Source: Acidimicrobiia bacterium
GTDB lineage: Bacteria; Actinomycetota; Acidimicrobiia; Spongiisociales; UBA5794
Assembly (NCBI GenBank): GCA_013003395.1
Contig: JABDJC010000117.1
Coordinates: 1-42,657 of the forward strand
Direction: 5' to 3'
DNA length: 42,657 nt
Both the position numbers and the translations under genes were made by a program. Positions within the stretch are counted from its first letter, which is position 1. Each line of letters opens with the position of its first letter. The notes beneath the pieces were generated by a model. That model saw nothing but the letters and a program-made list of their open reading frames with translations, was not told the origin of the DNA and ran no database searches. This document shows, piece after piece, positions 1 through 42,657 of the stretch.

Positions 1-1497
1 CTCACCGTGCAGTTCACGCTCTGCTCGCCGCAGCCTGCGTTCCAGCAGATCGCTGCGTTCACGCCGTTCGGAATCCAGCCGTCCGAGCATCTCGAGGCGA
101 CGGGTGGAGCTCCGCTCGACAACCCGATCGGGACTGGACCGTTCGTCCTCGACAGCTGGAACCGCGGTGACAGCATCATCTTCAGTCGCAACGACAACTA
201 CTGGGGAGACGCTCCGGCGTTCGACACCCTCGTGTTTCGTTGGGCCACCGAGGGAGCGGCCCGCCTGCTCGAGTTGCAGTCCGGGACGGTCGATCAGATC
301 ACGAACCTGAGTCCTGACGATTTCGAGACGGTCCGGAACGACGACAGCCTGCAGTTCTTGCCGGTCACGAACCCGAACACGTTGTATCTCGCCATGACGT
401 CGCAACTCGATCCGTTTGGCGATGCGCCGGGTGGGGACACCGTCTTCGCCGACCCGTTGGTCCGTGAGGCCATCGCAAAGGGAATCGATCGCCAGCGAAT
501 CGTCGACAACTTCTTCCCAGATGGGTCAGAAGTTGCGTCACACTTCACTCCTTGTTCGATCCCGAACGGGTGCGAAGGCGACGCGTGGTACGACTTCGAC
601 GCAGCAGAGGCCCGCGACCTGCTCGCCCAAGCAGGCTTCCCTGACGGCTTTGAAACCAAGATCTTCTACCGCGACGTGTTCCGTGGCTATCTCCCAGAAC
701 CGGGATCAGTTGCAGTGGAGTTCCAGACACAGCTCAAAGAGAATCTCAACATCGACGCCGAAGTCGTCGTGATGGAATCGGGAGAGTTCATCGACGAGTC
801 CACCAACGGACGACTCGACGGGTTCTACCTCCTCGGCTGGGGTGCTGACTACCCACACGTGACGAACTTCCTCGACTTCCACTTCAGCAAGTCGAATCCG
901 CAGTTCGGAGAGCCGCACGAGGAGATCTGGTCGTTGCTCGAGCAGGGTTCCACGATCGCCGACGCCGCTGAGGCTGCGCCGATCTATGAGCAGGCGAACA
1001 ACGCCATCCGCGAACTGGTGCCGATGGTTCCCATCGCCCATGGTGCGTCTGCGTCAGCGGCGCTTGCCACGGTGGAGAACGCACACTTCCCGCCGTTCGG
1101 TGCGCCACAGTTCGAGTCGGTCAATCCTGGCAAGGACACGTTCGTGTTCATGCAGAACGCCGAGCCGATCAGCCTGTACTGCGCCGACGAAACCGACGGC
1201 GAGTCGTTGTCGGCCTGTCAGCAGGTCGTCGAGCCGCTCTTGAACTACGCCATCGACTCTGGTGATGTGGTTCCGGCGCTCGCCACCGGTTGTACCGCCA
1301 ACGAGGATGCCACCGTTTGGACCTGCGAGCTGCGGGCGAACGTGGTGTTCAGCGACGGCAGTCACTTCGACGCCAACGACGTTGTGGCATCGTGGTCTGC
1401 AGGCATCGACGGCCGCAACCCACTGCACGTGGGTAACACCGGCGCCTTCGAGTACTACAGCTACCTGTGGGACAGCGTCATTCCTTCGGACGGATGA
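1..1497 (+). CDS. ABC transporter substrate-binding protein, family 5 (5' end cut by window)
   Basis: This is the extracellular binding protein of a dipeptide/oligopeptide-type importer. The reading frame is open from base 1, so the signal peptide and first lobe lie outside the window; 498 residues are visible. Family-5 features include GTGPFVLDSW near the left end, the segment FADPLVREAIAKGIDR and the aromatic segment GWGADYPHVTNFLDFHF. Oddly, after the expected C-terminus the chain continues, from about visible residue 380, with a second copy of the family's N-terminal lobe (FVFMQNAEPISLYC, VVEPLLNY, VVPALATGC, FSDGSHFDANDVVASW) and then stops. The following permease and ATPase genes support a peptide-importer role. 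The function is confident; the substrate is unknown. Confidence 0.88.
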   Translation, partial: LTVQFTLCSPQPAFQQIAAFTPFGIQPSEHLEATGGAPLDNPIGTGPFVLDSWNRGDSIIFSRNDNYWGDAPAFDTLVFRWATEGAARLLELQSGTVDQITNLSPDDFETVRNDDSLQFLPVTNPNTLYLAMTSQLDPFGDAPGGDTVFADPLVREAIAKGIDRQRIVDNFFPDGSEVASHFTPCSIPNGCEGDAWYDFDAAEARDLLAQAGFPDGFETKIFYRDVFRGYLPEPGSVAVEFQTQLKENLNIDAEVVVMESGEFIDESTNGRLDGFYLLGWGADYPHVTNFLDFHFSKSNPQFGEPHEEIWSLLEQGSTIADAAEAAPIYEQANNAIRELVPMVPIAHGASASAALATVENAHFPPFGAPQFESVNPGKDTFVFMQNAEPISLYCADETDGESLSACQQVVEPLLNYAIDSGDVVPALATGCTANEDATVWTCELRANVVFSDGSHFDANDVVASWSAGIDGRNPLHVGNTGAFEYYSYLWDSVIPSDG

Positions 1498-1523
1498 TCC
1501 GTTGAACAACTGACGACAACTGC

Positions 1524-1558
1524 AAGAGACCCGCTCACCACGCGTGAGCGGGTCTCTT
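1524..1558 (+). terminator. Hairpin terminator between the binding protein and the permease genes
   Basis: A perfect inverted repeat has arms AGAGACCCGCTCAC (1525-1538) and GTGAGCGGGTCTCT (1544-1557), extended by one A-T pair, with the 5-nt loop CACGC, followed by TTTG. The stem is strong but the T run is short. It lies 27 bases after the binding-protein stop, so it probably causes partial termination and makes binding protein in excess over membrane components. Confidence 0.8.
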
Positions 1559-1603
1559 TGCCTAACGTGACGAAATCCCCCGGTGAAGAGGAGGTGACGA
1601 GGG

Positions 1604-2671
1604 ATGGTCCAATATGTGGCGCGCCGATTGCTCTACGCCATTCCGGTGCTCATCGGGATCCTGCTCGTCACCTTCATTCTCGCCCGCCTCATTCCGGGTG
1701 ACCCGTGCAAGTCGATTCTCGGCGAAAAGGCCACGCCTGCCGTGTGCGAGGTGTTCGCAGAGAACAAAGGGTTGAACGAGCCGATGCCGGTGCAGCTCGC
1801 TTTGTACGCCCAAGACGTCATCCAGGGCGACCTGGGCGACTCAATCCGCTTCTCCCGGCCCGTGGCGCAAATTCTCGTCGAGCGACTTCCGATGACCATC
1901 GAGTTGTCAACGGCCGCCCTCTTTCTCGCGCTTCTCGTTGGCATCCCTCTCGGCATCATCTCCGCGATGAAACACAACACCTCCGTCGATGTGGGGACGA
2001 TGGTGTTCGCCAACGTTGGCGTTTCCATGCCGGTGTTTTGGCTTGGCCTCATGCTCATCTATCTCTTCGCCGCGCTCCTAGGGTGGTTACCGCCCTCTGG
2101 GAGACTTTCTGCCGGGTTCGTTTCGGTCCCGTTCTATGAAGTGTGGAACTGGTCGGTGACCGAGGACACCTTCCGATTCACGTTGCTCGAGTTCATCTCC
2201 AACCACTTCATCTTCAACTCGATCATCACGGGAGACTGGGAGATTGCGAGGGACGCGATTCGGCACCTCGTACTCCCGGCCATTGCGTTGAGCACCATTC
2301 CAACGGCGATCATCGCTCGCATGACGCGATCGTCCCTGCTCGATGTCATGGGTCGTGACTACATACGGACTGCTCGCGCGAAGGGAGCGCCCGAGCGCTC
2401 CGTGGTCATCCGGCACGGACTCCGAAATGCCATGCTTCCCGTCGTGACCATCATCGGTCTGCAGTTGGGGGCCCTGCTGTCGGGAGCCGTGTTGACCGAG
2501 ACCGTTTTCAGTCTCGCCGGTGTCGGCACCATGTTGTTCGAGGCGATAACGGCGCGTGACTTCCCGATCATCCAGGGGTTCGTGGTGGTGATCGCCACCG
2601 GATATGTGTTGGTGAACCTTCTCGTTGACATCTCCTACGCCTACCTCGATCCGCGGATCAGGTTGGAGTAG
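1604..2671 (+). CDS. ABC transporter permease, DppB/OppB type
   Basis: This is an inner-membrane permease of a dipeptide/oligopeptide importer, 355 residues, within the usual range. The first transmembrane helix spans about residues 9-30 and is followed by the family hallmark RLIPGDP. The binding-protein-dependent transport domain covers about 95-345. The ATPase-coupling EAA loop is at about residue 252 (DYIRTARAKGAPERSV). The ATG is preceded by a good GAGGAG ribosome site at about 1588-1593. It follows the binding-protein gene after a hairpin and sits 2 nt ahead of the second permease gene, so the two are co-transcribed. Substrate specificity cannot be read from the sequence. Confidence 0.95.
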   Translation: MVQYVARRLLYAIPVLIGILLVTFILARLIPGDPCKSILGEKATPAVCEVFAENKGLNEPMPVQLALYAQDVIQGDLGDSIRFSRPVAQILVERLPMTIELSTAALFLALLVGIPLGIISAMKHNTSVDVGTMVFANVGVSMPVFWLGLMLIYLFAALLGWLPPSGRLSAGFVSVPFYEVWNWSVTEDTFRFTLLEFISNHFIFNSIITGDWEIARDAIRHLVLPAIALSTIPTAIIARMTRSSLLDVMGRDYIRTARAKGAPERSVVIRHGLRNAMLPVVTIIGLQLGALLSGAVLTETVFSLAGVGTMLFEAITARDFPIIQGFVVVIATGYVLVNLLVDISYAYLDPRIRLE

Positions 2672-2673
2672 GA

Positions 2674-3627
2674 ATGTCGCGTCTGAGTCGCAAAGCGGAA
2701 GAGCTGGTTTCTGACGGTCTCGAGGATCGGATCCTGGAAGAACCGACAGGGTTGTGGCGCGGTGCATGGAAGCGGCTGCTCAGGCGAAAAGGCGGCATCG
2801 TCGGCATGATCATCATCGGGATCATGGTGCTCACGGCAATCTTTGCCGACGTGATCGCGCCATACAGCCCGACTGAGGACTTCATCGGCGAGCCGAATGT
2901 CACTCGGCGCGATGGGCCGTGTATCCACTTCCTCGGCTGTGACGAGTCTCGTCCGCAATTCATCATGGGTCTCGACGGCAACGCTCGCGACGAATTCTCT
3001 CGAATCGTTCACGGCTCGAGGGCCAGCCTGCTCGTCGGCATGGTGACGGTGACCGTCGCGTTCAGCGTCGGCTCGATCCTCGGTGCGGTTGCCGGCTTCT
3101 GGGGAGGATGGCTCGACAACGTGATCATGCGGATCATGGACGTCATCCTCGGATTCCCCTCGTTCCTGCTGGCCATCGCCATCGTTGCCGCGCTCGGACC
3201 CGGACTGACGAACGCGATGTTCGCCATCGCCATCGTTTCCATTCCTTCCTACGCGCGCGTGATGCGCGCCAGTGTGCTCTCGATCAAGGAGATGGACTTC
3301 GTCGCGGCGTCCCGGGCACTTGGCGCCTCGAAGATCAGGCTGCTCGTCACTCGGGTGGTACCGAATGCACTCACACCACTGGTCGTGATCGGCACCCTTG
3401 GCGTCGCCGGAGCCATTCTGGATGCGGCCGGTCTGAGCTTCCTCGGTCTTGGTGCTCAGCCTCCCGATCCTGAGTGGGGCAGCATGCTGGCTTCGGAACG
3501 GAACCAGGTGTTCAGCGCGCCGCATCTGGTGTTCTTCCCGGGTCTGGCGATCATGTTCACCGTGCTCGGCTTCAACCTTCTCGGCGACGGCATGAGAGAC
3601 GCTCTCGATCCGGCACTGAACGAATGA
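2674..3627 (+). CDS. ABC transporter permease, DppC/OppC type
   Basis: This is the second permease of the peptide-type importer, 317 residues. The N-terminal OppC-type segment (about 20-75) carries one transmembrane helix ([23 protein letters not shown]). The transport domain begins near residue 115 and contains an EAA loop at about 208 ([17 protein letters not shown]). The family ending is present ([20 protein letters not shown]). The ATG is 2 nt after the previous stop. Its own stop overlaps the following ATPase start as ATGA, which indicates translational coupling. It should form a heterodimer with the preceding permease. Confidence 0.95.
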
Positions 3628-4622
3628 TGGGCGAAGGCGAGCCACTGCTCGACGTGCGTGATCTCAAGACGCACTTCCACACCCGCGCCGGTGTCGTCCA
3701 AGCGGTTGACGGCGTGTCGATTCACGTGCGCAAGGGCGAGGTGCTCGGCGTCGTAGGCGAGTCGGGGTGCGGTAAGAGCGTGACGTCGCTGTCCATCATG
3801 CAGTTGGTGCCGCCTCCAGGGAAGATCGAGGGAGGCTCCGTCACCTTCGACGGCGTGGATCTGCTCGATCTCTCAGCCAAACAGCTCCGGGATATGCGCG
3901 GCGAACGCATGTCGATGATCTTCCAACAGCCGACGTCGTCGCTCAACCCGGTGTATCGAGTTGGAGCACAGATCGGCGAGGTCTTCGATCTCCATCGCGA
4001 ATACAAGAAGGCGCGCCGTGACGAGCGCGTCGTCGAAATGCTCGCCCAGGTCGGGATTCCGGACCCAGGCCGTCGCGCCGCCTCGTTCCCGCACGAGATG
4101 TCTGGCGGGATGGCTCAGCGGGTCATGATCGCCATGGCGCTGGCTTGTGAGCCTGAACTACTCATAGCCGATGAGCCCACGACCGCCCTCGACGTGACCA
4201 TTCAGGCGCAGATTCTGGACCTGATGCGCGACCTGCAGAAGAACACCGGCACGGCGACGATCCTCATCACCCACGATCTCGGCGTCGTAGCCGAGATGGC
4301 CGATCGAGTCGCCGTGATGTACGCGGGCGAGATCGTCGAAGAAACGGACGTGGCCACGCTGTTCGCCGATCCGAAGCATCCATATGCCCAGGGTCTCATC
4401 GGTTCGATTCCCGTGTTGGGACGTGAAGAGGAAGAGTTGTCGGTGATACCGGGCACGGTGCCGAGCCTCGTCAATCCACCACCAGGGTGTCGGTTCGCTC
4501 CCCGATGTGAGGCGAGGATCGCGGCAGGTCTGGAGATCTGCACGAAAGAGCATCCCGCGTTGGCGCCGGTGACTCCGGGCCACGATGTTCGCTGTTGGCT
4601 CTATCGGGATGGCGTCACATGA
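3624..4622 (+). CDS. ABC transporter ATP-binding protein, DppD/OppD type
   Basis: This is one of two ATPases energising the importer, 332 residues. Walker A is [11 protein letters not shown] at about 45-55, the Q-loop is in [10 protein letters not shown], the signature MSGGMAQR is near 159, Walker B is LLIADEP near 179, and the switch His is in ITHD. A C-terminal oligopeptide-transporter tail follows ([11 protein letters not shown] ... HDVRCWLY) with the cysteines that often hold an iron-sulfur cluster in this family. I chose the ATG at 3624, which overlaps the permease stop as ATGA; ATG 3627 is an alternative. The frame stays open further upstream, but that part is antisense-free shadow inside the permease gene. 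Confidence 0.95.
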
Positions 4623-5635
4623 CCGAGCCACTCGTCCAGGTGCGCAACCTCGAGAAGCACTTCCCCGTTCGAGGAGGAGTGCTGCAACGAACCACAGGCT
4701 GGGTCAAAGCGGTGACTGGCGTTTCGTTCGACATCGCCAAGGGCGAGACGCTCGGTCTCGTGGGGGAATCCGGGTGCGGCAAGTCGACGCTCGGGCGGAT
4801 GCTGGTGCGACTGCTCGATCCGACCGGTGGCTCGATCCTGTTCGAGAACGTAGACATCGCCACGGCGTCCGGCAACGAGCTCAAGACGCTGCGGCGAGAT
4901 GTCCAGATGATCTTCCAAGATCCGTACTCCTCGCTCGATCCGAGGACTCAGGTGGGGTCTTCCATCGCCGAAGGCCTCAAGATCCATGGAATCGGCGACA
5001 GCGACGAAGTGCAAGAACGGGTGTCCGAGATGCTGGAGCTCGTCGGCCTCGAGCGACATCACGCGTCGCGGTTCCCTCACGAGTTCTCAGGGGGCCAGCG
5101 TCAACGGATTGGCATCGCCCGTGCACTCATTCTGCGGCCGCGGTTTGTCGTTGCTGACGAACCTGTGTCGGCGCTCGACGTGTCGGTGCAGGCCCAAGTG
5201 CTCAACCTGCTGAGTGAATTGCAGCAGGAACTCGATCTGACACTGTTGTTCATCGCGCACAACCTCGCCGTCGTCGAACACGTATCTGATCGAGTCGCGG
5301 TGATGTACCTCGGCGACATCGTCGAGATCGCGCATCGAGACGACTTGTATCGCGAACCCCAGCATCCGTACACGGAAGCACTGCTGTCAGCGATTCCGAT
5401 CCCGGATCCCACGTTGAAGCGTGATCGTGTCGTGCTGGTCGGTGACGTTCCCAGTCCGCTCAATCCACCTACCGGCTGCAAGTTCCATCCTCGGTGCCCG
5501 ATCGCGCACCTCGGCGTTTGCGACATCGAAACGCCGCACCTGGAGTATGTCGCCGAAGGCTCGATTCACGAAGCGTCGTGTCATCTGCGGACCGGTGCGT
5601 ATCGCCATCTCGATCCGTCCCGAACCAACACCTGA
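4619..5635 (+). CDS. ABC transporter ATP-binding protein, DppF/OppF type
   Basis: This is the partner ATPase of the importer, 338 residues. Walker A is [13 protein letters not shown] at about 49, the Q-loop is in [11 protein letters not shown], the signature [15 protein letters not shown] is near 156, and Walker B is FVVADEP near 176. The switch histidine is in IAHNLAVV, the usual variant in this subfamily. The oligopeptide C-terminal tail ([12 protein letters not shown]) carries conserved cysteines. The start overlaps the previous stop as ATGA, and the stop overlaps the next start in the same way, so five genes are coupled in a row. Confidence 0.95.
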
Positions 5636-6768
5636 TGAGTCTGCCCGCCGAGTACCTCGCCGAGTTCTCAGAGCCTGCCGGATACCTGGAGTTCGCCTCG
5701 ATCGGCCCGCTCTCACGTCACGTGCAGACGGAGATCGCTGACGCCTACGCCGCAGTGGCGGAGCCGACAGGCACCGTGGCGCCGCCGATGGTTGAACGCT
5801 GGATGACGGCAAGGGACGCGATGGGGCGGCTCCTCGGCGTGCCGGCCGATCGATGCACCGGCACACACAACACGTCCGTGGGATTGTTCCAGACAGCCTT
5901 CGGTCTGCTGTCCAGGGGTGGCAACGTCGTCGTGCCGTCGCATGAGTTTCCCGCCAACCTGTATCCGTGGCTGCGCGCCGAGTCGGTTGGCGGACCAACT
6001 GTGCGGCTGGTCGACATACCCGATCACCGCGTGACTGCGGCGGCTCTTGCCGACGCGGTCGACGATGAGACGGTGGGAATCGCCGTGAGTCTCGTCGACT
6101 TCCGAACAGGTTTCCGCCTCGACGTCGAGTCGCTCAGGGAGCTGTCGCCATCTGCGCTGCTGATTGTTGATGCGATCCAGGGGCTCGGGGCCGTCCGTTT
6201 CGAGATGGGGTCAGCCGACGTGGTCGTGGCCGGCGGACAGAAATGGATGCGAGCGGGATGGGGGAGTGGCGTCCATGCCGTGTCCGAGCGTGCGCAAGAC
6301 CTACTCGAGCCAACGCTCACCGGTTGGTACGGCGTGGAAGGCTTTCTCGACACCGCAGTTCCGGCGCCGCATCCGCCTCGGCCTGACGCTGACCAGTTCC
6401 ACGAAGGCTCGCCTGCGATCTTCGGCGGGTACGCCTTCGGAGCCGCAATCGAGGTAATCGAAATGGCAGGCATCGACCTGATCGAGAAGACGATTCTGGA
6501 CACGTCTCGAGAGTTCGAGTCGGCGCTGCGCGCGGCAGGTGCCGAGATGGTCTCGCCGTGGCGCAACGATTCGGAGCGTGCTGGGATCCTCAGTTTCCGA
6601 ATGCCGGGTCACGATCAGAGTGCTGTTGCGTCCCACCTCCACGACCGGGGAGTCATCGTGTCGGAACGCGCCGGCTGGCTACGCGCCGCTCCTCACGCGT
6701 CAACCGGTCGAGACACCGTGCCCATGCTGGTGGATGCCATCGCCGAGTTTGTCAGGTCCGTGGCGTGA
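5635..6768 (+). CDS. PLP-dependent class-V aminotransferase-fold enzyme
   Basis: A 377-residue fold-type-I PLP enzyme of the cysteine-desulfurase / isopenicillin-epimerase / kynureninase superfamily. The predicted Schiff-base lysine is K203 in VVAGGQKWM, and the cofactor-pairing aspartate is D179 in LIVDAIQGLG. The N-terminal FASIGPLS segment resembles the substrate entry region of class-V enzymes. Kynureninase-specific signatures are not evident, so I give no specific activity. The ATG overlaps the ATPase stop (TGATG), placing it in the peptide-importer operon; it may process an imported amino acid or amine. Its 3' end overlaps the convergent YibE/F gene by 69 bp. Confidence 0.8.
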   Translation: MSLPAEYLAEFSEPAGYLEFASIGPLSRHVQTEIADAYAAVAEPTGTVAPPMVERWMTARDAMGRLLGVPADRCTGTHNTSVGLFQTAFGLLSRGGNVVVPSHEFPANLYPWLRAESVGGPTVRLVDIPDHRVTAAALADAVDDETVGIAVSLVDFRTGFRLDVESLRELSPSALLIVDAIQGLGAVRFEMGSADVVVAGGQKWMRAGWGSGVHAVSERAQDLLEPTLTGWYGVEGFLDTAVPAPHPPRPDADQFHEGSPAIFGGYAFGAAIEVIEMAGIDLIEKTILDTSREFESALRAAGAEMVSPWRNDSERAGILSFRMPGHDQSAVASHLHDRGVIVSERAGWLRAAPHASTGRDTVPMLVDAIAEFVRSVA

Positions 6769-7962
6769 CACGTACCAGGCAGCCAACCAGGTCGTGAACG
6801 GCACCGCCGCGACGAGCCCGATCGACCCGACCATCGTTCTGATGATCTCTATGGCGATCACTTCGCTGTTCGCCGTGGCGCCCAACGACTGATCGGTCAG
6901 CACCAACAGCACCAGCAACGGCAACGAAGCGCCGGCATAGGCGAGCAGCAGCGTATTGACCGTCGAGGCGATGTGGTCGCGGCCGATGCGTAGACCCGAG
7001 CGAACGAGGTCGACCATCCGCAGCGCAGGGTTGGTCCGCGCGAGTTCCCACACGGCCGATGCCTGCGTCACGGTCACGTCGTCGAGGGCACCGGCGGCGC
7101 CGAGCACGATGCCGGCCAGAACCAGTCCTCTGACATCCACCGTCTCGACCCCGATGAGGAAAAACACTTCCTCGCTGCTCAGTCCGGAGAGCTCGGCTGC
7201 GCTGACCACCAACGACGAGAGCAGTGCCGTAAGGCCGAGCGCGCTGAGCGTTCCGAGAAGGGCGACGTGTGTCATCTTGGAGAATCCGTGCGCGAGGTAC
7301 AGGGCAAGGTAGGCGATCACTGAGGCGCCGACGAGGGCGACGACGACGGGAGATCTGCCGTCGAGGATCGCAGGTAGGACGAACAGCAGGAGGACCGCGA
7401 CGCTGCCACCGAGTCCTGCAAGGGCAGCTACGCCTCTGATGCCGCCGAGCACGACGACAGCTGCCGCGAATGCGATGGTCAGCCACAGCAGTACCGGCCG
7501 TCGCTGCCGGTCACTGTATTGGTAGTCGAAACCGTTCTCGCCTCCCGGGATCTTGGCCAGGACCACCGCGTCGCCGACTTCGAAGCGCGGCTGGGAGGCG
7601 TTGTCGGGGAACAATTGCTGTCTGAACTCTCCGAGGTCAGGCCCGGCGGTGAGCTCGAATATGACGGTGGCGCAGTTTTCTTCCGGTTGGAACTCGCACG
7701 GAGCGATGTCGACTGAATCCACTCTTGCCTCGTGAAAGTCTGACACGAAGCCGAATTGGCGAATGACGTCGGACCGCTCAAGCGCCTCTTCTGCGGCGCC
7801 CGTCGGCCGCACCAAGATGACGCCGATCACGGTGATGAGCGCGAGCACGACGACAGTCCACATGATCGGGTCGCGGCGGGGGTCGGCGGGTTCGGTGAAG
7901 TCGTCTGTGGCGAACGCGACCCACTCGCTCAGATCGTCGCTCTCGTTTGAGGTCTCTGTCAT
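6700..7962 (-). CDS. YibE/F-family multipass membrane protein
   Basis: A 420-residue membrane protein. It has one helix near residues 34-50, then an extracytoplasmic domain of about 100 residues (DSVDIAPCEF, GDAVVLAKIP), then about seven hydrophobic helices from about 155 to the end. The family's conserved loops are clear: GAAGALDDVTVTQA and IGRDHIASTVNTLLLAYAG. The biochemical role of YibE/F proteins is not established. The gene stands alone on the minus strand. It starts 6 nt after a TAGTCT box with no visible ribosome site, which suggests a leaderless mRNA, and its end overlaps the class-V enzyme gene tail to tail. Confidence 0.88.
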   Translation of the reverse strand: MTETSNESDDLSEWVAFATDDFTEPADPRRDPIMWTVVVLALITVIGVILVRPTGAAEEALERSDVIRQFGFVSDFHEARVDSVDIAPCEFQPEENCATVIFELTAGPDLGEFRQQLFPDNASQPRFEVGDAVVLAKIPGGENGFDYQYSDRQRRPVLLWLTIAFAAAVVVLGGIRGVAALAGLGGSVAVLLLFVLPAILDGRSPVVVALVGASVIAYLALYLAHGFSKMTHVALLGTLSALGLTALLSSLVVSAAELSGLSSEEVFFLIGVETVDVRGLVLAGIVLGAAGALDDVTVTQASAVWELARTNPALRMVDLVRSGLRIGRDHIASTVNTLLLAYAGASLPLLVLLVLTDQSLGATANSEVIAIEIIRTMVGSIGLVAAVPFTTWLAAWYVSRHGPDKLGDGIHQHGHGVSTG

Positions 7963-7974
7963 GACCAGAGACTA
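7963..7974 (-). promoter_or_regulatory. Leaderless-type -10 box before the YibE/F gene
   Basis: On the minus strand TAGTCT (7974-7969) is followed after 6 nt by the ATG at 7962. No Shine-Dalgarno sequence fits in this gap, so transcription probably begins at or next to the start codon. Confidence 0.6.
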
Positions 7975-7995
7975 GAACGCTGCGATCAATCGCTT

Positions 7996-8058
7996 CTGGT
8001 ACCTAAGGACTGTCGATCAGTGGCACTGTACGGGGGTCCAATGAGGCGCTAATTTGCC
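7996..8058 (+). promoter_or_regulatory. Predicted TauR operator and promoter of tpa-ald
   Basis: CTGGTACC (7996-8003) is followed by TGGCACTGTAC (8021-8031) and GGGTCCAA (8034-8041). The two GTAC cores are 29 bp apart. A -10-like TAATTT (8050-8055) lies 14 bp after the start of GTCCAA, so the second core overlaps the -35 position. The same elements with the same spacings precede pta. MocR regulators commonly bind such paired sites next to -35 regions. That TauR is the binder is inference. Confidence 0.7.
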
Positions 8059-8090
8059 TTCGGGGATCTTGCACCAATCTGGAGGCTGAG

Positions 8091-9425
8091 TTGGGTACTC
8101 GAACAGACCTGCGTCATCTCGTTCTGCACTTCACGAAAGGGAGCGATTGGGCGGCGGGCTCGGTCCCGATCTACGTGCGAGGCGAAGGCAACTACTTGTG
8201 GGACGACGCGGGAAACAAGTACCTCGACGGTCTCGCCGGCCTGTTCGTGGTGCAGATCGGTCACGGACGAACCGACTTCGGGAAGGCCGCTGCCAAGCAG
8301 ATGGAGCAGCTCGCCTACACGCCTTCTTGGGGAGCAACCCATCCCTCCTCGCTGGAAGCAGCCAAGCTGATCGCTGATCTGGCGCCAGGTGACCTCGACG
8401 CAGTCTTCTTCGTCACCTCCGGGTCCGAGGCCGTCGAGTCGGCGATCAAGTTCGCCAGGCAATATCACACGAGTCAGGGCAACCCGGGCAAGACGAAGGT
8501 CATCAGTCGCAACCTCGCCTATCACGGCACAACCATGGGTGCCTTGTCGGCAACCGGTCTCGACGACATCCGAACCCAGTTTCAGCCGCTCCTGCCGGGT
8601 TTCATCAAGGTGCCCAACACGCTGGGGGCCACTGATGGAATCGCGGCTGCGGCCGCAGTCGAGCAGGCCATTCTCGATGCAGGTCCCGAGACCGTCGGTC
8701 TGCTGATGGCAGAACCCGTGCAGAACGGCGGAGGAGCGATCGCACCGCCACCCGGGTATTGGCAAGAGCTTCGCCGGATCTGTGACAAGTACAACGTGTT
8801 GCTGCATTCGGACGAGGTGATCAATGCGTTCGGCCGCCTCGGTGAGTGGTTCGGCGCCGACTACGTCGATGTCGTTCCCGACATGATCTCCTTCGCCAAG
8901 GGTGCCACCTCTGGTTATGTGCCGATCGGTGGTTTGATCATCAGACGCCCACTAGTTGACAATCTGATGAACTGCGAGGGCGGCACGTTCACTCACGGCG
9001 CCACCTGGGGTGGGCATCCGGTTTCGATGGTCACCGCGATAGCCAATATCACCGCCATGCGAGACGAAGGCGTCCTCGAAAACGTTCGAGCCAACACTGC
9101 CGGGTTCCGGGATCGACTGGACAAGCTCACCGAGGCGCACGACGTCGTTGCAGAGGTGCGTGGTGCCGGATACTTCTACGCAGTCGACCTGTGTGTGAGT
9201 AGGGAGCGGGGAATCGACCTGACGGCGGAACAGGCGGCCGAGTATGTTGGCCAGGTGTTGCCAAAGGCGATCTCAGAGGCAGGCTTGCTCATCCGGGCTG
9301 ACAAGCGCGGGCGGCCGAAACTCATGCTCTCACCGATTCTCACCGCAGGGCCCGCCGAGCTCGACGAGCTGATGGAGAAGCTGAGCAGGGTGCTCGACTC
9401 GATGGCCTCTAGGCTCGCTACATGA
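8091..9425 (+). CDS. tpa: Taurine--pyruvate aminotransferase
   Basis: This class-III PLP aminotransferase (444 residues) should convert taurine plus pyruvate to sulfoacetaldehyde plus L-alanine in the cytoplasm. The predicted PLP lysine is K270 in ISFAKGATSGYVPIGG. Other class-III landmarks are VTSGSEAVESAIKFAR, SRNLAYHGTTMGALSATG and LLHSDEVINAFGRLGEWFG. The TTG start is set by GGAGG at 8081-8085, 5 nt upstream. Sequence alone would allow other omega-aminotransferase activities (putrescine, beta-alanine). The taurine assignment comes from the linked ald, tauABC, tauR, pta and xsc genes. It overlaps ald as ATGA and is predicted to be TauR-controlled. Confidence 0.88.
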   Translation: MGTRTDLRHLVLHFTKGSDWAAGSVPIYVRGEGNYLWDDAGNKYLDGLAGLFVVQIGHGRTDFGKAAAKQMEQLAYTPSWGATHPSSLEAAKLIADLAPGDLDAVFFVTSGSEAVESAIKFARQYHTSQGNPGKTKVISRNLAYHGTTMGALSATGLDDIRTQFQPLLPGFIKVPNTLGATDGIAAAAAVEQAILDAGPETVGLLMAEPVQNGGGAIAPPPGYWQELRRICDKYNVLLHSDEVINAFGRLGEWFGADYVDVVPDMISFAKGATSGYVPIGGLIIRRPLVDNLMNCEGGTFTHGATWGGHPVSMVTAIANITAMRDEGVLENVRANTAGFRDRLDKLTEAHDVVAEVRGAGYFYAVDLCVSRERGIDLTAEQAAEYVGQVLPKAISEAGLLIRADKRGRPKLMLSPILTAGPAELDELMEKLSRVLDSMASRLAT

Positions 9426-10507
9426 GGGTCGGGGTCGTACGAGAAACGAAGACCGACGAGAACCGGGTTGCGCTGACGCCATCGGGAGTGCACGCGCTCG
9501 TCGAAGACGGGCATGAGGTCTTGGTCGAGATAGGCGCCGGCACCGGCTCGCACATCACCGAGGACGAATATGCCGCAGCCGGGGCGACGATTCGCGACAG
9601 CGCCGCCGAGGTCTGGGGCGAGTCCGACCTGATCGTCAAGGTGAAGGAACCGCAAGAGTCGGAGTTCGAGTACCTCCGTGATCGCCTCGTGCTCTTCACC
9701 TATCTCCATCTGGCGGCGTATCCCAAGGTTGCCGAGGCCTTGGCCGCCTCAGGCACCACGGCGCTGGCGTACGAAACGGTGCAGATGCCGGATCGGTCCT
9801 TGCCGCTTCTCGCCCCTATGAGCGAGGTCGCAGGACGGATGTCTGTTCAGGTCGGCGCCCGTTTCCTCGAGAAATATCAGGGTGGGCGCGGCATCCTCTT
9901 GGGAGGTGTGCCGGGTGTCGAACCTGCGACGGTTCTCGTGATCGGCGCTGGTATGGCCGGGTCGAATGCCGTGCAGATGGCCGCAGGCCTCGGCGCAGAC
10001 GTCCACGTGTTCGACCTGAATCCCAAGCCGTTGCGTCACCTCGACCAGATCTACCGCGGTCAGGTCAAGACCAAGGTCGCCAACCACCTCGACATCAGAG
10101 AGGCAGCAGAGCACGCCGATCTGGTCATCGGAGCGGTCTTGCTGCCGGGGGCGAAGGCTCCGCGAGTGCTGACTCGTGCCGATATCGCCGGGATGCGTCC
10201 CGGGTCTGTGGTCGTCGACATCTCGATCGATCAGGGCGGCTGTTTCGAGACCTCGAGAGAAACCAAGCATTCGGATCCGACCTACGTGGTTGACGGAGTT
10301 GTCCACTACGCAGTTGGAAACATCCCAGGGGCTGTGCCTCGCACGTCGACGTTTGCGCTCACAAACTCGACGATGCCCTACGTTCGCCTGCTGGCCAACA
10401 ACGGCGTCACCAAGGCGATGGAGATCCGGACAGAACTGGGAGGCGGACTCAACACCCGTGGGGGCGAGATCGTGCATCCAGCCGTCATCGAGGCGTTGAG
10501 CGCCTGA
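9422..10507 (+). CDS. ald: Alanine dehydrogenase
   Basis: NAD-dependent L-alanine dehydrogenase, 361 residues, close to the family norm. The expected catalytic residues are K75 (IVKVKEP) and H96 (FTYLHLAAY). The NAD-binding Rossmann motif is [22 protein letters not shown], at about 176-197. Conserved late segments [14 protein letters not shown] and [14 protein letters not shown] are present. Its ATG overlaps the tpa stop. In the pathway it oxidises the alanine made by Tpa back to pyruvate and releases ammonium, so taurine nitrogen leaves as ammonium. This tpa-ald pairing is known from other taurine degraders. Confidence 0.95.
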
Positions 10508-10514
10508 ATTCAGA

Positions 10515-10563
10515 GTCGAACGTGCTTAATCGCACCCATGCGGTTCGTTCAAGCACGCTCGAC
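10515..10563. terminator. Bidirectional hairpin between convergent ald and tauC
   Basis: GTCGAACGTGCTT (10515-10527) pairs with AAGCACGCTCGAC (10551-10563) with one mismatch. An inner CGCA/TGCG pair gives a long stem-loop. It lies in the 62-bp gap between the two convergent operons and can serve both strands. No strong T run is seen. Confidence 0.65.
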
Positions 10564-10569
10564 GGTCGG

Positions 10570-11460
10570 TCAGCCCTTGCCGCGCCAGGGGATGAGCTTG
10601 GCTTCGAGAAAGCGCACGCCGATGTCCATCAACACGCCGAGCAGGGCGATGATGATCACGCCGACGATGATGACGTCGATCCGGAAGAAGTTCCTCGCCT
10701 GAAAGATCATGCTGCCGAGGCCCGTAGAGGTACCGAGCAACTCGGCGGCAACAAGCGTTCCCCAGCTGACGCCGACCGCGACCCGGAAGCCCGTGAAGAT
10801 CTCTGGCAACGCATTTGGCAGGATCACTCGCCAGAGGATCTGCGGTTTCGATGCCCCAAGTGAATAGGCGGCGCGGATTTTCGAGAGGTTGACGGTTCTC
10901 ACACCGGCTCTGGCCGCAATGATCATTATCCAGATGGAGGCGAATATCAGCAGGTTCCTGGCGCTCTTGTCGCCCAGCCCGAACCACAGGATGAAGAGCG
11001 GCAGCAGTGCCAGTGGGGGAATCGGGCGAAACAGCTCGACCGGTGCGTCGAAGAACCCGCGCAGCTTGCTGGACAGGCCCATCGCCAGCCCGATCGGGAC
11101 GCCCAGAACGGTGCCCCACAACATCCCCTGACCCACTCGAGACAGGCTTGCGCTCGTGTGTTCCCACAGGGTGATGTTGCGATAGCCCTCGCTCGCCAGG
11201 AGCAAGAAGGCGTCCCACGTGTCCTTCTGCGAGGCGAACGTGCGGTCGTTGAGTATTCCGTCGTCGCCGCCGATCTTGACGACGTACCAAATCGCCATCA
11301 GCAGGACGAACGACAGGAAGCTCCACAACGGGAGGCTGCGAACGGCGGCAGCATCCCCGAAGGTGACCGTCTTGCGAGCATTGGTGCTGTCGGCGCCGGT
11401 GAACGCTCGTTTGAGCCACGCGGTGCTCGGCGAACTGGCGTCTGGGTCGAAGTCAGGCAT
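10570..11460 (-). CDS. tauC: Taurine ABC transporter permease
   Basis: A 296-residue inner-membrane permease of the nitrate/sulfonate/taurine importer class. Five to six helices lie between about residue 40 and the C-terminus. The coupling loop reads IRAAYSLGASKPQILWRVILPNA, near 190-212. GKGMLWGTVLGVPIGLAMG-like features (here QGMLWGTVLGVPIGLAMG) mark the transport domain start. It begins 2 nt after the tauB stop. Compared with sequence-only calls such as SsuC, taurine is assigned from the surrounding catabolic genes. Confidence 0.88.
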   Translation of the reverse strand: MPDFDPDASSPSTAWLKRAFTGADSTNARKTVTFGDAAAVRSLPLWSFLSFVLLMAIWYVVKIGGDDGILNDRTFASQKDTWDAFLLLASEGYRNITLWEHTSASLSRVGQGMLWGTVLGVPIGLAMGLSSKLRGFFDAPVELFRPIPPLALLPLFILWFGLGDKSARNLLIFASIWIMIIAARAGVRTVNLSKIRAAYSLGASKPQILWRVILPNALPEIFTGFRVAVGVSWGTLVAAELLGTSTGLGSMIFQARNFFRIDVIIVGVIIIALLGVLMDIGVRFLEAKLIPWRGKG

Positions 11461-11462
11461 TC

Positions 11463-12263
11463 TCAGGCTCCCTCGTGTCCCATGATCTGTTCCTCCATCT
11501 CCCAGATGAGCGAGAGGACCTCTTCGCGTTTCTCGATGAACTCGGCAGACGCCTTCAGTTCTCTGGGTTCCATGCCAAGCGCGGCTTCGGCGAACGGGAG
11601 GTCATAGGAACGGTCGATCCGCCCTGGACGGGGGGCCATGACGAAGAGACGATCTCCGAGATACAGCGCTTCCTCGACGCTGTGGGTGACGAGCACGACC
11701 GTCTTGCCGGTCTCGCGCCACAGCTTGAGGATGAGGCCCTGCATCTTCTCGCGGGTGAGCGCATCGAGCGCTCCGAGAGGCTCATCCATCAATATGACGT
11801 CTGGGTCGTTGGCCAGACACCTGGCGAGCGCAACCCTCTGTTGCATGCCGCCGGACAATTCGTAGATGTGTTTGTCGCCGAATCCGCTCAGGCCCACGGT
11901 GTTCAACAAGTCGTCGACGATTGGTTTGATGGCTTCCTTGTTGACGCCGTTCATCTTCGGTCCGAATGCGACGTTGTGTTCGACGTTGAGCCACTCGAAC
12001 AGCGCGCCCTGTTGAAAGACCATGCCGCGGTCCTGTCCAGGACCTTCGATCCGTTCGCCGCCCAGCGTGACCTCGCCCGAGGTAGGGGCCAGGAATCCGG
12101 CCAAGATGTTCAGCAACGTGGTCTTGCCGCATCCGCTGGGACCGAGCAAGGTGAGGAGCCGTCCACCTCTGAGATCGAAATTCACATCCTCCAGAGCGTG
12201 AACCGGCTCGCCCTTCGGGACGTCGTAGATCATCCCCACGTTCTTGGCGCTGAGATCCTTCAC
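11463..12263 (-). CDS. tauB: Taurine ABC transporter ATP-binding protein
   Basis: The ATPase of the taurine importer, 266 residues. Walker A is LLGPSGCGKTTLLN near 38-51, the Q-loop is in VFQQGALFEWLN, the signature LSGGMQQRVALARCLA is near 140, Walker B is VILMDEPLGALD, and the switch His is in LVTHSVEEAL. All fit the nitrate/sulfonate/taurine ATPase family. The GTG start has AGGAG 9 nt upstream. A hairpin lies between this gene and tauA, so ATPase and permease are probably made at lower levels than the binding protein. Confidence 0.9.
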   Translation of the reverse strand: MKDLSAKNVGMIYDVPKGEPVHALEDVNFDLRGGRLLTLLGPSGCGKTTLLNILAGFLAPTSGEVTLGGERIEGPGQDRGMVFQQGALFEWLNVEHNVAFGPKMNGVNKEAIKPIVDDLLNTVGLSGFGDKHIYELSGGMQQRVALARCLANDPDVILMDEPLGALDALTREKMQGLILKLWRETGKTVVLVTHSVEEALYLGDRLFVMAPRPGRIDRSYDLPFAEAALGMEPRELKASAEFIEKREEVLSLIWEMEEQIMGHEGA

Positions 12264-12282
12264 CGTATCGCTCTCCTAATCA

Positions 12283-12314
12283 AAGATGCCGGGGACCAAG
12301 GCCCCCGGCATCTT
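12283..12314 (-). terminator. Hairpin between tauA and tauB
   Basis: Read on the minus strand, AAGATGCCGGGG and CCCCGGCATCTT form a 12-bp perfect stem with an 8-nt loop, followed by TGATTAG with few further T residues. It sits 28 bases after tauA ends. It probably acts as a partial terminator or mRNA 3' stabiliser within the tauABC transcript. Confidence 0.7.
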
Positions 12315-12341
12315 CTCACTCGTGTGGCGTGATGGCCGGGT

Positions 12342-13352
12342 TTAGTTGGCGGCCTCGAGATAGCTGGTGTCCACGAACTGACTGAAGTCGTCGACCACCG
12401 AATCGATCTCTCCGAGACGCAAGAAGGTCTCGAGCTGCTCTTTCATGTTGTCTGCCACGCCGCCGCCCAACCACGTGTCGGACAACTGCTCTTCGATGCT
12501 TGGGAATTCGAACCAGACGTCTCCGCCGAGGAAGTCGCCTACGTCTTCCATACCTGCCGCCTGAGCGATGGTCGGATTGCTGGCTGCGGGATCTGCCGCC
12601 CATTCCTGATTGAACTCATCGGTGACCTTCAGGAAGTCGGTGACGACCTGCGGGTACTGCTCGCCGAACGCAGCAGGAATGGCCACGATGTCGTACGTGA
12701 AGATGCCGATGTCTGACTCGTGCTCCGCACCGGTCATGATGAGCTCGCCGCCTTCGTTGAGCATCTCCACGATCGAGCCGCCGAACGCACAGCCGACGTC
12801 GATGGTGCCTGCCTGGAAAGCAGCTGCCGTAGCGGCTCCACCTTCAGCAGGAACGATGTCGAGCGAATCGAGGTCGACGCCGAGGAACTCCATCATCGAG
12901 AGCATCTTGAAATGGGTGACGTTGCCGATTGGCGTCATGACCGTCTTACCTGCGAGTACTTCAGCCGCGTTGTCGCGCGTGATGCCGAGGCTGCCCTGAG
13001 CGACGCAGTTGTCGGCTTCCGCGTAGGAAACGGCGATGCCGACCAATCGGAGGTCGGCGCCACTGTTGACGAAGTTGGCGAAAGGCGTGAGTCCTTGCGA
13101 GTAGGCGATGTCAACGGAGCCGGCTTCCATGGCCTCGGCCATCTCGCCGCCGCTGTTCATCGGTATCCAGTTGACAGGTACGCCGATCTGGTCGCCGAGG
13201 CTTCCGTCAGCTTGTCCAAGCTGGTTCGGTGTTGGCCATGCGGCGAAATACGCAACGTTCAATTCCTCGGGGAGGTCTCCACCTGCATCATCACTGCCGC
13301 AGGCTGCTGCTACCAGCCCAAGCGCCAGGACGAGAGCTACAACTCGTCTCAT
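12342..13352 (-). CDS. tauA: Taurine ABC transporter substrate-binding lipoprotein
   Basis: A 336-residue periplasm-side binding protein. The N-terminus MRRVVALVLALGLVAAACGS is a lipoprotein signal peptide with lipobox VAAAC, so the mature protein would be lipid-anchored at Cys18. The remainder is an NMT1/ThiY-like periplasmic-binding fold of the SsuA/TauA class (LNVAYFAAWPTPNQ, GSVDIAYSQGLTPFANFV, GTIDVGCAFGGSIVEML). An AGGAG ribosome site is 9 nt before the ATG. Two predicted TauR boxes lie 128-159 bp upstream. Substrate assignment to taurine rests on gene context. Confidence 0.88.
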   Translation of the reverse strand: MRRVVALVLALGLVAAACGSDDAGGDLPEELNVAYFAAWPTPNQLGQADGSLGDQIGVPVNWIPMNSGGEMAEAMEAGSVDIAYSQGLTPFANFVNSGADLRLVGIAVSYAEADNCVAQGSLGITRDNAAEVLAGKTVMTPIGNVTHFKMLSMMEFLGVDLDSLDIVPAEGGAATAAAFQAGTIDVGCAFGGSIVEMLNEGGELIMTGAEHESDIGIFTYDIVAIPAAFGEQYPQVVTDFLKVTDEFNQEWAADPAASNPTIAQAAGMEDVGDFLGGDVWFEFPSIEEQLSDTWLGGGVADNMKEQLETFLRLGEIDSVVDDFSQFVDTSYLEAAN

Positions 13353-13479
13353 CAGTTCGGTCTCCTTTTTGAAAGGGGCCGCTGGCCGGATGCCATCGCC
13401 CTCACGTGTTCATGGTTGATTGTCGATCCGGAGATCGACGCCTGGACCTTACCTTCCGCGGGCCAGGTCGTTGAGGAGT

Positions 13480-13511
13480 GGTACCAGCTCCAGGACGAAA
13501 AGCGGTACCAG
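13480..13511 (-). promoter_or_regulatory. Predicted TauR operator upstream of tauA
   Basis: Two copies of CTGGTACC (minus strand: 13511-13504 and 13487-13480) are 24 bp apart, directly after the tauR stop codon. The motif matches the boxes before tpa and tauR/pta, but the spacing is 24 instead of 29 bp and the GGGTCCAA element is absent. The -35 and -10 are not obvious here. The remaining bases of the 159-bp gap (13353-13479) hold the tauA leader with its AGGAG. Confidence 0.55.
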
Positions 13512-14957
13512 CTAGGCGAGTTCGCGTATCGAAAGAGCGATGCGACGCACACCCTCGGCGATGTCGTCGGTATGGATCGAAGAAAATCCAATCCGAAAGA
13601 AATGCGATGGGGCCGGTCGGCTCAGAAACGACGCGGATCCGGGTTCGATGATCACGTCGTGTCGGAGTGCAGTGGTCGCCAACGCTCCAGAATCGAGCTC
13701 TCGATGCCCCTCGATCCACAGACTCAATCCACCCGTCGTCTCGGGCGAAGTCCCGAGTTCGGCGGACACGGCTTCCGAGAGATGCTCCCACTTCGCTTTG
13801 AGCAGTTTCCGGCTGCGCCGAATCGCTCGGTGGTAGTCGCCTTCGTCGATGAGGAGTCCGACCGCACGCTGGATGATCCCGGGAGGGTGGCGGATGGCGT
13901 AGCGACGACGATCTCTCAGGTCCGCGATCAACTCGGCGTCTGCGACCAGGTAGCCGAGCCGCAGTCCGGGCGCCAGGAACTTCGAGAAGCTGCCCACATA
14001 GATGACGCGACCTTCGTTGTCCATGGCTTTCAGTGCGGGGGTCGGCGCGCCGACGTATCGAAATTCGGAGTCGTAGTCGTCCTCGACGATCAGCGTGTCG
14101 TGCTTCGCCGCCTGGGCGAGCAGCGTGTGGCGACGTCCAACGCTCATGGTCACGTTGGTCGGGTACTGGTGGCTCGGGGTCACGAACGCCAGGTCGACGC
14201 CGCGCAACGTCGTCTCGTCGAGGACGATGCCGGTGGCGTCGACGCGAACGGGTCGGAGCGTGGCACCACGCCGGCTGAAGATCTGGCGAGCGTCCGGGTA
14301 GCCCGGTTCTTCGATCGCCACCGTCGAGGTGTCTGAGGTGAGGGCGGACGCGACCAGGTGGATGCCGTGTTGCGAGCCAAGGGTGATCAAGACTTCGTCC
14401 GCCCTGGCGCTGATTCCTCGAGCCGGCAGGATTCGCCGAGTGACCATCTCGACGAGAAGCTCGTCGTCGTGGTCGATGCCGTCACGCAGGGAGGCGCCGC
14501 GATGCGGCGCGCTCGTTGCCTGGCGCAACGCCCGGTTCCAGGACCTGTCAGGGAAATTGAGCTCGTCCGGTTGGCCGACGATGAACCGATACCGGTAGTT
14601 GTACCAGTCGGCCGGTTTCCACACCTCACCGACGTCGTGCGCGGCTCGATCGATCCGAGTCGCCCAGTCGACGCCACCAGCATGGGTTTGAGGCTGCGGA
14701 CTCACGATGTGGGCGCGCAGGTCAGGGCTCACCCGGTATCCCCGACGCGGCAGTGCTTCGAGGAATCCCTCGGCCAGAAGCTCCTGATAGGCCGTGTTCA
14801 CGGTGTTGCGGCTCACACCGAGTTCGGTGGCGAGTCCGCGCGAAGAAGGGAGTAGCTCGCCACGAGAGAATTTGCCCTCGCCGATGGCTTCGGTGATGGC
14901 GTCACGCAGCTGGCGATAGAGCGGTTCGGTCGACCCATCGTCGAGTGTGATCAGCAT
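13512..14957 (-). CDS. tauR: MocR-family (GntR-HTH/aminotransferase) regulator of taurine genes
   Basis: A 481-residue PLP-dependent transcription factor. The N-terminal GntR winged helix-turn-helix spans about 10-78 (LYRQLRDAITEAI, LPSSRGLATELGVSRNTV). A linker is followed by a fold-type-I aminotransferase domain from about 120 to the end, with the PLP lysine predicted at K326 in GSFSKFLAPGLRLGY. MocR proteins sense amino compounds or PLP adducts through this domain. Its position between tauABC and pta-xsc identifies it as TauR-like. It is divergent from pta with shared predicted operator boxes, so autoregulation is likely. A TAGGAA box 6 nt before the ATG suggests a leaderless mRNA. Confidence 0.88.
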   Translation of the reverse strand: MLITLDDGSTEPLYRQLRDAITEAIGEGKFSRGELLPSSRGLATELGVSRNTVNTAYQELLAEGFLEALPRRGYRVSPDLRAHIVSPQPQTHAGGVDWATRIDRAAHDVGEVWKPADWYNYRYRFIVGQPDELNFPDRSWNRALRQATSAPHRGASLRDGIDHDDELLVEMVTRRILPARGISARADEVLITLGSQHGIHLVASALTSDTSTVAIEEPGYPDARQIFSRRGATLRPVRVDATGIVLDETTLRGVDLAFVTPSHQYPTNVTMSVGRRHTLLAQAAKHDTLIVEDDYDSEFRYVGAPTPALKAMDNEGRVIYVGSFSKFLAPGLRLGYLVADAELIADLRDRRRYAIRHPPGIIQRAVGLLIDEGDYHRAIRRSRKLLKAKWEHLSEAVSAELGTSPETTGGLSLWIEGHRELDSGALATTALRHDVIIEPGSASFLSRPAPSHFFRIGFSSIHTDDIAEGVRRIALSIRELA

Positions 14958-14963
14958 GGCTCG

Positions 14964-15033
14964 TTCCTACCGACTGGTACCATCAAAACCGCCTTGTTTG
15001 GCACTGTACCAGGGTCCAAGCGGCGGGTATATT
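14964..15033. promoter_or_regulatory. Shared tauR / pta-xsc operator-promoter region
   Basis: For pta: CTGGTACC (14974-14981), TGGCACTGTACC (14999-15010), GGGTCCAA (15012-15019) and a -10 TATATT (15028-15033). The two GTAC cores are 29 bp apart and the -10 is 14 bp after the start of GTCCAA, exactly as before tpa. For tauR on the other strand, TAGGAA (14969-14964) ends 6 nt before the ATG. The GGTACC box lies 6-12 bp behind it, where bound TauR could block its own gene. Confidence 0.7.
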
Positions 15034-15071
15034 TGCGTCGCTCGGCGCAACCCCCTTTTCCGGAGTAGTCC

Positions 15072-15122
15072 ATGTTTGATGACCTGCAGAAGCCTCAGCG
15101 GCCGTGTCGTCATGCTCGATAG
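15072..15122 (+). CDS. Possible leader mini-ORF overlapping the pta start
   Basis: An ATG at 15072 has GGAG 6 nt upstream (15062-15065) and encodes MFDDLQKPQRPCRHAR before a TAG at 15120-15122. It lies downstream of the predicted pta promoter and overlaps the chosen pta start (15112) in another frame. The pta start itself has no visible ribosome site, so translation of this mini-ORF may feed pta by re-initiation. It may equally be chance; only the ribosome site and placement support it. Confidence 0.35.
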   Translation: MFDDLQKPQRPCRHAR

Positions 15123-15996
15123 ATGGTTTCACGCTCCTGCGGCCCTGACTCCGCGAGTAGCTCTCGCGGATGGCGACGACAGCCGAGCGATTGCGGCAGC
15201 AGTCGCTCTCGCCGCCCGTGGTGTGGTCGAGCCGATCCTCGTGAGCCAGAAGCCTCGCGAGATCGATGGTGGTTCTGCCCGCATTCGCGTCGAGGACGGC
15301 GGGCGCGATCCGCTTGACCGGGCGATGGAGATGGTCGCACACGGATCAGCGGACGCGTGCGTCGCCGGAGCGAGTCGGACGACCGGCGACGTTCTGCGGA
15401 GCGCCCTGCGGATAGTCGGCGCCACCGAACAAGGTGGGCTGGTGAGCAGCAGCTTCTTCTTCATCCTGCCTGACGGCACGACCATCGGGTACGCCGACTG
15501 CGCCGTCGTTCCGGACCCGACCACCGAACAGCTGGCGACGATCGCAATCGACACAGCCGACGTATACGAACACTTGGCTGGGCAAGAACCGCGAGTGGCG
15601 ATGCTGTCGTTCTCGACTCACGGGAGCGCCAAGCACGAATCGGCGACGAAGATGCGCGAAGCAACCGAACTGATCCGTAAACGTGCCCCCCACCTCGCCG
15701 TTGACGGAGAACTGCAATTCGATGCCGCGTACGTCGCTGACGTCGCCGCCGCCAAAGCGCCTGGAAGTGCGGTAGCCGGCCGGGCCAACGTGTTCATCTT
15801 TCCCGACCTCGACGCAGGGAACATTGCGTACAAGATCACCGAGCGCCTCGGTGGTGCTCGTGCCTTCGGGCCGTTGCTGCAAGGACTCAAACGTCCGGTG
15901 CACGACTTGTCGCGGGGCTGCTCAGTTGACGACATAGTTGCGGTGGCCACCATCGCCGGATTCCAAACCACACGACCGAAGGAGAACGTCACATGA
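15112..15996 (+). CDS. pta: Phosphate acetyltransferase
   Basis: A 294-residue single-domain phosphotransacetylase (PTA/PTB fold). It should convert acetyl phosphate from Xsc plus CoA to acetyl-CoA. Landmarks are VALADGDDSRAIAAAVALA at the N-terminus, the middle segment FFFILPDGTTIGYADCAVVPDP, MLSFSTHGSAKHESATKMREA, LQFDAAYVADVAAAKAPGS, and the ending ANVFIFPDLDAGNIAYKI. I chose ATG 15112 because family members begin close to this point; ATG 15079 is possible in frame. The stop overlaps the xsc start as ATGA. It lacks the long N-terminal regulatory domains of enteric Pta. Confidence 0.9.
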   Translation: MLDRWFHAPAALTPRVALADGDDSRAIAAAVALAARGVVEPILVSQKPREIDGGSARIRVEDGGRDPLDRAMEMVAHGSADACVAGASRTTGDVLRSALRIVGATEQGGLVSSSFFFILPDGTTIGYADCAVVPDPTTEQLATIAIDTADVYEHLAGQEPRVAMLSFSTHGSAKHESATKMREATELIRKRAPHLAVDGELQFDAAYVADVAAAKAPGSAVAGRANVFIFPDLDAGNIAYKITERLGGARAFGPLLQGLKRPVHDLSRGCSVDDIVAVATIAGFQTTRPKENVT

Positions 15997-17702
15997 CCCG
16001 GATGACATCGAGCGAGGCGTTCGTCGAGACGATGGTCGCCCAAGGAGTGACCGACGTCTTCGGTATCGTCGGCTCCGCGTACATGGATGCGCTGGACATC
16101 TTCGAGCCTGCCGGGATTCGGTTCTGGTCGGTTGCGCACGAGCAGGCAGCGGCACACATGGCGGACGGCTACTCGCGAGTCTCGGGACGCCACGGCGTCT
16201 GCATCGCCCAAAACGGTCCCGGCATCACGAACTTCGTCACCGCGATCGCGGCCGCATACTGGGCGCACTCGCCGGTCGTGTGCATCACTCCGCAGACCGG
16301 CTCGATGGGCATCGGCAAGGGTGGCTTCCAGGAGACCAACCAGATGCCGATCTTCGAGGAGATCACCAAGTATCAGGTGCAGGTGAATCGTCATGAGCGC
16401 ATGGCAGAGCACATGCATCGGGCCTTCACGCTTGCCATGGCGGAACGCGGCCCGGTCCAAGTGAACATTCCTCGGGACCTCTTCTACGGCGAGGCCGACT
16501 ACGACATCCAGCCCCCGTTGACCATCGAGCGAGCTGCGGGCGGGGCGGCGAGCCTCGATGCCGCCGCAGATGCGCTTGCGGCCGCAGAGTTCCCTGTGAT
16601 CATTGCCGGCGGCGGCGTCATCATGGCGAACGGAACCCAACCGCTCATGGCGCTCGCCGAGTACCTGCAGGCTCCTGTGGTGAACTCCTACCTGCACAAT
16701 GATTCGTTCCCGGCGAGCCATGAACTCGCGGCTGGACCGCTCGGGTATCAGGGCTCGAAAGCAGCGATGCGTCTGATCTCTCAGGCTGACGTCATACTGG
16801 CGCTCGGTTCTCGTCTCGGTCCGTTCGGCACGTTGCCACAGCACGGCATCGAGTACTGGCCCGAGAACGCGAAGGTGATCCAGGTGGACATCGACCACCG
16901 CATGCTCGGTCTCGTGCAAGAGGTGGAAGTGGCGGTCCATGGTGACGCCGCTGCCGCCGCCAAAGAGATACTCGATCGGTTGCAGAGTCGTGACGTCACC
17001 GCACACTCCAACGCCGACGCTCGCAAAGCGGAGATCGCCAAGCAGAAGGCGGACTGGGCGCAGGAGTTGACCGAGTGGTCGTCGTCCACCGACATGCCCA
17101 TGGCCCCGCGGCGGGCGTTGCGCGAGCTGGAGATGGCGATGCCGGCCGATGCGATGGTCACAACCGACATCGGAAACATCTGTTCTGTCGCCAACAGCTA
17201 CCTCAACTTCGACCGCCCGAACAGTCTCTTCGCCGCAATGATGTGGGGCAACTGCGGGTATGCGTTCCCGACGGCCATGGGCGCCAAGATCGCAGCTCCC
17301 GAACGCCCCGCGATCGCATATGTTGGTGACGGTGCCTGGGGCATGTCGATGGCGGAGATCATGACGTGTGTTCGTGAGGACATTCCCGTTGTGGCCGTGG
17401 TGTTCAACAACCAACAGTGGGGCGCCGAGAAGAAGAACCAGATCGACTTCTACGAGGATCGCTACGTCGGCACCGACCTGGAGAACCCTTCTTTCGCCAA
17501 GATCTCCGAAGCCATGGGCGGCAACGGGATCAAAGTGGAGAAGCCAGATGAAGTCGGCGATGCGCTGCGCGAAGCGGTTGCCTCGAACCGGCCAACGGTG
17601 CTCGAGATCATGGTCAGCCGTGAACTCGGCGAACCGTTCCGTCGTGACGCACTCAACCTGCCGGTCCGCCTGCTGGAGAAGTACGAAAAGTACGGCGTCT
17701 GA
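15993..17702 (+). CDS. xsc: Sulfoacetaldehyde acetyltransferase
   Basis: A 569-residue thiamine-diphosphate enzyme. It should convert sulfoacetaldehyde plus phosphate to acetyl phosphate plus sulfite, the desulfonating step. The ThDP-activating glutamate is E50 in AHEQAAAHMADGYSR. The Xsc-like segment QNGPGITNFVTAIAAAYWAHSP is matched by two pieces either side of residue 80, with GGFQETNQMPIFEEI following. The ThDP/Mg motif starts near residue 445 (YVGDGAWGMSMAEIMT) and continues to VVFNNQQWGAEKKNQ. It is coupled to pta. No sulfite-handling gene follows in the window. Confidence 0.92.
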   Translation: MTRMTSSEAFVETMVAQGVTDVFGIVGSAYMDALDIFEPAGIRFWSVAHEQAAAHMADGYSRVSGRHGVCIAQNGPGITNFVTAIAAAYWAHSPVVCITPQTGSMGIGKGGFQETNQMPIFEEITKYQVQVNRHERMAEHMHRAFTLAMAERGPVQVNIPRDLFYGEADYDIQPPLTIERAAGGAASLDAAADALAAAEFPVIIAGGGVIMANGTQPLMALAEYLQAPVVNSYLHNDSFPASHELAAGPLGYQGSKAAMRLISQADVILALGSRLGPFGTLPQHGIEYWPENAKVIQVDIDHRMLGLVQEVEVAVHGDAAAAAKEILDRLQSRDVTAHSNADARKAEIAKQKADWAQELTEWSSSTDMPMAPRRALRELEMAMPADAMVTTDIGNICSVANSYLNFDRPNSLFAAMMWGNCGYAFPTAMGAKIAAPERPAIAYVGDGAWGMSMAEIMTCVREDIPVVAVVFNNQQWGAEKKNQIDFYEDRYVGTDLENPSFAKISEAMGGNGIKVEKPDEVGDALREAVASNRPTVLEIMVSRELGEPFRRDALNLPVRLLEKYEKYGV

Positions 17703-17718
17703 ATCAGTCTTCGGCGTT

Positions 17719-17746
17719 CAGTGGGTTCCCGATCTGGGCCCCACTG
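17719..17746 (+). terminator. Terminator-like hairpin after xsc
   Basis: CAGTGGG (17719-17725) pairs with CCCACTG (17740-17746), with an inner CCC/GGG pair around GATCT. There is no T run, so this would be an I-shaped or Rho-assisted terminator at best. It separates the taurine operon from the small monooxygenase-fold gene. Confidence 0.45.
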
Positions 17747-17801
17747 GCGCGTTCGGAGCGCCGTTAGGGTTCAGGCTTCGAGCGAAACAAGGAGTGCAAC
17801 A

Positions 17802-18104
17802 GTGATCGTCGTCGCTGGAACCGTGGTCATTGACGCCGACCGACACGAGGCGATGGTCGATGCCGCCAACCTGGTCAGCGCGGCGACCCGTCAGGAGGAC
17901 GGCTGTCTCAGCTACGAGTTCTTCGCCGACTTGACAGATCGATCTCGATTCCACGTCTTCGAGGAGTGGGAGAGCCTCGAAGCGCTGGAGGCCCATCTAC
18001 GAACCGACCACATCCGTACGTTCGGAGCCAGTTTGCGCGAATGCGGGATCAAAGGCAGCGAGATCTATCGCTACGCCGCCACCGGCAAGACCGCTGTCAG
18101 TTGA
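17802..18104 (+). CDS. ABM-domain (antibiotic biosynthesis monooxygenase-like / YgiN-type) protein
   Basis: A 100-residue dimeric alpha-beta barrel protein. The typical features are an initial strand (IVVAGTVVIDADR), the helix before TRQEDGCLSYEFF, and FHVFEEWESLEALEAHLRTDH. Family members include quinol monooxygenases and cofactor-free oxygenases, but many have no known substrate. GTG 17802 is chosen because AAGGAG lies 7 nt upstream at 17789-17794. The stop overlaps the following TTG start as TTGA, so it is coupled to the GNAT gene. No link to taurine breakdown is evident. Confidence 0.8.
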   Translation: MIVVAGTVVIDADRHEAMVDAANLVSAATRQEDGCLSYEFFADLTDRSRFHVFEEWESLEALEAHLRTDHIRTFGASLRECGIKGSEIYRYAATGKTAVS

Positions 18105-19177
18105 CCGATTCGACCGACTCGGCTGATCGTCGCGGGACGATCATTCGGCGGGTAACGCTCGCCGATACCGACCAATTGAAAACGATTCGACTTCGGGCGG
18201 TTCGCCAGGACCCAGACGCCTTCGAGTCGACGCTGGCGAGCCAGGAAGGACAACCCGACGAGGCATGGCAGGCATGGGCCGGCGCATCGGCTTCAGGCAA
18301 CGATCAGGTGTTGTTCTTCGCGGAGAAGAAGAGCGTCGTGGTCGGGCTGGCCGGTGCCTTTCGTTCTGAGGACAACCCGCGCACCATGATCCTCATCTCG
18401 ATGTGGGTGGAGCCGGCGGCTCGTCGCAGTGGCGTTGGGCGCGCGCTAGTACGTTCCGTAGTGCGATGGGCTGCGGCTGCTGATGCCGATGAGGTGTCGT
18501 TGTGGGTCGTCGAAGGGAACGAGGCAGCCCTTGCCGCCTATCGCCGATGCGGATTCGAGATGACCGGCGAGACCAAGCCCCTCGCAGGGCGGCCCGACCG
18601 GATCGAGCATCGGATGTCGTTGGCGATCGGTTCTGGACGCAAGGCGCCTCTTGGCTACGTCGAATTCGTCCCGATGTCGGCGTACGAGTTCGATTCGTAC
18701 CTCGCCGCTGCCGTACCGCGACAGGTCAACGAACTGATCGAGAGAGGAACCTCAACCGATGTGGCATCTCGTGCTGCTCTCGAGACGGTTGCCGGCTTGT
18801 TACCGGCAGGCGAGGCCACTCCAGCGCACCACTTGTGCACGTTGCGGGTTGGCGAGCGAGAGACGCCGGTGGGTTGGATCTGGTTCAGCCGACATCGTCA
18901 CGGACACGCGACAGAAGTGGTGCTCCACGATCTCTACGTGTTCGAGGCGTATCGCCGGCAAGGGTTTGCCTGTGCAGCCATGGACGAGTTGGAGGAGTGG
19001 GCGGCAGCGCAAGGATGTTCATCGGTGTCAGTTGAGGTCTCCCGACGCAACGTGGCCGGGCAGGGACTCTTGGAAGGCCTGGGCTTCAAGCAGCACGAAG
19101 CAATTGACGAATGGTCGATCCGTCTGTCCAAAGACTTGTCCGCACGTGAGATTCCCCCGGATTCTTCTTTGGAGTGA
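18101..19177 (+). CDS. Protein with two tandem GNAT acetyltransferase domains
   Basis: A 358-residue protein with two GNAT domains. The first spans about 10-165, with acetyl-CoA loop ARRSGVGRALVRSVVRW and a following VEGNEAALAAYRRCGFEMTG strand. The second spans about 185-345, with YRRQGFACAAMDELEEWA and VSRRNVAGQGLLEGLGF. Both copies keep the R/Q-x-x-G-x-G/A type loop. The TTG start overlaps the previous stop; no ATG or GTG is well placed. The substrate is unknown. GNAT enzymes acetylate amines on antibiotics, proteins or small molecules. Confidence 0.82.
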   Translation: MTDSTDSADRRGTIIRRVTLADTDQLKTIRLRAVRQDPDAFESTLASQEGQPDEAWQAWAGASASGNDQVLFFAEKKSVVVGLAGAFRSEDNPRTMILISMWVEPAARRSGVGRALVRSVVRWAAAADADEVSLWVVEGNEAALAAYRRCGFEMTGETKPLAGRPDRIEHRMSLAIGSGRKAPLGYVEFVPMSAYEFDSYLAAAVPRQVNELIERGTSTDVASRAALETVAGLLPAGEATPAHHLCTLRVGERETPVGWIWFSRHRHGHATEVVLHDLYVFEAYRRQGFACAAMDELEEWAAAQGCSSVSVEVSRRNVAGQGLLEGLGFKQHEAIDEWSIRLSKDLSAREIPPDSSLE

Positions 19178-19185
19178 ATCCGGCG

Positions 19186-19197
19186 TAGCCTTTCGCC
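19186..19197 (+). promoter_or_regulatory. Leaderless-type -10 box before the ABC exporter genes
   Basis: TAGCCT (19186-19191) is followed after 6 nt by the ATG at 19198, with no ribosome site between. The same hexamer at the same distance occurs before other genes in the window. Confidence 0.6.
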
Positions 19198-21039
19198 ATG
19201 ACGCCTGACGCAATCGTCGAACAAGCGCGCCAGTCCGACCGGGCGGTCATGGGCAAAGGCGTGCAACTCATCACCCGCCAGCTACGGCGCGCCAAGAAGC
19301 AGTTCGCCGTCGGCCTGCTCGGAACGGTGCTCTACGCAGTGATGACGGTCCTGTCGTCGTACGTGATCGGTTGGGTCACCGACACGGTGCTGTTCCCCGC
19401 AGCGGAGGCGGGAGAAGTGACGACCGCCGCATTGGCCGCAGCAGCTGCAGCCATCATCGGCGTCGCCACAGTCAAAGGAATCGGCATCACTCTGCGCCGG
19501 GCTGGAGCGTATGCGGCGCAATATCGACTCCAATCGAAAGACCGCACGGACGTCACGGACCGATATCTCGAGCTGCCGATCGAGTGGCACAGACGCCATC
19601 CGACTGGCCAGCTGCTGTCGAACGTCAATGCCGACGTGGAGGCAGCCTCCTTCATCGCTGCGCCGCTGCCGATGGCGTTTGGAGTGCTGGTGATGCTGCT
19701 CATCACGGCCGTCCTCTTGATAGCGACGGACCCGTTCCTTGCCGCCGTCGGCTTCGCCGTCGGGCCGGCGATCGCCCTCACCAACATCTTCTACCAGCGC
19801 AAGATGCGCATCGTTGCCGCCACCGCGCAGCAAGTCCGCGCCGAGGTCTCTGAGGTCGCCCACGAATCGTTCGATGCCGCTCTCGTGGTGAAGACCCTCG
19901 GCCGAGAAGACGCTGAAGTCGGACGCTTCGGACAGCTCTCGGAAGTGCTTCGGGACCACATGGTCGACGTTGGCCGTTTGCGAGCAGTGTTCGATCCGAT
20001 CATGGAGGCTTTGCCGACGATCGGGGTGTTGGCGGTACTCGCGGTTGGGGCCTGGCGCGTCGACCAGGGGTTCATCACTGCCGGCACGCTCATCACCTTC
20101 GCGTATCTCTTTCGACTCGTCGCGATGCCAATGCGAGTGTTTGCCTGGCTGCTTGGTCAGATGCCGGCAGCGATCGTCGGCTGGGAACGTGTCGATGCCG
20201 TACTCAGGGAAGACGAGCGCATCGACTACGGCAACCGGGAACTGGTGACGGCCGGGGCCGCCTCGGCTGACGTCGACGGTGTCGGCTACCTCTATGCACA
20301 GACCGAGCACTCGGATCTCGGATCGGCCGATGTCGTGACCCTTGCCGAAGGCGTGGACGAGCGGCGGGGGATCGATTCGGTGACGCTCGATGTGCCGCCG
20401 GGCAAGACGGTGGCCCTCGTCGGCCCGACGGGGTCTGGCAAGTCAACCGTCGCACAGCTCATGGTGCGGCTGTTCGACCCAGACTCGGGCACCATCAGCC
20501 TCGACGGGCACGGGCTGGTCGACGTGGATCGAGATGTTCTGGCGCAGTCGGCCTCGCTGGTGTTCCAGGAGCCTTTCCTGTTCGACGACACGATCTCCGC
20601 CAACATCACACTCGACGCCGACTACACACCGGAAGAGATCGAAGCTGCCGCTCGGCTGGCCCAGGCGCACGAGTTCGTCTCGGCGTTGCCTCGAGGGTAC
20701 GAAACCCTTGTTGGTGAACGCGGTTCTTCTCTGTCCGGTGGTCAGCGGCAGCGCATCGCCTTGGCAAGAGCGCTCGTCCGCACCCCGCGGCTGCTGGTGC
20801 TCGACGACGCCACTTCTGCGGTCGATCCTGCTGTCGAAGCTGCGATTCTCGACGGCTTGGCCGAACTCGAGACGACCGTGGTGATCGTCGCGTACCGGCG
20901 GTCGTCGATCGTTCTCGCAGACGAAGTCATCTACATCAGTGACGGGCGAGTGGTCGGACGGGGCACCCACGACTACTTGTACGACAACCTCGACACCTAT
21001 CGGGCACTCATCGACGCCTACGACGAGGACCTGCAATGA
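19198..21039 (+). CDS. ABC exporter half-transporter with degenerate ATP site (subunit 1)
   Basis: A 613-residue exporter half: about six helices over residues 35-320, then a nucleotide-binding domain from about 385. Walker A is GPTGSGKSTVAQL and the signature [15 protein letters not shown] is canonical. Walker B reads LLVLDDATSAVD, with Asp in place of the catalytic Glu, and the switch His is replaced by Tyr in VIVAYRRSS. These losses are those of the non-hydrolytic site in heterodimeric exporters such as TM287/288 or BmrCD. It overlaps the next gene as ATGA. The transported substrate is unknown; lipid or drug export is typical. Confidence 0.92.
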   Translation: MTPDAIVEQARQSDRAVMGKGVQLITRQLRRAKKQFAVGLLGTVLYAVMTVLSSYVIGWVTDTVLFPAAEAGEVTTAALAAAAAAIIGVATVKGIGITLRRAGAYAAQYRLQSKDRTDVTDRYLELPIEWHRRHPTGQLLSNVNADVEAASFIAAPLPMAFGVLVMLLITAVLLIATDPFLAAVGFAVGPAIALTNIFYQRKMRIVAATAQQVRAEVSEVAHESFDAALVVKTLGREDAEVGRFGQLSEVLRDHMVDVGRLRAVFDPIMEALPTIGVLAVLAVGAWRVDQGFITAGTLITFAYLFRLVAMPMRVFAWLLGQMPAAIVGWERVDAVLREDERIDYGNRELVTAGAASADVDGVGYLYAQTEHSDLGSADVVTLAEGVDERRGIDSVTLDVPPGKTVALVGPTGSGKSTVAQLMVRLFDPDSGTISLDGHGLVDVDRDVLAQSASLVFQEPFLFDDTISANITLDADYTPEEIEAAARLAQAHEFVSALPRGYETLVGERGSSLSGGQRQRIALARALVRTPRLLVLDDATSAVDPAVEAAILDGLAELETTVVIVAYRRSSIVLADEVIYISDGRVVGRGTHDYLYDNLDTYRALIDAYDEDLQ

Positions 21040-22862
21040 GGTCGATGACGCCTCCTTCGGTTGATCTCGTCGACTCCGACCAGGGAGCGATGGCCACGAT
21101 ACGACGTGGGTTGGCGCTGTCGCCTGAGCTGCGGCTCGGTCTTGGCGTGACGCTGCTCCTCGCCCTCATCGGAACCGCAGGACGGGTGATCGTGCCGATC
21201 GTCGTTCAGCAGGTCATCGATGGTGGTCTGATCGAAGGCGGTGTCGACATGGGTTTCGTCATGGGTCGCGTGATGTTCGCTCTCGCCGCGACTGCCGTGA
21301 CGGCCGGCACCACAGGCTGGATGAACCTCCGGCTCGCCAAGGTGTCCGAGAGCGCGTTGTCTGGTCTGCGGATCAGAGCGTTCCGACACATTCACGATCT
21401 TTCGATGCTGCATCAGGCGTCGGAACAGCGTGGCGTGCTCGTGAGTCGCGTCACCTCCGATGTAGATCAGATCAGCCGCTTCATGCAGTGGGCGGGAGTG
21501 ATGCTGGCGATCAACACGTTTCAGGCGATTCTGGCGCTCGTGGTGATGCTGGCGTACTCACCGCCGCTGGCGTTCACCGTGGTCGCAAGCATTCCGATCA
21601 TCGTGTTCACCATGCGGTTCTTCCAGCGTCGACTGGACGTTGCGTTCCTGAAGGTCCGCGAGAAGGTCGGTCGATTGCTCGGCACCCTTGCCGAGGTGGT
21701 TGTTGGCGCACCCGTGATCCGGGCCTACGGCATCGAACGCCGGATTCGAGCCAAGCTCGGCGTGGCCATTGAAGAACACCGGGCTGCGGGCGTAGCCGCA
21801 GGCAACCTGTCGTCCACGTTTTCTGGTATCGGTGAGCTGGTCGGTGCCTTGGTGATCGCCGGCGTGATGGTCGTCGGAACGCTGCTTGTCGTCGCCGGTT
21901 CCGAGACGGTTGGCACCGTGGTGGCGTTTCTCTTCCTGGCGCAGCTCTTCGTACAACCGGTGCAGATGCTTGGAGAAGCAGTCAACGAGGCCCAGACCGC
22001 AGTCGCCGGTTGGCGCCGCGTCCTCGACGTGCTGGACATCGCACCCGATGTTGCCGACCCAGGTGCCGACGGAGTCGATCTCCCACACGAGCCGCTTGCA
22101 GCAAGTTTCGCCGATGTCACGTTCCGTTACCCCAAGCCGGGTGAGGCCGGTGCGGCCGCGAGCGGGACGCTGGCGCTCGACAACGTGAACATCGAGATCG
22201 CCCCTCGCGCCAAGGTGGCCGTGGTCGGAGAGACAGGATCGGGCAAGACTACCTTCGCCAAGCTGCTCACCAGGCTCATGGATCCGACGTCGGGGACGGT
22301 TGCGCTCGCAGGCGTCCCCATCAACCGGGTGCGCTTCGAGTCGCTGCGTGATCGTGTCGTGATGGTTCCCCAAGAAGGCGTCCTCTTCCGGGGAACGATT
22401 GCAGACAACGTCGCGATGGGGAGACCAGGATCGAGTCACAAGGAACTCACGGCGGCATTCGAGACTCTCGGACTCGAGGACTGGCTGCTCGAGTTGCCGC
22501 AAGGCCTCGAAACCCAGGTCGGTGAGCGGGGGACCGCCCTTTCGGTTGGCGAACGCCAGCTGGTGACTCTTGTGCGTGCAGCGATCGCCGACCCTGAATT
22601 GCTGGTCCTCGACGAAGCAACCTCTGCGGTCGATCCGGTCACGGAAGTCCGGATCAATCGGGCGCTGGGCCAGTTGACGGTTGGGCGCACCGTGGTGACC
22701 ATCGCTCACCGAATGTCAACCGCCGAAGCGGCTGATCGCGTGATCGTCTTCGACAACGCGCGCATCGTCGAAGACGGCTCACACGAAGAGCTTCTGGCCG
22801 CCGGTGGCATCTATGCCGGTCTCTACCGTTCGTGGCAGCGAGGCACTTCGTCGTCCATCTGA
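21036..22862 (+). CDS. ABC exporter half-transporter with catalytic ATP site (subunit 2)
   Basis: A 608-residue partner of the preceding gene: six helices over about 35-330 and a nucleotide-binding domain from about 355. Walker A is GETGSGKTTFAKLL, Walker B LLVLDEATSAVD has the catalytic Glu, and the switch His is present in TIAHRMST. The signature, however, is LSVGERQLVTLVRA instead of LSGGQ. In a heterodimer this altered signature would face the degenerate Walker B/His of subunit 1, while the canonical halves pair with each other. One site is therefore hydrolytic and one is regulatory. Confidence 0.93.
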   Translation: MRSMTPPSVDLVDSDQGAMATIRRGLALSPELRLGLGVTLLLALIGTAGRVIVPIVVQQVIDGGLIEGGVDMGFVMGRVMFALAATAVTAGTTGWMNLRLAKVSESALSGLRIRAFRHIHDLSMLHQASEQRGVLVSRVTSDVDQISRFMQWAGVMLAINTFQAILALVVMLAYSPPLAFTVVASIPIIVFTMRFFQRRLDVAFLKVREKVGRLLGTLAEVVVGAPVIRAYGIERRIRAKLGVAIEEHRAAGVAAGNLSSTFSGIGELVGALVIAGVMVVGTLLVVAGSETVGTVVAFLFLAQLFVQPVQMLGEAVNEAQTAVAGWRRVLDVLDIAPDVADPGADGVDLPHEPLAASFADVTFRYPKPGEAGAAASGTLALDNVNIEIAPRAKVAVVGETGSGKTTFAKLLTRLMDPTSGTVALAGVPINRVRFESLRDRVVMVPQEGVLFRGTIADNVAMGRPGSSHKELTAAFETLGLEDWLLELPQGLETQVGERGTALSVGERQLVTLVRAAIADPELLVLDEATSAVDPVTEVRINRALGQLTVGRTVVTIAHRMSTAEAADRVIVFDNARIVEDGSHEELLAAGGIYAGLYRSWQRGTSSSI

Positions 22863-22865
22863 CCG

Positions 22866-23243
22866 TCACAGCCTGCGCATCGTCAAGAACTCTCTGACCC
22901 GCAACAGACCGAGCGGAACCACAGTGGTAGCGGGGAGACACCGTTGTACCTGGTCGCGAGACACGAGATGTGGATCGGTCAGCACGAGGCGCTGGCCGTC
23001 ATATTCGAGTTCGGCCCCGCCGGCAGCAAGCACGTTCTGCACCCAGTCCGAGTGCGAGCCGTACGTCAGGGCGAACACGAAGCCGCCGTCGCAAGGAAAG
23101 GCATTGAGCGGAATCCGATAGATCTCGCCGCTGTTCCGGCCTCGATGGTGCAGGGCCGCAAAGGGAGGTTGGTCCGCCAACTCGAGCAGGTAGCGATTCG
23201 TGAATCGCTTGTTGACCTTGGCAAGCCATCGGGGAAACGGCAT
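22866..23243 (-). CDS. DDN-like deazaflavin(F420)-dependent nitroreductase-family protein
   Basis: A 125-residue split-barrel protein of the nitroreductase-family deazaflavin-dependent oxidoreductases. Family landmarks are LHHRGRNSGEIYRIPLNAF, FALTYGSHSDWVQNVLAAGG and the closing segment VVPLGLLRVREFLTMRR. Members bind F420 or simply act as small flavin-like proteins; the substrate is unknown. It supports an F420-using actinobacterium. It is convergent with the exporter genes, with 3 bp between stops. A TAGGAT box 6 nt before the ATG suggests a leaderless transcript. Confidence 0.85.
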   Translation of the reverse strand: MPFPRWLAKVNKRFTNRYLLELADQPPFAALHHRGRNSGEIYRIPLNAFPCDGGFVFALTYGSHSDWVQNVLAAGGAELEYDGQRLVLTDPHLVSRDQVQRCLPATTVVPLGLLRVREFLTMRRL

Positions 23244-23255
23244 GCCGCGATCCTA
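23244..23255 (-). promoter_or_regulatory. Leaderless-type -10 box before the DDN-like gene
   Basis: On the minus strand TAGGAT (23255-23250) is followed after 6 nt (CGCGGC) by the ATG at 23243. No ribosome site is present. Confidence 0.55.
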
Positions 23256-23273
23256 GATGCCAATCCGGTGGTG

Positions 23274-24110
23274 TCAGCTTGTGGCGCTGTCTTTCATGTG
23301 CACGACCCGTTGTGGGAACGGGATCTCGATACCGGCTTCGTCCAGTGCGTTCTTGAGGGCTCGCGCCACCCGGTCGCGTGTTGCCCATTCAACCGACTTT
23401 TGGGGCTCGTGCCAGAACCGGACGGCAAAGTCGATGCTCGACGCGCCGAAATTGTGCACAAAGACCTCGACTGGATGATCACGGGACACGTCATCGATCG
23501 ATGAGGCGGCCGACCTCAACACCGCGGCCGCCTCATCCAAGTCAGTGTCGTACGCCACACCTACTTCGATGGTCGTCCGACGTTGTCCGAGTTCGGTGTG
23601 GTTCACGATCGGGTTCTTCCACACCATCGCATTGGGTACGTAGACGCGTTCGCCGGCGTACGTGCGCATGGCCATGCTGCGCAAGGTGACGTCCTCGACC
23701 GTTCCCGAATAGTCGTTGGTGGTGATCTGGTCGCCGATCGTGAACGGTCGGCGGAGCACCATGAGAATGCCTGCGATGAAGTTTTCCAGGATGTCTTGGA
23801 AGGCGAACGCCAACGCAAGGCCGACCACGCCGAGTGCACCAAGCAACGGACCGACGGACACCCCGATCTGTCCCAATGCGTACACCAGTCCGAAAACGAC
23901 GATGACGTACGAGATGAGCCTGGCTATCACGTGTGTCGCATAGCTCGAATCCGGATCGGACCACGCCCTGGCGAGAAGTTTCCTGAAGATGAACGCGATG
24001 AGGAACGAGGCAAGGATGATGCTGCCGGCCCAGACCCAGTCGCTCAGGCTGAGCCCGCTCAGCTCGTCAGTGACCGACGACAGGTCTTCGCCCTGGGTCA
24101 GCGTGAGCAT
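23274..24110 (-). CDS. MscS-family mechanosensitive ion channel
   Basis: A 278-residue small-conductance channel. Helices lie at about 20-42 and 58-80, and the pore helix with the GALGVVGLALAFAFQDILEN motif is near 90-110. A beta domain (FTIGDQITTNDYSGTVEDV, RVYVPNAMVWKNPIVNHT) and a C-terminal alpha-beta cap complete the MscS core. I chose the ATG at 24110, which has AGGAGG 4 nt upstream. A longer frame to 24236 would overlap the divergent promoter of the next gene. It should open under hypo-osmotic membrane tension. It is convergent-neighbour to the DDN-like gene, 30 bp away on the same strand. Confidence 0.9.
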   Translation of the reverse strand: MLTLTQGEDLSSVTDELSGLSLSDWVWAGSIILASFLIAFIFRKLLARAWSDPDSSYATHVIARLISYVIVVFGLVYALGQIGVSVGPLLGALGVVGLALAFAFQDILENFIAGILMVLRRPFTIGDQITTNDYSGTVEDVTLRSMAMRTYAGERVYVPNAMVWKNPIVNHTELGQRRTTIEVGVAYDTDLDEAAAVLRSAASSIDDVSRDHPVEVFVHNFGASSIDFAVRFWHEPQKSVEWATRDRVARALKNALDEAGIEIPFPQRVVHMKDSATS

Positions 24111-24212
24111 CCATCCTCCTGCGTTGCGGTCTCGTGTGAGCGCATGTTGGCGCATCGAGCGCGGTTGTTCGGTGTTTTGTGGCCGAATGCCCGCGGTCTT
24201 TCCACATCCCGG

Positions 24213-24224
24213 TAGCCTCGCCGA
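24213..24224 (+). promoter_or_regulatory. Leaderless-type -10 box before the DUF2254 mini-ORF
   Basis: TAGCCT (24213-24218) lies 6 nt before ATG 24225, the start of a 13-codon ORF that ends at the DUF2254 start. Confidence 0.55.
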
Positions 24225-24266
24225 ATGCGTCAGCACACTTCAGAGCAGATCGAGGAGCGGGCTTGA
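24225..24266 (+). CDS. Leader mini-ORF coupled to the DUF2254 gene
   Basis: ATG 24225 opens a 13-residue ORF, MRQHTSEQIEERA, whose TGA (24264-24266) overlaps the TTG start of the following gene as TTGA. It begins 6 nt after a TAGCCT box, so the leaderless mRNA would start with this ORF. It also contains the GAGGAG that serves the downstream TTG. The arrangement suggests translational coupling; the peptide itself may have no function. An upstream in-frame ATG for the large gene at 24179 would lie before the predicted transcript start. Confidence 0.5.
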   Translation: MRQHTSEQIEERA

Positions 24267-25576
24267 ACCCCAAAGTCCTCGTTGAGCGATTCCGCGACAG
24301 TCTCTTCTTCGTCCCGTCGTTGTATGTCTTCGTCGCGATCGGTCTGGCTTGGCTGACGAACACCTTGGATTCTCGAGTGGGCCCCGAGGGACTCCAGTAT
24401 CTCCTCCAGACCTCTCCTTCGGGAGCAAGGGCTTTGCTCGGAGCGGTGGCCGGAGCGACGATCACTGTGGCCGGTCTCGTGTTCTCGCTCACGGCGTTGA
24501 CCGTTCAGCTCAGTGCGACTCAATACTCGCCTCGTGTGCTGCAAGGGTTCCTACGCGACAGATTCCAGCAGACCTCTGTCGGGATCGTCGTCGGTACGTT
24601 CACCTACTCGTTGGTTGCGCTCGCAACCGCAGGGCCGGCTTCCGAGCAGACGATCTATGCCCCTTGGGCGGCAACGGTGGCAACCGTCTTGGCGATCATC
24701 ACCGTGCTCACGATCATCGCATTCATCGACCACGTGTCCCGCCGTATCCGGGTCGACGACACGATTCGACGGTTGGCGGTCAGCACGACTAAATCGTTGG
24801 GAGGCTGGCTCAGAACGATCGAGTCGGGCGCCGGTAGGGATGTGGAGCCCATCGATCATGAATCGGAATCGGTGACGATCAGCGCAACTCGCGCAGGATG
24901 GGTCCAGCACGTCGACTATGCCGCGCTGTTGAACAACTCGGCTGCACATTCGTTGATCCGAATCGACATCCGCGTCGGACGGTTCGTCACCAGCGGGGAT
25001 CCGATAGTCACGATTTGGAGCCACGAACCGGTCGACGAAAGTGAAGTGCGGGCTGAGGTCGCCATCGGGGACACTCGCTCGATAGCGCAAGACCCGATGT
25101 TCGGCATACGGCAGCTCGTGGACATCGCGTTGCGAGCGATGTCGCCTGGCATCAACGATCCCACCACGGCCGCTGATGTCATCCGCCACATGGTCGAGCC
25201 TTTGCAGCTGCTGTTGGTCTCGGAACTTCCGGCTCGGGTGCTGCTCGGTGACGATGGAACTCGCCTTTACCGCCCGGACTTCACGACCGTCGATGACGCG
25301 TTGCGGCTTGCTTTCACGGAAATCAGATTGACGGCGAGCGGCATGGTGTCGGTGGGTGCTGCGCTCGTCGACAGCATCGGATCGCTGATGAAGGCGGCCC
25401 TCGACTCTGAATTCCCAAGTCGAGCAGACAGCCTCATGCGGCAATACCAACTCCTCGTCGAAGACATCGACCAGTGGCAGATCCCAGACGACGACCTCGA
25501 ATGGATGTGGGCCACCGCCGATCGGTACGGTCTCAGGGAACGACTTGCCGCAGTCCAAGCCGAGGAGACGGCCTGA
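24263..25576 (+). CDS. DUF2254-domain membrane protein
   Basis: A 437-residue protein with four predicted helices in the first 160 residues (LYVFVAIGLAWLTNTL, ATITVAGLVFSLTALTVQL, SVGIVVGTFTYSLVALATA, TVATVLAIITVLTIIAFID), then a soluble domain. The hallmark SATQYSPRVLQGFLRDRFQQ and the later DPMFGIRQLVDIALRAMSPG match the DUF2254 family, whose function is unknown. I chose TTG 24263 because GAGGAG (24252-24257) is 5 nt upstream and the TTGA overlap ends the mini-ORF. It sits back to back with the MscS gene, so an envelope or osmotic role is conceivable but unproven. Confidence 0.85.
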   Translation: MNPKVLVERFRDSLFFVPSLYVFVAIGLAWLTNTLDSRVGPEGLQYLLQTSPSGARALLGAVAGATITVAGLVFSLTALTVQLSATQYSPRVLQGFLRDRFQQTSVGIVVGTFTYSLVALATAGPASEQTIYAPWAATVATVLAIITVLTIIAFIDHVSRRIRVDDTIRRLAVSTTKSLGGWLRTIESGAGRDVEPIDHESESVTISATRAGWVQHVDYAALLNNSAAHSLIRIDIRVGRFVTSGDPIVTIWSHEPVDESEVRAEVAIGDTRSIAQDPMFGIRQLVDIALRAMSPGINDPTTAADVIRHMVEPLQLLLVSELPARVLLGDDGTRLYRPDFTTVDDALRLAFTEIRLTASGMVSVGAALVDSIGSLMKAALDSEFPSRADSLMRQYQLLVEDIDQWQIPDDDLEWMWATADRYGLRERLAAVQAEETA

Positions 25577-25605
25577 CCTTCCTCGTGCATTCGATGCGCC
25601 ACCGG

Positions 25606-25618
25606 TAGCCTGCCGCGC
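25606..25618 (+). promoter_or_regulatory. Leaderless-type -10 box before the flavin split-barrel gene
   Basis: TAGCCT (25606-25611) is followed after 7 nt by ATG 25619; no ribosome site is present. Confidence 0.6.
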
Positions 25619-26269
25619 ATGAGTGAACCAACCGAGCGAACCGCAGTGAAACGTCTGGCCGAGCGCGGAACGTACGACGCCGAGACGGCCTACGCCATCA
25701 TCGACGAAGCCTTGATCTGCCACGTCGGATTCACAACCGACGAGGGTCATCCGATGGTCATCCCGACCATTCATGCGAGGATCGATGACACGCTGTACCT
25801 CCACGGTTCAGTGGCAAGCAGGATGCTGCGCACCGTGAAGAGAGGCGGACAGCTCTGCGTGACGGTCACGTTGCTCGACGGCTTGGTGCTCGCACGCAGT
25901 CACTTCCATTCGTCGATGAACTATCGGTCTCTGGTGATACTCGGTGAGGGTCGAGAGGTCCCCGACGGCGACGAGAAAACTGACGCGTTCAAGGCTGTTG
26001 TAGAACACATCGCCCGCGGACGTTGGGAGGACGGTCGGTTGCCGACTCCGAAAGAGTCGAGAGCCACCACAATCGTCGCAGTACCAATCGACGAGTTCTC
26101 GGCCAAGATTCGAACCGGGGGACCCGGAGATGACGAAGAGGATTACGCCTTGCCGATTTGGGCCGGGGTGATCCCCCTGACGACTGTCGCCGGTGACCCC
26201 ATCGGTGACGAGCGACTCGGCTCCGACATTCCGATCCCTGCCTACGCGGAGCGGTACGGCCGTCCGTGA
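25619..26269 (+). CDS. Pyridoxamine 5'-phosphate oxidase-like FMN-binding protein
   Basis: A 216-residue flavin-nucleotide-binding split-barrel protein of the NimA/PNPOx-related type. Features are LICHVGFTTDEGHPMVIPTI, DTLYLHGSVASRML, CVTVTLLDGLVLARS and the MNYRSLVILGEGREV strand. The C-terminal part has the subfamily segment RATTIVAVPIDEFSAKIRTG. A redox or flavin-binding role is likely, but the substrate is unknown. It overlaps glutamate racemase as GTGA, and the leaderless-type promoter upstream would drive both genes. Confidence 0.85.
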   Translation: MSEPTERTAVKRLAERGTYDAETAYAIIDEALICHVGFTTDEGHPMVIPTIHARIDDTLYLHGSVASRMLRTVKRGGQLCVTVTLLDGLVLARSHFHSSMNYRSLVILGEGREVPDGDEKTDAFKAVVEHIARGRWEDGRLPTPKESRATTIVAVPIDEFSAKIRTGGPGDDEEDYALPIWAGVIPLTTVAGDPIGDERLGSDIPIPAYAERYGRP

Positions 26270-27042
26270 TCGGCGTGTTCGACTCCGGAGTCGGAGGGCT
26301 CTCGGTGTTGCGAGAAATCGCGCATCGCCTTCCAGGTGAAGCGATGACCTATCTCGCTGACCAACGCTTTGCTCCATACGGCGAACGTTCGCTGGATTGG
26401 GTGCGAAATCGCTCGTTCGAGGTCACCGATTGGATGCTCGACCGCGGAGCAACGTTGATCGTTGTCGCCTGCAACAGCGCTTCTGCGGCCGCCCTCCACC
26501 CACTGAGGGAGCGCCACCCGGGTGTGCCGTTCGTCGGTATGGAACCTGCGCTGAAGCCAGCGGCGTCGTTGACGAACTCGGGAGTCATCGGGGTGCTGGC
26601 CACAACGGCGACGTTCCAAGGGGAACTGTTTGCTACGGTGCTGGATCGCCACGCGTCCAATGTGAAGGTCGTGATGCAGCCGGCCCCAGGGCTGGCAGCA
26701 GCGGTGGAGGCCGGTCGCGAGCGCCACCCCGAGACCGAGGCGCTGCTGCGGTCCTATATCGAACCGATGCTCGAGCAGGGAGTCGACACGATTGCGCTCG
26801 GGTGCACCCACTACCCGTTCTTGACACCCCTCATTCAGGCCATCACCGGATCGTCGGTTCGCCTCATCGATCCGGCGGCCGCAGTGGCCCGTCAGGTCGA
26901 GCGTTTGCTCCCCGATTCAAATCCAGGAAAACGGGTATACGCGACCACCGGAGATGCGGTACGATTCTCAGACTCTGTCGAGCACTTCGTAGGGGATCGC
27001 GCTCGCGCTGAAGCCGTGCGTATTTCCCGTGCTCGATCGTAG
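26266..27042 (+). CDS. murI: Glutamate racemase
   Basis: Converts L- to D-glutamate for peptidoglycan. At 258 residues it matches the family. The catalytic elements are complete: D6 in IGVFDSGVGGLSVL, the acid/base Cys69 in VVACNSASAAAL, and Cys180 in ALGCTHYPFLTPLI, with the partner His in the same motif. The GTG start overlaps the previous stop, so it depends on the same transcript as the flavin protein. The ending (VRFSDSVEHFVGDRA) is typical of actinobacterial members. Confidence 0.95.
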   Translation: MIGVFDSGVGGLSVLREIAHRLPGEAMTYLADQRFAPYGERSLDWVRNRSFEVTDWMLDRGATLIVVACNSASAAALHPLRERHPGVPFVGMEPALKPAASLTNSGVIGVLATTATFQGELFATVLDRHASNVKVVMQPAPGLAAAVEAGRERHPETEALLRSYIEPMLEQGVDTIALGCTHYPFLTPLIQAITGSSVRLIDPAAAVARQVERLLPDSNPGKRVYATTGDAVRFSDSVEHFVGDRARAEAVRISRARS

Positions 27043-27094
27043 GGGGTAAAGGCCGGGGGGTAGCAGCCGATCCAACAAGGGTCGACGCTTTCCC

Positions 27095-28018
27095 ATGACC
27101 ATGTTGGAGATCATGAGCTATCAGATGACCCATCTCGAGATGCTGGAATCGGAATCGATCCACATCTTTCGCGAAGCAGCCGCCGAGTGCGAGCGGCCAG
27201 TACTGCTGTTTTCCGGAGGGAAAGACTCGGCGGTTCTCCTGCGACTTGCCGAAAAGGCATTCGCACCAGGCAAGATTCCGTTTCCGGTGATGCACGTCGA
27301 CACGGGCCACAACTTTCCGGAAGCACTGGATTTCCGCGACCGCAGAATCAACGAATTGGGCGTCCGGCTCATCGTGGCCTCTGTGCAAGACGCCATCGAC
27401 GACGGTCGCGTGGTCGAAGATACGGGACCGCGTGCCTCACGTAACCGACTTCAGACAGTCACGCTCCTAGATGCCTTGAACGCAAACAAGTTCGACCTCG
27501 CATTCGGCGGAGGTCGTCGCGACGAGGAGAAGGCTCGGGCAAAGGAGCGAGTGTTCTCGTTCAGAGACGACTTCGGGCAGTGGGATCCGAAGAACCAGCG
27601 TCCGGAGCTGTGGTCGCTCTACAACGGCAAGCATCGCGCAGGGGAGAGCATCCGGGCGTTCCCGATCTCGAACTGGACCGAGATGGACGTCTGGCAGTAC
27701 GCCAAGCAGGAGCAGATGGATCTGCCGACCATGTATTTCTCGCATCGCCGCTCGGTCTTCCGCCGGGATGGCATGCTGATGGCGGCAAGCGAGTACATCG
27801 AACTCATGGACGGCGAAGAGCCGTTCGAGGCGACCGTGCGGTATCGCACCGTCGGCGACATGACCTGTACCGCTGCCATCGAGTCCTCGGCCGCGACGGT
27901 CGACGACATCATCGCCGAAGTCTCGGCAACAAGAATCACGGAACGCGGGGAGAGTCGTGCGGACGACCGCCTCGCGGAAGCCGCAATGGAAGATCGCAAG
28001 CGAGAGGGGTACTTCTAA
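27095..28018 (+). CDS. cysD: Sulfate adenylyltransferase subunit 2
   Basis: The ATP-pyrophosphatase subunit of ATP sulfurylase, 307 residues. With CysN it makes adenosine 5'-phosphosulfate from sulfate and ATP. The P-loop-like SGGKDSAVLLRLAEKAF is near residue 45, VMHVDTGHNFPEALDFRD follows, and FGGGRRDEEKARAKERVFSF and FPISNWTEMDVWQYA are family marks. I report ATG 27095. ATG 27113 (MSYQMTHLEMLE) aligns better with the usual N-terminus and has a GGAG only 3 nt before it, so the start is uncertain. The stop TAA shares its last base with the cysN ATG. Confidence 0.95.
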   Translation: MTMLEIMSYQMTHLEMLESESIHIFREAAAECERPVLLFSGGKDSAVLLRLAEKAFAPGKIPFPVMHVDTGHNFPEALDFRDRRINELGVRLIVASVQDAIDDGRVVEDTGPRASRNRLQTVTLLDALNANKFDLAFGGGRRDEEKARAKERVFSFRDDFGQWDPKNQRPELWSLYNGKHRAGESIRAFPISNWTEMDVWQYAKQEQMDLPTMYFSHRRSVFRRDGMLMAASEYIELMDGEEPFEATVRYRTVGDMTCTAAIESSAATVDDIIAEVSATRITERGESRADDRLAEAAMEDRKREGYF

Positions 28019-29274
28019 TGGAGCTTGTACGACTCGCCACCGTCGGCTCAGTCGACGACGGCAAGAGCACACTCATCGGTCGGTTCCTCTACGACAGCAA
28101 GCAGATCTTCGAAGACCAACTCGATGCGCTCGAACAGACGAGCTTGCTGCGCGGGGAAGAGACGATCGACCTCGCGCTGCTGACGGACGGCCTGCGCGCC
28201 GAACGTGAGCAGGGCATCACGATCGACGTGGCGTATCGCTATTTCGCCACGCCGCGCCGCAAGTTCGTCATGGCGGACACGCCGGGCCACATTCAGTACA
28301 CCCGCAACATGGTGACCGGAGCTTCGACAGCCGACGTGGCCCTCATTCTGGTGGATGCGCGCGCCGGCATCGTCGAGCAGACCCGGCGTCACGCCTTCAT
28401 CTCGAGCTTGCTGCAGGTGCCCCACCTCGTGCTGTGCGTCAACAAGATGGACCTGGTCGACTACGACCAGGAAGTCTTCGACCGCATCAAGGAAGAGTTT
28501 CGGCAGTTCGCGGCGAGGCTCGATGTCATCGACCTTCAGTTCATTCCCATGTCGGCGCTCAAGGGCGACAACGTCGTCAACCGATCGGCCAACATGCCGT
28601 GGTACGAAGGACATTCGTTGTTGCACTTCCTCGAAGAGGTGCACATTGCCTCTGACCGCAACATGATCGACTGCCGCTTTCCGGTGCAGTACGTCATCAA
28701 GCCGTCGAGCGAGTCGAACCCTGACTATCGGGGGTACGCAGGCAGCGTCGCCGGTGGCATCTTCAAGCCAGGCGACGACGTGATGGTGCTTCCTTCAGGG
28801 TTCTCCAGTCGGGTGAAGTCGATCGATCGGTTCGAAGGTCCCGTCGAAGAGGCGCATCCACCCATGAGCGTGGTGATGCGACTCGAGGACGAGATCGACA
28901 TCTCGCGTGGTGACATGATCTGTCGGCCACACAACCAACCGGACGTCGGGCAAGACATAGACGCAATGGTCTGTTGGCTCACAGAGAGCCGCACGTTGAA
29001 GCCAGGTGACAAGCTTCAGATCAAGCACACGACCAAGTCGGCACGAGCGCTGGTGAAGAACATGTACTACCGGCTCGACATCAACTCGTTGCATCGAGAC
29101 GAAGAAGCGAAAGAGCTCGAACTCAACCAGATCGGCCGCATTGCGATACGGACGACGGAGCCGTTGTTGTTCGACGAGTATCGCCGCAATCGCACCACCG
29201 GCAGCTTCATCCTCATCGACGAGTCCACGTTGAACACCGTTGGTGCTGGGATGATTCTCGGCCCAACTCAGTGA
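28018..29274 (+). CDS. cysN: Sulfate adenylyltransferase subunit 1 (GTPase)
   Basis: The regulatory GTPase subunit of ATP sulfurylase, 418 residues. GTP hydrolysis drives APS formation. The elongation-factor-like motifs are clear: G1 GSVDDGKSTLIGR, G2 region EREQGITIDVAYRYF, G3 DTPGHIQYTRNM, and G4 NKMDLVDY. Beta-barrel domains follow, ending in the LYDEYRRNRTTGSFILID-like segment (here LFDEYRRNRTTGSFILID). It is not fused to an APS kinase domain, unlike many CysNC proteins; the kinase is the next gene, overlapping as GTGA. Confidence 0.95.
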   Translation: MELVRLATVGSVDDGKSTLIGRFLYDSKQIFEDQLDALEQTSLLRGEETIDLALLTDGLRAEREQGITIDVAYRYFATPRRKFVMADTPGHIQYTRNMVTGASTADVALILVDARAGIVEQTRRHAFISSLLQVPHLVLCVNKMDLVDYDQEVFDRIKEEFRQFAARLDVIDLQFIPMSALKGDNVVNRSANMPWYEGHSLLHFLEEVHIASDRNMIDCRFPVQYVIKPSSESNPDYRGYAGSVAGGIFKPGDDVMVLPSGFSSRVKSIDRFEGPVEEAHPPMSVVMRLEDEIDISRGDMICRPHNQPDVGQDIDAMVCWLTESRTLKPGDKLQIKHTTKSARALVKNMYYRLDINSLHRDEEAKELELNQIGRIAIRTTEPLLFDEYRRNRTTGSFILIDESTLNTVGAGMILGPTQ

Positions 29275-29876
29275 CCGAGGCGACTCCGAACACCGTATGG
29301 CACGAAGGTGAGCTGGACCGGGCTGCCCGTTGGGAGACCATGGGCGTGCGCGGCGCAACCGTTTGGCTGACCGGGCTCTCTGGATCGGGCAAGTCGACCA
29401 TTGCTGCGGCCCTCGAGCGGCTGCTCGTTGACAGCGGCCAGCCGGCGTATCGACTCGACGGCGACAACCTCCGGCAGGGGATCAACGGCGACCTCGGGTT
29501 CTCTGCTGAAGACCGCACCGAGAACATCAGGCGTGTAGGTCAGATCGCTCGGCTGTTCGCCGACGCGGGTGTCGTGGCACTCGTGCCGGTCATCAGTCCT
29601 TATCGCTCAGATCGGGACGCGGCGAGGGCGGTCCACGCCGCCGCCGGTTTGCCGTTTGTCGAGATCTTCGTTGACACCCCGCTCGAAGTGTGCGAGCAAC
29701 GAGATCCGAAAGGCCTCTACGTCAAGGCCCGTGCGGGCGAGATCAAGGGGTTCACCGGCATCGACGATCCGTACGAGGCCCCTGAGTCTCCGGAGCTGGT
29801 GATCGACACCACGGTGACCGACGTGGCTGACGCGGCGCAGATGGTGTTCGCGATGCTCCGGCACCCTTCGCTCTGA
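29271..29876 (+). CDS. cysC: Adenylyl-sulfate kinase
   Basis: A 201-residue APS kinase that makes PAPS, the universal sulfate donor. The P-loop is GLSGSGKSTIAAALE at residue 35. The substrate loop DGDNLRQGINGDLGFS and the NIRRVGQIARLFADAG helix are intact, as is SPYRSDRDAAR and the DPKGLYVKARAGEIKGFTG lid. The GTG start overlaps the cysN stop. No PAPS or APS reductase follows, so in this context PAPS may serve sulfotransferases. Confidence 0.95.
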   Translation: MTEATPNTVWHEGELDRAARWETMGVRGATVWLTGLSGSGKSTIAAALERLLVDSGQPAYRLDGDNLRQGINGDLGFSAEDRTENIRRVGQIARLFADAGVVALVPVISPYRSDRDAARAVHAAAGLPFVEIFVDTPLEVCEQRDPKGLYVKARAGEIKGFTGIDDPYEAPESPELVIDTTVTDVADAAQMVFAMLRHPSL

Positions 29877-29941
29877 GTCGGCCGCTGCGCTTCGGGCCCG
29901 AACTGGGGCCGGGGGCTCGACTACGGCCCGGAGCATATGGC

Positions 29942-30286
29942 GTGGTCCTGAACGCTGGCCGCGTGCTCGTGGTCAGGGCACCCCAAGGCATCTATCTCCC
30001 CGGAGGGGGTCTCGATGCGGGTGAGTCGCCCTCAGACGCCGTGAGACGGGAATTTGTCGAGGAGACGGGTTGCAAGTTCACTGTGCGTGAGGAACTCGGC
30101 TGCGTCGAACAGGTGGCCAAGGCGGGGTCGGTGCTGAAGGTGTGCTGGTTCTTCTCCGGAGACCTGGGGGCTTGCGACGGTCAGGGCGAAGACGATCACG
30201 AGGTCTTGTGGCTGTCCGTGGAAGAGGCGGGAGACGTGCTCGCCGAAGAAGCCCACAGGTGGGCCGTCGGCAGAGCCACCGCCTAG
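29942..30286 (+). CDS. Nudix hydrolase
   Basis: A Nudix protein with a complete box, GX5EX7REXXEEXG, read as GGLDAGE then REFVEETGC. It would hydrolyse a nucleoside diphosphate linked to another group; in a PAPS context, cleaning of APS/PAPS-related or oxidised nucleotides is possible but speculative. GTG 29942 is the first canonical start (114 residues). The frame is open back to the cysC stop and the upstream residues RPGAYG directly before the GTG look like the normal first strand of the fold. The true start may therefore be upstream, possibly CTG 29873, which overlaps the cysC TGA. Confidence 0.82.
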   Translation: MVLNAGRVLVVRAPQGIYLPGGGLDAGESPSDAVRREFVEETGCKFTVREELGCVEQVAKAGSVLKVCWFFSGDLGACDGQGEDDHEVLWLSVEEAGDVLAEEAHRWAVGRATA

Positions 30287-30296
30287 GAATCGACCG

Positions 30297-31073
30297 CTAG
30301 AGCGGGCCGATCATGTCGAGTACGGCACGGTCCAAACCGGGTGCTGCTGCGATCAGGCCGTCGTACTTCGGGCTGGGGTTGTTGAACGTCGGCTCGGAGC
30401 CATCGAGGCGTCCGACGTAGCCGCCTGCTGCCTGCACGATCGCCACACCGGCTGCGATGTCCCATTCGTTTTTGGGAACGAGCGTCCACGTCGCCTCTGC
30501 GAGTCCTGCGCCAACTCTTGCCAGCTTGTAGGCGACTGACCCCATCGGAACGACCGCGAACGCACGGTTCATGAAGCGATCCCACTCACCGCGCTTGATT
30601 TCGCTGTTGGAAGCGAGCACCTCGCCGCCGTCGAGGGTCGTCGGCCACTGCGTCACCTCGGCGCCGTTGAGCGTCACGCCGTGACCCGGGGCTCCCAGTA
30701 TCAGCTCACCCGCGGCAGGATTGACGATCCCCCCGGCGATCGCTTGCCCGTCGCGAACCAGACCGATGGAGACACACCATTGGGGGAGTCCCTCGACGAA
30801 TTCTCTCGTGCCGTCGATGGGGTCGACCACCCACACCCGACTGCACGAGAGTCGATTGGAGTCATCGGCGGTCTCCTCCGACAGCCAACCCTCGCCATCA
30901 CGTGGCAGCAGTTCGTGGAGGAGCTCGTCGACTGCGAGATCGGCCTTCGTCAACGGGTCGTCCCCCTGCTTGAAGCTGGCTTCGATCGATCCAGGTGTGA
31001 ATTGCTCGAGAACCGCTTCTGCGGCTTTGAGCGCATCGTGAATCCGGGTGAGGTCTTCGGTGGTTGCGGTCAT
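30297..31073 (-). CDS. cysQ: 3'(2'),5'-bisphosphate nucleotidase / inositol monophosphatase-family protein
   Basis: A 258-residue Mg-dependent phosphatase of the FIG superfamily. Metal-binding motifs are WLSEET near 63-68 and WVVDPIDGTREFVEGLPQ, near 82-99, with the later WDIAAGVAIVQAAGG. The CysQ-like DPIDGTREF form and the adjacent cysDNC genes favour PAP (3'-phosphoadenosine 5'-phosphate) removal. Inositol-phosphate or histidinol-phosphate hydrolysis cannot be excluded from sequence. It is convergent with the Nudix gene (10-bp gap). Upstream on the minus strand a TACAAT box lies about 90 bp before the ATG. Confidence 0.82.
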   Translation of the reverse strand: MTATTEDLTRIHDALKAAEAVLEQFTPGSIEASFKQGDDPLTKADLAVDELLHELLPRDGEGWLSEETADDSNRLSCSRVWVVDPIDGTREFVEGLPQWCVSIGLVRDGQAIAGGIVNPAAGELILGAPGHGVTLNGAEVTQWPTTLDGGEVLASNSEIKRGEWDRFMNRAFAVVPMGSVAYKLARVGAGLAEATWTLVPKNEWDIAAGVAIVQAAGGYVGRLDGSEPTFNNPSPKYDGLIAAAPGLDRAVLDMIGPL

Positions 31074-31214
31074 GTGTCATCTCGCAGTTGCGTCTCGCGC
31101 GTGAACATCGGTGGGTCCCCCATGAATGGCGAAAGACCACGATCGGTGGCCTTTTCACCACGAATTGTACCGGATTGGCGCCCAATGGGGAACCCTGGTC
31201 GTAAGGTATCGGTC

Positions 31215-31535
31215 GTGAACCGAACCGCGCTCGGATGGCTCGTTGTAGGACTCCTCGTCGGAGGCGGAGCGATGCTTGCTGTGCCCGCCTGGGATGACAG
31301 TTTCGGAGGCGTGCTGCTGCGCTCGGGAATCGTGCTCGGTGCGCTGTGGCTGGCGCTGCCTCGAGCGCGAGAGTTGTCCACCTCCACGTGGGTGGCCATA
31401 GCGGTGTTCGGTGTGGTCCTCATCGCTCGACCTCGCCTCATCATCTGGGGTTTTCTTGCTGCCGTTGCCATCACGCTCCTGGGAGCGATGGGGCGACTCG
31501 ACCGCCGTCGGAAACAAAAATCTCGCGACGGGTAG
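31215..31535 (+). CDS. Small DUF3017-like membrane protein (function unknown)
   Basis: A 106-residue protein with three predicted helices at about 7-27 (LGWLVVGLLVGGGAMLAV), 35-50 and 60-92, and a basic tail RLDRRRKQKS. I chose GTG 31215, which has AAGG 8 nt upstream; an in-frame ATG near 31184 is possible. The three-helix, about 100-residue layout resembles DUF3017 proteins of actinobacteria, but I cannot confirm that family. It lies divergent from cysQ and ahead of the YceI gene. The 141-bp gap before it holds no other gene. Confidence 0.6.
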   Translation: MNRTALGWLVVGLLVGGGAMLAVPAWDDSFGGVLLRSGIVLGALWLALPRARELSTSTWVAIAVFGVVLIARPRLIIWGFLAAVAITLLGAMGRLDRRRKQKSRDG

Positions 31536-31603
31536 CCTCATGAACCTTCTGGCGACGCGGTGCGTACCAGTAGGTGACATCGAAATTGCTCCAGGAGAAA
31601 CCA

Positions 31604-32401
31604 GTGGAAACACCCAAGCGCAAGATGCTCATGTTGGTCGCGGCGAGCGTGGTCATCGCCGCCGTCGCGTTGGGCGCATGGCTGTTCTTCGGTGGTGACG
31701 CCCCGTCAGAGGTCGACCTCGAAGCGACCGCTGCTGCCGTACAGGGCGAGACCACCACTACCGTCCAGGATGCGACGGCAACCACGGCAACGCCCTCGAC
31801 GACCTCAGCGCCTCCCACCGAGGCCGATGCACCGGTGGTCGCCGACGTATCTGGCACATGGAACGTCGACACCTCGATCGGAGAGTTCACCATGAGCGAG
31901 GACACGACTGCCACCTTCGCCGGGTTCAGGGTCGATGAGGTGCTCACCTCCATCGGCGCAACCACAGCCGTGGGGCGGACTCCAGCCGTCACGGGCGTCA
32001 TCGAGATCGACGGAACCTCACTCGTGGGTGTCGATGTCACCGCAGATCTCACGGGCATCAAGAGCGATCAGTCGAGGCGGGAAGGGGCCATCCAAAGAGC
32101 GCTCAACACCAGCGACCATCCGGAGGCATTGTTCTCATTGACGGAGCCGATCGAACTGGGATCCGGCGCATCGGAAGGGGAGATTGTGGAGGCCACCGCA
32201 ATCGGCGATCTCACCATCAACGGCATCACGAAGTCGATCGAGCTCCCGGTTCGGGCGCAATTGATCGATGACACGATTCTCGTGACGGCCGCCACCGATC
32301 TCACCTTCAGCGACTTCGACGTCACTGCGCCTTCGGCAGCGAGCGTGGTCAGCGTCGAGGACGTCGGGGTGCTCGAACTCCAGCTTTGGCTGTCGCGCTG
32401 A
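31604..32401 (+). CDS. YceI-family lipocalin-like protein with membrane anchor
   Basis: A 265-residue protein. A positively charged start and a helix at about 9-27 (LMLVAASVVIAAVALGAW) suggest a signal anchor. A Thr/Ser/Pro-rich linker spans about 45-80. The YceI domain runs from about 85 to the end (GTWNVDTSIGEFTM, AVTGVIEIDGTSLVGVDV, ATAIGDLTINGITKSIELP). YceI proteins bind isoprenoid or amphiphilic lipids; the exact ligand is unknown. GTG 31604 is chosen because AGGAG (31593-31597) lies 6 nt upstream. TAGCCT at 31533-31538 could be the -10 of a leadered promoter. Confidence 0.85.
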   Translation: METPKRKMLMLVAASVVIAAVALGAWLFFGGDAPSEVDLEATAAAVQGETTTTVQDATATTATPSTTSAPPTEADAPVVADVSGTWNVDTSIGEFTMSEDTTATFAGFRVDEVLTSIGATTAVGRTPAVTGVIEIDGTSLVGVDVTADLTGIKSDQSRREGAIQRALNTSDHPEALFSLTEPIELGSGASEGEIVEATAIGDLTINGITKSIELPVRAQLIDDTILVTAATDLTFSDFDVTAPSAASVVSVEDVGVLELQLWLSR

Positions 32402-32436
32402 TCCGGTTCGTCGACTGGACTTTGCGACAGGTGAGC

Positions 32437-32449
32437 TAGCCTCCGCGCC
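32437..32449 (+). promoter_or_regulatory. Leaderless-type -10 box before the polytopic membrane gene
   Basis: TAGCCT (32437-32442) is followed after 7 nt by ATG 32450 with no ribosome site. Confidence 0.6.
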
Positions 32450-33337
32450 ATGTCATCAACGACCCTGGATCTGCTCACCGGGGCAGACTTTCGCTTCGGA
32501 CTGACGGTCGGCCTCATCGCGTTGCTCGTCGTCATCGCCGCATCGCTGGTCACCAGTTCTCGGGTTCCTCTTCTGGCAGGCGGTCTGAGCCTCCCGATCG
32601 TGCTGACGATCGTTTTGGATCCGCCAAGCACCGTGACTCTGGGCATCGCAGCGCTCGTGCTGGCCGGAGCGCTCTTTCCACAAACGCGGCGATACCCGAT
32701 GTTGCCTGCGCTCGCCGCCGTACCTGGCGCCATGTTCATTGCGAGCGCCTTCGATGGGATCCCTCCGAGCTGGACTCGGCTCTACGTCGTAGCGGTGATC
32801 GCACTGGTCTCACCACTCGCCGGCTCGCTCACGAATCGGTACTCGGGTCAAGCGTGGGGTCCCGCCCTGGTTGGCATTTCCGCAGTGGGTGTCTTCGCCG
32901 CCGTGCCCGATACCGAGCGAGCGTTGCTTGCGGTAGCGGCGTTGTTTCCGCTTGCGTTCCTGTCCTGGCCGGTGCCGCTCGCATCGCTGTCGCCGGCAGG
33001 GGCTTACGGTTCCGTTGGTGCGCTGGTCTACATAATCTCGGCCGACGGCCTGGCGCGACCCGAGGTTCTGCTCGGATTGGTCGCGGTGTTCGGGGTGTTG
33101 GTTGCCGAACCGCTGGCACGGTTGTTGGCCAAGACGTTGCCTTTCGGCGGCCTCGCAAGTGGATGGCGTGCGATCGCCATCGTCGGCGGCTTCCATCTCG
33201 TGATGGCTGCGGCTGCTGCTCGATGGGCTGCGCAGCAATCAAGTGCAACTTCCGCCCTCGGGACGGCCACGTTCGTGGTCATCGCGGGAGCGTTCGTGGT
33301 CTACTTGTCCCAGCCGAAGTCTCGGTCGATCAGCTGA
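32450..33337 (+). CDS. Polytopic membrane protein of unknown function
   Basis: A 295-residue protein that is hydrophobic almost throughout, with about nine to ten predicted helices (for example FGLTVGLIALLVVIAASLV, GIAALVLAGALFP, LYVVAVIALVSPLAG, GFHLVMAAAAARWAA, FVVIAGAFVVYLS). I do not recognise a family. The loops are short and lack obvious catalytic motifs. The start is supported by a TAGCCT box 7 nt upstream. The 3' end overlaps the convergent sulfotransferase gene by 37 bp. A transport or envelope role is possible but not shown. Confidence 0.75.
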   Translation: MSSTTLDLLTGADFRFGLTVGLIALLVVIAASLVTSSRVPLLAGGLSLPIVLTIVLDPPSTVTLGIAALVLAGALFPQTRRYPMLPALAAVPGAMFIASAFDGIPPSWTRLYVVAVIALVSPLAGSLTNRYSGQAWGPALVGISAVGVFAAVPDTERALLAVAALFPLAFLSWPVPLASLSPAGAYGSVGALVYIISADGLARPEVLLGLVAVFGVLVAEPLARLLAKTLPFGGLASGWRAIAIVGGFHLVMAAAAARWAAQQSSATSALGTATFVVIAGAFVVYLSQPKSRSIS

Positions 33338-34089
33338 TACAGCTCGTCGTTGTAGGGCCGGAAGTAGTCAGCAAGTTCGGCGCGGACGTGCTCTGGAAGG
33401 CCGGAGTCCGATGGGGGCGCCGAGACGTAGGAGTAGTTGGTGAACTCTGTTGGCTGCCATGGTTCGAGGTCGAGATGCTCCAAGATCTGACCGAACGCTC
33501 GCGGCGTATCTGCGTAGAACTCTTCGCTCTGCACGATGAGCATCTCCGGGTAGTGATCTAGCCAACGTCGTAGCTGCTCGGCGTAGTGACCGCGAGTCAG
33601 GTACGAATACCGCAAGAAGTGCGTGGCGTCGTAACGGGGGTCCGAAGCCATCAGTTGCAGGAGCGGAGTGATGTCCTCGGGCTCCCGAGCTACTGCTTGC
33701 TCGAAGGAGCGCTTCTCGAATTCGAGTCGCACCATGTGCTTGTAATGCGAGAACGCACGATCGATGGGGTTGCGCAACATCGCCACGATGCGGGCGTCCG
33801 GCAGTAGCGCCGCGGCGCGCTGCGCAGCCAGCGGGTGGACGAGATAGTCAGGCGTGGCTTCGAACGTCTGCAACGACCGACGGGCCACGACCCGCGATAC
33901 GGATCGTCGCATTTCCAGCGGAAAATGACCTCGGTACCAGCGTTCGCCCTCGCCATAGGCGCGGGTGAAGTACTCGGTTTCCTTCCGCAAGGTCGGAACG
34001 ACGCCCGGGTGCCGACCGAGATACTTGTAGAGGGAACTCGTCCCTCCCCGCTGCGTGCCGATGACCATGAAGTCCGGCAGTGCGCGCAA
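33301..34089 (-). CDS. PAPS-dependent sulfotransferase
   Basis: A sulfotransferase of the carbohydrate/heparan-sulfate type. The 5'-phosphosulfate loop is FMVIGTQRGGTSSLYKYL near 7-24, and the 3'-phosphate motif is MLRNPIDRAFSHYKHM near 104-119. It should move sulfate from PAPS to a hydroxyl or amine of an acceptor; the acceptor is unknown. TTG 34089 is the first canonical start (262 residues). The frame is open upstream to the ACP stop and reads like coding sequence (SDALRKVIPFDQRRR), so translation may start at CTG 34203 or another unusual codon. It is the last gene of the adenylation-ACP operon. Confidence 0.88.
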   Translation of the reverse strand: MRALPDFMVIGTQRGGTSSLYKYLGRHPGVVPTLRKETEYFTRAYGEGERWYRGHFPLEMRRSVSRVVARRSLQTFEATPDYLVHPLAAQRAAALLPDARIVAMLRNPIDRAFSHYKHMVRLEFEKRSFEQAVAREPEDITPLLQLMASDPRYDATHFLRYSYLTRGHYAEQLRRWLDHYPEMLIVQSEEFYADTPRAFGQILEHLDLEPWQPTEFTNYSYVSAPPSDSGLPEHVRAELADYFRPYNDELYQLIDRDFGWDK

Positions 34090-34210
34090 CGGTCCTGAAA
34101 TCGTACGTGCGTTCAGACGAGCGCGAGCTATGCGTCGCCGCTGATCAAACGGAATGACCTTGCGGAGAGCGTCTGAGGCCTTGTGTGCGAGGGCTCTGGC
34201 CAGAGGACCG

Positions 34211-34453
34211 CTACTTCTTGGCGGCGATCAAGCCCACGATCGACTTGATGGTCGCGAAGTTGTCAGGCACCAATTCGTCGTCATCCACCTCTACGCCGAG
34301 ATCGGACTCGAGGAACGACACGATCTGGAAGATCCCCATCGAATCGATGACCTCGTTCTCCAACAACGGGTAGTCGTCGGTCAGGTCTTCTGGTTTCCCT
34401 TGGAACTGCAACTCGCCGACGATGAAGTCGCGAATCTGTTGGTCTGCACTCAT
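34211..34453 (-). CDS. Stand-alone acyl/aminoacyl carrier protein
   Basis: An 80-residue phosphopantetheine carrier protein, acidic, with the attachment serine S38 in NEVIDSMGIFQIVSF. It should receive a 4'-phosphopantetheine arm and carry the product of the adenylation enzyme as a thioester. The ATG overlaps that gene's stop as ATGA. The pair resembles DltA/DltC or small natural-product loading modules. It is followed at 8 nt or more by the sulfotransferase. It is not the fatty-acid ACP by context, since no fab genes are near. Confidence 0.9.
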   Translation of the reverse strand: MSADQQIRDFIVGELQFQGKPEDLTDDYPLLENEVIDSMGIFQIVSFLESDLGVEVDDDELVPDNFATIKSIVGLIAAKK

Positions 34454-36027
34454 TTTTCCTCCAACTCAGAGCTTTCAAGGCTCTTTCGATCGATCTTTCC
34501 TGTGGATGTCTTCGGCAGCGTTTCTGTTCGAATGTCGAACTCGCCGGGGATCATGTATTTCGGGATCCGCTCGGCGATGAACTGCATCAGCGATGGTCTT
34601 GTCAGATCTTCGGCTGCCGATACGACGGCCTTGATTCGATTGGTGATCTTGTCGTCCGGTATGGCGATCACTGCGCACTCTACGACCGAGATGTGGGCGT
34701 TGATTGCCGTTTCGATCTCGCCGAGCTCGATGCGATAGCCACGGCTCTTGATCTGAGCGTCGCGTCTTCCCAAGAACGTGTAGTTGCCGTCCGGTTCCTC
34801 GATGACGAGATCGCCGGTCTTGTACACCGGATCGTCGAGTTCACCGCCGAAGGGGTTCGGAATTCTCGTCCGCGCAGTCCGCTCGGCATCCCCCCAATAG
34901 CCTTTCATGACCGATCCACCGCGTACAAACAGCTCTCCGGGGGTCCCTGGTTCGGCAAGGGTGCCTTCGTCGGTCACGACGAACGTGTCGACGTTGGCAA
35001 TCGCCTTGCCGATCGATGCCGGCGGAGCGTCTTCGTCCGGTGGCGCGGGAACGCGGTATGCGGTGCACACATTGGTCTCGGTCGGCCCGTACAGATTGGC
35101 GAAGGCGACGTGTGGCACGAGATGCATGAGGCGTGACAGGTACTTCGTCGGGAACACCTCTCCCGCGAAGAGGATGGTCTTCAGTGACGGCAGATCTCCG
35201 ACGGTCATCTTGGCGTGATCGACCATCATCGTGAGGATCGATGGCACGGCGTACATGACCGTGATGTCGTTGTTCTCGATGAGATTGCGAATCTCCATGG
35301 GGAACATGATGGCCCGACGCGGAACCATATGGACGGTTGCGCCGGCGAAAGCGGCTCCATAGAGATCGAAGGTCGAGAGGTCGAAATGCAGTGGCGCCAT
35401 TTGGGTGAGTTTGTCGTCTGCCGTGATGCCGTATTCCTCGACAGCCCACTTCACGAACGTCATGACGTTGCGATGCGACAACATGACGCCCTTGGGCTGG
35501 CCGGTTGATCCAGAGGTGTAGAGCATCACGGCGAGGTCCTCGTCGATGACCGCCACATCGGGCGACTTGTCAGAAGAGGCGTTGATGTCGCCGGCGTCGA
35601 GCAGATCGGCGCCGTGCGGAGCGGCGGTTGCTTCGTCGGCGTCGTGGGCGATGATCGTCGTCGCTCCTGCCGCCGAGAGCTCACCCCATGCGTTCGCCAG
35701 TTTTGCGGAGGTGACGAGGTGTCTGATGCCGCAATTCTCGACGATGTAGGCGGCACGAACAGGCGGGCTCGCAGGATCGATCGGGACGTACGCAGCTCCC
35801 GCCTTCATCGCGCCGTACAACGATACGACCGTCTCGATGCCCTTTTGCGCAAAAACTCCTACGCGATCGCCTCGGTTGACTCCTGCACCGATGAGCGTGT
35901 TGGCAACCCGGTTGGCTGCCTGATCGAGCTCTCGATAGGTCAGCGACCGGTCGCCGTCAACTATCGCGGCGTGGTCAGGCGTTCGCGCGGTCGAGTTTTC
36001 GAGGAGCTGATGGAGCAGGTCGTTCAT
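34450..36027 (-). CDS. Amino-acid adenylation enzyme (ANL superfamily)
   Basis: A 525-residue stand-alone adenylation domain. The core motifs are A3 LYTSGSTGQPKGV near 169-181, A5 NLYGPTETN near 310, A7 YKTGDLV near 400, A8 GRRDAQIKSRGYRIELGEIE and A10 PKTSTGKIDRKSL with the catalytic lysine near 510. The A4 region reads HFDLSTFDLYG, keeping the aspartate that binds the amino group of amino-acid substrates, as in DltA. It should adenylate an amino acid and load it on the adjacent carrier protein. The substrate cannot be fixed from the pocket by eye. A TTGAAC-17-TACAAT promoter lies upstream. Confidence 0.88.
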   Translation of the reverse strand: MNDLLHQLLENSTARTPDHAAIVDGDRSLTYRELDQAANRVANTLIGAGVNRGDRVGVFAQKGIETVVSLYGAMKAGAAYVPIDPASPPVRAAYIVENCGIRHLVTSAKLANAWGELSAAGATTIIAHDADEATAAPHGADLLDAGDINASSDKSPDVAVIDEDLAVMLYTSGSTGQPKGVMLSHRNVMTFVKWAVEEYGITADDKLTQMAPLHFDLSTFDLYGAAFAGATVHMVPRRAIMFPMEIRNLIENNDITVMYAVPSILTMMVDHAKMTVGDLPSLKTILFAGEVFPTKYLSRLMHLVPHVAFANLYGPTETNVCTAYRVPAPPDEDAPPASIGKAIANVDTFVVTDEGTLAEPGTPGELFVRGGSVMKGYWGDAERTARTRIPNPFGGELDDPVYKTGDLVIEEPDGNYTFLGRRDAQIKSRGYRIELGEIETAINAHISVVECAVIAIPDDKITNRIKAVVSAAEDLTRPSLMQFIAERIPKYMIPGEFDIRTETLPKTSTGKIDRKSLESSELEEK

Positions 36028-36153
36028 GGCATCACCGTGGAGTATCGCGTTGTCTTGTAGGGGACGAGCGTCCGACGTCGCGACTCAGCGCTTCGCGATG
36101 GACAAGCGATTCCCCCTTTGCGCTCGATGCCCCTGGCGGCACCCAACGATCGA

Positions 36154-36182
36154 ATTGTACGACAGGCTGGGCGTAGGTTCAA
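36154..36182 (-). promoter_or_regulatory. Sigma-70-type promoter of the adenylation-ACP-sulfotransferase operon
   Basis: On the minus strand, -35 TTGAAC (36182-36177) and -10 TACAAT (36159-36154) are separated by 17 bp. The -35 overlaps the stop of the glycosyltransferase gene. A leader of about 120 nt would precede the ATG at 36027. The rest of the 151-bp gap shows no other gene. Confidence 0.65.
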
Positions 36183-37324
36183 TGCCCTGGTTGAGCCATC
36201 GACAAAAACAGATCGGCCATCGCTGAGTTGACGGCATCCAGTCGATATCGATCTTCGAAGATCTCGTAGCCTCTCGCACCCATCGCGCTCGCCGTAGCCG
36301 GGTCCTTGGCCAAGCGGCCGATTGCGTCTGCCAGAGCCACAGGGTCTCCCGGCGGCGTCAACAGTCCCGATTCCCCGTCTGACACGACGGCGGCCAGTAC
36401 TGGAATGTCAGACGCAATCACGGGAATGCCGAGACCCATGGCCTCGATCACCGCCCCGCCGAGACCTTCGTAGACCGATGGGAATGCGAAGATGTCGGCA
36501 GCGGCAACCAGGTCAGGCACATCGCTGCGGTAGCCGAGGAACTCGACCACGCCGCTGAGGTCCAGCTCGGCGTGAGTCGCGGCAAGTTGACGGGTGACAT
36601 TGCCTTCCTTGCCGGCGATGACCGTTCGCATATTCGGCATGGGGTCCCGCAGCAGGGCTGCCGCATGAAGCAGCGTCTCCTGGCCCTTCTGGAATTCCTG
36701 GCGTCCCACGTTGATCACAAGCGTTGCGTCCTCGGCGATACCGAGTCGGCGCCTGCCCTCGGCGCGACGGTCGGCTGACGGTTCGCCCAGCCACTCCCGG
36801 TCGCGGCCACGCGGGATCACCGAAACTCGGTTCGGGTCGATGCCGAGTGCGCTCACGTTCGAGTCCTTGACCGGCTCGGTGAGCGCATGGAAATGATCAG
36901 TGAATCGCCTGGCCGTGAAGCCGTCGATGTGGCGCACGACGTGCAGCTTCCACGGTGTGATGTTCGGATCAGACATACGCGAGGGGTCGTACGACGTGTT
37001 CACAAGACTCGTCATCACCGGGACGTCACGGCCAATCGTCGCAATCCGGCCGATGATGTCCGAATCGAACAACGTCGTGTGCAACACGTCGGGCCGCTCC
37101 GAATCGATGACCGACCTGAGTTCGCGGAGGCGGCCGAACCAACGAGACGCCGTCATGTAGCGAACCGGCAGATCGGCGCTCTCCGTACCGACCTCGGTGC
37201 GGCGTCCGGAGAGACAGACGATCTTCGACTCGATACCTCGCTCGGCAAAGCCAGGAACCATTTGCGCCAGCGACCGCTCTGCGCCGCCGGCGCCCATCGA
37301 ATTGATGACGAACAACACCTTCAT
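36179..37324 (-). CDS. Glycosyltransferase family 4 (group 1)
   Basis: A 381-residue GT-B enzyme. The N-terminal Rossmann domain begins VLFVINSMGAGGAERSLAQM. The C-terminal donor-binding domain has VINVGRQEFQKGQETLL and the EX7E-type segment FPSVYEGLGGAVIEAMGLGIPVI, near 290-315, split here around its two glutamates. It should transfer a nucleotide-activated sugar to a lipid or glycan at the cytoplasmic face. A TAGAGT box ends 9 nt before the ATG, so it may have its own promoter. Its neighbours are surface-polysaccharide genes; the sugar and acceptor are unknown. Confidence 0.88.
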   Translation of the reverse strand: MKVLFVINSMGAGGAERSLAQMVPGFAERGIESKIVCLSGRRTEVGTESADLPVRYMTASRWFGRLRELRSVIDSERPDVLHTTLFDSDIIGRIATIGRDVPVMTSLVNTSYDPSRMSDPNITPWKLHVVRHIDGFTARRFTDHFHALTEPVKDSNVSALGIDPNRVSVIPRGRDREWLGEPSADRRAEGRRRLGIAEDATLVINVGRQEFQKGQETLLHAAALLRDPMPNMRTVIAGKEGNVTRQLAATHAELDLSGVVEFLGYRSDVPDLVAAADIFAFPSVYEGLGGAVIEAMGLGIPVIASDIPVLAAVVSDGESGLLTPPGDPVALADAIGRLAKDPATASAMGARGYEIFEDRYRLDAVNSAMADLFLSMAQPGH

Positions 37325-37333
37325 CGGGGCCGG

Positions 37334-37339
37334 ACTCTA
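37334..37339 (-). promoter_or_regulatory. Possible -10 box before the glycosyltransferase gene
   Basis: TAGAGT on the minus strand ends 9 nt before the ATG at 37324. The distance is slightly longer than for the other leaderless-type boxes, so confidence is low. Confidence 0.35.
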
Positions 37340-37371
37340 GAGCCTGTCGACCCGGGGTCGTTCGTGTGGTG

Positions 37372-39624
37372 TCAGTCGTCCAGCTCGGCCAGTTCTTGGG
37401 CGACCTCGGCTTCGGCCATCAACATGCGCCGCTTGATGAGCAGCACTGCTCCAGCGCCGACCGCAGAGGCCACGACAGGAACCGGTTGGCTGAGTGCACC
37501 GATCTGACTCACGAGGCCCACTGTCGGCGTGCCGCCGGTAGCTGCTGCGACAGCGGCTGTCGTTCCGGTGAGGCCGTATGCGCCGGAGCGCTCGCCTGCA
37601 ACCTCGAACGGATTGAACAGGCGACCGAGGAAGCTGGAGCGACTTTCACCGGATCCGGGAACCTCTGAACCCCGACCGTCCTCGACAACGCCGTCTCTCG
37701 GCCGTCCGCGGCGTGGAGGACGAGTGGTCGTACTCGACTGCGGTGGCTGTTGCGTCGTGGTCGTCGTGTTGCGGGGTGGTCGGGACGTCGTCGTGGTCGA
37801 TCCCGGAGGTTGCGTTGTCGTGGTGGAACCGGGAGGTTGTGTCGTCGTGGTCGATCCCGGAGGTTGTGTCGTCGTGGTCGTAGCGGGAGGTTGTGTGGTG
37901 GACGTCGTACCACCGCCGCCGCCTCCGTCGACCACAGTCACGTTGCCGGTGTCGTTGATCTCCCAGGCGTTGACGCTCTGCTCGACATAGATGACCGTTC
38001 CCTTTGTGGCGTCCAGCACGGTCACTTCGTCGGCGACCAGGCCGGTGTCGATGAAGTGATATTCACCGGGATGGGTGCCGTTGTTCGAGGCGTTGTTGAC
38101 GTGCAACGAGGTGAGCAATCCACCGATGAACAGCGGCTTGCCGTCATTGTCAGAGTTGGATTTGGAGATGTGGACGGCTGCTTCACTTGCGTTGTACACG
38201 TAGATGTTCTCGAAGGTGAGCCGCGGGTCGTCCTCCGAGCTCTTGGCGTGAATGTCGACGCCGTAAACGCAGTCGTACACCTCGACATCTTTGTACAGAT
38301 ACCGGTTCGTGTACGCACCGTGCACGATGCCTGAAATCCCGAGGTTGTAGGCGAGGAATCGCTCGACAACGTGTCGATTGGGGTCGTTCTGCCAAGTGAA
38401 GATGCCGTTGGCCTTGTTGTTGTGGGCGACGCAGTCTTCGAAAACCCACAGGTTTGGCCGGCCGTTGCCCATGCTCGGCCACTGGTAGCCGGCGGCGTTC
38501 TTCGTACCGCCGATGCCGGTGGCGACGAGCCCCCGTGCGACGTTGCCAGAGCCGGATCCCATCATGAAGCCATGCAGGTACCAACCGCGAATCGGATCGT
38601 TCGGATGAACGAGAGCCGCGACGCAGTCTTCCCACAGGGTGTCGTCAGTGAGGTCGCTGGTATCGAGCACCGAACCGGTCGGAAGGTCCCACCAGTAAGG
38701 AGCGTCGGTGATGTCGTAGGCGATGCAGTCTCGAAGCGTCACGCCATGCGCAGCGTGAGGCACAAATGCACGATTGCCGGAGTGCCGGACGACGACACTT
38801 TCGATCACCGAACCGCGAGGTCCGTCGCCACCATGGTGGAAGTGAAGCGGGTAGCGCCCGAGGACACCCTTGTCGTTCTGGCGTGGCCCCATGTGAGATA
38901 TCTCAACGTTCTTCACGGTCTGCGGGACCATCGAGTGCAAGAACATCAGGTGGGCGCGCCCGCCTGGAGTTCCTGAGATCTTCACGTTGCGGGTGAGGTT
39001 CAGGATCTCAGACTTGAAACCCTGCGGCGAAGTCGGAACGGCGGAACCCTTGGTGAAGGACTTGAAGTTGGTGTAGTCGCCTGGAGTGACCGGGGTGGAG
39101 ATGAGCTCGTCGGTCGACAACCAGGTCGAGTGGTCGCCGGTGCGGTTCCACCCTTGCTTCGTCGTCCCAACGGCATCCAAGACGCCCATGTGGGTCACCC
39201 AGAGGCCGACGTCCGAGGCGAGGATCTCCATGCCGCCCCCTACGAACTTCGATTCGTTGACGTCGATGAACTTGACGGTGTGCGAGGCCGAAGCGCTCGG
39301 TCGCATCACCATGGTGCCGTAGACGACGATGTTGCCGCTCGACTCCAACACGAGATGCTTGTCAGGGTCGAAGGTGAGGAGCGCGCCATCGGTGACCGTC
39401 ACGCCCGCGACGGTGGTGGAGACGTCGACGATGATGGATCCGGTGACTTCCGCGATGTCGTTTGGGCCGGGAACGCGAAGGTCAGGCCATGCGGTCGGGT
39501 CTGACCAGTTCTTGGCTGCGAGAGCGAGGGCTGGGATTCGGGCTCCGAGCGCTGCGGCTACGAAGGGTGCGGCTGCCGTTGCTCCGGCGGCGCGCTGGAC
39601 AAAGGTGCGACGTGTGAGGGCCAA
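37372..39624 (-). CDS. Tat-exported G8-domain / CEMIP-like beta-helix surface protein
   Basis: A 750-residue exported protein. The start MALTRRTFVQRAAGAT has a twin-arginine motif. A G8-like domain (about 38-110: NWSDPTAWPDLRVPGPNDIA ... GNIVVYGTMVMRP) leads into a right-handed beta-helix region (about 200-550) with the CEMIP/TMEM2-like LGRYPLHFHHGGDG near 258 and CIAYDITDAPYWWDLPTGS. A TTTTQPPGS repeat stalk (about 575-630) precedes a basic stretch and one helix near the C-terminus (PVVASAVGAGAVLLIKRR), giving a wall-spanning anchored layout. CEMIP proteins depolymerise hyaluronan, so glycan binding or cleavage is plausible here. The TTG start has GGAG 9 nt upstream (39634-39637). Confidence 0.82.
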   Translation of the reverse strand: MALTRRTFVQRAAGATAAAPFVAAALGARIPALALAAKNWSDPTAWPDLRVPGPNDIAEVTGSIIVDVSTTVAGVTVTDGALLTFDPDKHLVLESSGNIVVYGTMVMRPSASASHTVKFIDVNESKFVGGGMEILASDVGLWVTHMGVLDAVGTTKQGWNRTGDHSTWLSTDELISTPVTPGDYTNFKSFTKGSAVPTSPQGFKSEILNLTRNVKISGTPGGRAHLMFLHSMVPQTVKNVEISHMGPRQNDKGVLGRYPLHFHHGGDGPRGSVIESVVVRHSGNRAFVPHAAHGVTLRDCIAYDITDAPYWWDLPTGSVLDTSDLTDDTLWEDCVAALVHPNDPIRGWYLHGFMMGSGSGNVARGLVATGIGGTKNAAGYQWPSMGNGRPNLWVFEDCVAHNNKANGIFTWQNDPNRHVVERFLAYNLGISGIVHGAYTNRYLYKDVEVYDCVYGVDIHAKSSEDDPRLTFENIYVYNASEAAVHISKSNSDNDGKPLFIGGLLTSLHVNNASNNGTHPGEYHFIDTGLVADEVTVLDATKGTVIYVEQSVNAWEINDTGNVTVVDGGGGGGTTSTTQPPATTTTTQPPGSTTTTQPPGSTTTTQPPGSTTTTSRPPRNTTTTTQQPPQSSTTTRPPRRGRPRDGVVEDGRGSEVPGSGESRSSFLGRLFNPFEVAGERSGAYGLTGTTAAVAAATGGTPTVGLVSQIGALSQPVPVVASAVGAGAVLLIKRRMLMAEAEVAQELAELDD
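37789..37902 (-). repeat. 27-bp tandem repeat coding TTTTQPPGS stalk
   Basis: GGAGGTTG recurs at 37805, 37832, 37859 and 37886, an exact 27-bp period, encoding nine-residue QPPGSTTTT-type units on the minus strand. The first unit is the variant QPPATTTTT. Such in-frame repeats can vary in copy number between strains. Confidence 0.9.
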
Positions 39625-39862
39625 GGGGGTTAGCTCCAGTTTGCGAGGGTGGTATGTGTGATTCGTTATCGGTGTATCTGAGGCAAAACTTTAACACAAA
39701 GTAGCTAAAACGAATGCTTAAAGTAGTGACAACTGCGGGTAAAGCGAGGGTTTACTCGGATGCTCAATTGATGCCATTTAGACCGATTGAGATGCCAAAT
39801 TCATCGCAAGGAAGTGTTCGATCCAGTTGGCGTTTCGATCACCGTGGAGGCCGATCGCGCCA
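39625..39862 (-). promoter_or_regulatory. AT-rich intergenic region upstream of the G8/CEMIP-like gene
   Basis: A 238-bp gap, clearly richer in A and T than its surroundings, especially 39661-39800. AAAGTAG occurs at 39698-39704 and 39720-39726, 22 bp apart. TTGTCA (minus strand, 39732-39727) could be a -35, but no convincing -10 is seen at the right distance. It must hold the promoter of the G8-like gene and the 3' end of the deacetylase mRNA. I see no ORF or known riboswitch in it. Confidence 0.4.
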
Positions 39863-40606
39863 CTATGGACCGGCGTACCCGCGCAACTTGCGCCGTAGCT
39901 TGTCTTCGGCCTGTAAGCCTCGATGCATCTTCCGTTTGAAGAAGACGACGCCGTCGCTCAGCTGGACCGGAATACGGTTGACTTTGAATTCGTCGGCCTG
40001 ATCGCCAGATCCGACTCCGCTCCCGACTGTGGCGCTCACGTAGAGGTCACGGACCACGGGATCGGCGTCTGCCGACCAGTAGCCCCAGGGATACGTGAAG
40101 TGCCGTGGTCTCTCACCGGTTCGAGACTCGATGAGTTCGTTGGACCGTTCGAGATCTTCCCGCGCTTCGCCCCGAGAGGTCGTTCGCATGTCACCGTGAC
40201 GGTGCGTGTGTGCGCCGAGCGTCATGAGACCGCTTTCTCGCATCGTCTTCACCTGATCCCAGGTGATCGGTTCGGCGCTCCCTCCAGGGAAGAGCGGTTC
40301 ACCGCTCTCGGTTGGGTGGGTCGTCAGGTACAGCGTGAAGGGGAGTTGACGGTCCAGGAGCAGGGGATAGGCGAGGCGAAACATGTCGTCGTATCCGTCG
40401 TCGAACGTGAGCACGTACTGGTTCTCTGTACCCGGCTGCGTTCGCGTCGCCAGCGCCGTCTCCAGATCCACGATCTCTCCGTTGTCGGCAAGCCAATCCA
40501 TTTGCGCTTTGAAGGCCGAGAGCGACACCTCCATCTCGCGGCCGAGCCCAGCGCCGATCTGGTGGTAAATGAGTATTCGCGGTCCACGCAGCGGACCCAT
40601 GAACAC
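39863..40606 (-). CDS. Polysaccharide deacetylase (NodB/CE4) family protein
   Basis: A 247-residue CE4-type deacetylase. The catalytic/metal motifs are TFDDGYDD (motif 1, catalytic base and metal Asp) near 67-74, HTHRHGD (motif 2, metal histidines) near 133, and FTYPWGY (motif 3) near 170. It should remove acetyl groups from N-acetylhexosamine units of a glycan. No signal peptide is evident. GTG 40606 is the first canonical start; ATG 40600 also fits. The frame stays open without a canonical start back to the stop of the upstream Wzz-like gene. It lies between the Wzz-like and G8-like genes, suggesting surface-glycan modification. Confidence 0.88.
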   Translation of the reverse strand: MFMGPLRGPRILIYHQIGAGLGREMEVSLSAFKAQMDWLADNGEIVDLETALATRTQPGTENQYVLTFDDGYDDMFRLAYPLLLDRQLPFTLYLTTHPTESGEPLFPGGSAEPITWDQVKTMRESGLMTLGAHTHRHGDMRTTSRGEAREDLERSNELIESRTGERPRHFTYPWGYWSADADPVVRDLYVSATVGSGVGSGDQADEFKVNRIPVQLSDGVVFFKRKMHRGLQAEDKLRRKLRGYAGP

Positions 40607-40666
40607 GTCGGCCGCAGCAAAGGCAGCCTTGGAGGCACGTCGGGCGATGGCTTTGGGGCCGATGAC

Positions 40667-42508
40667 TCAGGTCCCAGACTTGGTGGTGGTGCTCGGCTCA
40701 GCGACGTCGTCGGACCCCGCCTTCTTCTCCGCAGCGGCCACCGTCTCTTTTGGAGCCTTCATGCGCAATCGGTAGCGAGACAAGATCACGGCACCGATCA
40801 CATTTACCTGGCGTCGAGCGAGATCGAGCTGCGCATCCTCGACATCCAGCACAGTTGCTCTGCCTTGGCCGGCCGCAACGATCATGTAGTCCATCCTCTG
40901 AGCAACAACGGTGGTCGTCGGATTCTCGATTGCTGGAGCTGCCACCAACACGACATCGGCCTGCTGCTTGGCTGCCGCGAGTGCGGCCCGGAACGGCTCG
41001 CTCGACACGGTGTCGGCAGCATCGCCAACACCGATGCCGGATGGCAAAGCAGTGAGCCCTTCCATCACCTCCGGTAGTGCCGCCAACGTCTTGCCGAAGT
41101 GCACACCCGACTCCGAGCCGGTGCTGGATGCAAGCATCTCGGTGAGCGTGACATTTGCTGGGCCGTACTCTGCCAATTCGGTGTCAGAGTCGAAGTCGGT
41201 GTCGATCAGCAGCACTGAGCGACCGGCAACGGCCAGACTGGTCGCCAAGTCCGCTGCCAGCTCCTGAACATTCTGCGACTTCGCTCTCAGCCCGGTGAGG
41301 CCGACGGTCATGGGACCCTTGGCCATGGGAGCCTCGAGCGCTGCCCGGATGGTCTGCACCTCACGGCGGCGGCGATTCGGACCGACCGAGGTGTACCACG
41401 GACGATCATCAGGCACGAGTCGTGGCCGCAATGGCACCTCGGCGAGGCCGGAGAGTTCTTCGAGGTCGTCGACCACCCAGACCTTCTTGCGGAACAGGTC
41501 GAACCCGGCAATCGCAACCGCGGCGAGGAAGATGCCTACCAAGACACCGGTGAGACCGGAAGTCAGTCGTGATTGGAACTCCGGAGTGGTGTCTTGAACC
41601 GAAACGTCGCCCGTCACGGTTGCCTGACCGCTCTCTTCTTGGAGTGACAACGACAGGGCGATGTACTCGTCTTCGAGGTCCTGGATGCGTTGTTCGAGGA
41701 CGAGTTCGTCGAGAGAGTCGACCGTCGACAACGGAATCTCTTCCATCGCGGGATCGACGGCCGGCAGTTCGGCGATGCGAGCCTCGACGTCCCGGAGCGC
41801 GTTCAGGAGGGTGTCGAGCTCGGCTTGCAGCGCGGCCACGTCAACGGGTTCTTCAGGCTCCTCGCCTTCTGCCGGGGCTGTCGTGCCCAACAGCTCGCCA
41901 AGGGTCTCGGCGATTTCGGCATCCTCGATCTGGACTGCAATGTCCTCGGCACGGTTCTGCAAGTCGGCCCGAACGGCGTCGAAAAGCGAACGTTGTACCT
42001 CGACCTCGGGATCCGGTTCGACCACGACAGGGGCTGGCGTGAGCGAGGCTCGTTCTTCGTTCAAGACCTCGAGTCGCTCAACGATGACATCGATTCTGTC
42101 CGAGATGGTCTCGACCACCGTCATCGATTGCTCAGCGTTCAGGTACTCCTCGCGAAAGGTGGTTGCCAGCTCCTCGGCTTCTTCAGCCTGGCGGGCGGAG
42201 GCCCTGAAGATCAGTTCTGCCGCGGCGACGTCAGCTGTGACTTGTAGCCGTGAGTCGTTCTCGACGCCTTGTGCTGCGAGCACATTGTCTGCGTCGGCTT
42301 TTGCCGAGTTGAGGCGACGTTCGAAAGCATCGTCTGACTCGTTTTCGAGTTTGATGAATTCCATGGGCGCGCTCGCGACGAACGTCCTGCGTATCTGCTC
42401 GTTGCTGCGCGAGGTGATGATGACCGAGATGGCGCCGCCCAGAATCGCGGCGATCAGGAGGATCCACCAGGAAGCGCGTAGTACCAGATAAAGGCGTCGA
42501 GGGCTCAA
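40667..42508 (-). CDS. Wzz-like chain-length protein fused to a degenerate BY-kinase-type domain
   Basis: A 613-residue two-helix protein. Helix 1 (about 13-33, WWILLIAAILGGAISVIIT) and helix 2 (about 316-336, GLTGVLVGIFLAAVAIAGF) flank a long acidic coiled-coil region, as in Wzz/Wzc polysaccharide co-polymerases. The C-terminal domain resembles CpsD/Wzc tyrosine kinases: LLIDTDFDSDTEL near 431 keeps the Walker A' core. However, the P-loop position reads GLTGLRAKSQNVQELA, without GKS/GKT, and no tyrosine cluster ends the chain. It is probably a non-catalytic regulator of polysaccharide length or export. The start is TTG 42508; no strong ribosome site is seen. Confidence 0.82.
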   Translation of the reverse strand: MSPRRLYLVLRASWWILLIAAILGGAISVIITSRSNEQIRRTFVASAPMEFIKLENESDDAFERRLNSAKADADNVLAAQGVENDSRLQVTADVAAAELIFRASARQAEEAEELATTFREEYLNAEQSMTVVETISDRIDVIVERLEVLNEERASLTPAPVVVEPDPEVEVQRSLFDAVRADLQNRAEDIAVQIEDAEIAETLGELLGTTAPAEGEEPEEPVDVAALQAELDTLLNALRDVEARIAELPAVDPAMEEIPLSTVDSLDELVLEQRIQDLEDEYIALSLSLQEESGQATVTGDVSVQDTTPEFQSRLTSGLTGVLVGIFLAAVAIAGFDLFRKKVWVVDDLEELSGLAEVPLRPRLVPDDRPWYTSVGPNRRRREVQTIRAALEAPMAKGPMTVGLTGLRAKSQNVQELAADLATSLAVAGRSVLLIDTDFDSDTELAEYGPANVTLTEMLASSTGSESGVHFGKTLAALPEVMEGLTALPSGIGVGDAADTVSSEPFRAALAAAKQQADVVLVAAPAIENPTTTVVAQRMDYMIVAAGQGRATVLDVEDAQLDLARRQVNVIGAVILSRYRLRMKAPKETVAAAEKKAGSDDVAEPSTTTKSGT

Positions 42509-42521
42509 AGGGTTTGTCTTT

Positions 42522-42657
42522 TCAGTCGACGGTGGCGACGGTGGGAGTCAGATCAGTCAGGTCGACTGTTTCTTCGTCGTCCCAAGTTTGCCATGCGAGA
42601 GAATGTACCAAATCGGCAAGCTCGTCTCGCGAACCACTATCGGCCAGCTGCGCCAGT
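42522..42657 (-). CDS. C-terminal end of an unidentified gene (cut by window)
   Basis: On the minus strand a frame is open from the window edge to a TGA at 42524-42522, giving about 44 residues that end DLTDLTPTVATVD. It is acidic and reads like coding sequence. The stop is 13 bp before the Wzz-like TTG start, suggesting the same operon. The product cannot be identified from this fragment. Confidence 0.5.
   Translation of the reverse strand, partial: LAQLADSGSRDELADLVHSLAWQTWDDEETVDLTDLTPTVATVD

Follow-up and report, generated by a model that had tools for sequence, protein, structure and literature searches.

What product would draw on an amino-acid adenylation enzyme, a carrier protein, and a PAPS sulfotransferase encoded side by side among glycan genes? 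The question is raised by the window, that is, the whole 42,657-nucleotide stretch of Acidimicrobiia DNA analysed here, whose host genome is fragmented and 82% complete (Table 1). Among the ORFs of the window, the 3 genes form a tight minus-strand operon, as the initial annotation had proposed: the adenylation gene is joined to the carrier gene by an ATGA overlap, and the carrier stop codon is followed after 7 nt by the probable start of the sulfotransferase gene. The identity and the end of the sulfotransferase gene were correctly annotated, but its start at TTG 34089 was not; the frame is longer, sulfotransferase orthologs align upstream of this TTG, and the CTG at 34203 is the likely start codon. 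The promoter match reported upstream of the operon is present; it is weak evidence because chance alone would yield one match of this kind in the scanned stretch (1 found versus 1.0 ± 1.0 in shuffled sequences). The polytopic membrane protein suggested as a partner was rejected: its gene is convergent on the plus strand and therefore lies outside the operon, and among the loci examined a weak relative was detected at just one other.

Table 1. Coordinates, strands, and assignments of the features discussed.
Feature	Positions	Strand	Evidence or remark
CysD, sulfate adenylyltransferase small subunit	27095..28018	+	NCBIfam model above cutoff
CysN, sulfate adenylyltransferase large subunit	28009..29274	+	TIGR02034 above cutoff
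CysC, APS kinase (makes PAPS)	29271..29876	+	TIGR00455 above cutoff
Inositol-monophosphatase-family protein, CysQ-like or HisN-like	30297..31073	-	PF00459
Polytopic membrane protein	32450..33337	+	Convergent to sulfotransferase gene
PAPS sulfotransferase, heparan-sulfate 3-O-sulfotransferase-like	33301..34203 (likely start)	-	PF13469 and PF00685 above cutoff
Stand-alone type II carrier	34211..34453	-	PF00550; phosphopantetheine Ser in VIDSMGIF; ATGA overlap
Stand-alone adenylation enzyme, predicted L-proline specific	34450..36027	-	TIGR01733 above cutoff; PltF likeness; code DLFYLALVCK
Sigma-70-like promoter match, TTGAAC-17-TACAAT	36154..36182	-	Chance-level evidence
GT4 glycosyltransferase	36179..37324	-	PF00534
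Secreted CEMIP-type beta-helix protein	37372..39624	-	PF24606
Polysaccharide deacetylase	39863..40606	-	PF01522
Wzz/BY-kinase-like chain-length protein	40667..42508	-	Contig end; assigned by eye, no Pfam match
PigA/RedW/AnaB-type prolyl-carrier dehydrogenase, another contig	G000:C70:3548-4696		Glu of WERG motif kept

The adenylation enzyme retains the annotated core motifs and amino-binding aspartate (D216). Comparison between this enzyme and PDB entries revealed that (i) its best stand-alone relative is PltF (6o6e; 1.3e-93), an L-proline:carrier-protein ligase; (ii) PltF is also the top match across the pocket region; and (iii) 8 of the 9 aligned pocket residues are common to both proteins. 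The pocket code, which was taken from the alignment with PltF, is common to the adenylation orthologs but differs in G338 and G357, and the code string had no match in the published literature searched. From its sequence, the enzyme is predicted to be specific for L-proline, which it very probably loads onto the carrier. A fatty or aryl acid ligase was rejected, being outscored by both the amino-acid adenylation model and PltF, which supports the earlier proposal of amino-acid activation. The PDB relatives of the carrier include the prolyl carriers PigG and PltL, and its serine is kept, consistent with the carrier loading that had been proposed as part of the system.

The initial annotation likened the adenylation enzyme and the carrier to DltA and DltC, with the sulfotransferase standing in the place of DltB. 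The operon does share a stand-alone adenylation enzyme and a small carrier with DltABCD, but the adenylation enzyme is nearer to PltF than to DltA (DltA models scored 273–281 bits versus cutoffs of 476–560), the enzyme and the carrier together are closer to PltF–PltL and PigI–PigG, and no MBOAT (DltB-type) gene was found in the 82%-complete genome. The analogy was rejected on these scores, the pocket residues, and the MBOAT search; at other loci, the sulfotransferase has Wzz, deacetylase, and glycosyltransferase genes as its conserved neighbours, which does not fit a substitute for DltB. The second-best NCBIfam model for the adenylation enzyme is TIGR03098, the exosortase-A-associated ligase, which describes AMP-forming ligases that, as here, lie near exopolysaccharide genes; membership was rejected on a score of 354 bits, under the curated cutoff of 592 bits.

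The sulfotransferase matches 3-OST-3A1 in the PDB (6.6e-22) with its PAPS loops and the Glu of FEATPDY aligned, and its orthologs likewise align at the loops that bind PAPS and at the position of the catalytic Glu. It resembles a carbohydrate (heparan-type) PAPS sulfotransferase, and a glycan acceptor is predicted. The same window carries the PAPS synthesis genes cysD, cysN, and cysC, which had been overlooked. Because neither a PAPS reductase nor a sulfite reductase was found in the 82%-complete genome, CysD, CysN, and CysC probably feed sulfation. For the inositol-monophosphatase-family protein that is also encoded in the window, the CysQ and HisN models both scored under cutoff.

The GT4, deacetylase, and Wzz-like genes upstream of the operon, together with the heparan-type sulfotransferase, support the sulfation and glycan context that was described initially. 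Parts of this neighbourhood recur elsewhere: a Wzz–sulfotransferase–deacetylase–GT4 block in 2 genomes (G263 and G010) holds relatives of the window GT4 and sulfotransferase, relatives of the window deacetylase adjoin sulfotransferase orthologs, a Wzz-like gene again lies beside sulfotransferase and deacetylase genes at 2 loci (L165 and L167), and the beta-helix gene recurs by adenylation and dehydrogenase genes, adjacent at L111 and L121 and near at L116 and L204. Recurrence of the triplet as a strict unit, by contrast, was not borne out, as in contiguous form the triplet is essentially limited to the window; the sole other genome with the 3 genes side by side is G322, in which the sulfotransferase gene is inverted. 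This confinement and the chance-level promoter match would fit a fortuitous neighbourhood, in which the adenylation–carrier pair and the sulfotransferase are adjacent but functionally unrelated. We consider this improbable in view of the tight spacing, the second adjacency in G322, and the co-occurrence of the adenylation, sulfotransferase, and SGNH-like (described below) families in the same few genomes, with p values, in which kinship among genomes is ignored, of 2e-9 to 4e-11 overall and, for the 60 nearest genomes, of 1e-5 to 3e-4. The co-occurring families lie within exopolysaccharide gene neighbourhoods or close to them.

Within the same clade, most adenylation orthologs are adjoined by a gene for a PigA/RedW/AnaB-type prolyl-carrier dehydrogenase. 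This gene is absent from the window operon, and one is located on another contig (C70) of the same genome. The C70 dehydrogenase is 66% identical to a relative linked to an adenylation gene, and is accompanied by a second carrier and 3 new accessory proteins, namely an SGNH-like, a lipoyl-like, and a 213-residue protein. The SGNH-like family was found in 8 of 395 genomes of the class and, in a phylum sample of 346 genomes, in this genome alone; a profile search of the PDB with the SGNH-like protein returned nothing useful, and its single-sequence structure prediction had a pLDDT of 30. Because relatives group these genes with the proline-oxidising enzyme and with surface-sugar genes, the data suggest an undescribed sulfated surface sugar with proline-derived (pyrrole-type) groups. 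If the proline were instead left unoxidised, the operon would prolylate a glycan or another acceptor, and the C70 dehydrogenase and second carrier would serve another pathway. Such an arrangement would account for the lack of a dehydrogenase gene in the operon and for the orthologs in G042 and G322, which have no close PigA-type gene genome-wide. It is nevertheless improbable, as most orthologs of the clade are linked to a dehydrogenase gene and the C70 segment around the dehydrogenase yielded no second adenylation enzyme.

We consider it an even prospect that the operon supplies 2 decorations, a carrier-made proline-derived acyl group and a sulfate, for one surface glycan. The adenylation enzyme would make prolyl-AMP from L-proline and load the stand-alone carrier, and the C70 dehydrogenase would then oxidise the carrier-bound proline to a pyrrole-2-carboxyl or an AnaB-like pyrroline-carboxyl thioester. 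An acyl transferase, possibly the C70 SGNH-like protein, may move this group to an exopolysaccharide sugar, which is the weakest step. As homology, co-occurrence, and gene context suggest, the sulfotransferase would sulfate the same glycan with PAPS from CysD, CysN, and CysC. The outcome would be an exopolysaccharide or glycolipid that bears sulfate and proline-derived heterocyclic acyl groups. Counted against this reading are the location of the C70 dehydrogenase on a separate contig without a physical link to the operon, the lack of a close PigA-type gene in G338 as well as in G042 and G322, all of which carry the adenylation gene, the divergent pocket codes, the candidate status of the acyl transferase, the confinement of the triplet, the disregard of kinship in the co-occurrence p values, and the incompleteness and fragmentation of the genome.

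The PltF–PltL–PltE, PigI–PigG–PigA, and CloN4–CloN5–CloN3 cassettes resemble the window in their stand-alone proline-type adenylation enzyme and type II carrier, and the thiotemplated proline-to-pyrrole cassettes and the AnaB-type prolyl-ACP dehydrogenase are matched by the dehydrogenase that adjoins the adenylation genes of relatives. Known characterised proline/pyrrole cassettes all yield small molecules (PMC11177257), and the prolyl or pyrrolyl carrier might likewise feed a specialised metabolite or glycolipid that is sulfated and perhaps also glycosylated, the adjoining exopolysaccharide genes being unrelated. A related adenylation–carrier–dehydrogenase set adjoins NRPS genes at another locus (L128) of the same genome, and the G042 ortholog also adjoins NRPS genes. 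We regard a small-molecule pathway as unlikely, however, since the exopolysaccharide genes (GT4, deacetylase, beta-helix, and Wzz) recur in most ortholog contexts, including another class, and the sulfotransferase resembles enzymes of the heparan glycan type. Unlike the pyrrole cassettes, the window operon lacks its own dehydrogenase gene, has no NRPS, PKS, halogenase, or release genes found nearby, and lies among exopolysaccharide genes in the company of a sulfotransferase and of genes for PAPS synthesis.

The window shares with sulfated exopolysaccharide clusters a sulfotransferase gene amid GT4, deacetylase, and Wzz-like genes, together with a PAPS supply. In the available portions of the reports on synechan xss (PMC8205485) and Actinoplanes wps-1 (PMC13390465), PAPS sulfotransferases lie among Wzx/Wzy-type genes, no adenylation–carrier module is noted in either cluster, and bacterial sulfated polysaccharides are considered rare beyond cyanobacteria; wps-1 includes a sulfotransferase of the heparan type, and a sulfate-activation gene close to it is required for the phenotype. 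The literature searched contained no precedent for bacterial polysaccharides that carry pyrrole-carboxyl or prolyl groups, nor for a sulfotransferase exopolysaccharide of Acidimicrobiia. We propose tentatively, as a somewhat doubtful extension, that the locus represents an undescribed class of Acidimicrobiia sulfated exopolysaccharides, in which pyrrole-2-carboxyl groups from carriers would be installed with the new SGNH-like, lipoyl-like, and 213-residue protein set. The small molecules are where thiotemplated proline/pyrrole chemistry is known; if it is genetically linked to a sulfated polysaccharide, pyrrole tailoring would also reach a polymer of the cell surface, and a novel glycan type could be tested through a defined set of genes in an actinobacterial class that has received little study.

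In clorobiocin biosynthesis, the carrier-made pyrrole is moved to noviose by CloN1, CloN2, and CloN7 (PMC11218499). The acceptor here would differ in being a polymer or repeat unit, and the candidate transferase in being SGNH-like, with no CloN2/CloN7-type transferase identified; in both cases, a proline-derived acyl group on a carrier would pass to a sugar hydroxyl, and clorobiocin biosynthesis involves 2 carriers, as are present in this genome.

The window operon consists of three minus-strand genes (table below), and gene calls and homology searches bear out the parts list of the initial annotation: an adenylation enzyme, a carrier protein and a sulfotransferase. The sulfotransferase reading frame extends upstream of the TTG originally taken as its start, and the extension is covered by ortholog alignments; judged from the sequence, the start is likely a CTG at 34203, 7 nt past the carrier stop. 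Because of this start and the ATGA overlap, the three genes are tightly packed. The promoter stressed in that annotation is a promoter-like match of chance-level frequency, and its suggested polytopic membrane partner is encoded convergently to the operon. The CEMIP-type β-helix protein recurs adjoining adenylation/dehydrogenase genes and could serve as a matrix component or modify polysaccharides.

Features in the window, in other contigs of its genome (C70, C191) and at related loci
Feature	Location	Strand	Remarks
Adenylation enzyme, 525 aa	within 36027-33301, first gene	minus	
Carrier protein, 80 aa	within 36027-33301, second gene	minus	start overlaps adenylation stop (ATGA)
Sulfotransferase	within 36027-33301, third gene	minus	
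Polytopic protein	32450-33337	plus	
GT4 glycosyltransferase	upstream of adenylation gene	minus	
CEMIP-type β-helix protein, secreted	37372-39624, upstream	minus	long Thr/Pro-rich stretch
Polysaccharide deacetylase	upstream of operon	minus	
Wzz/BY-kinase-like protein	upstream	minus	assigned by eye; upstream gene run reaches contig end
CysD, CysN, CysC	27095-29876		
Dehydrogenase	C70, 3548-4696		
Genes for 213-aa, lipoyl-like and SGNH-like proteins	C70 (L139), 6164-8226		three small genes
Dehydrogenase-adenylation-carrier set	C191 (L128), 2000-9354		followed by two large NRPS genes
Region with adenylation relative, DMPYTAQVC code	L115, 9478-16676		
G322 sulfotransferase ortholog	L119, 6085-6897	minus	in-frame TGA

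The adenylation enzyme scored above the cutoff of the amino-acid adenylation model TIGR01733 and below the cutoffs of the DltA and exosortase-ligase models. Searches of the PDB revealed that (i) its closest stand-alone relative was PltF (L-proline--[L-prolyl-carrier protein] ligase; 1.3e-93), with DltA behind (5e-67), so that the Dlt analogy drawn earlier does not hold; (ii) the pocket half alone also matched PltF best; and (iii) PigG and PltL, both prolyl/pyrrolyl carriers of type II, are among the relatives of the carrier. With pocket positions that follow GrsA numbering, cross-checked against the motifs, alignment to PltF gave the code D-L-F-Y-L-A-L-V-C versus D-L-L-Y-L-A-L-V-C in PltF, and the Lys at the tenth position is also kept. 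The adenylation enzyme and carrier thus very probably load proline. In the 50–59% adenylation clade, the window code occurs in 8 of the 12 other class genomes, the PltF code in 2 (G042 and G322) and a divergent code, DMPYTAQVC, in the 2 others (G338 and G357). The G338/G357 relatives (L115, L120) adjoin paired hydrolase-like genes, which together with their code suggests a different substrate.

At most ortholog loci, an acyl-CoA-dehydrogenase-type gene lies immediately upstream of the adenylation gene. The best models for those tested were the prolyl-carrier dehydrogenases PigA and RedW, under curated cutoffs (437–465 bits for PigA versus a cutoff of 500, with the more distant L027 scoring lower). 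No dehydrogenase gene was found within the window; one on C70 is 66% identical to that adjoining the G361 ortholog. Its top PDB match was the prolyl-ACP dehydrogenase AnaB (5.8e-124), and its Glu245 aligned to the Glu in the AnaB MEWERG stretch, presumably the catalytic base. The C70 dehydrogenase would, with fair probability, oxidise the carrier-bound proline. No close PigA-type gene was found in three adenylation-bearing genomes (G042, G338 and G322). Clorobiocin is a chemical precedent for the proposed carrier-made, proline-derived group on a sugar: CloN4 activates L-proline, CloN5 binds it and CloN3 oxidises it, and the oxidised group moves to a second carrier and then onto a sugar hydroxyl (PMC11218499; for the general logic of thiotemplated proline/pyrrole cassettes, PMC11177257).

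The C70 dehydrogenase neighbourhood also contains a second carrier (38% identity to the window carrier) and three accessory genes, encoding a 213-aa protein, a biotinyl/lipoyl-like protein and a 335-aa SGNH/GDSL-like protein with a Pfam score under the cutoff. In G122, G051 and G001 these three share contigs with the adenylation and dehydrogenase genes. In G263, G010 and G352 they form a block, after which G263 and G352 have a second sulfotransferase-like gene (family assigned by eye). Window-type sulfotransferases have SGNH-like copies next to them or close by in G357, G352, G001 and G263. Relatives of the three-gene set at L114, L116, L121, L188, L189 and L190 are tied to adenylation/sulfotransferase genes. 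Alignment of the SGNH-like proteins showed invariant GxCD and DFAH motifs, compatible with a Cys-nucleophile SGNH enzyme; PDB profile search and structure prediction gave this reading no support. That the SGNH-like protein acts as a transferase is a tentative, rather doubtful proposal. The SGNH family was absent from a 346-genome phylum sample except for the window's own genome.

The best PDB relatives of the sulfotransferase were heparan sulfate 3-O-sulfotransferase 3A1 and heparan N-sulfotransferases, and the PAPS loop, the FEATPDY Glu, the second loop and the C-terminal FGWD aligned with these relatives and with orthologs. A Wzz-sulfotransferase-deacetylase-GT4 block recurs around orthologs (G263, G010). 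The TGA in the G322 ortholog reflects decay or a draft-assembly error. The own genome has eleven Sulfotransfer_3 matches, and the window encodes the PAPS-making CysD, CysN and CysC. Because neither another PAPS-reductase-family protein nor a sulfite reductase was found in this 82% complete genome, CysD-CysN-CysC probably serves sulfation, not cysteine synthesis; the genome apparently has sulfate activation without assimilatory reduction. Reports of non-cyanobacterial sulfated EPS clusters are only just starting (PMC13390465; PMC8205485), one describing a heparan-type sulfotransferase with a sulfate-activation gene close by in the Actinoplanes wps-1 locus (PMC13390465).

Among 395 class genomes, the window's included, 13 carry the adenylation clade, 8 the SGNH family and 7 close sulfotransferase orthologs (E <= 1e-58, a cutoff picked after the list was seen). 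The families overlap in 7/8, 6/7 and 6/7 cases (hypergeometric p = 5e-11, 2e-9 and 4e-11, ignoring phylogeny); within the 60 nearest genomes, co-occurrence gave p = 1e-5 and 3e-4, phylogeny likewise ignored. The triplet is not conserved as a contiguous unit: outside the window, G322 alone has that pair of adenylation and carrier genes beside the sulfotransferase, which is inverted there. In G418, from another class, one contig carries the adenylation gene, carrier, β-helix protein, GT4s, deacetylase and dehydrogenase. Gene content, homology, pocket residues and co-occurrence are direct observations. The system brings known chemistries together in a new way, with a putative product. The sulfated, aminoacylated glycan put forward initially stands as a possibility, and we lean towards a glycan as acceptor; the initial annotation had missed the dehydrogenase, the PAPS genes and the probable specificity for proline.

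The C191 set carries the pocket code DLLYLGVGC or similar, related to but distinct from that of the window. Similar sets recur in the order (L125, L126, L129 and L130) and possibly represent an NRPS pathway not yet described, with an oxidised amino acid as its starting unit.
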